Below, piece by piece: positions 1 through 64,000 of a stretch of 64,000 nt of DNA. The DNA is taken from positions 30,752,001 to 30,816,000 of the forward strand of contig OX485806.1 of assembly GCA_950295325.1 (NCBI GenBank). Direction: 5' to 3'. Position numbers and translations under genes: made by a program. The stretch's first letter is position 1. The number at the start of each line of letters is the position of its first letter. Origin of the DNA: Polytrichum commune (taxonomy: Eukaryota; Streptophyta; Polytrichopsida; Polytrichales; Polytrichaceae). The notes beneath the pieces are model-generated. The model saw only the letters and a program-made list of their open reading frames with translations. It was not told the origin of the DNA and made no database searches.

Positions 1-2480
1 ACCTCATCTTTACATGTTTTATACAAATAGATAGTATATTGGTTGTAAAAATAAGGTAAAAATAAGGTAAAAATAAAAATAAAAATAGGCATTGCATATA
101 AGTGTAGCCCAAAATTGACCATCAAATCTTGTAGATGTAATGTTTAAATTTAAAATATCATTTTTGGGTCAAAATGTAGGGGTTGTTATTTGAGTAAAAA
201 AAATTTGGTTATTTGAAGACTTTAATGTTTGATCATTTATATTAGTTTTGAAGTATGCAACTACTCATCTGGAGTAATAATGAATTCCAAAACTTAGGCG
301 TACCTACCTTAGATCCACCAAGAGTACAAAATACAACATATTAGTATATGTCAATAATAAAAATGTTTATACTAAAAGTAGGAACTTTTAATTTCTTATT
401 TATGTGTAAACTTTTAACCTTTTGATCTTTAAATATATTATTTGGTATGTAGAAACTTCAAATACAAGCATTCATTGGATCTTTTGTTTTGTGCCTCTTT
501 ATAAATTGGCAAAATTTTCCACATAGAGCTCGAAATAATGATCAAGACACCCAAAAGATTGTTGCAGATTCACAAGAAAGACCAAAGGACAAATCTTCAT
601 TAAGATTTATGCATTTTTGGTTGAATCTCATAAAATTAATTTCATTTCATGTGTGGGTGTTTCAAATCAAATCTATATCAGCTACTCTAAGATTCAAGGC
701 CATACATATTCTCCTTGTACATTATCTATGTCCACCACATCCAATAATATCTCAAGATATAGCCAACAATGCATGAATCCAAATGATGCATTGTCTTTTC
801 ATCTTTCTTGTGTATCTACAACAATCTTTTGGCATCTTCAAGCAATTTTTTAGTTTTTTTTGTTGAATATCCTCTCCAGATTTGTCTAGTTCTTTAAGCC
901 CTTCAATGTTCACATAAAAACCGAGGTGTGCACTACAATCTCTATGTACAAGCGTACATCTTATCGAAAGAAAATTAGGAGTCTTCTTGTAGTTGTTGAC
1001 GTTCATTGTGTTAAGATGATCATTCATTGTATGCAAAACTATGCTTGTTGCCTAATTGATACAATGTGATCTTGCAATATATGCACATAAAAAATTGACA
1101 ACTACAAATTCTCACATGGGGCAACATTTTTTATTTGTTTATTGTTTATAGAAGACTTCTATGTACTTCCACTAGTATTCAATGCAAATGTCATTGTAAA
1201 GATGTTTTAAGTGTTAGAAATTTACTCGAAGCCATTAGCTTGAAAAAATAAGGAACCAACCCATATTGTACCCAAACTTACGAGGGTTATGTTCGATTTA
1301 AATACAAAAATAAATTAGAGAACTTGACAATATATATATGTCTTTAGGACCTACATGTCTCAGTTGATTTATGAAAAGGTGGTGAGATTTGGTGGGGGAA
1401 TGCATGATGACTAGCCCATGGTTTTAGACATGCATATGCATCCTAAATGCATAGTTTTTTTCCTAAATGGATGTAAAAGCCTAAAGCAAGCCCGACAACT
1501 CTGCCTAGTTGTTGGGCAAGAAATCATTAACAATTACAAGTGGCGTGTGAGCCGGCCTTGGGGCCTAAAGCCCTCACCCAACAATAGTTGGCATAAGTGG
1601 ACATGACAGCCACTCTTGGAAGACTAACCCTAGGCCGGAAGCTAGTTCAAGCTTGAATATGAGCGTTGCCCAAGCAACATGATGCCTTGCCCAAGATAGA
1701 TATCCTCTCCACTTGTTATTTATGGTGCACTAACGTATTTTGACTCTCTTGTGCGCAAATTTCTTCCCTGCCCTTATTGGGCACGCTCACCTACACTGAA
1801 GTGAGACCAATGGACATTGGCAACATAAATGCAAGAAAGAAGAAAAAGACATGCCACTTAAGAGCTTTTTGGTAAGGCAAAGCTTGAAATTTCCCCATCT
1901 GCCCTAACCTTTTTGATAGTGCTAGACCTTGGTGGACTTATAAGGATATCAATACCACCTCTTACAAAAGTGGGATCATGACATCGCCCAACAAATTGGC
2001 ATTGAGGTTGAGCATGCTCTTATGCACGTACATGAACATTGGGATTGGCCCCATAGCTTATACAATCGTGACAAAGGTTAGTAGGGATTCATGCAAATCA
2101 TGTTAGTGTTAAAACTATTACAAAGTAAATATATGTATTCTTGCAGCCTTTTCAATTGCATGGCTAATTCAAACTTGGCCCTCATAGCTTGGCTATTGTT
2201 ATAGAGAGGTTATGGGGTTCATCCTCCATTGTTCTCATCCATAGTTCATAGAGCCCGTTTGTGTGATGTACTTGAAGGCATTGCAACACTCATTTATGAT
2301 ACTTAAGCTTGCGCCATAATTAACTTAACCTACCTCCCCTCTCCTTGTGCATTTCTGTCCTCCATTATGACGAGGGGATTCTAGCATTGCCTTGAATCAT
2401 GTAAGGCCCAACATTAAGAGTGAGTTAATACATTGATGTCAACTTTCCCACTTTGACTTAACACATTTGGTTGAGATACA
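1..2480. other. AT-rich intergenic DNA, nothing identified
   Basis: No ORF of convincing length, no known domain and no terminal repeats were seen on either strand. The first 450 bases are A/T-rich simple sequence with short AAATA-type repeats. Positions 1,400-2,400 are more GC-balanced and probably old transposon sequence, but nothing diagnostic remains. Confidence 0.5.
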
Positions 2481-4180
2481 TCCACATAGGGTCGTTATAG
2501 ACACATGACCAAGGGCCGTGAGAAAAAGAGTGATTTGGCGTTTCTCGTGGTCACGGTCGGAGGTTTGAAGACCATGACCAATGGAAATCCACATCACTTT
2601 TCAAAAGTCGTGGTCATGGGATATAATGTTTTTAACGATAATAGAATAGTGTATGTTAGAATTAAAGTAGTTAAAGCGTGCTTTATTGAAAGCATACTTT
2701 TCTTTTAAAGATATACTTACTTAAAGGATTTTTTTTTGGATTGGTTGCTTAATTTCTAGTTGAGACAACATGTTTGGGTTCTCTCGCCGCAAAATCCAAG
2801 TGACCGCCAAGCACTGTCCGTTTATGGACATGTAGGATTTCATGTCACTTCTACATCACTTCAACATTTAGTTTTTGACATGCTCACCCATGGTCACTTC
2901 AAGTTTTGGTGAACTTGTGTAAAACAAAGTGGGATTGCCCCTCATTTCTCAACCAATGAGAGATGTTAGAAAGTGGTGGTCATGGTCAATGATTATTGCA
3001 CGCATTATCCCATTAAGTGACAGTTGGTTTATAGCGTGTGTGGGAAATAAGTGAAGGTGATACTAAATGTCTTTACACTATGAGATCAGTGCCACCGAAA
3101 GATCTATGTTTTTGGGCTAGAAAATCATGCTCAAAGTGTTTTCGCCATTGTTCTAGCCATTGTATTGATGAGTAGCAACGCAACCATACCATTTTACAAC
3201 GCATGAAGTGGTTATTGTTGTTTCACCATCAAGAATGATCCTCAAAGTTGTGACTTCAAACTCCAAAGCATCTTAGAGCATGCATTCATTTTCTTGAAAT
3301 GTATGGTAAACGAGCATGTATTCATGAAATTAATATCACTCAATAATTTTGAGATTTGGCACAATAGTGTGTGTTTTTGAATTAGTACCACACACACTAA
3401 ATGGGATAATCAATGTGGTGTAAACCGGCCTAGAGTGTTCAGAGTAATTTTACTGCAATGCTTTGATGAGATTCAAGTATGTGGCCCTATGTGAAAATTT
3501 CTAACTCCTTGAACAATTATAGCCACTAGTTGTCAATGGTGCATGTCACAAAGATTGCCATTTCAAGTTTCAAAACTAAAGTTGTCTTCATAAAAAGGTG
3601 AGAGGGAATTATCGTATTTGAGTGTACTTCTCATTCTCCAACATAAAAAATCATGAAATAATACGAGTTCTAAAAGTTTTTTTAGGTCAATTTGACAACA
3701 AAGTTAGCTTTAAAGACCCTCAAATAATGTAGTCCAAATCGTTTGAGATGAATTGCCCACAAACTTATAGGGGATCAAGTTTTCAAATCATGAGGTGTAC
3801 GCTCATATGCAATAAATCATGCTTGCCCTACAACAAGTATAGGAACCCAAAGTGAAGATTATCTTTCTCGTTAAGTGATCTCATATGCCCTTCCTAGTGG
3901 TTAATGTTGTCCACTACTGGACCACATGGCAATTATAATTCAAGCATACTTGCCCAATGTCATTCTAACACATGCAATTTTAGGTGCTCATTCCTAACTA
4001 CAAGCCTCCCCAATATACAACTCCGATATAAGTGTCCAATTAAGAAGAATGACCACGTAGAGCCCAAACACGTTCAAGTAAACATGTCTAATTCGGTTAG
4101 CTATTTGAAAAGAAAAGAAAAGGAAAAATAACGCTAGTCTTGTTATACCGGCATGATTTTTATTTTTTATTTTTTAGAGA
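2481..4180. repeat. Old dispersed repeats shared with the 47 kb and 60 kb regions
   Basis: About 3,240-3,480 resembles the reverse complement of about 47,220-47,480; the shared landmark is a GTGTGTGTGGTACTAATT-like block beside a TGATTATCCCAT block. About 3,685-3,800 resembles about 60,005-60,115 in direct orientation, sharing a block around GACCACAAACC and TCAAGTTTTCAA. These are diverged copies of one or more interspersed families. The 47-kb copy lies just before a hAT transposase relic, so a hAT origin is possible but not shown. Confidence 0.45.
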
Positions 4181-4189
4181 GATTTAATG

Positions 4190-4216
4190 ATTTTTTTTTT
4201 GGGGGGGGGGGGGGGT
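4190..4216 (+). repeat. Poly-T followed by poly-G homopolymer tract
   Basis: A run of about ten T is followed directly by about fifteen G. It is simple sequence and a likely assembly or length-polymorphism hotspot. Confidence 0.85.
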
Positions 4217-4379
4217 TGTATACAACTCTTCCCACTAGGTAAGGCTCACAAGGCACACTTTTTAGCATCTACATGATGTAATGAATTTTGCGAAGCAAGT
4301 CCGCCCTTTGTGTGCCTTGATCATATCATAACTCATGAGACTTAGCTATTTGAATTAGACACACGATTTTGTGTGGTTT

Positions 4380-5600
4380 GTGGTTAGGTGTGGCTCCAAG
4401 AACGAATGCCAAAAAGACACGTGCTCAAAAGAGACTGAACTACATGACCAAAAGATATTGAAGTACATGCTCAAAATAGAATGATCATTCTAGGTTCAGT
4501 AGTCAACATATTTAGAAGAATCTATACGACCATTTACTGGGCACAAAAGTCTTCACTTGACAATGAATAGCTTATTTGTATAACTCCGAAAATTGTGAGG
4601 AAGCTACGGCCTCCATTTGGTATTGCTACCCACCTTATCCTAGGAGAAGTGAGCTAGTTGGAAAAACACAACTATTAAAGACCCCACCTTCCTTAGCGGT
4701 GACCAAGTTGCTCCGAAACAATCCAACTCTATTGGTGAGAGCCCGCACAATGAGGAGTGGCAAGCATCACATGGTACCTTAAAAACCACCATTAATTGCA
4801 AATTCCACTCAAAGTCATGGCATGTCACTCAAGCATTGTAAATGGCACAACCATGCTTGCAATGCAAGGGCACTCAGGTTTACCTCAATTTATGAGGCAC
4901 GCAGGCCTTTCATGGTCACTTTTTCTTATGGTATCCGAAAACTTTATTTCATTGGTGTGGGGTGAGGTGTCAATCTAAGAACAAACACCGAAAAAATATG
5001 TGTGTTAAAAGTGATCGGACTACATGTTCAATTTTTACTTTTTTTAATTTAGAAAAGTTCTAGGTTCAATAGTCAACGTAGTTTGGAGGGGATAACTGAC
5101 CATTTAATGAGCTCAAGAATCTTCACTTTGATAAAGAATAAGATATTCATCTAAGTTTTGACAATCATGAGGAAAATGGTTATGAACATTTTAGATTTGG
5201 ACTTGGATAAGAATGCTTAATTCGGTGACTTATCTTGATCTGACACATATATTGAGTGGTGTGTGGTTCTAAGAATGTGTACCAAAAAAGCACATACTCA
5301 AATTTTGTGAACCATTCTAGACTCAATAATGAATATCATTGGGGGTGGTGTGGGAAGGCCTATAGGATCATTTAATGAGAAAAAATAATCTTTGCTCTAA
5401 GAGTAAATGAGATATTCATAATAGCTCCAGAAGTCACAAGGATAAAGGCTACAACCTCAATTTGGATTTACTAATCATCTCACACAAATTGCATGTTTCG
5501 TATCTTTGGAGAAGTGGGTGAAGAGTTGAAAGTGTACATTTAAGACCCACTTCACTTAATCGTCTCACTAGTTGCATGTTTCATATCCTACAAGAAGCGG
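4380..5600 (+). repeat. Three diverged tandem copies of an unknown repeat
   Basis: The same order of landmarks recurs at about 4,385-4,640, 4,955-5,190 and 5,255-5,460: a GTGTGG..AGG/TTCTAAGAA block, a block like TTCTAGGTTCAATAGTCAAC, a block like ACCATTTAATGAG, and a CACTTTGA..AATGA block. A related copy is visible at about 53,390-53,890. No coding frame is preserved. It is an old interspersed element that duplicated locally. Confidence 0.5.
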
Positions 5601-5639
5601 TTACATACTTAATAGCCAGTGACAAGTGGTTTCAGTGAC

Positions 5640-7090
5640 AAGCTAATAGCCAGTGAACCTACTCATCCAAAACCTGTTCCAAACAAGTTGTCCACAGTCT
5701 GCCAGTTGAACCTCCAAGTCTGAAGGAATCTACATATCCCATCTGTTGGAGGGAAAACAGCTATGGAATAATCATCTTTGTGTTGCTTCAGGAATCGGAA
5801 CATACGACAATCCGGTCATGTTGGGAGGAAAAATTTATAACGAGCGATAAAGCTTCCCAAGAATTTTCCATAGAATATGCTCTTACTAATCCCATTTATA
5901 TACATATAATATTGTGTACATCTATGTAAAGCTTGGATAATATAAGTTTACAAGATCATAGAAGACAATTCTGTAACCGATCCCCTCCTAGAAGCAAACA
6001 AAATCCTCACTTCTTCTGAAATTGCTGCCCTGCATGTCTCAGTTTAAGTTCAATCGATCAATGACAGATGCCAAGACTTCAGCAATACATTAAACCTCAC
6101 AACATTGTAGTCAACACCCGCACACGTCAGTAACAGGCTGGACCTGTCCACTGCTTCAATGATTAATAAGCACATAAAACAAGACGATGTTTCACCCCAG
6201 CTTCACAGCAATGAACATTTAAAACCAGAACCAATACAAAGAGAAAATCTCTTGCTTGAGAACATCTTAAAAAACCTGCAAACAATAACCAGGTCTTCAA
6301 ACAGCCATTGAGTAGCTCTGTCAAGCCCCAAAATTCAATGCCATTCACAATATCAGGCATTGATTCAAAGCAGAGACAGCAGCCTATGACTTCACACTAA
6401 TCTTCATTTTAACATTGTCGGTTGTCAGCAGACATTTGTGAGGTTTCCAGTCCAACATTGCAGTACATTGCCCACTGTGAAAATTCAATAAGATCTACCA
6501 TTAGTTCAGCAACTGGAGGAACAGAACAGTGAAGATACTATATTTACTTAGCCTGATATAACGATAAAAGATGCATTAAAAGGTAATAAAATAACCACCT
6601 TATATCCCAGTTTTCTCTCTATCTGCAGAAAGTGCACTCTCTCAGTATGGCAACTAGACTATGCAATCAGCCTTACCTCATTAAGTTTACAGAAACCACC
6701 TAACAAACGAAAAAATGAGAAAATCTTATACTAAGGTCAGAGGGTTAGAGTGGAATTAGATTCTTTGGCACAAAAAAACAGTGGTCGTGTTCAACATATC
6801 TCACAGCAGCTTACCTGAGTTCAGTTGATTTAAAAGATCAAATTTTCACTCAAACATCTTTTTTCAAATGCTTTCCACATGGGGGTTACAGGCCCAAAGG
6901 GTAAAGAATAACAGCTATCTGTTGACACCAGAAATGCCTCCTTTATAATATTGCCTAACTAATGAGCGTCACTCCAACTGATGATCTAAACAGAGAGACA
7001 AGTTCAAACTGACAATGCTATGTCACCTAGTTGTGTCAACAAACAATAGAAGTCTTTAAAAAAAAAAAGGTGACCCAGAGTTACAATGCT
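5640..7090 (-). other. 3' flank or 3' UTR region of the F-box gene
   Basis: This 1.4-kb stretch lies immediately downstream of the F-box gene stop codon on the minus strand. It contains no supported ORF and no recognised transposon. It differs in texture from the repeat DNA around it and may include a long 3' UTR, possibly with introns. No polyadenylation site could be fixed by eye. Confidence 0.4.
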
Positions 7091-8843
7091 TCACGAGCCA
7101 TTTGAAGCAGACCACCGAAGGACAGTACATGCAACAAGACTTATTGCAAGTCTTGCCCTGGCCAAAGGTCTTCGATAATGTGGGCGAAAGTTTTCAGGAA
7201 CAGTATTTACTTGCCCATGAGCATTCTGCACAACATCATCATAGTCAGCATTTGTGGCTCCTCTTAACCTTGTTAAACTTAAGGTGGAAATATGACCTAA
7301 ACATGACTGAAATTTATTCACGTCGTACCAAAATCTACAACTGAATGGTTGATAACCTCGCAGAACAAACCCACACACATGATGAATATAATGTCAGCAA
7401 GTGAAACAAAACAAGAATGCATGGAAATGCTTTCCATAGAAGTTATAACCTCACCTGAGCAGTAATTGGAGAGACAGAAGGGGCATCAAGAGTGACCACA
7501 AGAGCTACACGGCTGGTATGAAGCCAATCAACGCTAGCTGGAGTAACAGCTCTACACTTCTTGACCTTCATTTTCACAAGACTAGGGCATCCAGCAACAA
7601 GTGCTTCCATGCCCCTGTCTGAAATAGGACAACTCTTAATGCAGAGCTTTTTCAATGCTAAGCACTTATTGGCTATGCAAGAAAGTTCCAGATCTCCAAA
7701 TGTTTCACTTGTGCAGATGGCTAATCGCTCAAGACCTGAGCATTCAGAAGCCAACAGGCTCAAGCTCGTCGTTGTCGCATTTAGACCGATAATGACGAGT
7801 TCTTGCAGACATTTACACCTTCTTGCAACCGTGAGAAGCCCTTCATCTCCAACACGACTGTTCTTGAGAACATCCACATGTAATTTTCGAAGAAGATGGC
7901 ACCCATTTGCTATTGCTGAAAGTCCATTATTCGTGCACTCCGTGGGCTTCACGAGGTGCAAAACCTGAAGATTAGTCCATCTCGCCACGGCTTTCAGCCC
8001 TCTGTCGGAGACGCACACTTTCTCCATATGAAACTCGACAAGGCTTGTCATATGCTCGGTTATAAATTCCAGAAGAACATCCCAATTTCCGGGCACCCTT
8101 GAAAGAATGAGTGTGTGCAAGCTCTTCGAGCCAGCAATAAGGGGTCCAAGGAGCTGTGCATTAGGTAACTCCTTCACACATAGTCTCAAGATGTTACACG
8201 ACCCAGGGAGCACGGGTTCCAAAGGAATACAAACGAAACCCCTAAGCCGCTTCACAGTAAGATCCTCCAGGAGCATGCAATGCTCCAACACGGAGTTCAA
8301 AGCCTGTGGACCAATTTGACATGACCCACAAGAGAATTTCCTCAGAGAGCTACTCAGCCTTGCGAATTGCTCGATTCCGCTGTTCGTAATTCCTTTACAC
8401 GCCTTCAGCTTCAGTTTCTGTAACTGCTGGCACTGCTTCCCCACGAGACACAGGGCATCGTCGTCTATGCTCGTCACCTTCCGGTCGCATTTCAGCACCA
8501 GCTTCGTGATATGCTGGAACCTCTCCAGTAATCCCGGTAAAGCCGCACCCAGGTCCGCCGTCGCTTGTAGAGTCAACCTCTGCCTCCCCTGCCCCTCTAC
8601 TCTCAGCCATCTCTTGCACACCAACGCACAGTTATTCCTGTCCACCGCTCCCAGCTTCCGAAACACCGATGCCACACACTCGTCCGGTGCATATGCAGTC
8701 CAGTCATGCCCAACCTCACCCTCCTTACGCTTACCAACAAACACTCCCTCGCTTTCCTCCTCCCACTCTTCCAAATCCCCGTCCCCCTCCACTCGCATGG
8801 GGTTTACCGCACATGATGCCACACTCGAACTTCCCTGTCCCAT
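7091..8843 (-). CDS. F-box/LRR protein of the VFB (SKP2-like) family, two exons
   Basis: Predicted SCF E3 ligase substrate receptor. Exon 1 is 8843-7455 and exon 2 is 7225-7091, giving 507 residues, close to the usual length of plant VFB proteins. Residues 2-6 (GQGSS after Met) fit an N-myristoylation signal, as in VFB proteins. An acidic linker follows, then an F-box at about 49-92 (APDEC, CALVCKRWL), then leucine-rich repeats with family phrases such as CTNNGLSAIA, TFGDLELSCIA and LKKLCIKSCPISD. The continuous ORF runs on to 7443, but CAG|GTGAGG at 7455/7454 is a strong donor. A CTGAC branch site and TGCAG acceptor at 7226 join in phase 0 to a tail ending ACTVLRWSASNGS. The splice is inferred. 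The start is the first ATG before the MGQ motif, just below a GA-rich leader. Arabidopsis VFB genes act in growth and auxin-related responses; a similar role here is only an extrapolation. Confidence 0.9.
7226..7454 (-). other. Predicted intron of the F-box gene
   Basis: This is a 229-bp interval on the minus strand with GT donor (GTGAGG) at 7454 and AG acceptor at 7227-7226. A CTGAC branch-point-like sequence sits about 20 bases before the acceptor. Removing it keeps the frame and adds 44 C-terminal residues. The polypyrimidine tract is weak, which leaves some doubt about the exact acceptor. Confidence 0.65.
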
Positions 8844-8856
8844 TCTGCCACCTGCG

Positions 8857-8860
<4 letters not shown>

Positions 8861-8887
<27 letters not shown>
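8861..8887 (-). repeat. GA/CT dinucleotide repeat in the 5' leader of the F-box gene
   Basis: About thirteen CT units on the plus strand read as GA units in the gene's sense strand, beginning 18 bases upstream of its ATG. GA/CT repeats are common in plant 5' UTRs and core promoters. Here it most likely lies in the transcribed leader. Confidence 0.8.
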
Positions 8888-8889
8888 AC

Positions 8890-9750
8890 CTAGGACATAT
8901 CCTTCCCATCCCCATCCCTATCCCTTCCCATACCTCCATCGCCGCGAAACCCTCGCCACAAACTCCTACCCCCAAACCCTCGCCATCAAACCCTCATCTC
9001 CTTCGCATCCCTGTTCCTTCCCACACCTCCATCGCCGCGCCAAAAGTGCCACTCCTACATCAAACCCTCACCGTCATCCTGCTCCCAACCAAACCCCAAC
9101 GCTCCCGAAACCCCCAATCCCTGCCGCGAAACTTCAACTCCAAGTCTGCTATTGGTGGTGGCGGTGGCGGTGATGATGATGATGATCCGTCCGTGAGCTG
9201 ATGCTTCATGTCGAGGTTCTTGTCGGCGGATACACAGAAGGCGGAGGCCACGTTGCGAATGGTGGCGACACAAGAGCGCGCGCATTGCAGTTGCAGCAGG
9301 AGCATTAAGCGCGGCGGAGGAGGACGCCATAGCAACAGCTCCAATCAAACCCCCGATTCATGTTGATGAATGGCCACATCAATCAATCAAACCAACCCAC
9401 AAACAAACAAACCAACCCAACCCAACCCAACCCTGCTGCTGCCCGCAAGGACCCACGAAGACTTGCCTGTCGTCCAGCCTGGATGGATGCATGCGCAATA
9501 AGGCCAATCCCTTCCCCCGAGCCCGTCTCGCGTGTCGTCGGCGAAGCGGGCGAATGGGCACTCCGGCGCTTCTAATTTCTTCCCCCCTTCTCTCTCGCGA
9601 TTCGCAATCATCAGCCCCTTGCTACTGTTGCCTCGGCATCAATGTCGCATCACTCCCCACATCTCTTTCATGTTTCTCTTGCATAGATCCTGGGATGCTA
9701 TCATCCCACAAGTTTCCGAAAGTTCTTAGTGCCCACGCTGCATAAGCTAA
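8890..9750 (-). promoter_or_regulatory. GC-rich 5' leader/promoter region with a possible upstream ORF
   Basis: The region upstream of the F-box ATG is much richer in C+G and CpG than the rest of the window. It contains several degenerate repeats of an AAACCCTCGCC-like unit (plus strand) at about 8,945-9,070. On the minus strand an ORF of 97 codons runs from 9348 to 9055, with an internal ATGGCG start at 9330 whose product begins MASSSAALNAPAATAMRALL. It could be an upstream ORF in the leader, a separate first exon with a transit-peptide-like start, or chance. No TATA box or transcription start was identified with confidence. Confidence 0.45.
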
Positions 9751-10563
9751 AGTTACATTGTCTCCTCGTTGCCTAATATAGTGTGCCTTGCTTAGGACCC
9801 TTTCTTTGGATTCATGGTCACACGATTGAAATATGAGTAACTTGGGATTTGTAAAATTACCACATTTACCACGGTGACATTAAACTCCCTATGATGATGC
9901 TAAATACAATATTTAGTGTAGGAATGACAACTTGAACCAACTTTAGTGTAGCACATAAGTTTTTTTCAATTATTGGCTCTGCCCAGTGGGAAGAGACTTA
10001 GTGATGGTATCTGAAATGAGTCAAAACTTCGACTGAATTTGCCACGTATGTGATGCGATGTGATGCAATGTGATGTGATTCGGAAGTGTTAGTGTTAGCA
10101 ACTCATTCTTCAAGTGGAGTTCCAGTTACAAGTGATTGTTGGTTTCAAGCGGTCTCTGGAATGAGCCAAAATTTGGGCTTGCTTGGACTGCCAACCATAA
10201 TTAGTTGTGTGTGTAGGATGATAGTAGGGGGGAAGCACTCTTGTAACTACCCGCATGTTTCTTTAGGAAGTCAAACTTTTTGTTGTTGGCTCTGTCTGTA
10301 GGACACAGACTATGCATCAACTTCTATGTTTCAAAAGCAAATTTCCTAACCACTTTGCATTCACACTTGGACATTACTTGTTCATGTTTTTTTTGGTCCA
10401 ATTTCTTTAATGTGGATGGTGAAAGCTTGCATACCTTGGACAACTAACCAGCTAATTCAACTAATAATTAACTAGTTGCCTTTCATAATTATAGTTGTTC
10501 ATGATGTGACTTGCCAAAAAATGTAGTCAACTATAGTTGTTCTAAAATCCAATTAACAATAGT

Positions 10564-10594
<31 letters not shown>

Positions 10595-13100
10595 CTTTAG
10601 TTGTTCCCTAAAATGTATTGAAAAAAATCTAATTGACCATAGTTGGTTATAGGTATAGTAAATAGTCATGGACTGGCATGAGCAAAGTGTATAACTATAA
10701 TTATAGTTTTTCATAAGAAAGGACAAAGCCTCATGGTTCTACCGTTTTCTTGTTCATTGTTTCATGAGAAACGATAATATTATATACAACCGTACCTCTT
10801 GTTCATTCAACATAAATGCCTTGAAATAGTTTGTAGCCCAAAGGTTACTTCTCTTAGTTGAACTGACACCGTAATTAGCTTCAAACACTCCAAATTAGTA
10901 TTGTTGAGGTCATTTGAGATGAGGGAAGCTAGCATGTGAGCGACAACATGTGAGTAGTGAGCAATAACATGAGATATATGTTCCCATTTTTAGATTGTGT
11001 TTCATGAAATTAAAATAATTTGGTTATGAATGGAATGCAAGGGGACATTCGACATTCAAAAAGTAAACCCTACTACCGTGGAATCTACATCTTGTCAAGG
11101 GGTTTATTACCATGTAATCAACTTGATATTTGTAGATCTAGAATAAGCCTTAATATATAATTGTAGCTTTGAATGTCAGTAAATGGAACTAGAAGATAGC
11201 TACATTTACCTACATATACTAAAAGTTCATAGAATTTATATATCAACAATGCACTGACATCACGTCCTAATTATATATTATTGATTGTAAGTGCTCAACA
11301 ATAGTTGCAACCCTATGTCATTCAGGTATGATGCACATGACCTTGTTGTAAGTTAAAGTTACAACTATACACATGAAGGTGTTTGGCATCATGTAGTCAA
11401 CCTTGCATGTAGATACATGAATACGTGATACACATGTGTTTTTAGCATAACCCATTGGCATTTCTTTCCCACCGTGGGATATGTTGTAAGTGTTTTACCC
11501 TCCCATTTGTTATTATGCTTTGTAGTATGTGCATTTGGATTATGCCAAGTTTTTGGAGTTGGAACCCAACATTATCTAGATTAAACATCTCATCTCAAGG
11601 TTCCCTTACAAATTAAATACCTCATCTCCACTTCACTTTCATTTTTAAATTTGAGAAAAGCTTTAAGATATTTTCATCCATATGATGTAGTTCATGAGAA
11701 TTTAACCATGCAACATGCGTCATTGAATCTAGGGAAGTGATAGAATCTAGATCTACCAACAGATAATCGTTTAAGTCATAAGGTAAGCAAAAGTATTATC
11801 ATTTTAAAATGACTTTAGGATGACGATTTATATGTCTACTTCTACTTTAATATTCTCAATAGCTATTTCATTTGTAGACAAAAACAAATTATAATAAACA
11901 ATACACCCCCCCCCCTTACATATCAATACCTCTGAAAATCCCATTTTATACACATGTTGTGTAATTTGTGGTGTCCAAAGAACATACTTATTTCTCCCAA
12001 AATAAAAATAAAAATAAAATCATAGCACCTTATTGATTGTACATAATTGGGTGGAGCAATACCCCTCCCATATTTTTGTGAGCCAAACTTTTTACTAAGA
12101 GCCTTAGCTACTAGATTGTAGATTTGTCATGTACGTACTTTGTATAGGTTTAGGTTGGATTGTTGGATGCAAGCACATATGTTCCAAAACAACAAAACTT
12201 GTTAGTCAAAACTAAAATTTGTGACGACTAAAGCGTGCTAAAGATTTACATCTCTTACATTGTCTTAGTAACGATAGGATCAATGAAATTGACCAAAAAT
12301 TGGTGTTATGTATAACAATTGAGTGCAATCAAATCAAGTTCATGCACTTTATACCCTCCCCACGTAAATGACCTCTTTAACGCACATGTATACCAAATAC
12401 ATATTATTTGCCCTCCCTAAGAACCTACCAAGAGCACGTGATCAATTCATTGTTTGTAATAAAAAAAAGCCATAATCTCAACTATTTTTAAAGATTGTAA
12501 AAGCCTTCATTTGTGACCGCACTAGAATACAACCATCAACATCCTCCATTGTATTGTATACATCTAACTCTTGCAAGGTTTTTGTATTGAAATTGCAACC
12601 ATGATTACATGTGTTGTTGGGTTGCAAATCACAACTCTCTTTGGATTGCATATCACAACTATCAAAAAATGTATTGTGCATTATTTGCTATTGCACCCAT
12701 GGCATGATATTGTGGTCTTATCCTTCAAATGTTGGCCATGGTCAAATCCTTCAAATGCTCAAACTTCAAACAAGAGTGACCGCTAAGGATCACAAATGAT
12801 CCATCGTTTTGATACTTATTATATTGAAATGATTGAATCCCTAAACATGTGAAGGTCAATGTCCAAAATTCAAGCATGAATATAATTTTGTTCTTTACTC
12901 GATGCCCAAAATTCCAACAAGATGTTTCCCCAAAAAATAGAAGTCAATTCTCTCATGCAAAATCTAAAAGTTAACATTTTAAGCATCTAAAAGTCAGTTT
13001 TCAATGTAAATTTTAAATACTTAATAGTGGATTACAAAACTTTCCAAAATAGAAGGAATGGATTTGAATGAAAAAAAATGGAAATTATTATTGGTAAGAA
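9751..13100. other. AT-rich intergenic DNA, no gene seen
   Basis: No supported coding region. It includes a dinucleotide AT microsatellite at about 10,565-10,586, flanked by several copies of a TATAGTTGTTC-like motif between 10,490 and 10,650, and a poly-C run near 11,905. The short ORFs here have no recognisable domain. Confidence 0.5.
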
Positions 13101-13109
13101 ATTCTTTTC

Positions 13110-14500
13110 TTTCTCCATTGCTTTCCAAAGCGCCCTCATAATGTTTCCCAAGGCCTTAAAAATGATTTTACAAATCTTCAAAAAACTAGAATTAGTCACC
13201 TCACTGCTGACATGCCTAATATCAACATTTGGGTACTCTTAAGTTCATATGAAAAAATCCTTTATTTTTCTCAAATTGTTTACAACTGGCCCTCGCAACA
13301 CTATCCAATGTTGTCAAATTGATTTTGAACACTCTTCAAAATTTTGATATCAGTCATCTCGGTGCCAAGATGAAAATCATCAACACTTGGGTACTCCTAA
13401 GTTTCTTTGGAAATTTCCTTTATTCTTATCATATTGTTAACAAATGGCCCAAGTAGTGCTTCCTAGGGCTTTCAAAATAAAATTTAAAATTCTCCAAAAA
13501 TTTGAAATTAGTTCACTCATTTTACAAATGGCATGTGTAGTGCTTTCCAAGGCTTTAAACACAATCTTAAGAACTCTCCAAAAATTTGAAATTAGGCACT
13601 TCGATGCCAAGGTGATGAATATCAAACTTTGGGTACTCTTAAGTTTCTCTGAAAATTTCCTTGGTTTTCTTAATTTTTTTACAAATGGCCATCATATTGC
13701 TTCCTAGGACTTTAAAGATAATTCTACAAATCTTCAAAACTTTGGTGCCAAGGTGACCAATATCAAAATTTGGATGTTCTTAAGTTTCTCTAGAAATCTC
13801 CTTTATTATGTTTGAATTGTTTATAAATGGACCTTGCAATGCTTCCTAGGGCTTTCAAAGTGATTTTGAAAACTCTTTAAACATTTTGAGGTAGTCATCT
13901 ATGTGCTAAGATGACCAATATCAATATTTGGTACTCCTACATTTCTTTGGGAATTTCCTTTATTTTTCTCAAATTATTCACAAATGGCCCTTGTAATGTT
14001 ACCCATGGGTTTTAAAGTGATTTTGAAACTCTCCAAATGGTTTTTGAATTAGTCATCTATGTGTGGAGATGACTAATTTCATTATTTTGGGACTCCTAAA
14101 TTTCTTTGGAATTATGCTTTTTTTCTTGAATTGTTTACAAATTGCCCTCGTAGTACTTCCCAAGGCTTTCAAAATGATTATGAAAACTCTCAAAAATTTG
14201 AAATTAGTGATTTGGCTCCAATGGCCTTGGAATCAATTCCTAGGGCTTTTGAAGTGACCTCGACATATCTCAAAGAAATTGAAATGAGGTGTCTAATAAC
14301 AACATTTTGTTAACTTTAAAGTCAGCACAAGAACCTCATTTATTTCTCTCAAATGCGCATCGCTTTCGAGGGCTTTCAAGGTGACCTTCAAAAATCTCCA
14401 AAAATTGACATTCCTATGCTTGGTACCAAGTTTACAAATATCAACATTTGGGTAACCTTGAGATGCCTCAAAATGTTTCTTATTTTCCTTCATTGCTTTG
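13110..14500 (+). repeat. Diverged ~157-bp tandem (satellite-like) array
   Basis: Roughly eight units share the same order: ACAAATGGCCC-like, GCTTCC(T/C)AGGGCTTT, AAACTCTCCAAAAATTTGAAATTAG-like, GCCAAG(A/G)TGA, ATCAA-ATTTGGGTACTC-like and TTTCTCTGAAAATTTCC-like blocks. The CAAATGGCCC-type landmark recurs near 13,272, 13,440, 13,520, 13,680, 13,821, 13,979 and 14,136, so most spacings are 141-160 bp and one unit is half-length. Small ORFs inside it are by-products of the repeat. Confidence 0.8.
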
Positions 14501-15878
14501 TAAATAATGTCACTCTATAGGAGTTTTGTGTACCATGTGTGACTAAGGGTTGTGCTTTACCTTCATGGTGTGATTTAAAAGCCCCCTATAATTACTTAAT
14601 TCTCTAGAATGACATGTTTTCTTCCACCCTATTATTAGTTATATTGCCAATGTTGTTTCATTTTTTGGTAGTCTATATTCTTTATAGTTTTAAAAAATAA
14701 TTTAGAAGCGTACACATTGGATAAGTGGTGCAAAAAGCGCAGCAACAAAAAATGCATGATTCATACATACCATTGCATAACCATACAAGTGCAACACTTT
14801 AGAAAGACAGAATGTACAACTACAACAACATGAAGCAATCATTCCAAGATACAACATGGACGGATTATGCAACAAGAAAATCAAGCACAATTAAAAAACT
14901 ACTTACCAATATGGTATTTTAGGGTTTGAAATTACATTACCATCATGCATCACAAAACAAGGCTTAGGGTGGAAACACAACAAGAGGGAATGCGTGTTCA
15001 AGAATATATTACCCACTTTGTAGTCTAGCCCAAAGCCTCAATGCATTGTCAACCTATTAATTGCTCTCTGCTCCCCTTGTTTTGTAAACCGTAGAAAAAA
15101 AAAAGTCTTGACAAAATGGAATTGGAACCCTAGGTATTGGCAAATGGGAATACAAGAGTGCAAGATGAGGAAGGCGATCAATAACAAATGATAAGAATTT
15201 CCATCCTTTTTGGGCATACAATGTCACAATTTTCATCCTAATATCATGAATCATGCATGCAAAACTAAGCCTACTCGACATTTATCCAAATGTCCTTATC
15301 TTGAACCCCCTATATTCTTAATACAAAATTTGATTGGTCCATATTTAAAGTCTAACTACCTTACTTGTCATGGGATTATACACTTTTTACAGTCCCTAAA
15401 TTATGTGAAAGTCTTTCATAGATTTTATATCAAATGAACTTAATCCCCCCTATATATTAGGCCACACATCATTTTTAAAATGCACTAAGTGACCTACCCA
15501 AGTGATGTTGTCAACACTTCAAAACGGGCTCCTAGGGCTTTACTAAGTAATTAACCAAAGGTAGAATTCGTTTGTTTTTTAGGAGGTAACCACACCTATG
15601 AGCGAAGGGGAAGATTTATGAAGGATAAATATAAGAGCGGTGTTTGTAACCCTTAGGATGTAGCACAACCATGCAACTTCAAACTATTATTGTTGCCTTT
15701 GAAGATGTAACATTCTCACAAAAACAAACTTCTACAACACATAGACTTTTTTAACATCTTCAGTTGCACTAACCTTATCCAACTCTTTGTGATATTGAAA
15801 GCCCTTGCCTTTCCGATGAAAGCCATCCCTTTATTATTAAACATATTGTCAATTGAGCTTACTTTAGCATCGACACAC
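14501..15878. other. AT-rich intergenic DNA, no gene seen
   Basis: No supported coding sequence, RNA gene or terminal repeats. The ORFs of 60-75 codons in this stretch lack known motifs. Confidence 0.45.
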
Positions 15879-15881
15879 TAA

Positions 15882-16263
15882 GGGCGAGTTTCCATGTAGG
15901 CCGCTTGCCCACCAGATTCTAGCATGAACAAGGACAATCCTGCCCAAATGTAGAGGGAATATGGTGGGGTAAGGTTCGTATGTGCCAACTAGCAACTCTC
16001 ATCTTCTCAAACCCGGGCCCATCTACTAACCTCCTCCTCCTATTAAAAGCGGTCTTCAATCCTTTGGTGACTCGGCACTAGTAAGTTTAAGATTCTTTAG
16101 TGAGCGCATGAAAGTCTATTGACCCCATGTCTACAACCGCCCACATCCTAACAGACCGCTAGAATGTGGTTGGATGACGGCTTGTGCTTAACTACATGCA
16201 AACACCTCGAACCCACTATTTTCTAGAATCTAGTGGACGAGCGACCTACATGGAAACTCACCC
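15882..16263. mobile_element. MITE, PIF/Harbinger-like, with TAA target-site duplication
   Basis: The 382-bp element begins GGGCGAGTTTCCATGTAGG and ends with the near-perfect inverse of that sequence. The inverted repeat extends imperfectly for about 40 bp on each side (to GATTCTAG / CTAGAATC). Both ends are flanked by TAA (15879-15881 and 16264-16266), the 3-bp duplication typical of PIF/Harbinger. There is no transposase ORF, so it is non-autonomous. Confidence 0.85.
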
Positions 16264-16266
16264 TAA

Positions 16267-18830
16267 TCTTCATCCTAAGAGCACACCCTACGCCATTTCT
16301 CTCCATAAATTTTCAGAAATCCCTACTTATATTACATATGTTGTAATGCAAACTACTGCATGATAACTTTCACCATGGATATGCCATGTAGTGCATTTGC
16401 CAATCATTGGATTCGCTTCTCAAGCAACACCGTATACCAAAATCAACCAATCAATCTTACTCCTTTTTGGCGTTGGCTTTTTGGCCCTTTGTATCCAACA
16501 ATGTCTAATATTAGAAAACAAACGATTGAATGTCTCGACACACCATGTATGGAATTTCCCGTATCTTACCCAAATGCACCATTGTAGGTTCCACTTAACA
16601 AACCATATTTGCCTTTTGAAGCCCTAAAAATTACGCTTATCTCCAAGTCGAATACATAGGAGTCTTTGTCTCTACCTTGAACTGGACTTCCCATCCAACT
16701 ACCTACGATTTTTCCTTACAATAGAGTCATTTGTAAAATTGTGAATACAGGTAGAAACTGTGTGTTTGATCTTTCTTTGAGAAAACTTTCTATTAAGAAT
16801 TTGTTAGTTCATTGTGTATCAAAACATATTTTGAACGTTCAATGCAACGTTTAGGACTTCCTCTTTCCATCTCTCAAACTTTGAGAAAAATTAGGATCTA
16901 AAGTAGGTTTGTGCATGGGATCTGCTGACCTAAATCCCATATTAGCTTATGCAAGGTTAGTTTGGCCGATCCATCCTAGTAAGACAAGCTAGAAAACTAG
17001 TTTTTAATAACAAACACCACTCTTTGTGTAAGGCAATCTAAGCATTAAGAAAACTTGGGTGACTTTATGTTGTTCTAATAAACTTAGGGTTTGGGACTAA
17101 ACTTATGGTGTCATGCATGCTATGTTACATATAACTCTAATAATCTTCAAATAAAAACACCACTTTCAACCCATTTTTACAACACTTCAAAATAGAAACG
17201 TGAGGACAAAATAATCATCCAATACCGCAATTCAAAACTCACAAATTACATCCTTGAAATAAAACAATAAACAACGACAAGCCTTTAATGTGGGTGGGGT
17301 TCAAATGTCCACAAGTTTCTCAAACTTCGTGAGAAACAATTCATGTACTAATCAATCCGTTGATGTAATTGTAAAACTATGACCAGTAGTGGATTTGAAG
17401 AAAATGACATCTTCTTAGTAGATTGGGCAATTGCGGCAAACCAAGACCTCCCAAGGGTGTTTGGGTTTATACCAATGTTGGACCGATATATATTTGAATG
17501 CATGGATCAATAATCAACGTTAACAATAGTATCAAAGAACCCACCCGTGGGTATCAAAATTGTAATACAAGTCAAATATTGATATTTGGTGTGTATATCA
17601 AAGTTAGAGAATCTTTAGATACTTGAGTTATTATTCGGGTTGATACCATTCTAAACCATATTGATAAAAGGGTAATTTTACTTAAGTATGAAAGTTCTTA
17701 CATGGTATATAGACTTAGATGGTGTTGAAAACAAGAACACCGTCAAATTTGCATACCCATGCCCATCAAAAAATATGAAATATTCAATATAGATACCCGA
17801 ATGGTATCCAGAAAAAACAACAACATTGGTTTATACTTCAAGAGCTAATGATACTACCAAGCAAACATAGGTTGTAGGATTTTATACTAACAAAACTCAA
17901 GATACGACATGCCATATGTGAGTTGGGTTTGAATTTCAAAGCCTACTACCAACCTTGAAAAGAACACAATTTTCTCACACTATCATCCATTGTTGTCCAA
18001 CAATTTATAATCCATTAAGCCGGCGGGGGAGGGATTTTGGCCACCTTTGTTATATGAAATTCTAGAAATGGCGACGAGCTTTGTGGACTTCCCTTCATTT
18101 AAAACCCCTCCACTATCACTAGAGTCATCACTAGTGTCCTCGTCTTAAACAACCTCGTCTCCACCGTCATTGATCGTAACCTCATATCCACCATCATTCT
18201 CACAAAATTTCGAGACATACATTTTGTGATCTTATCCCAAGCTCCCGGGCACTTCCACTCATTCACATCAACTTTTATATGTGCAAAAACACCAATGTGT
18301 TTAAACCCCTTAATGCATTCATCATCTAGGTATCTCTTGTAGAGCTAAATTACATCACTTTGGTCATTTTCTAGAACTACAAGGAGCAAATGGATGTCCA
18401 AACTTATGTTCTTTGCCGCTAGATTTCTAGCACAATACACAAACTCATCCACAAATACCTTTATCGCACTTATCTTCAATGATCAAAACACCTCTTTGGG
18501 ATAAGTTTTGGAATTGCATGGGAAACTTCACAACAAGACCCCCAAGTGTTGGATCCCTTCCACGATCACTTCATGGATAATACATTGATACTTCTTTAAA
18601 GAGGTCAAAATCATAAAGTCCTTGTCAGTGTCACCATGTGTATTGATAACATGCACATCACCGCAACAAGTGCAAACTTCTCACCCAACTTTTTGATGTT
18701 GGGGTAGGAACTTTGTGTAACTTGCATTCTCCGTAAACCTCTTTAAATTGTCGAAAAAAATACTAAGTAATATACTTATGCATCTTGTCATAAGTGTGTA
18801 ACATCTCATTCAAATCCTTCTCTAAAGCCT
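16267..18830. other. Intergenic DNA with a dispersed repeat at about 17,490-17,850
   Basis: No gene was recognised. About 17,490-17,850 resembles the reverse complement of about 58,030-58,330; both share a GATATTTGGTGTGTATATCAA-type block and a CATACCCATGCCC-type block. The two are diverged copies of one interspersed family in opposite orientation, 40 kb apart. Confidence 0.5.
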
Positions 18831-18835
18831 TATAG

Positions 18836-19797
18836 TGTCGCAACCCTTGCTAGCCCCTTTAACAATCTTGCCAATTTTCATTTCTAGCAAAGGTTACGAG
18901 CGCTAACCCTTCGCATTCCGCCATGCTAATGGTTAGCTCCTCCTACCCCGGACCTTCTAGTTCATAAGAGGGAACCAACCCTCCCACTTTGCTTTTGGGA
19001 CTCACCCCTTAATCGGTAACCAATTCCTAGATGTGGACTTCCATCCATGGAATTCCAATCCTTTGTTGATCATCGCGTTGCCGGAGCAACACTACAACAA
19101 CCCGAAGCATACTAGGCAACTATGGCCTCACATTGGGCCAATGCCCATGGAGGCCGTGCCGTTCGGCCTCGGGTGGGTGAGGCCACACCACCTCACCCAT
19201 ATAAGCCTCTAGGACTCTACGCAGGCCCCTATCCCACCGTCAAGAAACCTTTTGTCTCTCTACCAAGAGTTGGGGCCAAGTAGACATTTTCCTTTAGCCG
19301 ATGGGCCTAGAAGCCTCCAGCAGCTTCAGACCATCATATCTTCCTTGTATGATATCTGACGCTAACAAGCAACCACTCAATCTTCATCTACGCTTCACCT
19401 AGATGCCCATGGACTCCTCACTTGCCCCATTTGGGCAAGTATTGAGGAAGTTATGCTTGTTTAAACCTTGGCAGTCCCCGGGAGCCACTCCCAGGCCACT
19501 GCTGTACCAAGGCGACAACGCCCCGTTCAAATTGCCATAACTCCTAGCTCACACCTCCAATTGAGGTTTTCTTGAGCATTATGGAATCTACACGCCATAA
19601 GTTACACATAGCTCATGGCCTTACCCTCGTGCCTCCTAGTCTCCATGGGTGGGAGACGTTCCCAACGCCCGGGGCCTCACCCACACTAGGCTCACTTGGG
19701 CCCTCTCACCAACGGCGCCACAAGTCCCGGGTGTCACTATGGGGTCCCCCTTGTACACATGGTGTTTCGGGCACTCCTTATGGAGAGGTGCGCAACA
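18836..19797 (-). mobile_element. Solo LTR of the chromovirus family seen at 36.5-43.3 kb
   Basis: This is the reverse complement of the LTR at 36,491-37,464, about 962 bp long. It begins TGTCGCAACCCTTGCTAGC and ends GAGGTGCGCAACA on the plus strand. It is flanked by the direct repeat TATAG (18831-18835 and 19798-19802), a 5-bp target duplication. No internal region is attached, so it is a solo LTR left by LTR-LTR recombination. Many substitutions and small indels against the intact copy mark it as older. Confidence 0.92.
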
Positions 19798-19802
19798 TAT
19801 AG

Positions 19803-22270
19803 TGTAATGGTACGATATTCACAAATGAGCCATAACACGAACTCTAATAACAAATACACACGTGTATGCAACTCAAGATTAAACATGCTAGGATTTCTTT
19901 ACTTCATTCAAACTATTGCTTAGTGCATGTACAAACACACATGTCAAGCATAGTGCTAGGAGCTTAGAGTCGAATCATACATTTAGGCTCTACAATGCCT
20001 TAACATGCTAAGAATGTCACGATTTTGACAAAAGATAGTATTGATGAAACAATGGCACGTGCATGGGATTGCAATGCATAGCTCCAAATATTTGAACTAA
20101 CTATAAATTCTCAAAAGACATAGTTGGTTCACATATTTCCAAGCTTGAGAAATATGTAGTTGAATTTCAACTTATTTTCAGGGTCTTTACCAAAGCTATT
20201 GAAGCGGAAGCCGATTTTATGCAAGATGATAATAGTCCACAAAGATTGAGAGCCTAGATTTACTAATGGGCCTCAAACCCATGCTTCCTATTACAAAATT
20301 GCAGACCTTGGGCAATTGACCAAGTAGCATCACCTAGCTGAATTTTCCGGGCCCCTATTTTGTCACTTAGCTTTAGCTAGCTAGGTTCACAGAGCTTAGG
20401 AGTCTTACTTAGCTTTAGCTAGCCAACTTTTTCGGAACTCTCATTTTCACTCAGCTTCGACTAGCTAAAAAGTTGTGTGACATGCATATTCATTCTAAAC
20501 ATGAGAGAAATCCATTCAAACGAAACCAAACAATATATATTTGGTTATATTGCTCTCAGTTGGCTTTGTATTTTCACGTTGTTGCACAAGGAAATTGAAA
20601 GGCTTTAAATCAACACGTATAGTAGGTTTCCTCACTTTCAACTAGCATTGATGATAGATCATCATCTTCATCATCATCATCACTATCATCATCATTTTCA
20701 TTATCATTGGAATCGTCAATGCCATATGGCAATTCAAGATGAGATGGAATCAAGGAGATTCCGTGACATCCGCTAGATTATTAGGAATTAGGCTCAATGT
20801 TCAGTTTTAAAAACATTGTTGCTTCAACGAGTATGGGTTTGAGAGATGACCGTTTGGGTGCAATGACATCATTCATTCCACCGAGACTGCATTCAAATTC
20901 TAGCTAGCTATTTGGCTAACTTTCCTCACCCGGAATATGGCACTTAGTTTTAGCTAGCTATTATTTTGAGGCATCGAATTCATGCATAGCTTTAGCTAGT
21001 TGGAGCTTTTAGCAAACTAAATAGTTGCCCACTTAGTTCGTTGTCTAAGATTTGCAAGATTGAAATCGGTTTTCTTGAGGTTGCTCATGTCCGGGGACCC
21101 TCATATGATAAATCTCCACAACCATCACCAACAATTGTTGGGGATGGCACCACCAGAGACACAATATGAGAACATGATAGAACTTCATAGATACGTTACA
21201 AAATAAAATACATTTTTTCCAACCCATAGCTTACCTTTACCTAGATGATGTCTTGAACCTTGCCTCAAAGTTCATCAAACAAATAACAATGATCTAGACT
21301 AGCCACATTGGAAAGGCCACTTGCATTTATATATTTTATAATTATTTTTTACAAATTGAAACTTATATTTATAATTCAAAGTCATAATTCATAGGTGTTT
21401 GGAGGCCCATTTCAGGAAGTTGGTACAACAATAAGACAACCATGCCAACAAGCCACTCCCACACCCATTGCATCTAATGAGCACATAAATGATAACCTCC
21501 CTAACCAAGCCAACTTGGAACCCCTACCTCAAACACACCCATGCCTTCCATCTCAAAATGTTTGTTGTGTCCATGTGCTTATTGTGCTCAAAGTGTTGGT
21601 ATACGTGGTTTCTTTTCTTCATCTCAAGTGGAGACACATTTACTGTTGCACGGGTCCACAACAATGAATGTAATAAATTTATTTTTTATTTTTACCAATG
21701 TTAGTCCTTCTCTCTGCCTAAAACTTAATATGCCTTTCACAAGATTTAACTACACTCAAACAATTCCTCTCCTCTAGTAACCCTTGGTGCTTCTTTGACT
21801 CTCTCTACCACAAGGTTATTCTTCCTCTCGATCAATAGTGGTTCCTTCCTTCATGATTTATCTAACTTGTTTGTGCCTACTATAGGGTTCATTCACTCAA
21901 AGTCTTTCTCTTGAAGTGTTGGCAGACTATGGTGCGATAACGCCAACCTCAGCTAATAGTTGTACGCGTGCTCTCAAATTTCAACAGTTCATATAACCCA
22001 TGCTCAAAGATCACCATAAGCTTTATCACAAAGTTGCAATCCCACAATCCCCAACAATTGTTAATTGGTTCACATCAATTAATTTAATTATCCTCATTGC
22101 ACAATCTCTATGTTGAGGGAGACAAATTAGCTAAGTAGAACAAGATGCTCAAGCAACCTAAACAAAATGCATGCATACATGGGCTTGCCTTGCCTCTTTA
22201 TTTGAGGCGGGAAACATGTCACTATAACCAACTACGAGCTTTTGAACTTGTAAGTATAATTCTAATCGCT
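19803..22270. other. Intergenic DNA with short motif clusters, no gene seen
   Basis: Two clusters carry an imperfect ACTTAGCTTTAGCTAGC motif: near 20,368, 20,409 and 20,452, and near 20,900, 20,942 and 20,986, with 41-44 bp spacing within each. A CAT-type trinucleotide microsatellite lies at about 20,660-20,715. The remaining small ORFs have no recognised domain. Confidence 0.5.
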
Positions 22271-22377
22271 TTGTCATGTAAATAGCGAAGGTGTGTTACT
22301 GCAACTCGAGTACCAACCACCACTAATAAATACAACTAAAACATGGCAAAGACACACATAAACAAAACACCTCCACA
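22271..22377 (-). mobile_element. Truncated 3' LTR of the methyltransferase Gypsy element
   Basis: About 107 bp match the start of the 5' LTR at 29,990-30,096 with moderate divergence; on the minus strand it begins TGTGGAGGTGTTTTG. The match ends abruptly at 22,271, where the 5' LTR continues but this side does not, so the rest of the LTR has been deleted or replaced. Confidence 0.75.
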
Positions 22378-22388
22378 TGCCCCCCCTT
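22378..22388 (-). other. Polypurine tract of the methyltransferase Gypsy element
   Basis: On the minus strand, AAGGGGGGG followed by CA abuts the TG that opens the 3' LTR. The same purine run precedes the LTR at 30,097-30,107. It is the expected primer site for plus-strand synthesis. Confidence 0.7.
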
Positions 22389-22708
22389 AGCTAACTACGG
22401 AGTCCTGCCAAGCAGCTAGGACCAATGCCAATCGAAAGGGCATGGATAATGAAGAATTGCTCCGCAACCAACAAGTGTGGTGTATGTCATTCCAAGAAAT
22501 TGTAAGCTAGGTGCAGTGTGAGCCCCATCCTTAATCGCCTCTGATGTTTGGCCATCAAATTCCAAAGAATTAAATATGTCGTTTCACGTTTGATTGCGTC
22601 TCTAAACTATAACTCATCATTTTCCATTTAGGCATGCATAACACGGTGAAAGCCACATATGATCATTGAATATGACTGGTGGAAGCACTAGGTACCGAAA
22701 GATCCTCA

Positions 22709-22843
22709 ACAGAGAGGACAACTTCACTGTCCAGATCGGAGAGAAGTCAAGGGTGGTCTCAAGCATGCCATGAGCCAACCACGTTGACACTGATCACACA
22801 AGAGCATAGTAGCTATTCATTTTTTCTCCCCACATATAAAATA
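22709..22843 (-). pseudogene. PHD finger (C4HC3) downstream of integrase
   Basis: One minus-strand frame keeps the PHD spacing: (C)-x2-C, 11 codons, C-D-Q-C, four residues (QRGW), (H), two residues, C, 14 codons, C-P-L-C. The phrase LLCDQCQRGW and the following CLRPPL are typical of PHD fingers that read histone H3 tails. Three positions are damaged by single-base changes: first Cys is Tyr, the His is Leu, and there are two in-frame stops. In the parent element it would lie C-terminal to integrase, where chromoviruses carry a chromodomain, so a chromatin-targeting role is plausible. That role is inference. Confidence 0.75.
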
Positions 22844-22849
22844 TGGAAA

Positions 22850-24150
22850 ATACTCTGGCACGATGGCCAGTTCAGGATGAATTGTACCCTCAATGGGGCA
22901 CAATTTTTGGAATGCTCACAACATTTCCTGCCATCCTTGTCTTCCAACAACAACAAACCACTCGACAACACCTCCTTCACTTGAACGATAGTGCACCCCG
23001 CCCTGGCATCCAATGTCGTGGACGCCTCACGTTGGAGATAGACATAATCCCCTTGCCGGAATCTCCGCAACTGAGGTCGGTAAACACCACTGCGAATGCG
23101 TGCATAACGCAATGTGTCACGGTGTTGAGCAATGGACGAATTTTCCATGGCCATAGGCATGGCCCTTTGGAAGAATTGAGCCCATTCCTGCAAACACTCT
23201 GCCCAAATGTTTGGGTCAACCAAATCCACAACAGAAGCTAGTTTTTCCCGAATAGAACTCGGGAGTATAGGCTTACGTCCATACAACAACTGATACGGGT
23301 TGTAAGACGCCAATGAGGCTTGCCTACTAAATAAATAGCCCATAGCAATCTAAGGCAACATAAGGTTCCAATCCTGGTGGCTTCGCCAGAGTAATTCATA
23401 CTTCCTCAAGCCAAACTTGGTTGTCTGAACAACCTGATCAACCAAGCCATCCACCTCTAGATGATCTCACGAGGTGGTACGGTGATCTATAAGGGCCTTA
23501 GTGCACAATTCCTCAAAAACACCGAGGAACTCCCTCCTTTGGTCTGTCAATTCCTCAGCCAGTGCTCCAAAACATGCCAACACACAATCTAAAAAGGTTG
23601 CCGCAGCAAAATCTACAGAGTTTTGGGGTACAACGACAAACTCAATTCACTTTCTAAAATCCTCCACCATCACCACCGTGTACTGTGATGCATGTGGTGT
23701 GACAACCAATGGCCCTGCAAAGTCTAATAACTAACGGTAGCCCAGTCCCATGATAAGTAAGGGTTGTAATTGAGGTGACAAGGTGTTGAAGCTAGACATG
23801 ACCCGATCACAAACTTCACACCTCCTGACATAAGAAACTACCTGCTGATACATGCCAGTCCACCAATATTGGCCGTCCAACATTGAATGTGTTTTACGTA
23901 TGCCAAATTGGTCAGGTTCCTCGCGTACTTGTCACACCAAGGAGGCCCTCCAATCTAGTCTAGGGACAATACGCCTTGTCCCATTTGACCACAATCAAAA
24001 TAACAAACCATTCTCCCAACCGAATCTTATTATTTGATGTCCAATCCGATCCATTTCCATCACCGAGATAGACAAGGGAAAGGTTCTATGCTGAAGCTTA
24101 TGCAATACGGGCATATCCTCCCATATATACACAATAACTTGAGGTCGATC
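22850..24150 (-). pseudogene. Gypsy integrase, decayed
   Basis: Frames can be followed across several stops. The zinc-binding region ends YVRRCEVCDRV near 23,830. The core begins LLDFAGPLVVTP with the first Asp, and a TDQRREF block near 23,530 gives the second. The expected terminal Glu block reads GLVDQVVQ, so that Glu appears lost. The C-terminal part at 23,343-22,850 reads without stops (ASYNPYQLLYGRKPILP, then GDYVYLQREAS and GLLLLEDKDG), typical of Gypsy integrase tails. Confidence 0.85.
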
Positions 24151-24359
24151 AGTCTCATCATCCGAGCCCTGTATCGGAACCTCAAGAGCAGTGCCAGAAA
24201 ACAAAGTGAGGTAAGCAGCCGCATGCCAACCTGGAACCGCCTCTCGATCACAATTCCCATGCCAACTAGTCCCGGTCAAATCCTCATCCAAAGGACTTGG
24301 ATTGCGTGAAAGTCCATCTACATCCAAGTTGGTAATTCCGGCATGGTGTATCACCTCAA

Positions 24360-25640
24360 AGTCGTACTCCTAGAGTAATTAAGCCCACATGGCGAACTTG
24401 CCAGAGAACTTATTTGACTCCATGAGCCAACGTCAAGGTTGATGGTTAGTTACCAAAGTAAAGCGCTGACCATAGAGGTATGGCCGGAAATGGGCAATAG
24501 CCCACACCGCCGCCAAAACTTTTCCTTCATAGGATGAATAATTAGCCTCCGTAGTGTTGTTGCTTCGCGAAGTATAAGCAACAACATACTTCTGGCCATA
24601 GTCATTCTTCTGAGTGAGAACTACTCCCAAAGCCAATGAACTCCAGTTCGTATGCAATTGGAAGAATTTGGAGACATCTGGATGTTGAAGCATTGGAACC
24701 GCATCTAGTCTATGCTTCAATGTCTCAAATGCTTGTTGTTGCTCACGACCCCAAGTCCAAGGTTGGTCTTTGCTCGTGAGAATGATAAGAGGCTTGGCAA
24801 TCAAGCTAAAGTTCTTGATGAATCGACGGTAGTAATTCGCCAAGCCCAACAAAGCACGAAGTCTCGGAACATTGAACGGTGCTAAAATCTTCTACAAAGC
24901 GTCCACCTTAGTTTGTTACACCCCAATACCTCATGGAAAAATCATATGACCTACATATGCTAAGCGCAATTTCCACCGCCACAACTGTTAAAAAACGGCT
25001 TGCAGATGCCCCACATGCTCTTGTGTTGTCTTGCTGAAGATGATCACTTCATCAATGTAACATTGAGCAAAGGGCAAGCCAGAGAGGACTTGGTCCAATA
25101 CTCTCTGAAATTCAACAGGTGCATTTTTTAGGCCAAATGGCAGAAATTTCCAATGGTAAAATTGATCTTTTCCATTCTGATCAACTCCTCAGTATGCAGT
25201 TTTTACCCGATCTCCCGCAAGTAATGGGAGATGGTGATAGCCGGATCTCAAGTCCAAGGTGCTAAAGACTCAAGAAAATCCGATGGCATCGAACAACTCC
25301 TCTGGAATTGGCATGGGATACAAATCCGACTTGGTCTTGCGGTTAACTAGACGGTAGTCCCCGCAGATCCGCTCTTCCGTCCAATTGCCAAAGATATTTT
25401 TCTTTGATGGCATAACTGTAGCACACGCATATTCCATGTTGGAGAGTTTAATAAGCCTTGTTGCCAAGAGCTTTTGGCAACGAGCTTGGACACCAATTCT
25501 CTCAAGAACACTAAGTCTGGAAGGTCTCCAAAAAATAGGATGGTCGTCCTTCCGCTGAATGTGGATGGGTTTTCCTTTATAGCCTTCAACATTTTAAAAG
25601 CTAAAAGCAAAACACCCACGGTATGAGCGAATGAACACTC
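24360..25640 (-). pseudogene. Gypsy reverse transcriptase and RNase H, decayed
   Basis: RT begins near 25,460 with RICGDYRLVNRKTKSDLYPMP, continues through FSTLDLRSGYHHLPL, and reaches the active-site block QCYIDEVIIFS at 25,048-25,059. The second catalytic Asp of YIDD is Glu here. The connection LLGLANYYRRFIKNFS and the RNase H blocks TNWSSLALGVVLTQ and NYSSYEGKVLAAVWA lie at 24,433-24,852, the longest open stretch. Several stops and at least one frameshift interrupt it. Confidence 0.88.
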
Positions 25641-25829
25641 GTACCTTCCGTGCCTCGGCACTAGTGAGATGAAGGCCTAATTCTACTGGCCAATCATTAA
25701 ACTTTGTGGTCTCCCTCTCTACCAAAGGGAAACCACTTGGTGCTGGCACATACTCTAACTACTACTAAGAGGAGGGGGCATTAATCATGCCCCCAACCTC
25801 AGTGCCCCCCTTACCAAAGTTCTCTGCCC

Positions 25830-26835
25830 CCCAGAAACAACAATTGATCACCATGATGCCGTTGTAATGTAAGGCATAAACCAATAGTCCACACCATGGT
25901 ATTAAGATCTATGGTTTGGCCCCACACGAAGTGTCGTTGGCCCTTAGACATGCGAAGAGTTGATGTGGTGCTCGTGCAAAATCCCATGGCATGTTCTCGT
26001 TCGTCAGCCAATGATTCGGTATGGCTTTTGGTATGATCATCCCACACCATGTCCAACCCCCGATCACGGAATGCGAATGATTGTGGGAAGGTCATAAAGG
26101 TGGAAAAAATCCTCTATGGTGCCCCCACTTTGGTGACCAATGCCAATGGGGGTAAATCATCTCGAACAACTGGCAAAGAAGTCCGGTGTGGGTCCAAGAT
26201 GCCATCCATCTTTTTATCAATTGGTGGAGGCACTGTAGAAAATGTTGCGGGTAAAATGGATGAAGATGCGAGGTTGGTCCATAGCCACAGAAGCCAGTGG
26301 GAATAAGAACCAAGGCCTGCGGCATCCACAACAATGGGATCATCAAGGTGTTGACAAACATAATGCTTGCCTTCTAACACCTTGTCCCGAGAATCTCCCA
26401 ATAGATGTACATTCTCGAATATATACCCTAGGGGTAAGATTGGTGGGCATACCACCACTGCATGAGGCGGATGAGGTCCCAAAATATACTAGATCTGGGA
26501 TCGTCCAACCCTTGGCATGCTTTAGCATGTGAGTGGCCCTGGCAGGGCCATCCCGCTATCACCAAATTCACGGGACCCAACCTTCGTAAGTCTGCATCGT
26601 TGATAAGTGTAACAGTACAAAGGAGATGTGCAAAATACCCATGAATGGTAGTTGGATCCAACTGTTGTGGGTACAACAACATCAACTGGTGGATATGGTG
26701 ATGAGCCATACGAGTGGCCGCTTGACTGTCATCCACATAAACATACTGGCAAACCGTGAGACCAACCTCTAATACAACCGCCAATCCTATACCAATGCCC
26801 TAAAATAATTCCACCAAAGTAATCCTCTCGTCTAG
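25830..26835 (-). pseudogene. C5 cytosine DNA methyltransferase domain inside the Gypsy polyprotein
   Basis: Motifs occur in canonical, non-permuted order. Motif I is ELF-stop-GIGIGL at about 26,782-26,811, where the expected FSGIG Ser codon is TAG (26,800-26,802). The acidic block YVYVDDS follows. Motif IV is VIAGWPCQGHS, with the catalytic Pro-Cys at 26,542-26,547, then GLDDPRSS. Motif VI is FENV at 26,408-26,419. Motif VIII survives as SYSHWLLW, having lost its Arg residues. A ~90-residue target-recognition stretch follows. Motif IX is DEREHAMGF near 26,000. A motif-X-like VWGQTIDLNTMVW is near 25,920. One frameshift separates motif IV from VI. Such enzymes methylate cytosine C5 using S-adenosylmethionine. 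It lies between protease and RT, so it was part of the element's polyprotein. Confidence 0.88.
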
Positions 26836-27176
26836 CGGACACCATGAAATGGTATGTGCCAACACCTATTAGGTATTACGTATGACTGGTGTTGTAGAAC
26901 CGAGAGAGAGGACAACCTCCTCACACCTTCGGAATAGGTTGGCGGAATCGCACCAGGCATGTAGCAATGTATCCGCAATAGCACTGCATCCAAAATCCAT
27001 GGATAATGATGCTATGGTCGTAGCCACCGCGAATGCCACATGAATAAGTTCCCTAAGGCCGTCTCCAGCCGACCAATCTGGTTGGATCCAAGCCTCCTTA
27101 GTCTAGTTGTTCAAACAAAAACCAAAGGGGTAGAGTGGTTGCTAACCAACGAAAATATTGTAGTTGGTTGCATCTA

Positions 27177-27475
27177 TCACTGCACACCTGAGAAGAAGAG
27201 ATGCGGTGGATCTCCAGGGTTCACGCGGAAACTAAGCTGCAATGACTCCCAAATGTAACCAGTGGCCCGCTCCACGTGGCCAATAGAGGTGACGATGGTA
27301 AATAAGCAAGCAACCAAGTCGTCGGGCGTCAAGCGTAATTCGTGGGCAAGTCTTTTGCCGATCATAACTAGTTGTGCCCCCGAATCCATCATCACACACT
27401 GGGGTGCAACCCGAATAGGATTGGCCCCAACCTAATTGACCACCAAAATATTGGTTCATTCACCACATACACGAC
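27177..27475 (-). pseudogene. Gypsy aspartic protease, decayed
   Basis: The active-site signature DSGAQ lies at 27,372-27,386, preceded by APQCVMM in the same region and followed by LVMIGKRLAHELRL. This matches the retropepsin fold of Gypsy elements (D-[ST]-G-A). The upstream frame is shifted, and the open reading to 27,177 is only about 70 codons. It would release the Gag and Pol proteins. Confidence 0.75.
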
Positions 27476-28149
27476 GCCGGGTCGAATGTTGCGGAGCTCG
27501 CGAGCAAGATGAGCAGCTGCATCACACAAATAAGTTGCTCCCGCGGATTCCGGTGAGTCATAAGATGTAGTTTGGTCCTTGCCATTTGAGGTGTGTGTGT
27601 CAAAACACGCAATGGCCTCCGTTGCAAGCCTTGCTCGTTGTTTGGCCGTTTCCTCGGGATCCTCAGTAACCAAGAGGTCTGCGGTGGTTTAAGTCACAGT
27701 GAGAAAAAACAAGAATGCATTGTCTTCTAAAATCCTACTTGCTAGGTGGAAAACCTTAGCCGGTTAGATGTCAGGTGATAACCACTCCATGGCTATAAAC
27801 AAAGGTGTGAACAATATCTTGGATGCCAATGTGTGCACCATGTCGGTTGCCAGATTCAAAGCCTTCATGCTCGAATTTTGACCAATGATAGCTTGGATAT
27901 CATCTACCAATCCAAAAGGCAATGGCAGACGTGCCTAACCAATCTGATCCACACGAACATAGTGTCGAGCTCGTAAGGTCTCTACAGGCTCCATTGTGGT
28001 CGAAGGTGTGGCTTGTGACACAGATTGAGCACGTGTCATAACTACCAGACTCACCACCTCCCCCAAAACCCCGAACATATAATAATTTGGAGTGAACAAA
28101 CCAGCCTTAGCTTCGAATGAAGCCAGTGATCCCAATATTTGGCCAGATG

Positions 28150-29519
28150 ATGGCAAAGTCTTGAACCTCTCCTCTAAGCTTTGCGTCTAATGTTTTTTCT
28201 CGTTCGAATGAAGGGTTTTTCTATGGATGGAAGGCGAAGAAATTTTCCACCAAGTAATTGTTCCGCCCAAAGTGGGCATATTTCATCTGCTTCGATAGAT
28301 ATTTATCACCCTCATTTGTTGAATTGTTAGCGGAAACAATTGGCTTTTGTTTCGCATGATTCGCGGTGTGGACTTATCTTTGTTTCAAATGCCAATCATT
28401 CTTAGCGTGCCCCAACTGTCCAAAAGACCAACAATGTAAGGGATTGTCCCCCTTTGCTTCTACCAATCATGCAGTCACAACTGGAATCTTCCGAGATTTG
28501 CTAGAATCCACTAGTACAGATAGCAAGTCAGTGACATCGTGCTGACACAAAACACGATTACACTGCTCCCCAATGGCGAATGCCTCTACAAATGTTGTCA
28601 GCCACCGTAATCCATGATGATCATAGACAACGCTAAGTCAATGAGACGTTTGTCAATCTTTGATAAAAATACCTTCATCAACTGGTTCCCCGCGAAAACA
28701 CCTCCATATTCCTTGGTAAATATCGTCAACCTCGTAAATATGGTACGAGGTGTGTCGTTTTCCCTCCCGCATGAAGTCTAGGACCCGCTACATTTGATCT
28801 CGACGAAAACCTCCATATTCCTCTTCCAGAATTTTTGCAGAGGATCAAAATCTGGCAAAGGCCTATAGAAATTAATATCGTCTGCGTAACCTAGCCATAA
28901 CGGGAGAGTGGAAAGACCATGTTAGACGTACTTGTGGATGTAGAAGCTAGAACCTTCTCTTTAGATTCACTAGGGAAACGCCCCTCTACATTCACCACAA
29001 AGATGTCCTCTGCTAGGTTCGTCTTAATCATAGGAGCGGCCAATGAACTAGAAGTCGCGCCTTCCTTGAATGCGGACACGAACTCCACCAACATCTCCGC
29101 ATACCGCTTCACTTGGTGAAGCTCCATCCAATGAGCATCTCGCCACTGTTCATATGTATGGAGCCCTTCGTATTCTAGAAATTGGGGCAAAAGCTCGAAC
29201 ACATATCAACCATTAAAACTAGTATTGCGTTGTCGTTTCTCCCTCATCCATGTCCTAAACTAAATTTTCGAATCTTGTAGAAAAATGGACTCTGCTCGAC
29301 CGAAAATCCGGTTTTAGATTCCTCATTGCGCATCCTCTTCCATGTCGTCAAATGTGCCTACCCAAAGAACATGAGACTGAATGATAGTCTTTCATGCCGA
29401 AGTAGGTTAAAAAACTCGTCGAATGCTACCACTGATTCAACGTCTGAGAGGTTAGAGGATCGATCTTCCGATGCCTCTGAAAATGGAGAACGATAATATT
29501 GGTTCCGAGTTGTAACCAT
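28150..29519 (-). pseudogene. Gypsy gag, decayed
   Basis: The ORF probably starts at ATG 29,519 (MVTTRNQYYRSPFSEASEDR) and meets a stop at 29,358-29,360. The next open section at 29,202-28,891 reads FELLPQFLEYEGLHTYEQW and VEFVSAFKEGATS, typical of a capsid region. Near 28,385-28,430 a zinc-knuckle remnant reads CWSFGQLGHAKNDW, with the second and last Cys of CX2CX4HX4C replaced by Phe and Trp. Confidence 0.7.
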
Positions 29520-29599
29520 AAACCCACAATGGATTCGATCACTATAACCAATAATCTAAATTAATGTAATATTAAAATAAAAGATCAAAATGTAGAAGA

Positions 29600-30096
29600 T
29601 AACTTGCAGTTCCAACCACCACCAATCTTATAATATGTTGGTCTGCTAGTCAATCAGAAGGAAAAGAATCAAACCCTTACAAGAGCTCTAATTTTCTCTT
29701 CAAATGTACATAATAAGTCAAGTTATCTCTCACTCCATCACATGAGAATCCAAGAGTATTAGTAAAGGAATAATAACTCAAGATTTATTACAATAACATA
29801 CAATCTTCACCTCATTCAAATTTTCTCCACACACTCACTCACAGAGCTTAACTTGGCAAGAATGCCAAGCCGAGGAGGAGGCTCCTCATTTAGGAGCATC
29901 TCTCCAACTTCTAAGATTCATCCATCCAAATCTACATGAATGAACTCTCACGGATAAGGTGCGGCCGACAAGACCGCATACCATGACAATTATCATGTAA
30001 ATAGCGATCGTGTGTCACTCCAGCTTGAATACCAAACACCACTAACCAATACAACTAGAACATGATAAAAACACACATAAACAACACATCTCCACA
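29600..30096 (-). mobile_element. 5' LTR of the methyltransferase Gypsy element
   Basis: It begins TGTGGAGATGTGTTG at 30,096 on the minus strand, directly after a purine run, matching the 3' LTR fragment. Its downstream end could not be fixed; it lies between about 29,560 and 29,650, ahead of the gag ATG. No convincing primer-binding site was seen. Confidence 0.6.
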
Positions 30097-30307
30097 TACC
30101 CCCCCTCTTAGCTGACTATGAAGTCTTCTGCCAAGCAGCTAGGACCAATGCCAATCTAAAGGGCATGGATAATGAAGAATGTCAAGCCAAGGAGGAGGCT
30201 CCTCACTTAGGAGCATCTCTCCAACTTCTAAGATTCATCCATCCAAATCTAAATGAATGAAATCCCACGGATAAGGTGCCGCCAATGACGCCGCATACCG
30301 TGACAAC
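30097..30307 (-). mobile_element. Collapsed upstream copy: LTR fragment plus internal tail
   Basis: 30,183-30,307 repeats the LTR segment at about 29,868-29,999 (shared GGAGGAGGCTCCTCA and CACGGATAAGGTGC). 30,097-30,182 repeats the internal 3' tail and polypurine tract found at 22,378-22,460. On the minus strand the order is LTR piece, internal tail, LTR. This is a tandem partner that lost nearly all of its interior. Confidence 0.75.
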
Positions 30308-30309
30308 TT

Positions 30310-31930
30310 AAGTCTATCCATAGTCCATTTCTTTCGTCCATCTAACACTCTGTTGCAACAAAATGTCATTAAAACATTGTTAGTGAAACTATTGACCTCA
30401 AATTTTGGCTCACACCCCTCCACCAACATTGGCAAGTGAATTTCTAAGAGGTCAAGATAACATACCCATATTGAATGGCTCCACAATTGCATTCTTAAAG
30501 TATTGGTTCTCCTACGTCAATAGCAAGCTAACTTCAACATTTTCAATATGGATATCACAACTCCCATGACAATGATTTCAATCTTTTTTTTGCCTCAAAA
30601 TCTTTGTCATGTGTTTTGTAAAACCCATCCTTGTTAAAGAAATTCAAGAAGGCTATTGGACTTGTATACCATCATATTTGTTGTTGTCCAAAAAATTATA
30701 CTTCTTTTTTATGGTAATACAAGGATGCCAATGCTTGTCATGTGTGCAAGACCCCTTGATTTTGATATGATATTGTGGGAGACCAAATATCCAATAAAGT
30801 ATGTTTAATTTCACTATTGTTTTAAAAAAAAATTTAATACCAACCTTGCATATTGTCACTCTGACAATTCTTCAAAAATTTTAATTGATTTCACATTGTT
30901 GCTCTGAATTTCTAAGCGCTTTATTCATTTCATCTTAAGTTTATTCCACTGTATAATAAAGGGTAATAGAAGAATATTGTGATTTGTGATGGTATTTATT
31001 ATGTTCTATCAACTTAAACATTAAAATAATAATACATTATCCATTGATCCCCAAAATTGCAAGCTATTTTTTGTATCTATGCTCTATCCAAGTTAGTGGT
31101 TCGGCATGCAATCGACAAAGCAAAGAATGCACTATGAATGGGTCCCACTATGGAAAGGCTTGGAGGTTTGTGGATAATGAATGGAGGAGTTTTAGTCAAT
31201 CTTCAAGAAATGTGCGTATGGGTTTGGCCATGGACAATGTTAATATGTTCAGGCAACACGAAAACATCCCACTCAACATGACCGTTAATCATCGTCTTTT
31301 ATAGCCCACACATCATGTTTTTTTTGGGGGGGAGGGGGGGACCACTGATTTCGTTGGCCAATGTGCACATAATCAACTAAATTGTCATACATTGCTAGGC
31401 TTCATGCTCCCTCACCCTTTCTAAATTTAAATAGATGCCATGGGACCACCCTGCCACAACACTAAAACTCATGCAATCAATTATATAGATAACAACATGT
31501 TTATTCCCGACCTTTGGCCATATTATTGTCTTGCCCAAGGCAAGGTAACATTAACCATTGTGTATGTTTGCAAGTTTTTCACTTTTGACATGTATAAAAT
31601 TTGTACAAAAAAGAATTGCACATCAATTGACACACACAATTTAGAAGTTAACACGTGCTGTGACTTGTGAAGAAAAAAACCACACGTCAATTGACACGCT
31701 AGAAATTGAAATGACACGTACTACTAGGCACCTTAAGTAACATAAACTGCAACTCGGGTATCTAGAATACATAACGCATAACAGTAGGAGAATCTCCTAC
31801 ACTCTCTTACAGAAAGCAAGAAAAAATAACACCCATAACAAGGTACCGGCGTGAATGTGAGCATGTTAGCCTAATGTTGATCATGGATGTCCGTGATGCA
31901 GCATAGGTGTTATGCCTCCTAAGAGGTGGG
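30310..31930. other. AT-rich intergenic DNA, no gene seen
   Basis: No supported coding region. It includes a T-run followed by G-runs at about 31,319-31,341, and a short direct repeat around TCAATTGACAC near 31,625 and 31,688. Confidence 0.5.
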
Positions 31931-31949
31931 CTCGGGATTTATAATATTA

Positions 31950-33118
31950 TATGGGTGGGAGGGGGATGGGTGTTTGTTTGTTTTCAAGTTTCCTTTTGTT
32001 TAGGATGAGATATGTGAGGTATTTGATGGCATTTTGGTGTATGATTTTCATGAGGGTTTTAATGGTTGGTTTGGGGACTTTTAAATTGGTGACTTTACTA
32101 ATGGAATGTTCGTATATGGCTCCTCTAACTCCTCTTGTGATGGTAATAAGTGGGTTGGTTTGCCATCCATTGTGTTCGTAGGGTGTTGATTAGGGGGTCG
32201 TATTTGTTGTGTTTGTGTGTGAGGGCTTGGTCGGGAATCTATCATGGCAATATGTGAATTCAATGAGTTGGATAGAAATTGCGGAGGTGGGTGCTAATGG
32301 GGTTGAGTGGAGTTCGGGGCGCCAATAATGCAAAGAAAGTATGGTCGTAGTTTGGCTTGGCATGTACATTTGAGAAGCCAATCTGGGATTGTTTGTTCGG
32401 TGGGTTTGCTATGAAGGTTTTCCGGCAGTGGTTAATGTGAAGAAATGGGTGTCTTTGTTGAGATGCAATGTTTGGGTTATGAGGTGTACCACTTTACTGT
32501 GTCTTGTTATTCTTAGGTTTTTTATGTGTGGGTGTTCACATATGGATAAGAGGTGGTGCCACGTGTCTTTGTCATTGTGGTGGCAGAGTTTGCAATTGGG
32601 GTTTTGGTGTGTGAGTGGCCAAAATATGTTTTTCTAGTGATTACCCATGTATTGTGCGAATCTGAATTATAATGTTTGGGTGATTTGGGCGTTGGTTACG
32701 TTGTCATTTTTCCAAAAATGATTGGAGAGTTTTTGGTTTATTTGAGTAATTGATAGTCATTTATCCACATATGGGAATTTGGCTTTGGCTATTACAGTTT
32801 CTCGAGTTTTGTGTTCTTTTGTTATGAATGTGTGGAGGTTGCGGATGGCTCCATTGTGTGTGGTTGTTGGGCAGTTGACTAGCCAATATGGAGTGGTGTG
32901 GGCTGTGTGGATATGTGGAGTGGTGGTTGGTTTTTCTTTAAGTGTTCCTTCGTTGGCTAGAGTGTCAGCCATTTCATTTCCGGTAATTCTTGAGTGTGCA
33001 CGGACTTTATGGATGTGTATCATGTGTGGGGTCATGTTTATTTGGTGTATGATCTCTGCTATTAGTAGTTTGTCGGGGTGGTGATATTGTGATGTTGGGT
33101 GTCGGACGTGGTTGTTTA
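31950..33118 (-). pseudogene. LINE: end of RNase H, zinc knuckle and 3' region
   Basis: 33,035-32,757 reads IHKVRAHSRITGNEMADTLA, the C-terminal RNase H block (H, GNE, AD). Near 32,560-32,600 the block CKLCHHND...HHLLSICEHP is the zinc knuckle that often ends LINE ORF2 proteins. The remainder toward 31,950 is C-terminal or 3' UTR sequence with stops. Confidence 0.85.
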
Positions 33119-33144
33119 TTAAGAATATAATATTTAGGCTATAA

Positions 33145-33748
33145 CAAGCACGGTAAAGTGGACAACTCCTGATCCCTACCTAGTGTTAAGTGAAAGTGAT
33201 TCAATTTTATGTACTAACTTTGAATTTTGTGAAGAAATAAACCATAGACATTTAAAAAACATCTTGATCTACAAAGCCAAGCAATTTATGATGACAAAAA
33301 GAATTCCAATAAAAGTCTACCTATTTTAGAAGATGGTGCAAGTGGCGTGCAAGTAGGTGATATTGAATAAGTGACTGTCTAAAATTTGTTTAAAATATGA
33401 TAAAATCACATTAAATTGATGGTTTTTTACAAAGTTTTGTGGTGATGCCCTCAAGTAGATAATGAATTCAAGGAACATAAAAAAATTTCTAACTTCAAAA
33501 TAGTTAAGGTCATGAAATCTACATCCAAAACCAAACTCGACCATTTGTTTTTGAGCATCACTTTTGATGCTAAGTATTGAAGACCTCAACTTGATATTCT
33601 ACATTTGAGTATTTAACACAACAATAGAGGTCATCATAAAAAAAAATCCAATTTAAATAACTCTTTGCTACTACTTTTAGGCCTTTGACCAAAAACATTA
33701 TGGTTTTAGTATACCAGAGCACTTTTTTGGTCCACTTTACCATGCTTG
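33145..33748. mobile_element. MITE inserted in the LINE RNase H domain
   Basis: Inverted termini CAAGCACGGTAAAGTGGAC (33,145-33,163) and its inverse with one mismatch (33,730-33,748) bound about 604 bp without a transposase ORF. It splits the LINE RNase H between its N-terminal part (YTDGSF, near 33,985) and the block LINNHVRHPTSQY near 33,110. No target duplication could be recognised, so the superfamily is left open. Confidence 0.8.
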
Positions 33749-33759
33749 CACCCATTTGT

Positions 33760-35361
33760 AAATATGTGCATATCTAGTTGGATGGTTTGTGTAAGTTTTA
33801 TGCCGATGAGTATTGCATTACGTTTTTCTCTTAGGATGTTTTGGTATCCTGGTAGTCTCTCAACTATTTGTGTGTTGTTGTTGGGGCTATATACTCATGA
33901 TCCGGATGTATTGCTTTCTATGTGACCTTCATAGTTTTTGGTGGGTGGGATAAATGAGCCATCTGTGTATATGCATTTTAGTGGGTGATATTTGAGGGGA
34001 TGGATATGGTTATATTTTTCTGGTAGGGGTGTCGTGGGGGTGTTTGTTGGGGTGGTGGTATTTATTTTGGGGGCGTCTTTCCATGTTTTGAAATTTTTTA
34101 TTGTGGTAGTGGAGGGGGGTGGGTCTAATGGGATGTGTGTCAATGTGTATGTTTATTGTATTTCTAAGTGTTTGTTGTAATTCATTTGGTGTTTGTAGGT
34201 TTGGTGTGAAATCAGTTTGGTTATGTATGCAAATGTTAGAGATGGCTCTGTGCGTGTGTAGTATTTTGGCCACTTTGGTGTGGGATCGTAGTGTATGGCA
34301 TAGGGTGGGATGGTGGCTAGGATGTGTATGTCAACTTTATTGATGATTGATAGTTGTTGTGGTGTCCAATCATTGTGGTTGACTATTAGGATGGTAACTA
34401 TGTGGGCGTCTTCTTTGGCCGCCATCCTAGGCCAATGAATGGTTTCTAGGGTCGTGGTGTGGTCTTTGGGGTATGCTTGGCTTATTCCTTCCCATTTGGA
34501 GGATTTCGCGTGGCCTAGGGAGCCGAATATTATGTCACAATTGTGAGGTGAGTTGTATTGTGTGAGTTGGATGGGGCGAGTGAGTGAGGAGGAGTAGTAT
34601 GAGTGTGTGATTTTGAAGGAGTTTATTAGTAATTTGGTGATTTATGTGTGTAGTGTTTGATGGTTGTTGTTGGGTTGTATTTGTTTTGGTTTTTTCTTGG
34701 GGAGTATAGTTATGTATCTTTGTATCAGCTAAAGTAGTTCGGTTTCGAAGTCTTGTGGTGGAGGTTGTAGGAAGTTGGTTAGGTGTGGGAGGTTGTTGTG
34801 GGAGTAGCAGTGCCATAGCCAGTGGAGTCTTTCGGTAGTAATGGTGGCCATGTATTTTCCGTTTTGGTCGTATATGTGGGATTCTGCATCTTGTATTTGT
34901 AGGGTTGGTTTGTTCACGAGGATGTCCTTATCCGGGTTGCATTCTTGTGTGGATAGTTTAAGGTTAGTGACTTTTAGGGGTGGGGGGTGGATGAATTTGT
35001 TATCCTTGGTTTGTGTGTTGTTTAGGTATGTGGTATAAGTTTGGGTGGTTTTTTTTTGTTTTAGGGACACTTGGTGGTATTGTGTGATGAGTAGGAGGTT
35101 GTGATCTAGTAGTACGTTGTCTGGGTGCACGAGGTCTTCCTCGGTGCGCCATTGTTGCGTAGATCCGCTCAAGGTGTTCCATTGACATATGTATGTTCTT
35201 TTAAAGGTTAATGCCCCCCAATTGTCTTTTATGGTTTTGACATTTTCATTAATTATGGAGTGTATTGTTTGTCCTAGTATGGGTTGTGGTGAGGGGGTGG
35301 TTTGGGTCCGCTGTTTGTGGGTATTTATTGTGGCCTTGGTGGGTGGTGTTGGTGGAGGGGT
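33760..35361 (-). pseudogene. LINE: RT-RNase H linker and N-terminal RNase H
   Basis: 35,172-34,729 is a 147-codon open stretch (RTEEDLVHPDN, LHWLWHCYSHNNLPHL) corresponding to the connector after RT. 34,143-33,895 contains KCIYTDGSF, the first catalytic Asp block of RNase H. The frame changes several times between these blocks. Confidence 0.75.
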
Positions 35362-35733
35362 ATGAGCACAAATTGTGTGCTCACATGTGTTGTTATCCTT
35401 AAAAATTGTTAGACTTTAGGCTTTGAATTTTTATCACTTACTAAAAAACATAAACAAAGTGCCAGCCAGGCGTTGAGTTAGAATTAAGCTTAAGTTTTAA
35501 ATGATGGTATTTGATTGTTGCAATTAGACTCAACTGGGTTAGAATTCATTTAGTGGGTGGGAATTTAGAGCTTAGGGTCACGAAGGTGAAGGTGGGCTAG
35601 CCGGATTGGTTTAGCTTACTGTCCGTTTTGGGCTCAAGGCCCTGCTCACCCTAGGAATTTCCGGGGTTGCGGATCGGGAGCGGTTAGCCACTGGGCTGCC
35701 TCACTTCTCTCTCTCTCTCTGCAACATGGTGGG

Positions 35734-36126
35734 TTGACTACGGCTGGTGGAAGGAGCAGCCTCGCAGCTGCGAAGTGGCTGAGGGCTCAGCTGCAATTGA
35801 GAACCCTTATGGGATTGAAATGGAGAACCAAGAGTGGCGCGGAAGTCACACCAAGGCCGGTGGTCAGCGGGCGGCTACGAAGGCAGTGGCCAGGACATCG
35901 AAACAGGGGAGAGGCCAGAAAGGCCAAGCTCTCTGAGGCACAACCTGAATCAACCAAGGCGTTCCTACCAATTTTGAGCGCCTCCGAAGGATGGTTGGGC
36001 AAAAGGAGCATGATTGCCCAATGCGATTGGGCCAAGGAGTTGGCTCGGCTAGCAAAGGTGAAGGCAGGAGGACTCTGCATGACTACCCACATGCTCAGCC
36101 AGTTGCGGCATTGCCGAAAGTATTGA
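35734..36126 (+). CDS. Unrecognised 130-codon ORF in the unknown insertion
   Basis: The product is basic and rich in Ala, Arg and Lys (starting MTTAGGRSSLAAAKWL). It has no known motif, signal peptide or membrane segment that can be recognised by eye. It lies in the GC-rich core of the 1.5-kb insert, just after a CT microsatellite. An overlapping antisense ORF is of similar length, so this may be a composition effect. It is listed because it is the only sizeable ORF of that insert. Confidence 0.2.
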   Translation: MTTAGGRSSLAAAKWLRAQLQLRTLMGLKWRTKSGAEVTPRPVVSGRLRRQWPGHRNRGEARKAKLSEAQPESTKAFLPILSASEGWLGKRSMIAQCDWAKELARLAKVKAGGLCMTTHMLSQLRHCRKY

Positions 36127-36490
36127 GGAATAAACAGGGATTGAAGACTAGTTAGGGTGGATCTCAGACTGCCGCATGAAGCAGTGGAATCAGATTGGGG
36201 AAAGGGGGTGAGGATTCGGAGAGAATGCACTAAGTTGGGAATTCAACACCACATTCAGTTCAGTCGCATTGGGTTGAATGATAGACAATCTTGTTGGGCT
36301 CTGAGCTTGGCCAAGGGAGGAGACAAGGTGGAATTTCGATGGCTGGCAGGCTAATGGCTTCTGTTGGGAGGCGAGAATAGATCTGCTAGGTGGCAGGCTG
36401 GCGAAGGGAGCGACTGGGAAGCAGTTGGGAAAAATCAGCAGCCCTGAGGGCAAGGTTGCAGTCCTATGGTTGCTGGGCAAGCTCTGTAAC

Positions 36491-37464
36491 TGTCGTGCAC
36501 CTCTCCATGAGGAGTGGCCGAAACACCATGGGCACAAGGGGGACCCCGGAGTGACACCCGGGACTTGTGGCGCCGTTGGTGAGAGGGCCCAAGTGATCCT
36601 AGTGTGGGTGAGGGCCCCGGGCGTTGGGAACGCCTCCCACCCACGGAGACTAGGATGCACAAGGGTAAGGCCATAAGCTATGCGTAGCTCATGGCGTGGT
36701 GATTCTAGAATGCTCAAGATCACCTCAATCGGAGGTGTGAGCTAGGAGTTATGGCCATTTGAGTGGGGTGCTGTCCCGGGACAGCGCCCTGGTACAGCAG
36801 TACCTGGGAGTGATTCCCGGGACTGCCAAGGTTCAAACAGGCATAACTTCCTCAAGACTTGCTCAAATGGAGCAAGTGAGGAGTCCATCGGCATCTACGT
36901 GAAGCGTAGATGAAGATGGAGTGGTTGGTTGTTATGATCAGACATCATACAAGGAAGTTATGATGGTCTGAAGCTGCTGGGGGGGTTCTAGGCCCAGCAG
37001 CTAAAGGAAAATGTCCAGTTGGCCCCAACTCTTGGTAGAGAGACAAGAGGTTGGTTGACGGTGGGGTAGGGGCCCCGCGTGAAGTCCTAGAGGCTTATAT
37101 GGGTGAGGTGGTGTGGCCTCACCCACCCGAGGCCGAACGGCACGGCCTCCATGGGCTTTGGCCCATTGTGAGGCCATAGTTGCCTAGTATGGTTCGGGTT
37201 GTTGTAGTGTTGCTCCGGCAACGCGATGATCAGCATGGGATTGGACTTCCATGGATGGAAGTCCACATCTAGGAATGGGTTACCGATTAAGGGGTGAGTC
37301 CCGAAAGCAAAGTAGGAGGGTTGGTTCCCCTCCTTTGAAATATATGGTCCGGGGTAAGAGGAGCTAACCATTAGCATGGCGGTATGCGAAGGGTTAGCGC
37401 TCGTAACCTTTGCTAGAATGGAAAATTGGCAACATTGTCAAGGGGGCTAGCAAGGGTTGCGACA
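36491..37464 (+). mobile_element. 5' LTR of the chromovirus
   Basis: It opens TGTCGTGCACCTCTCC and closes GGTTGCGACA, with an imperfect terminal inverted repeat (TGTCG / CGACA). It contains a GC-rich first half and a GGCTTATATGGG block near 37,091 that could serve as a TATA-like promoter element. The latter is a guess from position only. Confidence 0.95.
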
Positions 37465-37466
37465 CT

Positions 37467-37478
37467 TGGTATCAGAGC
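37467..37478 (+). other. Primer-binding site complementary to initiator Met-tRNA
   Basis: TGGTATCAGAGC begins two bases after the 5' LTR end. This is the standard plant LTR-retrotransposon primer-binding site for initiator methionine tRNA. Confidence 0.95.
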
Positions 37479-37494
37479 AGGGTTCCAAGTTTTG

Positions 37495-38540
37495 AGCTCG
37501 CATTTTGAGGGAAACATGGCTATCATAAATGCGGGTTATGATGGTGAGCCCGGGGTTTCCAAAAGGTTGTGAGGCTCAAATTGGAACAAGGATCATGTGC
37601 AAGTGGATTTTGACCATACCATTGGTTCAAATGACAATGGTGGGCATGAGGGTGGATTTGGTAAGGAAAATGGAGGAGTGCTTTGAAGAGGGCTCCCGCA
37701 AACCTCAAAATACATTTGGGGCCTAGAATACCGAAAGCACCCAAAACCTTGGAGGGCATTAATGTTGGATTGAAATTCCAATTCGAAATGCTTGGAAGGT
37801 ATTGATGTTGGAATGAATTTGGTGCTAATGAGGCACCCGGGGCCTCTTAAGGCCTATGTGCGCTATTCAAATGCACAAATAAAGGATACACCTAAAACGG
37901 ACGAGCTTTCTAAGAAATGCATCCTTTTAGGTGGGGTTTTAAAAGCGGGTGGTGGATGCCTTGCTTAAGTCCCCAAGGCTTCTTGAGGACATGGTGGGGA
38001 CCATCAAGTTTGCAAGAGCATTGAAGCCGATGGTCCCAAAGAGAAGTTCGGCGGCGCATCACCACAAGTGGCTTTAGCCAAAGTAGGTCCCAAAGAAATG
38101 AGTGCAAATTGTTTGGTCCATTTTAGTTAGGCAAAACATGTTGGTGCCGCGGACGGAATGTTGGGAGGTGGGTTTGTCCTACCAAGGCAATTCATGTTCG
38201 TGCCGCGGACGGAGTGTGAGAAGGTGGCTTTGTGCTACCAAGGCAAAACATGTTTGTTTTGCGGACAAATGATTAGAAATTGGTTTTGTGGCACCAAACC
38301 AATTTGTCCCGCGGACGAAATGTTTAAAGTTGGCTTTGCGGACCAAGCCAAGCCAAGTTGCCGAGGACCAAATGTTGGACGATGGCTTTGTGGCCAAGGC
38401 TAGTAGCCTTAAGCCGAGGCCAAGTATTTTATACCTTGAGGCTCAAATGAATGGGAGGCTTGTCTCATGGGTTGACAAAGAGTTAAGGCATTCTTTCATG
38501 ACCCCAAAGCTCACAAGGGAGTTGGGGTTTGCCGATTGGT
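37495..38540 (+). pseudogene. Chromovirus gag and protease remnants with a ~54-bp tandem repeat
   Basis: No long gag frame survives. At about 38,125-38,400 an imperfect ~54-bp unit with a GCGGACGGAATG-like core recurs five times (near 38,148, 38,202, 38,258, 38,311 and 38,358). In translation it gives Cys/Arg/Trp-rich repeats of about 18 residues. At 38,447-38,520 the protease block reads MNGRLVSWVDKELRHSFM. The catalytic Asp remains, but the S-G-A of the expected DSGA is replaced. Confidence 0.65.
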
Positions 38541-39230
38541 AGAGTGGTGAAGCCCACCAAGGTGCGGTTTGGAAAGGGCGAACCGCATGAGACAAAGGAG
38601 GCCGCGATGAATGTAACCTTTCAATGTGGGACATTGGAATTTTGTCAAAATTTCACACCATGTGAAATAGATGAAATGCATGTCATTGTGAAGGCCGCCT
38701 TCTTTGAAACTCACATGATAGATGTGAGGTGCAAGCCGGTGTGCTTGCGGTGCATTATGATGTGTCATAATGGCAAAGAATTGAAGTTCAAATTGACAAG
38801 GACTCCTATGGTAGGAGGATCTAAGTTGAATTTGGTCTTAATGGACCAAATGAAAAATAGAAAGCATAATGGTCGTGGTTCAATTGGAGCAACTCCAAGG
38901 AACGTATGGGGAGGCTAGGAAAGATGGGCCTTCCCCAAACAACATTGATGTGATGTTGGTGAGATACAAGGATGTATTCACCAATGTGTTGCCCAAAAAG
39001 TTACCGCCAAGGAGTGAAAAATAACTGTGCTCAACGAGAGATTGAGTTCTTAAGGTATGTGGTGACAAAGGAAGTTGGTGGACGAACATGAAGAATGTCA
39101 AGGCAATCCAAAAGGATAATTGGCCCTTCATTCAAAAATGGCTTAGGTCATTTGTTGGCCTAGCCAACTACTACCACCACTTCATTCGAGAGTTTTCTAA
39201 GGTTGCTAGGACCTTATTCAACTTATTGAG
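38541..39230 (+). pseudogene. Chromovirus post-protease region joined to RT connection; RT palm missing
   Basis: 38,529-38,918 is open (IGRVVKPTKVRFGKGEPHE ... NGKELKFKLTRTPM) and corresponds to the region between protease and RT. After a short YKDVFTNVLPKKLPPR block, the entrance to RT, the sequence jumps near 39,030 to EIEFLRYVVTK and FVGLANYYHHFIREFSKVA, which lie after the catalytic palm. The LDLRSGYHQ and YIDD blocks are absent. Confidence 0.75.
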
Positions 39231-39670
39231 GAAAATGGCTATCCCAAGAGTGGGATGAGCCTTGTCACCAAGCCTTTGGGGAGCTTAAAAACAAGTTCTC
39301 TTCGCCGCCCGTGCTTAAGTTCGCGAACTTTGACAAACCTTTTGAGGTGCATACGGGGGCGAGTGACTTTACCATTGGCGGATGGTGATCCATGATGGAT
39401 GACCATTGCTTATGGGAGCATTAAGCTCCATGGTTGCCGAACCTTATGCGACTTGTGAAAGAAATGGCTATCCCAAGAGTGGGTTGAGCCGTGTCTCCAA
39501 GTCTTTGGGGAGCCTAAGACCAAGTTCTCGTCGCCGCCCGTACTCAAGTTTGCGAAATTTGTCAAACCTTTTGAGGTGCATACGGGGGCGAGTGACTTTG
39601 CCAATGGCGGATTGTTGATGTAAGATGGATGGCCATTGCATATGGGAGCATGAAGCTCGATGGTTGTCAA
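39227..39670 (+). repeat. Tandem duplication in the chromovirus RNase H region
   Basis: About 225 bp (from AAATGGCTATCCCAAGAGTG through TATGGGAGCAT) occurs twice in a row, at about 39,227-39,457 and 39,458-39,670. The copies differ at scattered positions, so the duplication predates the last round of transposition. Confidence 0.8.
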
Positions 39671-39999
39671 AGAAGACAACCAACTCATGCCAAACAACTT
39701 TTTGGCGTAGTGCATTGTTGAAGATGTGGCGATACTATTTGGGGTCGCACAAAACAAAGGTCTATATGGACAATGTGTCCTAAAAGAATTTTGACATTCA
39801 AGCGCAAGTGAGCGCCAAGTCATTGTGGTGGCATGATAGTTTGGCGCTTATGAAGGTGGATTTGATCCACAAACCGGACCATGGAAATGTGGTGCCGGAT
39901 GCGCGAAATAGACTGGAAGAGTTCCAAGCAATGAGAACCATCCAAACCTTGTGGCTAATGTGTGCCGGCGAAGGAAACTTGTGATGCAAGATACGGGAG

Positions 40000-41160
40000 G
40001 GGTAAATTAACTACCCCGAGGCACAAAAGCTTTTAGGTGAGCTTCGCAAGAGCAAGGTGCTCAAAGAGGTTAAGTTGGTGGACGGATTGTTCAAGTGTAA
40101 GCAAAGTCGGGTGTATGTGCCTCAAGGCAAGTTGAGGCTATCGGTTTTGAAGGAAAAATGTGATAGTCCTATTGCCGGCCATAGAGGAGAAAGAAAAAAC
40201 CGCCATAGAATGGTGTCATGGAGGTACCATTGGCGGTGCATAAAGGAGGATATAACCCATTTTGTGAAGGCGTGAATAAAGTGCCAAGTGAACTGAGCCT
40301 CTTACCAAAAGCAAGGCAGTCTCTTGCAACCTTTGCCTATCCCGTCGGCGCCATGGCATAGTATGTGCATGGACTTGATCACAAGTTTGCCGGAGTCACA
40401 TGGGTATGATGCCATCTTGTTGATGGTAGAGCGGTTTGCCAAGTTGGCACACATGGTGCCGATTGTGGGAACCGCCACCGCGTTGGAGACCGCATAGCCT
40501 TTTCTCAAAGGATGGTTGAGGCACCACGGGTTGCCAAGAGTGATTGTGTGGGATCAAGATCCAAAGTTCACAAGTGCATTTTCAATGCATTTATCTAAGG
40601 AGGTCGGAATGAAACTAAGGTTTAGCACGGCCTTGCATTCCCAAATGAATGGGAAAGCGGAGCATGTGAATGGAGTCTTGAAGCAATACTTGAGGAACTT
40701 GGTGGGGGCGGACCAAGGAGATTAGGCGGACTATGTGGGTCGAGCGGAGTGTAATTGCAATGTAGCCACGCACTTGGCTACCAAGGGGTGGTCTTTCGTG
40801 GTGGCTTATGGAGTGAATGCGCTCCAACCTATTAACCTAGCTCTCGAGGGGGCACATTCAACACTAGAGTTCAACCAAGATGGTGAGGACTTGGCCAAGG
40901 ATGGTAAACAAGTCTTGGAGATGACCAAGTTGTTGGTGGAGAAAGCCCGAAGGTGCTACGGAGTGCAAATCAATGCCGGAAGACGCGAAGTGGAGTATGA
41001 GGTGGGCCAATAAGGTGTTGTTGAATGTGGACAACTTCACCTTGCCCAAAGGCCTTACTCCAAAAGTTCATGTCCAAAATTGGAACTTCGTTTTCCATTG
41101 TGGAACAAGTGTTCAAGGACATGTATAAGTTGGAATTACCGCCGGAGATCAAAGTGCATC
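40000..41160 (+). pseudogene. Chromovirus integrase, interrupted
   Basis: The zinc-binding part lies at 40,140-40,310, the first catalytic Asp in WHSMCMDLITSLP near 40,365, and the second in VIVWDQDPKFTSAF near 40,550. The Glu is retained in MNGKAEHVNG near 40,660. So the D-D-E triad is present, but in-frame stops at several points (for example near 40,276 and 40,723) break the protein. Confidence 0.85.
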
Positions 41161-41319
41161 CGACATTTCATGTCTCATTACGAAAGTCATTTTAGGACGA
41201 CACCTTGTGGCCCGATCACAAGCAAGTGATTAGGCCACGTCCCGACCTTGTGGAGGTCACTTGGAACATGAGGTAGGAGGGCATCCTCAAGTGTAGGAAG
41301 CCCAAGTGAAAATGAAAGA

Positions 41320-41450
41320 AAATGTACAAAGGAATACTTGGTGAAATGGTGAGGATACCATGAGAAAGAAACCGCTTGGGTGGCGGCAAGAGACATGGTG
41401 AACACCAATGAATTGGTGAAGCACTTTGAAGAAACTAAGGCTAGACATTC
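41320..41450 (+). pseudogene. Chromodomain of the chromovirus with a stop codon
   Basis: The frame reads EYLVKW-stop-GYHEKETAW, the core of the chromodomain that guides chromovirus integrase to heterochromatin. TGA at 41,350-41,352 replaces the usual Lys. This places the family among chromoviruses. Confidence 0.85.
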
Positions 41451-41472
41451 CAATAAAATGAAGCGTAGGCAT

Positions 41473-42287
41473 TGATGAGGACATCAATCTCCTTTAGTGG
41501 GGGAGAGACGCTAGTAGCACACTTACCTTCGAGGTTAATTATGCCACAACATGAACTTGTTCTTTGGCTTGAGGGAATAAAGTCCAAACTTTAGTGGTGC
41601 AAAGAGAAAAGTATGAGATGAGGTCCTAGTCTTGTACTTGTGCTTGGTTAATGGAAGAGGGGGAATAGATATGGCAAACTAGGTTGGGTAAGCCGAGTAA
41701 TTGGGGGCCATGGCTTGGAGGGGCCTTGGATAAAACCAAGAAACTTCTTAGTTGTGGGCTTGTCCGGGCGGGGACAAGGTGATGGCGCGTGCTCATAAAA
41801 GTGCTACCCGCGAGCTAACGAGAGTTGGCGCATGGGAGTCATGAACCCATGTCTCGAAAGAGCAAAGTGGGAACCGAGTCGGGCGGGACTTGGCATCACC
41901 CCCGTGCGATCGAGGCGTGGCTTAACAATGGAAGGCCATCTCGGAGTTGCAACCGAGACAACTTAGTGGAAGCGTTGAGGTCTCGCCTAGATGTGTCACG
42001 TTAGGCTAATGGAGCCTAACGGGGGAGGCCCCAAAGGAGGGGCAACCCATGTGAGTCCCGAAGTAGGTGGGTCTAGTATAGGTTAGGTCCTTGGAGGAGT
42101 TCCAAGGTCGCTAACGGACCACCTAGTAACGACACCTTTGGGACTATGCCAAATTTGAAGATGCATTGTGGGGGTCGCGCCCTAAGGTAAACACAATGCC
42201 GCACCATAGAGGATGGCAACTTGAGAATTGGTGTGCCGACTACGAGTATAGTCGATGAGGGCATCGACTCCGTTTGGTGGGGGTGAG
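41473..42287 (+). other. Extra ~780-bp segment between two polypurine-tract-like copies
   Basis: GATGAGGACATCAATCTCC followed by TTTAGTGGGGGAGAGACGC (about 41,473-41,511) is mirrored by a similar block at 42,252-42,292 that abuts the 3' LTR. The second is the functional polypurine tract (GGTGGGGGTGAG, 42,276-42,287). The 740 bp in between have no recognised coding content. Confidence 0.55.
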
Positions 42288-43258
42288 TGTCGCGCACCTC
42301 TCCATGAGGAGTGGCCGAAACACCATGGGCACAAGGGGGACCCCGGAGTGACACCCGGGACTTGTGGCGCCGTTGGTGAGAGGGCCCAAGTGATCCTAGT
42401 GTGGGTGAGGGCCCCGGGCGTTGGGAACGCCTCCCACCCACGGAGACTAGGATGCACAAGGGTAAGGCCATAAGCTATGCGTAGCTCATGGCGTGGTGAT
42501 TCTAGAATGCTCAAGATCACCTCAATCGGAGGTGTGAGCTAGGAGTTATGGCCATTTGAGTGGGGTGCTGTCCCGGGACAGCGCCCTGGTACAGCAGTAC
42601 CTGGGAGTGATTCCCGGGACTGCCAAGGTTCAAACAGGCATAACTTCCTCAAGACTTGCTCAAATGGAGCAAGTGAGGAGTCCATCGGCATCTACGTGAA
42701 GCGTAGATGAAGATGGAGTGGTTGGTTGTTATGATCAGACATCATACAAGGAAGTTATGATGGTCTGAAGCTGCTGGGGGGGTTCTAGGCCCAGCAGCTA
42801 AAGGAAAATGTCCAGTTGGCCCCAACTCTTGGTAGAGAGACAAGAGGTTGGTTGACGGTGGGGTAGGGGCCCCGCGTGAAGTCCTAGAGGCTTATATGGG
42901 TGAGGTGGTGTGGCCTCACCCACCCGAGGCCGAACGGCACGGCCTCCATGGGCTTTGGCCCATTGTGAGGCCATAGTTGCCTAGTATGGTTCGGGTTGTT
43001 GTAGTGTTGCTCCGGCAACGCGATGATCAGCATGGGATTGGACTTCCATGGATGGAAGTCCACATCTAGGAATGGGTTACCGATTAAGGGGTGAGTCCCG
43101 AAAGCAAAGTAGGAGGGTTGGTTCCCCTCCTTTGAAATATATGGTCCGGGGTAAGAGGAGCTAACCATTAGCATGGCGGTATGCGAATTAGCGCTCGTAA
43201 CCTTTGCTAGAATGGAAAATTGGCAACATTGTCAAGGGGGCTAGCAAGGGTTGCGACA
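42288..43258 (+). mobile_element. 3' LTR of the chromovirus
   Basis: It is nearly identical to the 5' LTR: TGTCGC instead of TGTCGT at the start and a 3-bp deletion near 43,187. It is followed directly by the GTAAC target duplication. Confidence 0.95.
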
Positions 43259-43672
43259 GTAACTAGTAGTGGTGGGTGACCAGAAGGGTTCTGGAATTCC
43301 TACAGTGTGAGAGAACCGGAGTGCCAAGGGGGGGGTTTGCATAATTAGTGGGTTAGAAGGGTAGAATTAAAGAGTAGGGTTTTTAAGGGCATTTTAGTGA
43401 GTAACTAGGGCTAAGGCAGAAGTGAAGGTGTTGTTAGTGATAGTGTGGAGTGTTGATGACAAGGAGGAGGAGGGAGTATTTCTCAATACTTAAACCCTTC
43501 CGAATTAAATAAAGATGTGTGTTTTTATGGCTACATTGTAAAGCACTGAAGGCTGAATTACATGTGCTAAGGGAAGGTAATTGGTCACATGTGAACCTGA
43601 GACTATCACCCGGACTTGGACGCTTAAGGGTGGAAGTTTTAGGCCTCACAAGGGGGGAAATAGTGAATGAGC

Positions 43673-45480
43673 TTGGTTTAGTGCCTCTTTGATGATTTTA
43701 GGCGCATGTTTGTATGAGTTTCGGAATTCTTCTAGGGTTAGTATGACAATAGTTTCATAGTTTTGTATTTGTATTAGGTTGTAATACCATATGTATATAA
43801 TTTATCTAGGTATTTATGAGATTTTTCTTTTGCATTATTTGTGAGGTGTGTGTATTTCGGGTTAGATTGCCATGCTTGTTCTAGTGGGGTCCTTTTGATT
43901 GGAAATGTACGGTTTGTAGTAGTGGTGTGTATTTCAAATTCTCTTTCTAGTAGAAACAATGTTATGGCTATGAGCGATCTTGTGTAGGCCTGTTGTTTGA
44001 GTTTGGGGAGGTGTAATGATCCTCCATATTTGGTTAGGCCTTAGTAAACAGTGCCTAATTATCATGGGTCGTTAAGGCCTTGTATTAGTTGTTGGCCTAT
44101 GCAATTTATGTAGTCAAAGAGGAGTGAGGTCATGTTTATGCCAAAGTCTTTGTGTGGGAGGTCTGTAAGGATGTTTGCCGTATTTTTGGGTATGTTGCAT
44201 ATATCTTTATTCAATTTGCTAATTATTTTGTCTAGCTTTTTAATGTCGGGTTTGGAGAATAGGACGGCGTAGTAGGTGTATGCGATGCGGAATTTAATGA
44301 TTGTGTTTAAGATTTTGAATTTTTTGTTTGAGGCTGGTGGGGGCTAAGGTTAGTAGTTTGCTTTGATGTTTGGTTTTTTGGATTGGTTTCTTTTTGTAGG
44401 TTTTATTTAAGTTATGGCATTAGGTGGATACCTAGGTATGTGTATGGTTCATTTTGTGTGAGGGTGGGGAAGTTTTTGGATTTGTATGTGATGTTTTGTG
44501 ATTGAATATAGGCTTCAAATGTATTTGGTTTGAGCTTGGATTTGTTGGGGCATCATGTGATGGCGCATTTTGATAGGTTGAGGTCCATGTATGACCATTC
44601 CCTAAACTTTTGAAGTTTGGATATTTGTGGTTGGATGTGTTGTATGTTGTTAGTGATTATTGCTAGGTCATCTATATATGTTGTGGTGGTACATGTAGCA
44701 AAGGAAGTGTTGAAGTGGTAGCCCATGTTGTCTTGTTCCAACTATCTTAGAAGGGTTATAAAAACATGATAAATAAACATGGACCAAGGGTATCTCCTTG
44801 TAAGGTTCCACGGCTAATTTTTATTGGGGATGTTGTTCTGAAGTGGTTGCTGGTGAAAGAGGTAGTAGAGTTTTTGTGTATGTTGCCAATGATTTCAACT
44901 ATGTCTAGAGGGAAGCGTAGGTATTTTCACGAGGGTTAGTAGTCTTGCGTGGTCAATGGAGCCAAAGGTATTTTTGAAGTCGATGTATGTGAGGTACATG
45001 TCTTTGTTTGTGAGTTGCGCGTTTTCGAGGGTTGTTATAATCATTCGTATTTGTCTAGAGGTATTACATTGTGGTCAGAGACCTTCTTGGCTAAGTGTAG
45101 TAGTCTGTGTTGTTCTCTGTAGCTTGCGAGAAGGGCAGTTATGGTGTTGGTGTATAGTTTATATATTGCAATTGCTCGCGCAACTGGCTTGTAGTTGGTG
45201 AGATGTATTGGGTCGTCTTTTTTATGTAGTAGAATGGTTTTACTATATTTCCAGTAGGTTGGGTATTCACATTGTTTGTAGCAGTGTTGGAAAAATAAGA
45301 ATAACATGTTGTGGCATTGGGGTGGTAGTGTTTTGATTATATTGTTGGGAATGTTGTTAGGTCTAGGAGTTTTTCCTCTAGTCAATCATTTGAGGCAGTT
45401 GTCATAAACTTCTAAAGTGAATTGGGTGTGTATTTGTGTGTATTGTGGGCCTATTTTATCTAGGATGAAGTCATTATGTG
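43673..45480 (-). pseudogene. LINE reverse transcriptase and connection
   Basis: 45,385-45,041 reads GKTPRPNNIPNNIIKTLP, ILLHKKDDP and LTNYKPVA, the opening RT blocks. The active site TYIDDLAIITNN at 44,667-44,678 keeps YIDD intact. 43,959-43,774 is part of the connection domain. A few stops and frameshifts interrupt it. Confidence 0.9.
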
Positions 45481-46049
45481 TGTGCCAGGGGTATTTACGT
45501 ACTGCACACATGCATGTGCTTGGATGGTTTGTGGGGTCATCACATATGAGTGTTTTTCTTTGAAACGATGTTTGTTGGGTGTGATTTATTTCATTGGCTA
45601 TATCCAGGGGTTGTGTTAGGATGTGGCCTTGTAAGTTTTGTAGGTAGTCAAGTGAGTTGTAGGTTGTTGGATGGAATATTTTTCTGGATGGTTTTGGGTT
45701 TAGTGTTTAATAATGCTCTATACTTGGTGATGGCTATTTTGCAATTTGTTGCAGTTTATCTAGTTATGATTTTGTGGGATTTTTTTTTAGCGTTTTTGCC
45801 TATGTTGGCTAGGTCTTCAATCCATTGTTTATGCTCTGTAAGGTTTGTGGGGAGGGGTGGGATGGTGACATTTTTAATGAGTTGTAAAGCACTTATATTT
45901 GGGTTGTTGTGGAGATTTGTGTGGGAATTTTGGCATACAACTCGGATTGCTTTGCGAGTGGTGTGGTGTGTTGCTATTTGAAGTTTCCATAGTTTTTGTT
46001 GTTTTACGGGTAGGAATCCTTCTCTCAGGTTTTTGCTCTATTGGGTAGC

Positions 46050-46880
46050 GGGGGTGGGGGTTTTGTCATGCAAGTTTGTTCGATGTATTTACTGAGAGAC
46101 TTGATGATTTCTTGGAATTTACATTGAGCGTCTTCCCATTATGTGGGGGTAAGTTGATCATTTTGTAGCATTTTTGTAAGGCATGTTATATTTAGGCTTT
46201 GTGTCTCTAGGAAGATTGTTTGGAGTTTTTGAAGGTTGGTGGGGGGGGGGGGGGTATGGGGTATGTGATCCGTGGGGCACTCCGGGAAATTTTTGCTCCT
46301 TTGGTGATTATGCTATTGGGGGCTAGTTGTAGTTGAATTGGGTAGTGGCATGAGTTTTGGTTCAAATTGGTTATTATGTGACATTGCAAGTTGTTGTGGG
46401 GGGTATTAGTATAGAAACCATCTATGAGGCTTGTTGAGGTGTACTTGTGGCCACCTTGTCTTGTGAAGTTTTCTTGATTATTAATCGTGTTGAGGCCTAA
46501 ATTATTTGTGAATTGGGCCCAATCATAATTATTGTGGTTAGGGGGGGATAGTATGCCATTGGATGATCTGCCTTTGAATAATATGTCCCGGTTAAAGTCT
46601 CCTGCTAGAATGGTTTGATGTTTGGGGTGTTGATTTATAGTGTTTGGATTTGTTTTTGGATTTCTAGTACGAGGTGCACGTTCTGAGGGTGGGTTGGCAT
46701 ATACATGTTTAAGATGAGTATGGGTGTTATGGGTTTGTTGTTGATTATAATGGCTTGGAGGTATGGTGATATTATGTCGGGGGTTGGAATTTTGGTAATG
46801 TTTTCATTGGTGGGTATGGATTTAGGTATCATTGTTAATATGCCTCCTTTGGCAGAGGTGGTGTTCACAAGTCCTTAAAG
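46050..46880 (-). pseudogene. LINE AP-endonuclease, 5'-truncated
   Basis: 46,868-46,635 contains TTSAKGGILTMIP and LNMYMPTHP. ILAGDFNRDILF follows near 46,590 and TSLIDGFYT near 46,420. The last catalytic block, normally S-D-H-x-P, reads SCHYPIQLQL near 46,345, so the Asp is lost. The first endonuclease motifs are absent. Confidence 0.8.
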
Positions 46881-46889
46881 TTTGTCACG

Positions 46890-47960
46890 TACTCTAGGCC
46901 AAAGGTAGATAATCCACTCTCACCAGTGGCACCGCCTACATTTGTGATAGATACTTTGGGATGGTCAATTCCTAAGTCACTTGATTTGAAATTTCAAAAA
47001 ATGGGAGGAGATCTAGAGTGCTTTGTTTGATTAAAAATTGGGGAAAGTAGCCATCTCAACTCATAATGATTTGCATTTTGAGGTCTTGCATAGGGCAGAG
47101 ATCCCCTTCAATTGAGTTTAATATACAATGTGAAATTCTCATTGATTCAATGCAATGCTTGAGTTGATGTTAGATTGGAATCAATAGTGTTGTTGAGTTT
47201 GTGAGTGGAATGCTATTAGTGTTCACAACGCCCTGAATTCATCTCCTAAGTTTGTCCCAATATCTTATCCTCTACACATGTGGTAGATACTTTGTTTGGT
47301 CAATGCCCAACTACATTGATTATCCCATGTAGTGTGTGTGGTACTAATTCCCAAAACATGCATTATTTTGCCAAATTTAAAAATTAGTTTGGGGTGAACA
47401 TCTTACTGAGTGATATTGAATTCATAAATACATGCATTTCAAGATAATTAGTGTGTGCTCTAAGGTGTTTGTAGAGTGCAATGCAACCAAAAATTTTAGC
47501 TTTCATAATTATCCAAGCGATGATAGTGACCGAATCACATATACCAAATTGTGGCTCAAAAGGATATTGTTGAAGATTCAATACATTGAAGAAGAAAGTG
47601 ACATGTGTAAGGGAGAACTCCTAGAATTTTACAGAAACACTTCAACATGAGTGTGAGAACAAAATTATATTTGAGGCTCGGCACATATGTGGTAGCAATT
47701 TGGAATGGCACACAAATTGGCCTAAACTTGTGCAACTTTGGTAGAAAATTATACTCATTCCATGAAGTATAGCTATTTGTGAAAGATGATTTTCCAAACA
47801 AAATGCAATCAAAAGCCACTTGTGCAGTAGGTTGAACTTGAAGACCCTTGATGCTCTTATGCGCGGGTCTCTCTTTGTGGGCTTGAAGTGGATGCAATGG
47901 ATTGGGCTACCATCTTCAACATTTGGGAGAAACATGTGAGACCAAAGAATACTTATGCTC
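46890..47960 (+). pseudogene. hAT-superfamily transposase relic (C-terminal part)
   Basis: Near 47,843-47,880 one frame reads LKTLDALMRGSL. After a +1 shift the next frame reads VDAMDWATIFNIWEKHV to a stop near 47,980. The combination resembles the extreme C-terminal region after the hAT dimerisation domain and matches the relic at 56.1 kb. Upstream sequence (47,220-47,640) is probably more of the same element, but the frame is lost. The superfamily assignment is from pattern memory. Confidence 0.5.
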
Positions 47961-48239
47961 GATTGATAGCTTTTTTGTAATGAATCAAGATCGTATTTTG
48001 ATTATTCAAAATATTGGTTTAAAAAAAATTGTAACCCCAAATTGAGGTGACATTTTAGAATAAAATGTACATGTCAATTGAAATTCACGTGACACTTTAA
48101 ATGGGAAGTTGAATGTCAAATGATATTTGTCAAACATACACAGTGACATAAAACTCATCAATATTAGAAGGATCAAAGTCTAATATCAACCAACCAATAT
48201 AGGACAAAGGGACCACATAAGGCATACACACCTCAATGC

Positions 48240-50030
48240 TTAACTAGTTGACCTAAGAGGTGATTTTACATACAGATCAAGGGCCGCCGTGACCACTCAA
48301 ACCCAAGGTCCTCAATAAACATTCAAAGACTCTACCATGGGAAATAGAAGTCCAATTTTACGATTGTTGGGCTTTCAAGCTTAGTGTAAAGTGAAAGTGG
48401 ACCATGTTGAGGGACCGCTACATATATTTGGGTTCAAGTCTCCCTCACAACAATACATTACTTCTAAGAGCCTTGGGGGGGGTCACTGGCGAAAATCGTA
48501 GAAACAACATGTGATAAAAAAAATAGGGTCTAATAAATTCTTTGTAGATAAATTTTGCAAAAAACGTGCCATATAATATAGGGGATTTGAAAAAAATGAA
48601 ACATGTTTACATGTAAAATACCATCACATATAATGGCATCTTTTATCTAGTCAATACATGTAAAATAACGTGGAAACAATTACTAGGGGTAGTGGGTCTA
48701 GGGTAGGGTTTGTGCTAGTGGATGAAAAAAGGTAATTTTTTGTTTAAAAAGCTTGGATAAATGACTTCGCAAGCTAGTTGGCTTGAACGTTACTATACCA
48801 ACATATCCAATGTGGAGCTAATGTTCTCTACCTACGTGCCGGGAGGGAAAATTTCAGTGCGTTGTTTGAATTGCAATCTTCTTTCCAACTTTCTTTGGCA
48901 ATATAAGTAAAATAGGGTATTTTCAAATGATTCCCCCCAAAGTTATAATTATTGATAAGGTGTATTAAAATACAAGCATTTACCTTTATTTTGAAAAATA
49001 TCATACCTTATAATCTTTTATGCAAGGAAAATAGCCCCCCCCTCCCCCGATAAGTAAATCCTAAGCGCACGTGTATGCATTAATACAATAGGGAGTGACC
49101 CTCCCCCCCCGCGCTTCCAAGCTAATGACAATCTCATAAGCTAGTAACAAGCTTGGAAGCGGGTCATTGACCCGTCAGACGCCAATGACAATCTCATTGA
49201 TTCCCATAGTCCCTGATTTTACATTAGATTCACCCCTTTTTGATGGGCTTACCACAATATATGGTAAACCATGATAATATCCACTTGTTGCCATGTAGGA
49301 CGCCATGTAGATTTCATTAATTATTGAAACTCCCATGGTCCCTCGTGCGTTACCGTAGAGTGTACAAGTGAATTTAAGTCGGCTCCGGTCCTTCAACGAA
49401 TCACATAATTTGCATCTGACGGGTCAAGGGCCCTCAAGCGCTCGCGTAAAGTGGGCCGAAATGGGACATGAGTGAGGTTGATGTGGGGGTGATGTACGTT
49501 CCCAACATCAATATGTAAGGTACAAAGTCCGTCGCATGCAAGATATTAGAGGGTGTCATATTTAAGGAATGTGCCACTTTTTAGGTGTGCTTTGCATTAC
49601 ACTGTGCAGTGTGGTCCATGTGTTGCATCAACTTCACCCCATTCTTTATTTCTAAACTTTAATTTTTTGGCTTTCTAAAGGTTGGAACCGAGACAACGAT
49701 GTATGCTTTTAAGCTAGTATGACACCAAGTACTCGCATGTGATGCCCATCTGACAAGGTCCCAAGTGGGACATCTCTTACCTAGGGTCCCGACCCAAAGG
49801 AATTCGAAAATCAAAGCAATCTTATTGGCCTAGAGCAAAATTTGGACCCAAGGTTTTCACGTGAGAATCATCCAAAAGCCCATACCGTGGGAAATAGAAA
49901 CCTAGTTTTGCAGTTGATGGATTCACAAGCTTCGTGTAAAGCGACAACGGACAATGTTGAGGGACCACAACATATATCTGGGATTCGGTCCCCACCATGA
50001 CAATGTAATATTGTTTAGGAGCCAATGACA
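48240..50030 (+). repeat. Pair of diverged direct repeats, with a foldback segment between
   Basis: About 48,240-48,475 and about 49,795-50,030 share the order ACCCAAGGT, TGGGAAATAGAA, AAGCTT(A/C)GTGTAAAG, ATGTTGAGGGACC and CATATAT(T/C)TGGG. Between them, 49,112-49,160 forms a short hairpin (GCTTCCAAGCT / AGCTTGGAAGC), and GACCCGTCAGACGC at 49,168 is inverted as GCATCTGACGGGTC near 49,413. This could be a foldback element of about 260 bp. Confidence 0.5.
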
Positions 50031-50829
50031 TGGTGGTTGATTGATTGTCCTTGATTTTGCACTATCTACATGTAGTGATACAAGAGGCTGAGAGTGCAAG
50101 CATGGGGGCACATGAGGGTTGGGGCGAATCAACCCGTACACTGGTTCCTTGGAGGCAAGGGTTGAGGCTGCGTCGAAAAAAAGAGGTTGCGTCAAAGAAA
50201 AGGTGTAAGGGGGGAATGAGGAAGACGAAGTTCCCCTTGGGGATAGCACTAGGAATGCCACGGGGAACAACAATGAAGAGTTGCCATGTAGATTTCCACT
50301 CAGGCTGCACTAACTTGCCCATGTTGGTTGTATTTTGGGTTCCCTTGCAATTGAATCTCTCAATTTGTGCCAAAAAAAAAGAGGAGTTGCCATGTAGTAG
50401 TCAGAAAATCTAAGGCCATGGGAAACAAAGATAGAAACGAAGACATGAACAAAGAATCAAGGTGGGGAGAATGAAGACAAATGCTTTAAATGAAGACCCC
50501 GCCATATGAAGACTTAAGAAGTGATTAGGGGAAACCACCTAACTGTCGCATGTCGATGGAAAGTAGATATTGGGATATGGTTAGACTCTAATATTGAATA
50601 AATATGTTATGGGTACTAAATGTATATTATAGAAACATATCATAGATATTTAGTAAATCCAAGCATGAGAGACATTTATGTTAAATGTAGATTTGACACA
50701 CTATGTAAAGGGGGACTTACGCGGCCCTAAGACACTTCATTTGGCCCCACAAGATCACACGTGAATGTCCCCTTGATCCAAAGCTCTCGAGGACTTTACT
50801 TGTAACTTGGATTGTTATCTTGGTACCTT

Positions 50830-51145
50830 GAATGAGGTGCTTGAAGAACTTGATTACTCAAGACTTCTTTGCAGAAATTGAAGAACTTGGTTACTCGTGA
50901 CTCTTGAGGAAATTTGAAAAACTTGGGTACTCGATGCTTTTGAAGAAAAACTTGAAGAACTTGGATACTTGAAATTTTTACTTTGGAATTGAAGAAATTG
51001 AAGAACTTGGAGACTTGGAATTTTGATTTAGAAATCAAAGACAAATGACGAATTTGAGAAATTGGTAATTCAAATTTACTGTAAGAATTGGGATACGTAC
51101 GAAGTTGAGAATTGAGACACCTGGAAATTTGAGAGCTTGGGTACA
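50830..51145 (+). repeat. ~45-bp minisatellite built on a GAAGAACTTGG core
   Basis: The core GAAGAACTTGG(A/T)TACT recurs with 40-55 bp spacing through this stretch, degenerating toward 51,140. A related GAAGAA/ACCGGATCAATT pattern continues at 51,590-51,690. ORFs across it are repeat-derived. Confidence 0.7.
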
Positions 51146-51272
51146 TGAAGAAAATTGACAATGAAAAGTACATTGCGACTTTAGAAAGTGTGCCACCCGG
51201 GAGACTTGAAGATGAAAGTGAAATACTTGCAGCAATTAAGGATCCATTACATCCGGATAGAGAATAAGATTT

Positions 51273-51476
51273 TATTTATTTATTTATTTATTTTTGAGAC
51301 AGAAGGCCGACAGGCCAACGCCAAAGCCCAGGAGGCAGTTGACCACCTGGCAAGTTTTCCGTCAAGTAGAGAGGAGATTTTATAGCCGGGATTCGAACCG
51401 CCAACCTCTTCCTTGAGATTTGGGTATCTCTCCACCATCATCCGGTAGTTTAAGGTCATCTCGGACCAATAGAGAC
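51273..51476 (-). mobile_element. tRNA-derived SINE with 8-bp target duplication
   Basis: On the minus strand a pol III B box, GGTTCGAATCCCGG, lies near 51,390, with an A-box-like TGGTGGAGAG about 40 bases ahead. The element ends in an AAATAAAT-type tail at about 51,273-51,295. TAAGATTT flanks both sides (51,265-51,272 and 51,477-51,484). Length, promoter, tail and duplication together are typical of a plant SINE of about 200 bp. Confidence 0.85.
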
Positions 51477-51489
51477 TAAGATTTGAAAA

Positions 51490-54400
51490 CCATGTAATAA
51501 CTAAAAAAAATTAAGATCTTTTTTATAATATTTATAAAAAGAAGAAAAGAAGGTTGTTATGTCCGTCGTGCATGTAGAAGAGGAGATCGACCGGAAAGAT
51601 ACTTGAAGAAGAATCAATGAACCGGATCAATTCAAAGAGGGAATTTCTTGAAGAACTAATTAACCGGATCAATTAAGGTGAAGAGAAGCTTCTCATTTCA
51701 ATTCAACAATCACGAGATGCGATCCAAAACGTAGGCTTCTAAATTCAAGCCTTGAAGACCGGATTCACTTGGGATTTGAAGTCATAAGATTCGGATGCCG
51801 TAGTCAATTACCAGGGTATGTAGTGCCTCCATATATAACATCAAAAAGTTATAGTTAGATTAATCACCAAAATTCAAGAGTATACGCGGTCGATTTAGCA
51901 TGGCAAAGATCATTGCGTGAAAGAATGATGAATGATAAATCATGTAAAAATTTGTCGAGTAGGTAAATAATTTGTCACATCCCACTCAAGGCTTCTTATC
52001 AAAGATCTCACCTCAATCATGAAAATGATCGCGATTAATTGATAGGGGAACATAACCTTGGAATACTTGAGCACATAACTTCATAAGGTTTTTAAGAAAG
52101 TTTACAAATGATAAAGTTTGAACCACATTAAGGTTCTATAAACTTAATAATAGGATATATACACACGTGATCATGGAATATTTTAAGGAAATTCAAAGTC
52201 TATCCAGAAGATATCATTTGTGGTGCTAATTTTTTTTGTTTTTCTTAGTCCAAATAGAAATAAAGCTGAAGTAGAAATTAAAATGGACTATAAAAGTTCC
52301 ATTGAGTAAGTATGAATAGGCCTTAGACTTGAGATATCATGAAGTAGTGAGTGGAAGGACTATAGTTTGGCTAAAAGAGTTATGAATGTTGAAAAACCAT
52401 ATGTGCTTATCGATAAATATTTAGGCTAGAAGTTTAGTCTCTCTCTCTCTCTCTAAACTTTGATTACATTCTTGACTTTTAAAAGCACCTTAACTTCTTG
52501 AAAGAACAATTAGACTATTGGTCTAAAGCAATAAATGTGTGGTTCTTATATGACGAAACAATTGTTTGATGCTTTGGATAATTGAGAGCTATCCGTGGTG
52601 TTTGTGCTAGATTGTTAGCTTTCCTGTGCATTTTAAGTGAGATCTATACTTTTAATCCACCAACCGCTACCCCAAACACTAGACCCCCCATAGTTAAAAC
52701 TAAACAAATATTAAAACCAAAGCTACTTCATTCAAATAATCAATAATGAACTAGGGACCCGGTGACCAAACTCATATTAATGATACCTAAAACACTAACC
52801 ATTTTGGTCCTTGTTACTGGTTACTTGTGACTATAGTGTCTACTCTCGAAAGAGGGGAGTAGATCTTTACTTCCATACCTTTGTCCTGTGGGCATCGGAT
52901 TGGGGGTGGATCGAACAGACACTTAATTCACGTCGGTGTCCTCTGGAGACCGAAGTTTTTCTCTTTTTTTTTTCTCTCTCTCTATACTTTTAAGCCAAAT
53001 TTGAGATACTATCAAGGAGTGATTCCTCGGTCATATAAGTCATGTTTCACACCACTTGGCATCACTTTTGGGTGCCATTGACTTAACTGTTTTGTGCACA
53101 TTCGCATGCAAAGTAGGATATTTTGATGCTCAAATTAGGGAGACTCTACTATACAAGTATGGGGTTTGACTTAACTTGCCCCTTTGAAAAAACCGTAACT
53201 AATTATTTACATGGAATACTATTACGAAACAACTTGCATTCTTCATCGTTTCCTCTACCCCATTTTATTTTTTATTTTTTATAATTTTCTTAAAGATTTT
53301 AAAGCACAAATTTGAAGCCATTCTTTTTTTGGGTGAATCGGCATATTTTCACTATTTTTTTTTGGTGGTTCTACCATGCTTAGAAACGGATAACACAAAG
53401 ACATGTGTTTCATAGAGATAGAACATAACGTCGCTCAAAGCTTATTACCCATTCTAGGTTAAATAGCCAACTTGATAATGTGAACAACTTCACACCAAGT
53501 CTCTTATTTCCAAAACTATAAACAATTAGTAGGCCACATAAGGAGAGGTGGGGCCATGGTCAACATTTCCCATCGAGAGAGCAAAGTCTATATTTGGTCT
53601 CAATCTAATTATAAGGAGTCTCTAAGAGGAACCCAATAAGAATAGTCCCTTGCGGATACATGGCCCTATGGTACCCCACAACCATGACTGTTGATTGATG
53701 CCATGATAGTTTGGGGGACCTATATAAACATTATCGAGTAAGATAATACTTACTAGGATGATGAATAAGTTACTCATATGGGCTCCAAAAGTCATAAGGA
53801 AAATGGCTACATGCATGATTTGGAGCATCTTGTGGTCATGTTGTATTGTGCATCATACAAGAAGTGAGTGCAGACCTTCTTACCTCAATGTAAGTGGCCA
53901 CATATCAATATACATCTTGAAATGTAGCATCATAACATTATTCATATCTATAACAATGTTTTGTGGGAGTGATAGTATTCCACAAAATATTCTTGGATAT
54001 TTTCCACATTTAGTCTGAGTAACAATTATGATAGCATTTCAAGTCAAGAGATTTTTCTCTCTTTCTTTCCCTCGAGAGAATCTTATTTCTTTCCCTTGAC
54101 AAAATCTGACTTGTTTCCCTCAAGCGAATCTTACTTGGTCACTCCCTTGTATTTAGTGGGAACACGTGTGAACACATGTTGTTTTTAAAGGGGGGGGGGT
54201 AACTACATTGGAGAAGGTAAATATTGTGGACCTACTATTATGTAATTTCTTAACATTTGTTATTTTTGAGGACCCTATGGGTAGGTTAATTGAGTATTTA
54301 TTCTTCTTTTACATGGGCTTATAATAGTTATAAATTGTAATATTTGTTAATGCCATGGAAAATCTAACATTTGCACATACAAGACCATAATTCACACATC

Positions 54401-55980
54401 TACACAACATGCACACAACTTAGGTTCCTAGTATGCACTCTATTCATCCAAAACATACACATATGGAAATGCTTTCAAAACTTGTGTTTAAAAACACAAT
54501 TGCATACATACATGTGGCATTAGAACACAATTAACCAACACTAGTCACAAAGTTTGCTTAGGGTTTACACATTCAAATATGAAGCAATTTTTATCATTGT
54601 TCAAGTTCAAGTGATTAAAACCACTCAATACACAACATCCAACTTTATGTGGTCAAGATAGAAAGTCCAAGCCCTAACTCCAATGCCAACACTCCAAACT
54701 ATACAATATGTCAAAAGTATTGCCACGACCGTTACCTAAAATCCTACGCAAAACAATTCAATAAGCACTTGGAGGTTTGTACTCTTGCATTTCCTCAGAC
54801 CGTACGAATTTGCAATTCACCTCTACATCATAGTAAGAATTACATAGGGCATTCATGAGAACCTTCAACTCAATGATACTGATTTGAGCTCATACAACTT
54901 GATACACTTGATGATACCTTCAACTCAATGATACACTTGTTGTTACTTGATGTGCCCCTCGGTTGTATGCCAAATCCCCAACATGACATGACATCCTTCA
55001 ATTCACTATCCCCAACGAGAGCAAAAGGTTTTTCCTCATTGACATAAATTTCATATATTGCACTCATTATTTGAATACCTTCAGCTCTAGTGCTTGATGG
55101 TCAGATGTTATCAAGGCAAAAGGCTTCCCTTTCGAGGTTTGTGATTAGAGATGATCATTAAATTGGACTCCCTTTCTTTGGCACCAATTTCGAATATGTA
55201 TGTTAGACATGAGATGACTTCTTAAAAATTAGAAAAGAGGTTGTGGATTGTGTTATTGGAATGATCTCCACCGGTGGTTTGAAACTTTTTAGAACACAAC
55301 ACGCCTTCACTACATTCATTGACTTATGCTCCGAATACCTCAATTGTCATTGGTGCCATATATTTACACTCTTATAGAACTTATTCATTCGTCCCATCAT
55401 CATGGTTTTATTTATTTATTTAATTAATTTCTATCCCTACTAGCTACTTCAACTTGGAAACTTCAACTTTGCAACAGTTTGGATCTTCTTATATTTTGTT
55501 AGAAAAACAAAAAAATAATCTTCCTTGATTCTTAGTATGGAGTTGGTTTCGAAATACAAGTGGGTGATCATAAGTTTAAAATGATCCTTTGATGATATTG
55601 GGTTGAATTGGCCTTGACATCAAAGAGCAATATGAAAAGTCTAAGTTCACTAGAATGCACCTTCTGCCAATAAAGGGTTAGCATCCTTGCTACTTCACTT
55701 TGACCACTTTGTGAACATGTTTAGTTTTATAAAGGATATGCTATAAAAGTTAATGCTCACAGTTAGTGTTCAATATTGAATTCTTCAACACCAGTCAAAT
55801 GCCATTTTAGCCATCATTTTTTTTTTTTTTTGATTTTTGTTTTGTTTTGTTTTGGGGCACTTCACAAAAATGTGCTCTGCAAAGTTTCCACCCTTCATAG
55901 TGAAGGCCTCTCCAAAAACCACCTATCACAAAATATAGTGGCTACAATTTGCAAATAGAAACAAAGGTGGACTCCAATCG
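51490..55980. other. AT-rich intergenic DNA with short repeats, no gene seen
   Basis: It contains CT microsatellites near 52,439 and 52,970, a G-run near 54,190, and at 53,390-53,890 a diverged copy of the repeat found in tandem at 4.4-5.6 kb. No coding region can be supported. Confidence 0.5.
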
Positions 55981-56076
55981 TGGCACTCTCGCACACACTT
56001 CCAAATTCCAATAACTTTTGCAATTTCAACTCGGCATTGACTGTAACTTCGGCTTGGCAACCACAACTATATGTGA

Positions 56077-56266
56077 ATGTATATTTTCCAAAAAACAGGT
56101 GAAGAGTGATCCCAAAAGTTGATTGAAACCTGAAACATTGGATGCATTGATGCGAGTGTCATTATGTAGTCTTCCGATGGAAATTATGGATTGGGCTAGA
56201 ATTTTTGACACTTGGAAATCAACCAAAAACCGGAGGGCTCTGCCTTTGGAGTTGGATGATGATTAA
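56077..56266 (+). pseudogene. hAT-superfamily transposase C-terminal relic
   Basis: One frame reads FSKKQVKSDPKS, one stop, then LKPETLDALMRVSLCSLPME, IMDWARIFDTWKSTKNRR and LPLELDDD before TAA at 56,264-56,266. The layout resembles the end of hAT-type transposases (LDALMRVSL ... W ... RR) and matches the 47.9-kb relic. The rest of the transposase upstream is not recognisable. It was not checked against a database. Confidence 0.6.
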
Positions 56267-56269
56267 GTG

Positions 56270-59200
56270 CATTATGTAGGGAATCTAAATAATTTTAGTG
56301 CATCATTTTATTGCATATACTTCTTCAAAATAGTGAGACATCATATTATTTTCATATTCAATACAAAAGGGCCAATATCAAGTTTTTTTGTGAAGTGTTA
56401 CAAAAAAGTTTGAAAGTTTGAGTGAAGTGTGATTATTTTGAAGCCCTTCACATCGAAATGCATACATGTGCACACTTCAAACTTGAACAATATCCAAAAA
56501 TATAATCATTTGGAAGGGGAAGACTTTTGTGCAAACACCCTAAAGTAAGCTAAGGCATGTGGGTGTTATTTGGTTCATTTTGCACGTTGTCCAACTTCTA
56601 CCAATTCTATTTACACAACAAAACTTGTGTTGCCTTAGCAAATCTACAATGAAGCTTTTTCAAAAAAACGGATTGAAAATCATACTTCCCTTGATTTAGT
56701 TATGGTTATCGAAGTGCATGTTTTGTGGAATTCTTAACTAAATATATAGGTCCTCCCAATTGTGTTCATTATTGAGTATAGACATAACTTTTAAACATGT
56801 GTTTTTACGCTGCTTGCTCTTTGGATGTCACCGAACCACATACCCATCAAATTCAGGGGTCTGATTAAAAAAACGAGACACTTCAGACCCATCTACGTTC
56901 CTAACTTAAGGTGTTGCCCACTACATCTTACCAAATTGGGCTTTTATAATTCTTAGAAACCATGAGTAGGGAGAAACCGACTGCTACTTATAGATGAAAC
57001 GGTTGAGTTTGAGAAATAATTGGTTCACATTCAAGACTTCAAGAAAATTACCGATCCATTTAGAGGAATTTATAGAAATTTTCCTTCCCTACTTCAACAC
57101 AAACCGAAAGATGTCAACATGTATCCGGTTGGTCTTTGAAACATTAGGATCTCAACCAATTATGCCCAAAAATCTCCCCTGACACTGCTTAGAAACTGCA
57201 AAAGGTCAGCACTTTGCTTGCAAAAGCAGAGATTTGTTTTTGTTTTTGGGTACCGATATCATGAGGGTTGAATGAGACTTAAGGTTGTTGAAGACTTTCC
57301 AACCAGAGTTGGTGGTGGTTTCATGAAGGACGTCACTACACTGATTATCCCAAGTAGAGCGTCTTACTATGTGGCATAACGCAGTGCAATAACGTCTTAC
57401 TCGAGAGTCCAAATTTTACTAACGAAAGTCCAACGATATTATAGAATATAAATGACTTTGCTTGATGAAATCTTATATTCTCATTGAATAGTTATTGCAC
57501 TGCATAAATTTGAATGGTACACACATTAATCGGGACAATAGGTGTACCACCATATGAGTCCTTGGCGATTGTCCTACATTAGTGGAGAAACAATGCGAAT
57601 CTATCACAGTGGTAGATTCATAGATTTTCGAGCAACATAGGACAATTTCTAGGTGACGTAGGTTATTTGTCCAAGGCTCATATGCTTATAGTGGAGACAC
57701 AGTGGCACGTTGCAAATACAAAGGGTTACATTCCATGCATGATATAATTGAGGTGAAGGCAATATAATTTATTTCCCACGAGGTCAGAAGAGTTCCACTA
57801 AACAGCAAGACGGACATGCTTGATAGCAACAAATGTGATATTTATTTACATATTTTGTGGAATTGGGATCTGAACACCAGTGCAAAATGGGGCAGATATG
57901 TGGTAAGGTGACATGTGGCATATTTTGTCCAAAATCCAATTACTCTATGCCAAACTTCATAGGAATTCCATGCTCTACATACATAAAAGTGTTGGACTAG
58001 TATCATTTTAATTCTTTTACACTATTCGGGTGTCAATAATGAGGGTTTCATATTTTCTTGATAGTAATAGGGCATGGGTATCTGGAGGTATTTTCGTTCT
58101 CAATACCATCATTTGGATCTATATACCTTGCAAGGACCTTCAAAACCAAGTAAGATTGTCCTAGTATCAATATGATTTAGAATGCTATTGAACCAAGAAA
58201 TAACTTAGATACATACAAAGCTTGTCTCACCTTGACATACCCACCAAATATCAATATCCGATTCTCGTTACAATTTTGATACCCTCGAGTAGGTTCTTTG
58301 AGACCATTATTGTTACCATGAAATCACATATATGGTAGTCCAACATCAGTATGCACCATAGAGATCCATCTTGTTCAACACTTTGAGTGCCAAACGTAAT
58401 TTCTACAAGGCAATGTGTTGGTCAACTAATGCGATAGTGTCATGTGACAAATTGATTTTCTTTCAGAATCCAATTACGTAATGTTGAACTAAATAGGCAA
58501 CTGCAGGGAATATGTAGAGTTGGTGCCCTCCGAGAGGTTGCAAAAGTGTTAAGCAGATGGAAAAAGTTGGGGGTAAGGATTTGAAGTGGGTGCTAATGCA
58601 TAATAAACTTCTTGAAGCGCATCAGTTGAATTTGAGTTTGTTGGATTCCTTCGCAGAGAGAAACTTGTCAACAGCCAAGAGAAGTCCCTCGGCACTTGCA
58701 GAGGCGTGCTCAGCTGGGCCACCTATGAGAGGCTCCTGTATAGGAATATAACAGGGTTTGGCAACCTATTAAACCATTTTCTACAAAATAACATTGTCAG
58801 TGGTTTAATGAGAGTCCTTACAAACGAGAAGTTGTTAAGCACCATCATACAATCTCATGCATATGAAATCTTCAAAAAAGAGAGACAAAGAACACTTATT
58901 TCTGGGCCTCCTGCATTGGATGTAGAAGTGACAAATTTGAAAACTCATGATAATCACAAATCTCATTGTTTTCATGAGAAACTTGATTCGATGTATATAT
59001 AGATACGTTCGAGGAAAGGCATAGGCCTAAATTGATCTTAAAGTGATCAAACTAACAAAATGTCTCTAGACATGTGAGCCCTTCATAAGGTAGCCGAGAT
59101 AACCATGCATGCACTGTACATTATCAAGCTATTGGAGCTGATAGAGGATTTCATTAGCTACTACAAGTGAGGATTTTCTTTGGCGAAGAATAACTAGTTT

Positions 59201-60500
59201 TGGAGCAAGATTCGAGAGACAATTGGGGTTGTCACCCAAAACATCAACTCTAGGGGTTGATTCCATGAATCAGTAGCATATTGAGAGAGGTGGCCTTGAT
59301 TGTTGTGCAATCAAATAACGCCCATCTAGTATAAAGTAGGTCGTACATCCTGTTATGTAACATGGAATATCCTTTAACAACATGGTAGGGTAGGGCAAAA
59401 GGGCTTTTCTTCATGTTAGTGGAAATGTGCCCATGTTACTTTATCGTCCTTTTTTTTAGTTTCTTTTTTGGTGCCATCAAATATGGTTTTCGGGGCATGG
59501 AATTAATCGGGGCTAAGGTTTGGGAAGATGGTAAAGGTCAGGTTCGCACCGAACTGGCCAGTTGTTGTGGATGGAAGGGCTGATTCATGTTGCCATGACT
59601 TCTCCTTGAGGTTCCTGCACTGCTTCGGGAGTCGGACATTCCAGTACACCTGAGCGGCATTACTCACGCACATGACTCAATTTCCATTGCAAACCAAGTA
59701 TTAGAATATATTCTCCACGTGTCATATGATTCAATTGTTCAAGCATGAATGGCAACCAGTAGGATTCATCCTCTTTTAGAACCTGGTTTGAAACTTGGCT
59801 TAGAATGCCTTCAAGTCTACCTATGCACTCATGCTATTTGGGAAGCGTCATCATATTAGGTATAAAACATTAATCAAGCCTACAACTTTTGAGAAATTCT
59901 AAACCATTTTGAAAAGACTTTCTTAGAATTGAATACGAAATCCAAGTATCTCCAACATAAAAGCCCTAAAATAGTATGCAGTCTGATGGGTACAATTTTA
60001 ATCTGATTTGACACCAGAATTACCTTCGAGGACCCCGAATTAGTTTAAGTCCAAGTCATTTCAGGTGAATTGACCACAAACCTCGAGGGGCTCAAGTTTT
60101 CAAGATTTCAGCACAATAGATTATCTAATTCAAACACAGATGGGTGCAATGGATTCCTCTTAATTCCCTGTTTCCAAGCACGCTGCTCCATTGAGTGATA
60201 TTAGAAGTGATCGTCCATTCATTCGAAGCATCATCAGATTTGATTTAGTAACAGTTGATATTATAATGCCTTGGGAGAGTGGCCACTGCCCCGGGACTAG
60301 GGATCAAAGAATGGATTATTGTTTCAGGAGGACTCACATGCTGGCCATCTTGTGCTGATCGCGAGCCCGCACAAATTGGTGTGGACAACAGCTACACCCA
60401 CAGACCTGTAGAATAAAATTCTCTTCTAGAAATATTAACCCATGAAACTCCTAGTTGCAGTCCAAAATGCTGCGAATATTAAACTCTATTAAAAACTGCT
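56270..60500. other. Intergenic DNA with old repeats; weak ORFs at 58.56-59.0 kb
   Basis: An imperfect inverted repeat lies at 57,550-57,695 (CATATGAGTCCTTGG / CCAAGGCTCATATG, with inner GATTGTCCTA / TAGGACAAT). 58,030-58,330 is the inverse copy of 17.5-17.85 kb. ORFs at 58,557-58,751 and 58,706-59,002 overlap in different frames and have no known motif; they may be a decayed gene fragment. About 60,005-60,115 repeats 3,685-3,800. Confidence 0.45.
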
Positions 60501-60540
60501 CAACATTCTTCGATGACATATATCATCAGGACTTCCAGCA

Positions 60541-60568
60541 ATCGCGCGCGCGCGCACACACACACACA
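60541..60568 (+). repeat. Compound CG/CA dinucleotide microsatellite
   Basis: An alternating purine-pyrimidine tract of CG units runs directly into CA units. Such sequence can adopt Z-DNA and varies in length. Confidence 0.8.
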
Positions 60569-61079
60569 GAGTATAATATACCTTCATCAAGTTGGCACAC
60601 AGCTTCTCGTCCTTGAGATCCTGAAACTGCACTACCCAAACAACAACTCTAGGTTAATTCTCCGAGCTTCACGCAATCGTGTCATGCATCATCATCATCG
60701 TGTTTAAACCAATCCAACAACCTATTCAACAATCTCCCACATCCGACAAACCTTTAACCCGTGTCAATGACGGGTTTAGGTATGGATACGAGCCCAGTCT
60801 ATGCCCAAGGGTGCAGCATCTCTCTCTCTCTCTCTAAGAGACAATAATTTCTTGCAAAAAATTTGCAAGACACAGAAAATAAATTTACCCGTTGCCTTGC
60901 TTCTAAAAGTTTGTGCTCCAGATCGGAGAGGTGTTCCCTGTCACTTCGGAAGTTGGGGTCGCGAGGAGGGTAGAAGTGAGGGGGCAGCTGCATTAACATT
61001 CCCTGATGACCTGCTAATAATTGGGGGCGTGGGATTGAGTCCATATGTAATCTTGGAACAGGTCTGGAGATGATCACCT

Positions 61080-62130
61080 CGACCTTTTTCTTAGTACATG
61101 ATTCTAACGAAGTTATACTTCTCTGCATGCACCTGCAGGTGGCCAATCGTCCTAACCCTGGCAACCTAACCTCAGCGATTTCTTGGTATGGCTTCCTTCT
61201 TCGGACCCACCCATGCCTCCTCTCCTTCCCTCTCCCTTATCACCTTCTTGTATATGTATCTCTCGCAGTCATACCTCTGCAAGTCATATCCTTTGGACTG
61301 AAGACAGGCGACTGAGGTATCTCTTAGACATCCTCAAAACTTTTCGTACATGCTTCCTACGACATTAGAAGGATGGATCTCGTACTTTCACTGCACGCAG
61401 GTGGTTGATTGCCCTAGCCCCAACCTACCATCGGAGCTCTCTCATTGGTATGTCTTCTTTGACCATCGGACCCACACACAAACCGATACATACCTCCTCT
61501 TCTCTCTCCCTTCTTGTATATGTATCTCCACCCGCCATACCTCAAGTATTATGCGCAGGACTGATTTAGGCAGGGACACTGACCTACCCAACAAAGTGTG
61601 CGGATAGATCCCCAAAGAATCTAGCTGTCTATCTCCTAGACATTCTCAATCCTTTTCTTACATCCTTCCTCCGACTTTGTAATTCTTGTTTAACCTAACC
61701 CCCAACCTTATTATTCTTGGACCTTCCTCCTTCGAACCCATCCACACCTCCTCGCCTCTCCCTTGATTACCTTCCTGTAAGTCAGGACACAGAAAGAATC
61801 TAGCTATGCATCTCCTAGACAATCTCAACTCTTTTTCTTACACGTTTCCTACGACGTTGTAAATTCTCTGCTTGTAGACGGCCGATTAACCTAGCCCCCG
61901 AACTGATTAACCTCGCACCTTCACTGGTACAGCTTCCTTGCTCGGACCCACCGCATACCTCCTCTCCTCTCCTCTCCTCCCTTATAAATGATCACCTTGT
62001 AAGATCCATGTGATTCCACCAGTACCCATACCTCACTGAATTTGGCAGGGAGACTGACCGACCCAACTCCAAGGAATTGGGCAGAAAGAACCTCAGCTAG
62101 CCAGTCATCTCCCTAGACATTCCGTTACCT
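61080..62130 (+). repeat. Diverged ~220-bp tandem repeat, pyrimidine-rich
   Basis: Four to five units share ATCTCCTAGACATTCTCAA-like, TTTTCTTACATGCTTCCTACGAC-like, TTAACCTAGCCCC-like, CTTCGGACCCACC-like and CTCCTCTCCTCTCCC-like blocks, with starts near 61,090, 61,310, 61,615, 61,805 and 62,090. No frame is maintained across units. The region upstream (60,820) begins with a CT microsatellite. Confidence 0.65.
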
Positions 62131-64000
62131 TGTGATGCATGCAGGCGTCCGGTGCACTATGTTACGAAACGGTTGCGCTAGGTGAGGGATTCAGTAGTAT
62201 CATATTCCACACAACCTCCACGCCGCCCTCCTTGGCTGCATTCCTTGCTTTGATAGATGCATGCATGCATGCATCCTACCGCCAGTCTTTGCATAGAAAT
62301 TAGCACAGCTACACTACTGCCCCCTTCCCACCTGACTTCGGCAGAACCTCACTCATACTTTCCGTCCAGTTCCAACCATGAAATTGCTGGGGATTATGTT
62401 CAAATGTACATGTTGGCCCACCACTTTTCACACTATTACATCATGAGATGCTCACGGATGGTGTTTGAACTAGTTGGTGTGATCAACCCTCAGCTTTACA
62501 AGTTCGTTTCAAAAACATGGTTTCCACACCATCGTTTGTTATTTAATCGCGTAGTTGGCAAAGGACATGGCATGGCTTAAAAACGGGGGTTTTAAGCCTC
62601 ATAGAGCTGCCACAACGGGGGATCTAGCCAGGGCCCAGCTAGCTTGGTTGGTGCCCCCCCCCCCCCGGATCACACTCCGGCCATCCAGGCGAAAGCCTGG
62701 GGCACTAGGAACACTGTCCCAAAGGCCCCCGTCTGGCTGGATGCAGAGCGCAGACCGGTCTGGTAGCTCTATCAAGCACCGACCCTCGCAATGGTCCCTA
62801 GAGATGAGGCAAGAATGGAGGACCTTCAAAAGTGTCGTTGTCGGCTCTTGTGATCAGTTTCTTCTAATTTTGGCAATGAGGGCACGAGGAGCTTCATGAA
62901 CAAAAACCGATGGTAAGGTAGATGAATGGTAAGGCAATTGGCCTTGCTTCGAAAAGTATCTAATATATCATTGCTTGGTAGATAAAATAATGGACATGTG
63001 TGAAAGCTACTAAACTTAAACCTACTTGAAAATCTATGGGGTGCCTTTGGGCATCACCAAAAGAGCTTTATTACCCGGTTTTTACAAAAGACTTTGGTTA
63101 TATGGTGAAGCCAAGTGGGGATGGCCCTTAAATAAGGTATATGGGTTTCAAATGGTTACTTTGTCCAACTAGCACACTTCTCCGTGGATATGATATGAAC
63201 ATAGAATTGGTACGAGATGGTAAGCAAATCTAAGTCAAGGCCACAACCACTTACCTCATGATTTTTGGAGTTCGTATGAATATCATATTCAATATCGAAG
63301 CGAAGCTTCTTCTGTTCTTTAAGTTGTCATATACTCTTATAGGTCCCAACTCCCAATTATGCTGACGATTGAGCCTTAAATAATTATCAAATTTTGACCA
63401 TATAGTCCAATCTTTTTTAAACACATGTGTCTTTAAATTTCATTTTTGGAATCACACCTAATCATATACCAATCAAATATAGGCGTCCGATTAAGATAAG
63501 TAATTGAATTAGGCTTATTATTGTGGGTCACAATGATTTTTTGGAGCCCACACTAATTCTCTAATTGCTCAAGAAACGTATTGGAAACTAGAACTAAAAA
63601 AAACCATTTCGACAAATGTGCACATCCACAATTCTTCTCATAGTGAGCATTAATGTGGCCACATTTATTATCAACCCACGCTAATTCTCTCGCCAAAATT
63701 ACTTGCAAGAGAATTTGTTGTTTCTAAAAAAAACAATGTGAGTGATTATTATACTTTGTGCTACTTTTGTCTTGTAAGTTATATTCGATGTGTTGGTCAA
63801 AAGTCTTCATGAAAACTTATGGGAGATCCGGGGTCTTGGACCCACATCAATTTCACCTTGTCTAGTAACTTAGTGTGCCCCATGCTAGAAAAAATCACAC
63901 TAATTCTCCACCCACACTAATCGGACTATTTAGTGTAGCTAGTGAAAGCTAGCACACAGTTCGACATTGTCTTCATGAGATCATGCCACAGTAGAGGAAT
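62131..64000. other. Intergenic DNA, partly GC-rich, no gene recognised
   Basis: It includes an ATGC-type palindromic repeat at about 62,259-62,276 and a run of about fourteen C near 62,655. The GC-rich segment at 62,580-62,880 has overlapping short ORFs on both strands but no known motif. 63,360-63,510 loosely resembles 56,750-56,880. Nothing else was identified to the window end. Confidence 0.4.

Follow-up and report, generated by a model that had tools for sequence, protein, structure and literature searches.

A decayed Ty3/Gypsy copy in a moss, its predicted DNMT3-type methyltransferase and its probable streptophyte family

Does a moss retrotransposon carry a cytosine methyltransferase (MTase) of its own, or did an unrelated gene fragment come to lie within it? 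The question is raised by the window, the whole 64,000-nt stretch of Polytrichum commune DNA analysed here, for which the preliminary description had proposed a C5-MTase captured inside a Gypsy element, its motifs lying in order between protease and reverse transcriptase (RT) on the strand of pol. A three-frame reading of the minus strand (31000-22001) bore out this arrangement: the C5-MTase motifs follow the canonical order and are flanked by the protease motif MDSGAQ (~27386) and by RT/RNase H (~25500-24400).

Anatomy of the element and its methyltransferase

The proteins of L001, a relative with open frames described below, match the window colinearly on a single strand, from gag through the joining region, protease, MTase and RT-RNase H-integrase to a PHD finger:

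29990..30180, minus strand: upstream terminal direct repeat (LTR part and G-run tract), 86% identical over 191 columns to 22271-22457 in the same orientation
28176..29415, minus strand: gag, frame-shifted (tblastn with the L001 gag: 40% over 186 aa at 29415-28861, 32% over 235 aa at 28829-28176)
27455..28177, minus strand: gag-protease joining region, 36% over 246 aa to L001 ORF1
27213..27452, minus strand: aspartic protease (motif MDSGAQ read), 51% over 80 aa to L001
26860..27192, minus strand: protease-MTase linker, within the match of 27192-26392 to L001 ORF1
25812..26859, minus strand: predicted DNMT3-type MTase pseudogene (motifs, Pfam, relatives), 48-50% to L001
25759..25767, minus strand: stop cluster TAG TAG TAG, then TTA, at the ORF1/ORF2 border
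22894..25749, minus strand: RT, RNase H and integrase, with stops, 72% over 964 aa to L001 ORF2
22709..22897, minus strand: C-terminal PHD finger, degraded, 65% over 63 aa to the L001 PHD (E 6e-21)
22271..22457, minus strand: downstream terminal direct repeat with a PPT-like G-run

Across the MTase, the L001 matches occupy 27192-26392 (48%) and 26434-25826 (50%), and Pfam recognised RT_RNaseH_2 at 24852-24433 (1.5e-31). This colinearity, together with the Pfam domains of L001, places gag and an aspartic protease upstream of the order RT-RNase H-integrase that is typical of Ty3/Gypsy pol. The terminal direct repeats (187-191 bases, 86% alike, with ends not fully resolved) flank the element on both sides in the same orientation. 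A tRNA-Met primer-binding site had no match in L001 at up to 3 mismatches, and four matches at 3-4 mismatches near the window element were not convincing. A chromodomain following the integrase, the mark of chromoviruses, was rejected, as Pfam (E up to 0.1) detected a PHD finger and no Chromo domain in L001 ORF2. From its anatomy and kinship, the locus is probably an old copy, no longer active, of a Ty3/Gypsy LTR element from a streptophyte family with gag, protease and DNMT3-type MTase in ORF1 and RT, RNase H, integrase and PHD in ORF2.

Upstream of gag, the window also contains repeats in the order A-B-A (29858-30306), so that A-B-A stands ahead of the genes and B behind them. Split-repeat ends of the DIRS-like kind were considered for this layout: the Symbiodinium pattern, to which KnitGypsy has been likened in the passages on repeats of PMC5890265, is A-coding-B-A-B, and a truncated tandem neighbour, which the A-B-A repeats perhaps represent, would be the simpler account.

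Within the MTase, the three-frame reading gave these motifs:

26808-26785, minus strand: motif I, LF*GIGIG
26553-26530, minus strand: motif IV, GWPCQGHS (rechecked)
26425-26408, minus strand: motif VI, YIFENV
minus strand: motif VIII, degraded, SHWLLWLWTN
minus strand: motif IX, DEREHAMGF
ending at ~25830, minus strand: motif X, QRHFVWGQTIDLN

The ordered set that characterizes C5-cytosine DNA methyltransferases (I, IV with PCQ, VI with ENV, VIII, IX, X) is present in the window and in its relatives. The Pfam DNA_methylase profile, named in advance as a check on the assignment, matched significantly, with 29.7 bits for the open piece 26784-26428 (E 5.9e-7) and 32.6 bits for the MTase read-through (cut-off 22 for both), and the NCBIfam model TIGR00675 (dcm) matched at E 7.9e-8 and 32.3 bits, under its cut-off of 100.65. 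Searched singly, the pieces 26482-26114 and 26095-25811 had no match in PDB, NCBIfam or Pfam, and their identity rests on their match to family members. The domain is interrupted by a single frameshift, near 26430, and by two stop codons in frame; a third in-domain stop in one count is taken to be the frame continuing beyond the frameshift. Because of these interruptions, the stop within motif I and the lost Arg of motif VIII, the window copy is dead, and we read it as a predicted pseudogene of a DNMT3-type cytosine methyltransferase.

Relatives with open frames and the descent of the enzyme

L001 was the fifth of five loci returned by a genome-contig search with an alignment of eight relatives, the other four being from Streptomyces and matching over short parts. 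This contig of 9285 bases is assigned to a MAG of an uncultured Synechococcales, and its two ends are identical for 127 bases, as expected for a collapsed LTR element; from its content we infer that it is plant DNA, probably mis-binned into a cyanobacterial MAG. ORF1 encodes gag with zinc-knuckle motifs, an aspartic protease (Pfam 20.5 bits, below the cut-off of 24.3) and the MTase (45.9 bits), and ends at a TAG (3489-3491). This single TAG is followed by CAA TCA, and ORF2 continues in the same frame with RT, RNase H, integrase and a PHD finger (PF00628, 4.3e-10).

Of 2621 candidates in a protein search with the window read-through, 34 were relatives with E values no higher than 1e-3; the best matched 91% of the query at 72% identity (E 1.4e-146), which excludes chance. 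These proteins are 186-584 residues long, and one of them, P0005, bears an Obscuribacterales MAG label that probably reflects mis-binning. With the L001 MTase as query, at least 48 proteins were recovered (7996 candidates scored), among them ORFs 1228-1451 residues in length with 55-92% identity, and some shorter ORFs. Among the matches listed, the named hosts included Calypogeia fissa (51%), Marchantia polymorpha (at least 11 entries, 41-48%), Sphagnum fallax (35%) and Closterium (at least five entries, 30-46%); Physcomitrium patens was not among these named matches, from which its absence at the genome level does not follow.

Among the 82 collected proteins (P0001-P0082), a simple pattern detected MTase motif X in 46, and in 26 both motif X and the protease motif; the protease preceded the MTase in all 26. 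RT continued in the same protein in four of these (three Marchantia gene models and Closterium P0073). The proposed capture, with its order protease-MTase-RT, was thus corroborated by relatives of the same order, and rather than joining protease directly to RT, open members elsewhere keep the MTase. Of 56 members, 51 to 56 retain the catalytic residues, with motif IV missing from the aligned row of Sphagnum P0078 and motif VIII from that of Closterium P0073. As in the DNMT-bearing retrotransposons defined by de Mendoza et al., the MTase lies in the coding region, is conserved across copies and retains its key residues. The best-ranked 18 relatives (P0035-P0052) end 77-156 residues past motif X with no RT motif, and some of these ends could be contig ends or decay. 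Different positions of the MTase were seen in P0070 (RT-RNase H-MTase-integrase-PHD), partly in P0074 and P0079, which fit this order in part, and in P0082, where it comes first in the polyprotein, hinting at domain shuffling or repeated capture.

In an MTase tree of family members only, midpoint-rooted for drawing and built from 52 of 56 rows (P0072, P0076, P0080 and P0082 dropped), the window grouped with P0001, P0002 and P0003 (100/99) within a group of 23 rows that includes L001 (100/99). Marchantia, Calypogeia and Sphagnum formed a separate group of 15 rows, and Closterium, P0070 and P0075 sat on long branches of unsure placement.

The window copy is broken and is the sole copy within the window, as might be expected if a piece of a host or bacterial gene had landed in the element by chance, but the same order recurs in L001, Marchantia, Closterium and further proteins, and the colinear match between L001 and the window is uninterrupted. 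Colinearity and independent relatives of the same order together rule out a nested insertion, whose probability we put next to nil. That the MTase descends from a prokaryotic or viral enzyme (bacterium, phage or giant virus) and not from a DNMT3 of eukaryotes is very unlikely. Such descent would fit the GWPCQ motif, the matches to phage and Streptomyces MTases, and the top rank of HaeIII when one window MTase piece alone was used in a single-sequence phmmer search; phage and giant-virus cytosine MTases were also matched in a viral structure library. However, DNMT3A/B ranked ahead of HaeIII and HhaI by family profile (DNMT3A 2e-18, DRM 1.7e-10, HaeIII 3.8e-8, with no DNMT1 match at E up to 0.001) and in fold comparison of the L001 MTase, which is DNMT3-type, and a bacterial origin was rejected as first choice on these rankings. 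The prokaryotic matches (four of the five contig loci, 36-46%) and the viral-contig matches (six loci at 38-61% in one search, none confirmed in another) span only 33-101 query residues. Phage and plasmid protein searches gave distant MTases among the best 20 of 163 and the best 20 of 35 records, respectively; none of the 163 phage records and none of the 35 plasmid records covered 80% of the query, and all fell below 60% identity. Viral contigs searched for ORF2, and plasmids searched at the DNA level, gave no match. By profile and fold, the family's catalytic domain resembles DNMT3 more closely than it does DRM, DNMT1 or bacterial enzymes.

Constraint on the methyltransferase and its possible roles

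Comparison with L001, a single pair, suggests that the MTase was under constraint, less so than RT and integrase, since its differences were concentrated at third codon positions (0.34, 0.26 and 0.59 at positions 1, 2 and 3, figures that are slightly raised if a few codons beyond the frameshift are paired out of frame). The corresponding values were 0.19, 0.11 and 0.51 for RT-RNase H, 0.21, 0.14 and 0.54 for integrase, and 0.50, 0.39 and 0.64 for gag. Identical residues amounted to 56% in the MTase, 75% in RT-RNase H and 72% in integrase, the MTase evolving faster.

Transposons are usually targets of DNA methylation. Because the MTase ends ORF1 ahead of an in-frame TAG in L001, it would be made together with Gag and protease, and RT and integrase would be produced by readthrough of the TAG only. 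The L001 context TAG CAA TCA agrees with the tobamovirus-type readthrough consensus; the stop context is known from this one open copy, being illegible in the window, where TAG TAG TAG TTA stands. The packaged enzyme could carry out de novo methylation of the double-stranded cDNA or of the newly inserted copy, such that a new copy would arrive resembling host-methylated DNA, and the PHD on the integrase may tether the element to a chosen histone H3 state. The sequence of this PHD resembles the PHDs of CHD4, UHRF1, KDM5 and PHF21A (BHC80), several of which recognise H3 with an unmodified K4, giving a weak lead as to targeting. Since retrotransposon DNMTs elsewhere have been shown to methylate CG de novo, as reported in passages of PMC5890265, the foremost proposal is that the enzyme would methylate the element's own cDNA; by this analogy we favour it tentatively, at a little under an even chance. 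The marking of own copies or of integration sites, as the preliminary description had suggested, may likewise reasonably be supposed.

A different use of the enzyme, in binding RNA or DNA in the particle, in methylating the host's DNA where the element integrates, or in damping transposition to the benefit of the host, is somewhat unlikely. The encoding of the MTase with Gag and not with RT in L001 and its nearest relatives would suit such a use, and so would the lack of CG depletion: a scar of self-methylation sought in this form was not found, the observed/expected CG ratio of the element (0.64; 0.52 in the MTase) not being below that of the whole window (0.51). The ratio was 0.60 in the neighbouring LTR element that is devoid of MTase and 0.78 in the L001 coding sequence. 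RNA methylation and slowed transposition are among the options that de Mendoza et al. discuss (passages of PMC5890265), but the catalytic residues retained across the family would be needless for pure binding. That the MTase is a chance passenger with no function in transposition seems highly improbable: Symbiodinium elements without a DNMT do expand like those with one (as described in part of PMC5890265), yet moss, liverwort and zygnematophyte relatives only 30-51% identical to L001 conserve the catalytic residues, and the MTase has its third-position excess. Returning to self-methylation, its most extended form, which we consider unlikely, would be an ancient streptophyte Gypsy lineage, self-silencing and heterochromatin-homing from algae to mosses, that packages an MTase at Gag-like stoichiometry along with a PHD reader, gives its own cDNA host-type methylation and integrates into H3K4-unmethylated chromatin, the MTase having been re-placed at least once in pol (RT-RH-MTase-INT, P0070).

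Comparable systems, host lineage and neighbouring sequence

Retrotransposon-encoded C5-MTases were already known from dinoflagellates and a charophyte, as the preliminary description stated, in agreement with the relevant passages of PMC5890265. The closest counterpart described there is KnitGypsy-Dnmt3 of Klebsormidium nitens (de Mendoza et al. 2018, PMC5890265), which shares the Gypsy domain set, a streptophyte host, conserved key residues and a DNMT3-type MTase that lies unrearranged in the coding region. Its MTase, however, lies inside the Pol ORF and its repeats are DIRS-like (same passages), whereas the L001 MTase closes ORF1 before the TAG, the L001 integrase ends in a PHD finger, the window repeats look LTR-like, and the named hosts are bryophytes and Closterium; Klebsormidium was not listed among the named matches of the window and L001 MTase protein searches. 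The Symbiodinium elements SymbioDIRS-Dnmt3 and SymbioLINE-Dnmt also encode cytosine MTases, of DNMT3 type in the DIRS, but are tyrosine-recombinase DIRS and LINE elements of dinoflagellates according to parts of PMC5890265, in contrast to the Gypsy element with rve integrase found here. The cellular plant enzymes PpDNMT3a/b have the DNMT3-type catalytic fold and the linear DNMT3 motif order seen in the present family; DUF3444 is present in PpDNMT3, and in DRM the order of the motifs is reorganised (passages of PMC6453930), whereas this MTase sits within a gag-protease polyprotein. Like chromoviruses, the family has a Gypsy pol with a histone-reader-type domain after the integrase, which here is a PHD finger (PF00628) in place of a chromodomain, with an MTase in addition. 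In one Ginger1 family (Ginger1-9_HM), a PHD finger at the C terminus accompanies a Gypsy-type integrase core, but Ginger1 is an animal DNA transposon, described in the relevant passages without RT or MTase (PMC2836005).

The word methyltransferase does not occur in the main text of the plant survey of Neumann 2019 (PMC6317226). Bryophyte elements of the DNMT3-Gypsy kind were not found among the papers listed from one open-access library, as covered by the available passages of PMC5890265, PMC6317226, PMC9033089, PMC12477816, PMC8775202, PMC6338049, PMC12344493, PMC9516144, PMC6453930, PMC5784723 and PMC2836005. Judged by sequence, predicted DNMT3-bearing Gypsy elements extend from a few algae to land plants (moss, liverworts). 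DNMT3-like gene models in bryophyte annotations may thus be retrotransposon genes. Marchantia polymorpha, a genetic model, carries the MTase arrangement, and the enzyme's use to the element is therefore testable by gene removal.

The preliminary description had assigned the element to a vascular-plant lineage, which the neighbouring host gene contradicts. An intact F-box/LRR gene (7446-8843, minus strand) is 99% identical to a JGI protein and, among named species, closest to the mosses Physcomitrium patens (76%) and Ceratodon purpureus (74%), as against 60-65% for liverworts and 52-57% for ferns (best 120 of 763 matches); a vascular host was rejected on these identities. No vascular-plant member was listed among the named matches of the window and L001 MTase searches, in which most matches have no species name.

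Elsewhere in the window, a second LTR retrotransposon (36486-43277, plus strand) has repeat pieces 90-99% identical, a tRNA-Met-like TGGTATCAGAGC closing the upstream repeat piece, and weak RT/integrase similarity at 39070-40734, with no MTase match. A diverged direct-repeat array at 13122-14288 comprises nine 75-base units, 61-79% identical to the reference copy and mostly spaced by ~157 bases. GC skew is strongly positive over positions 32001-48000 (0.20 to 0.48) and has the opposite sign in the preceding 20 kb.
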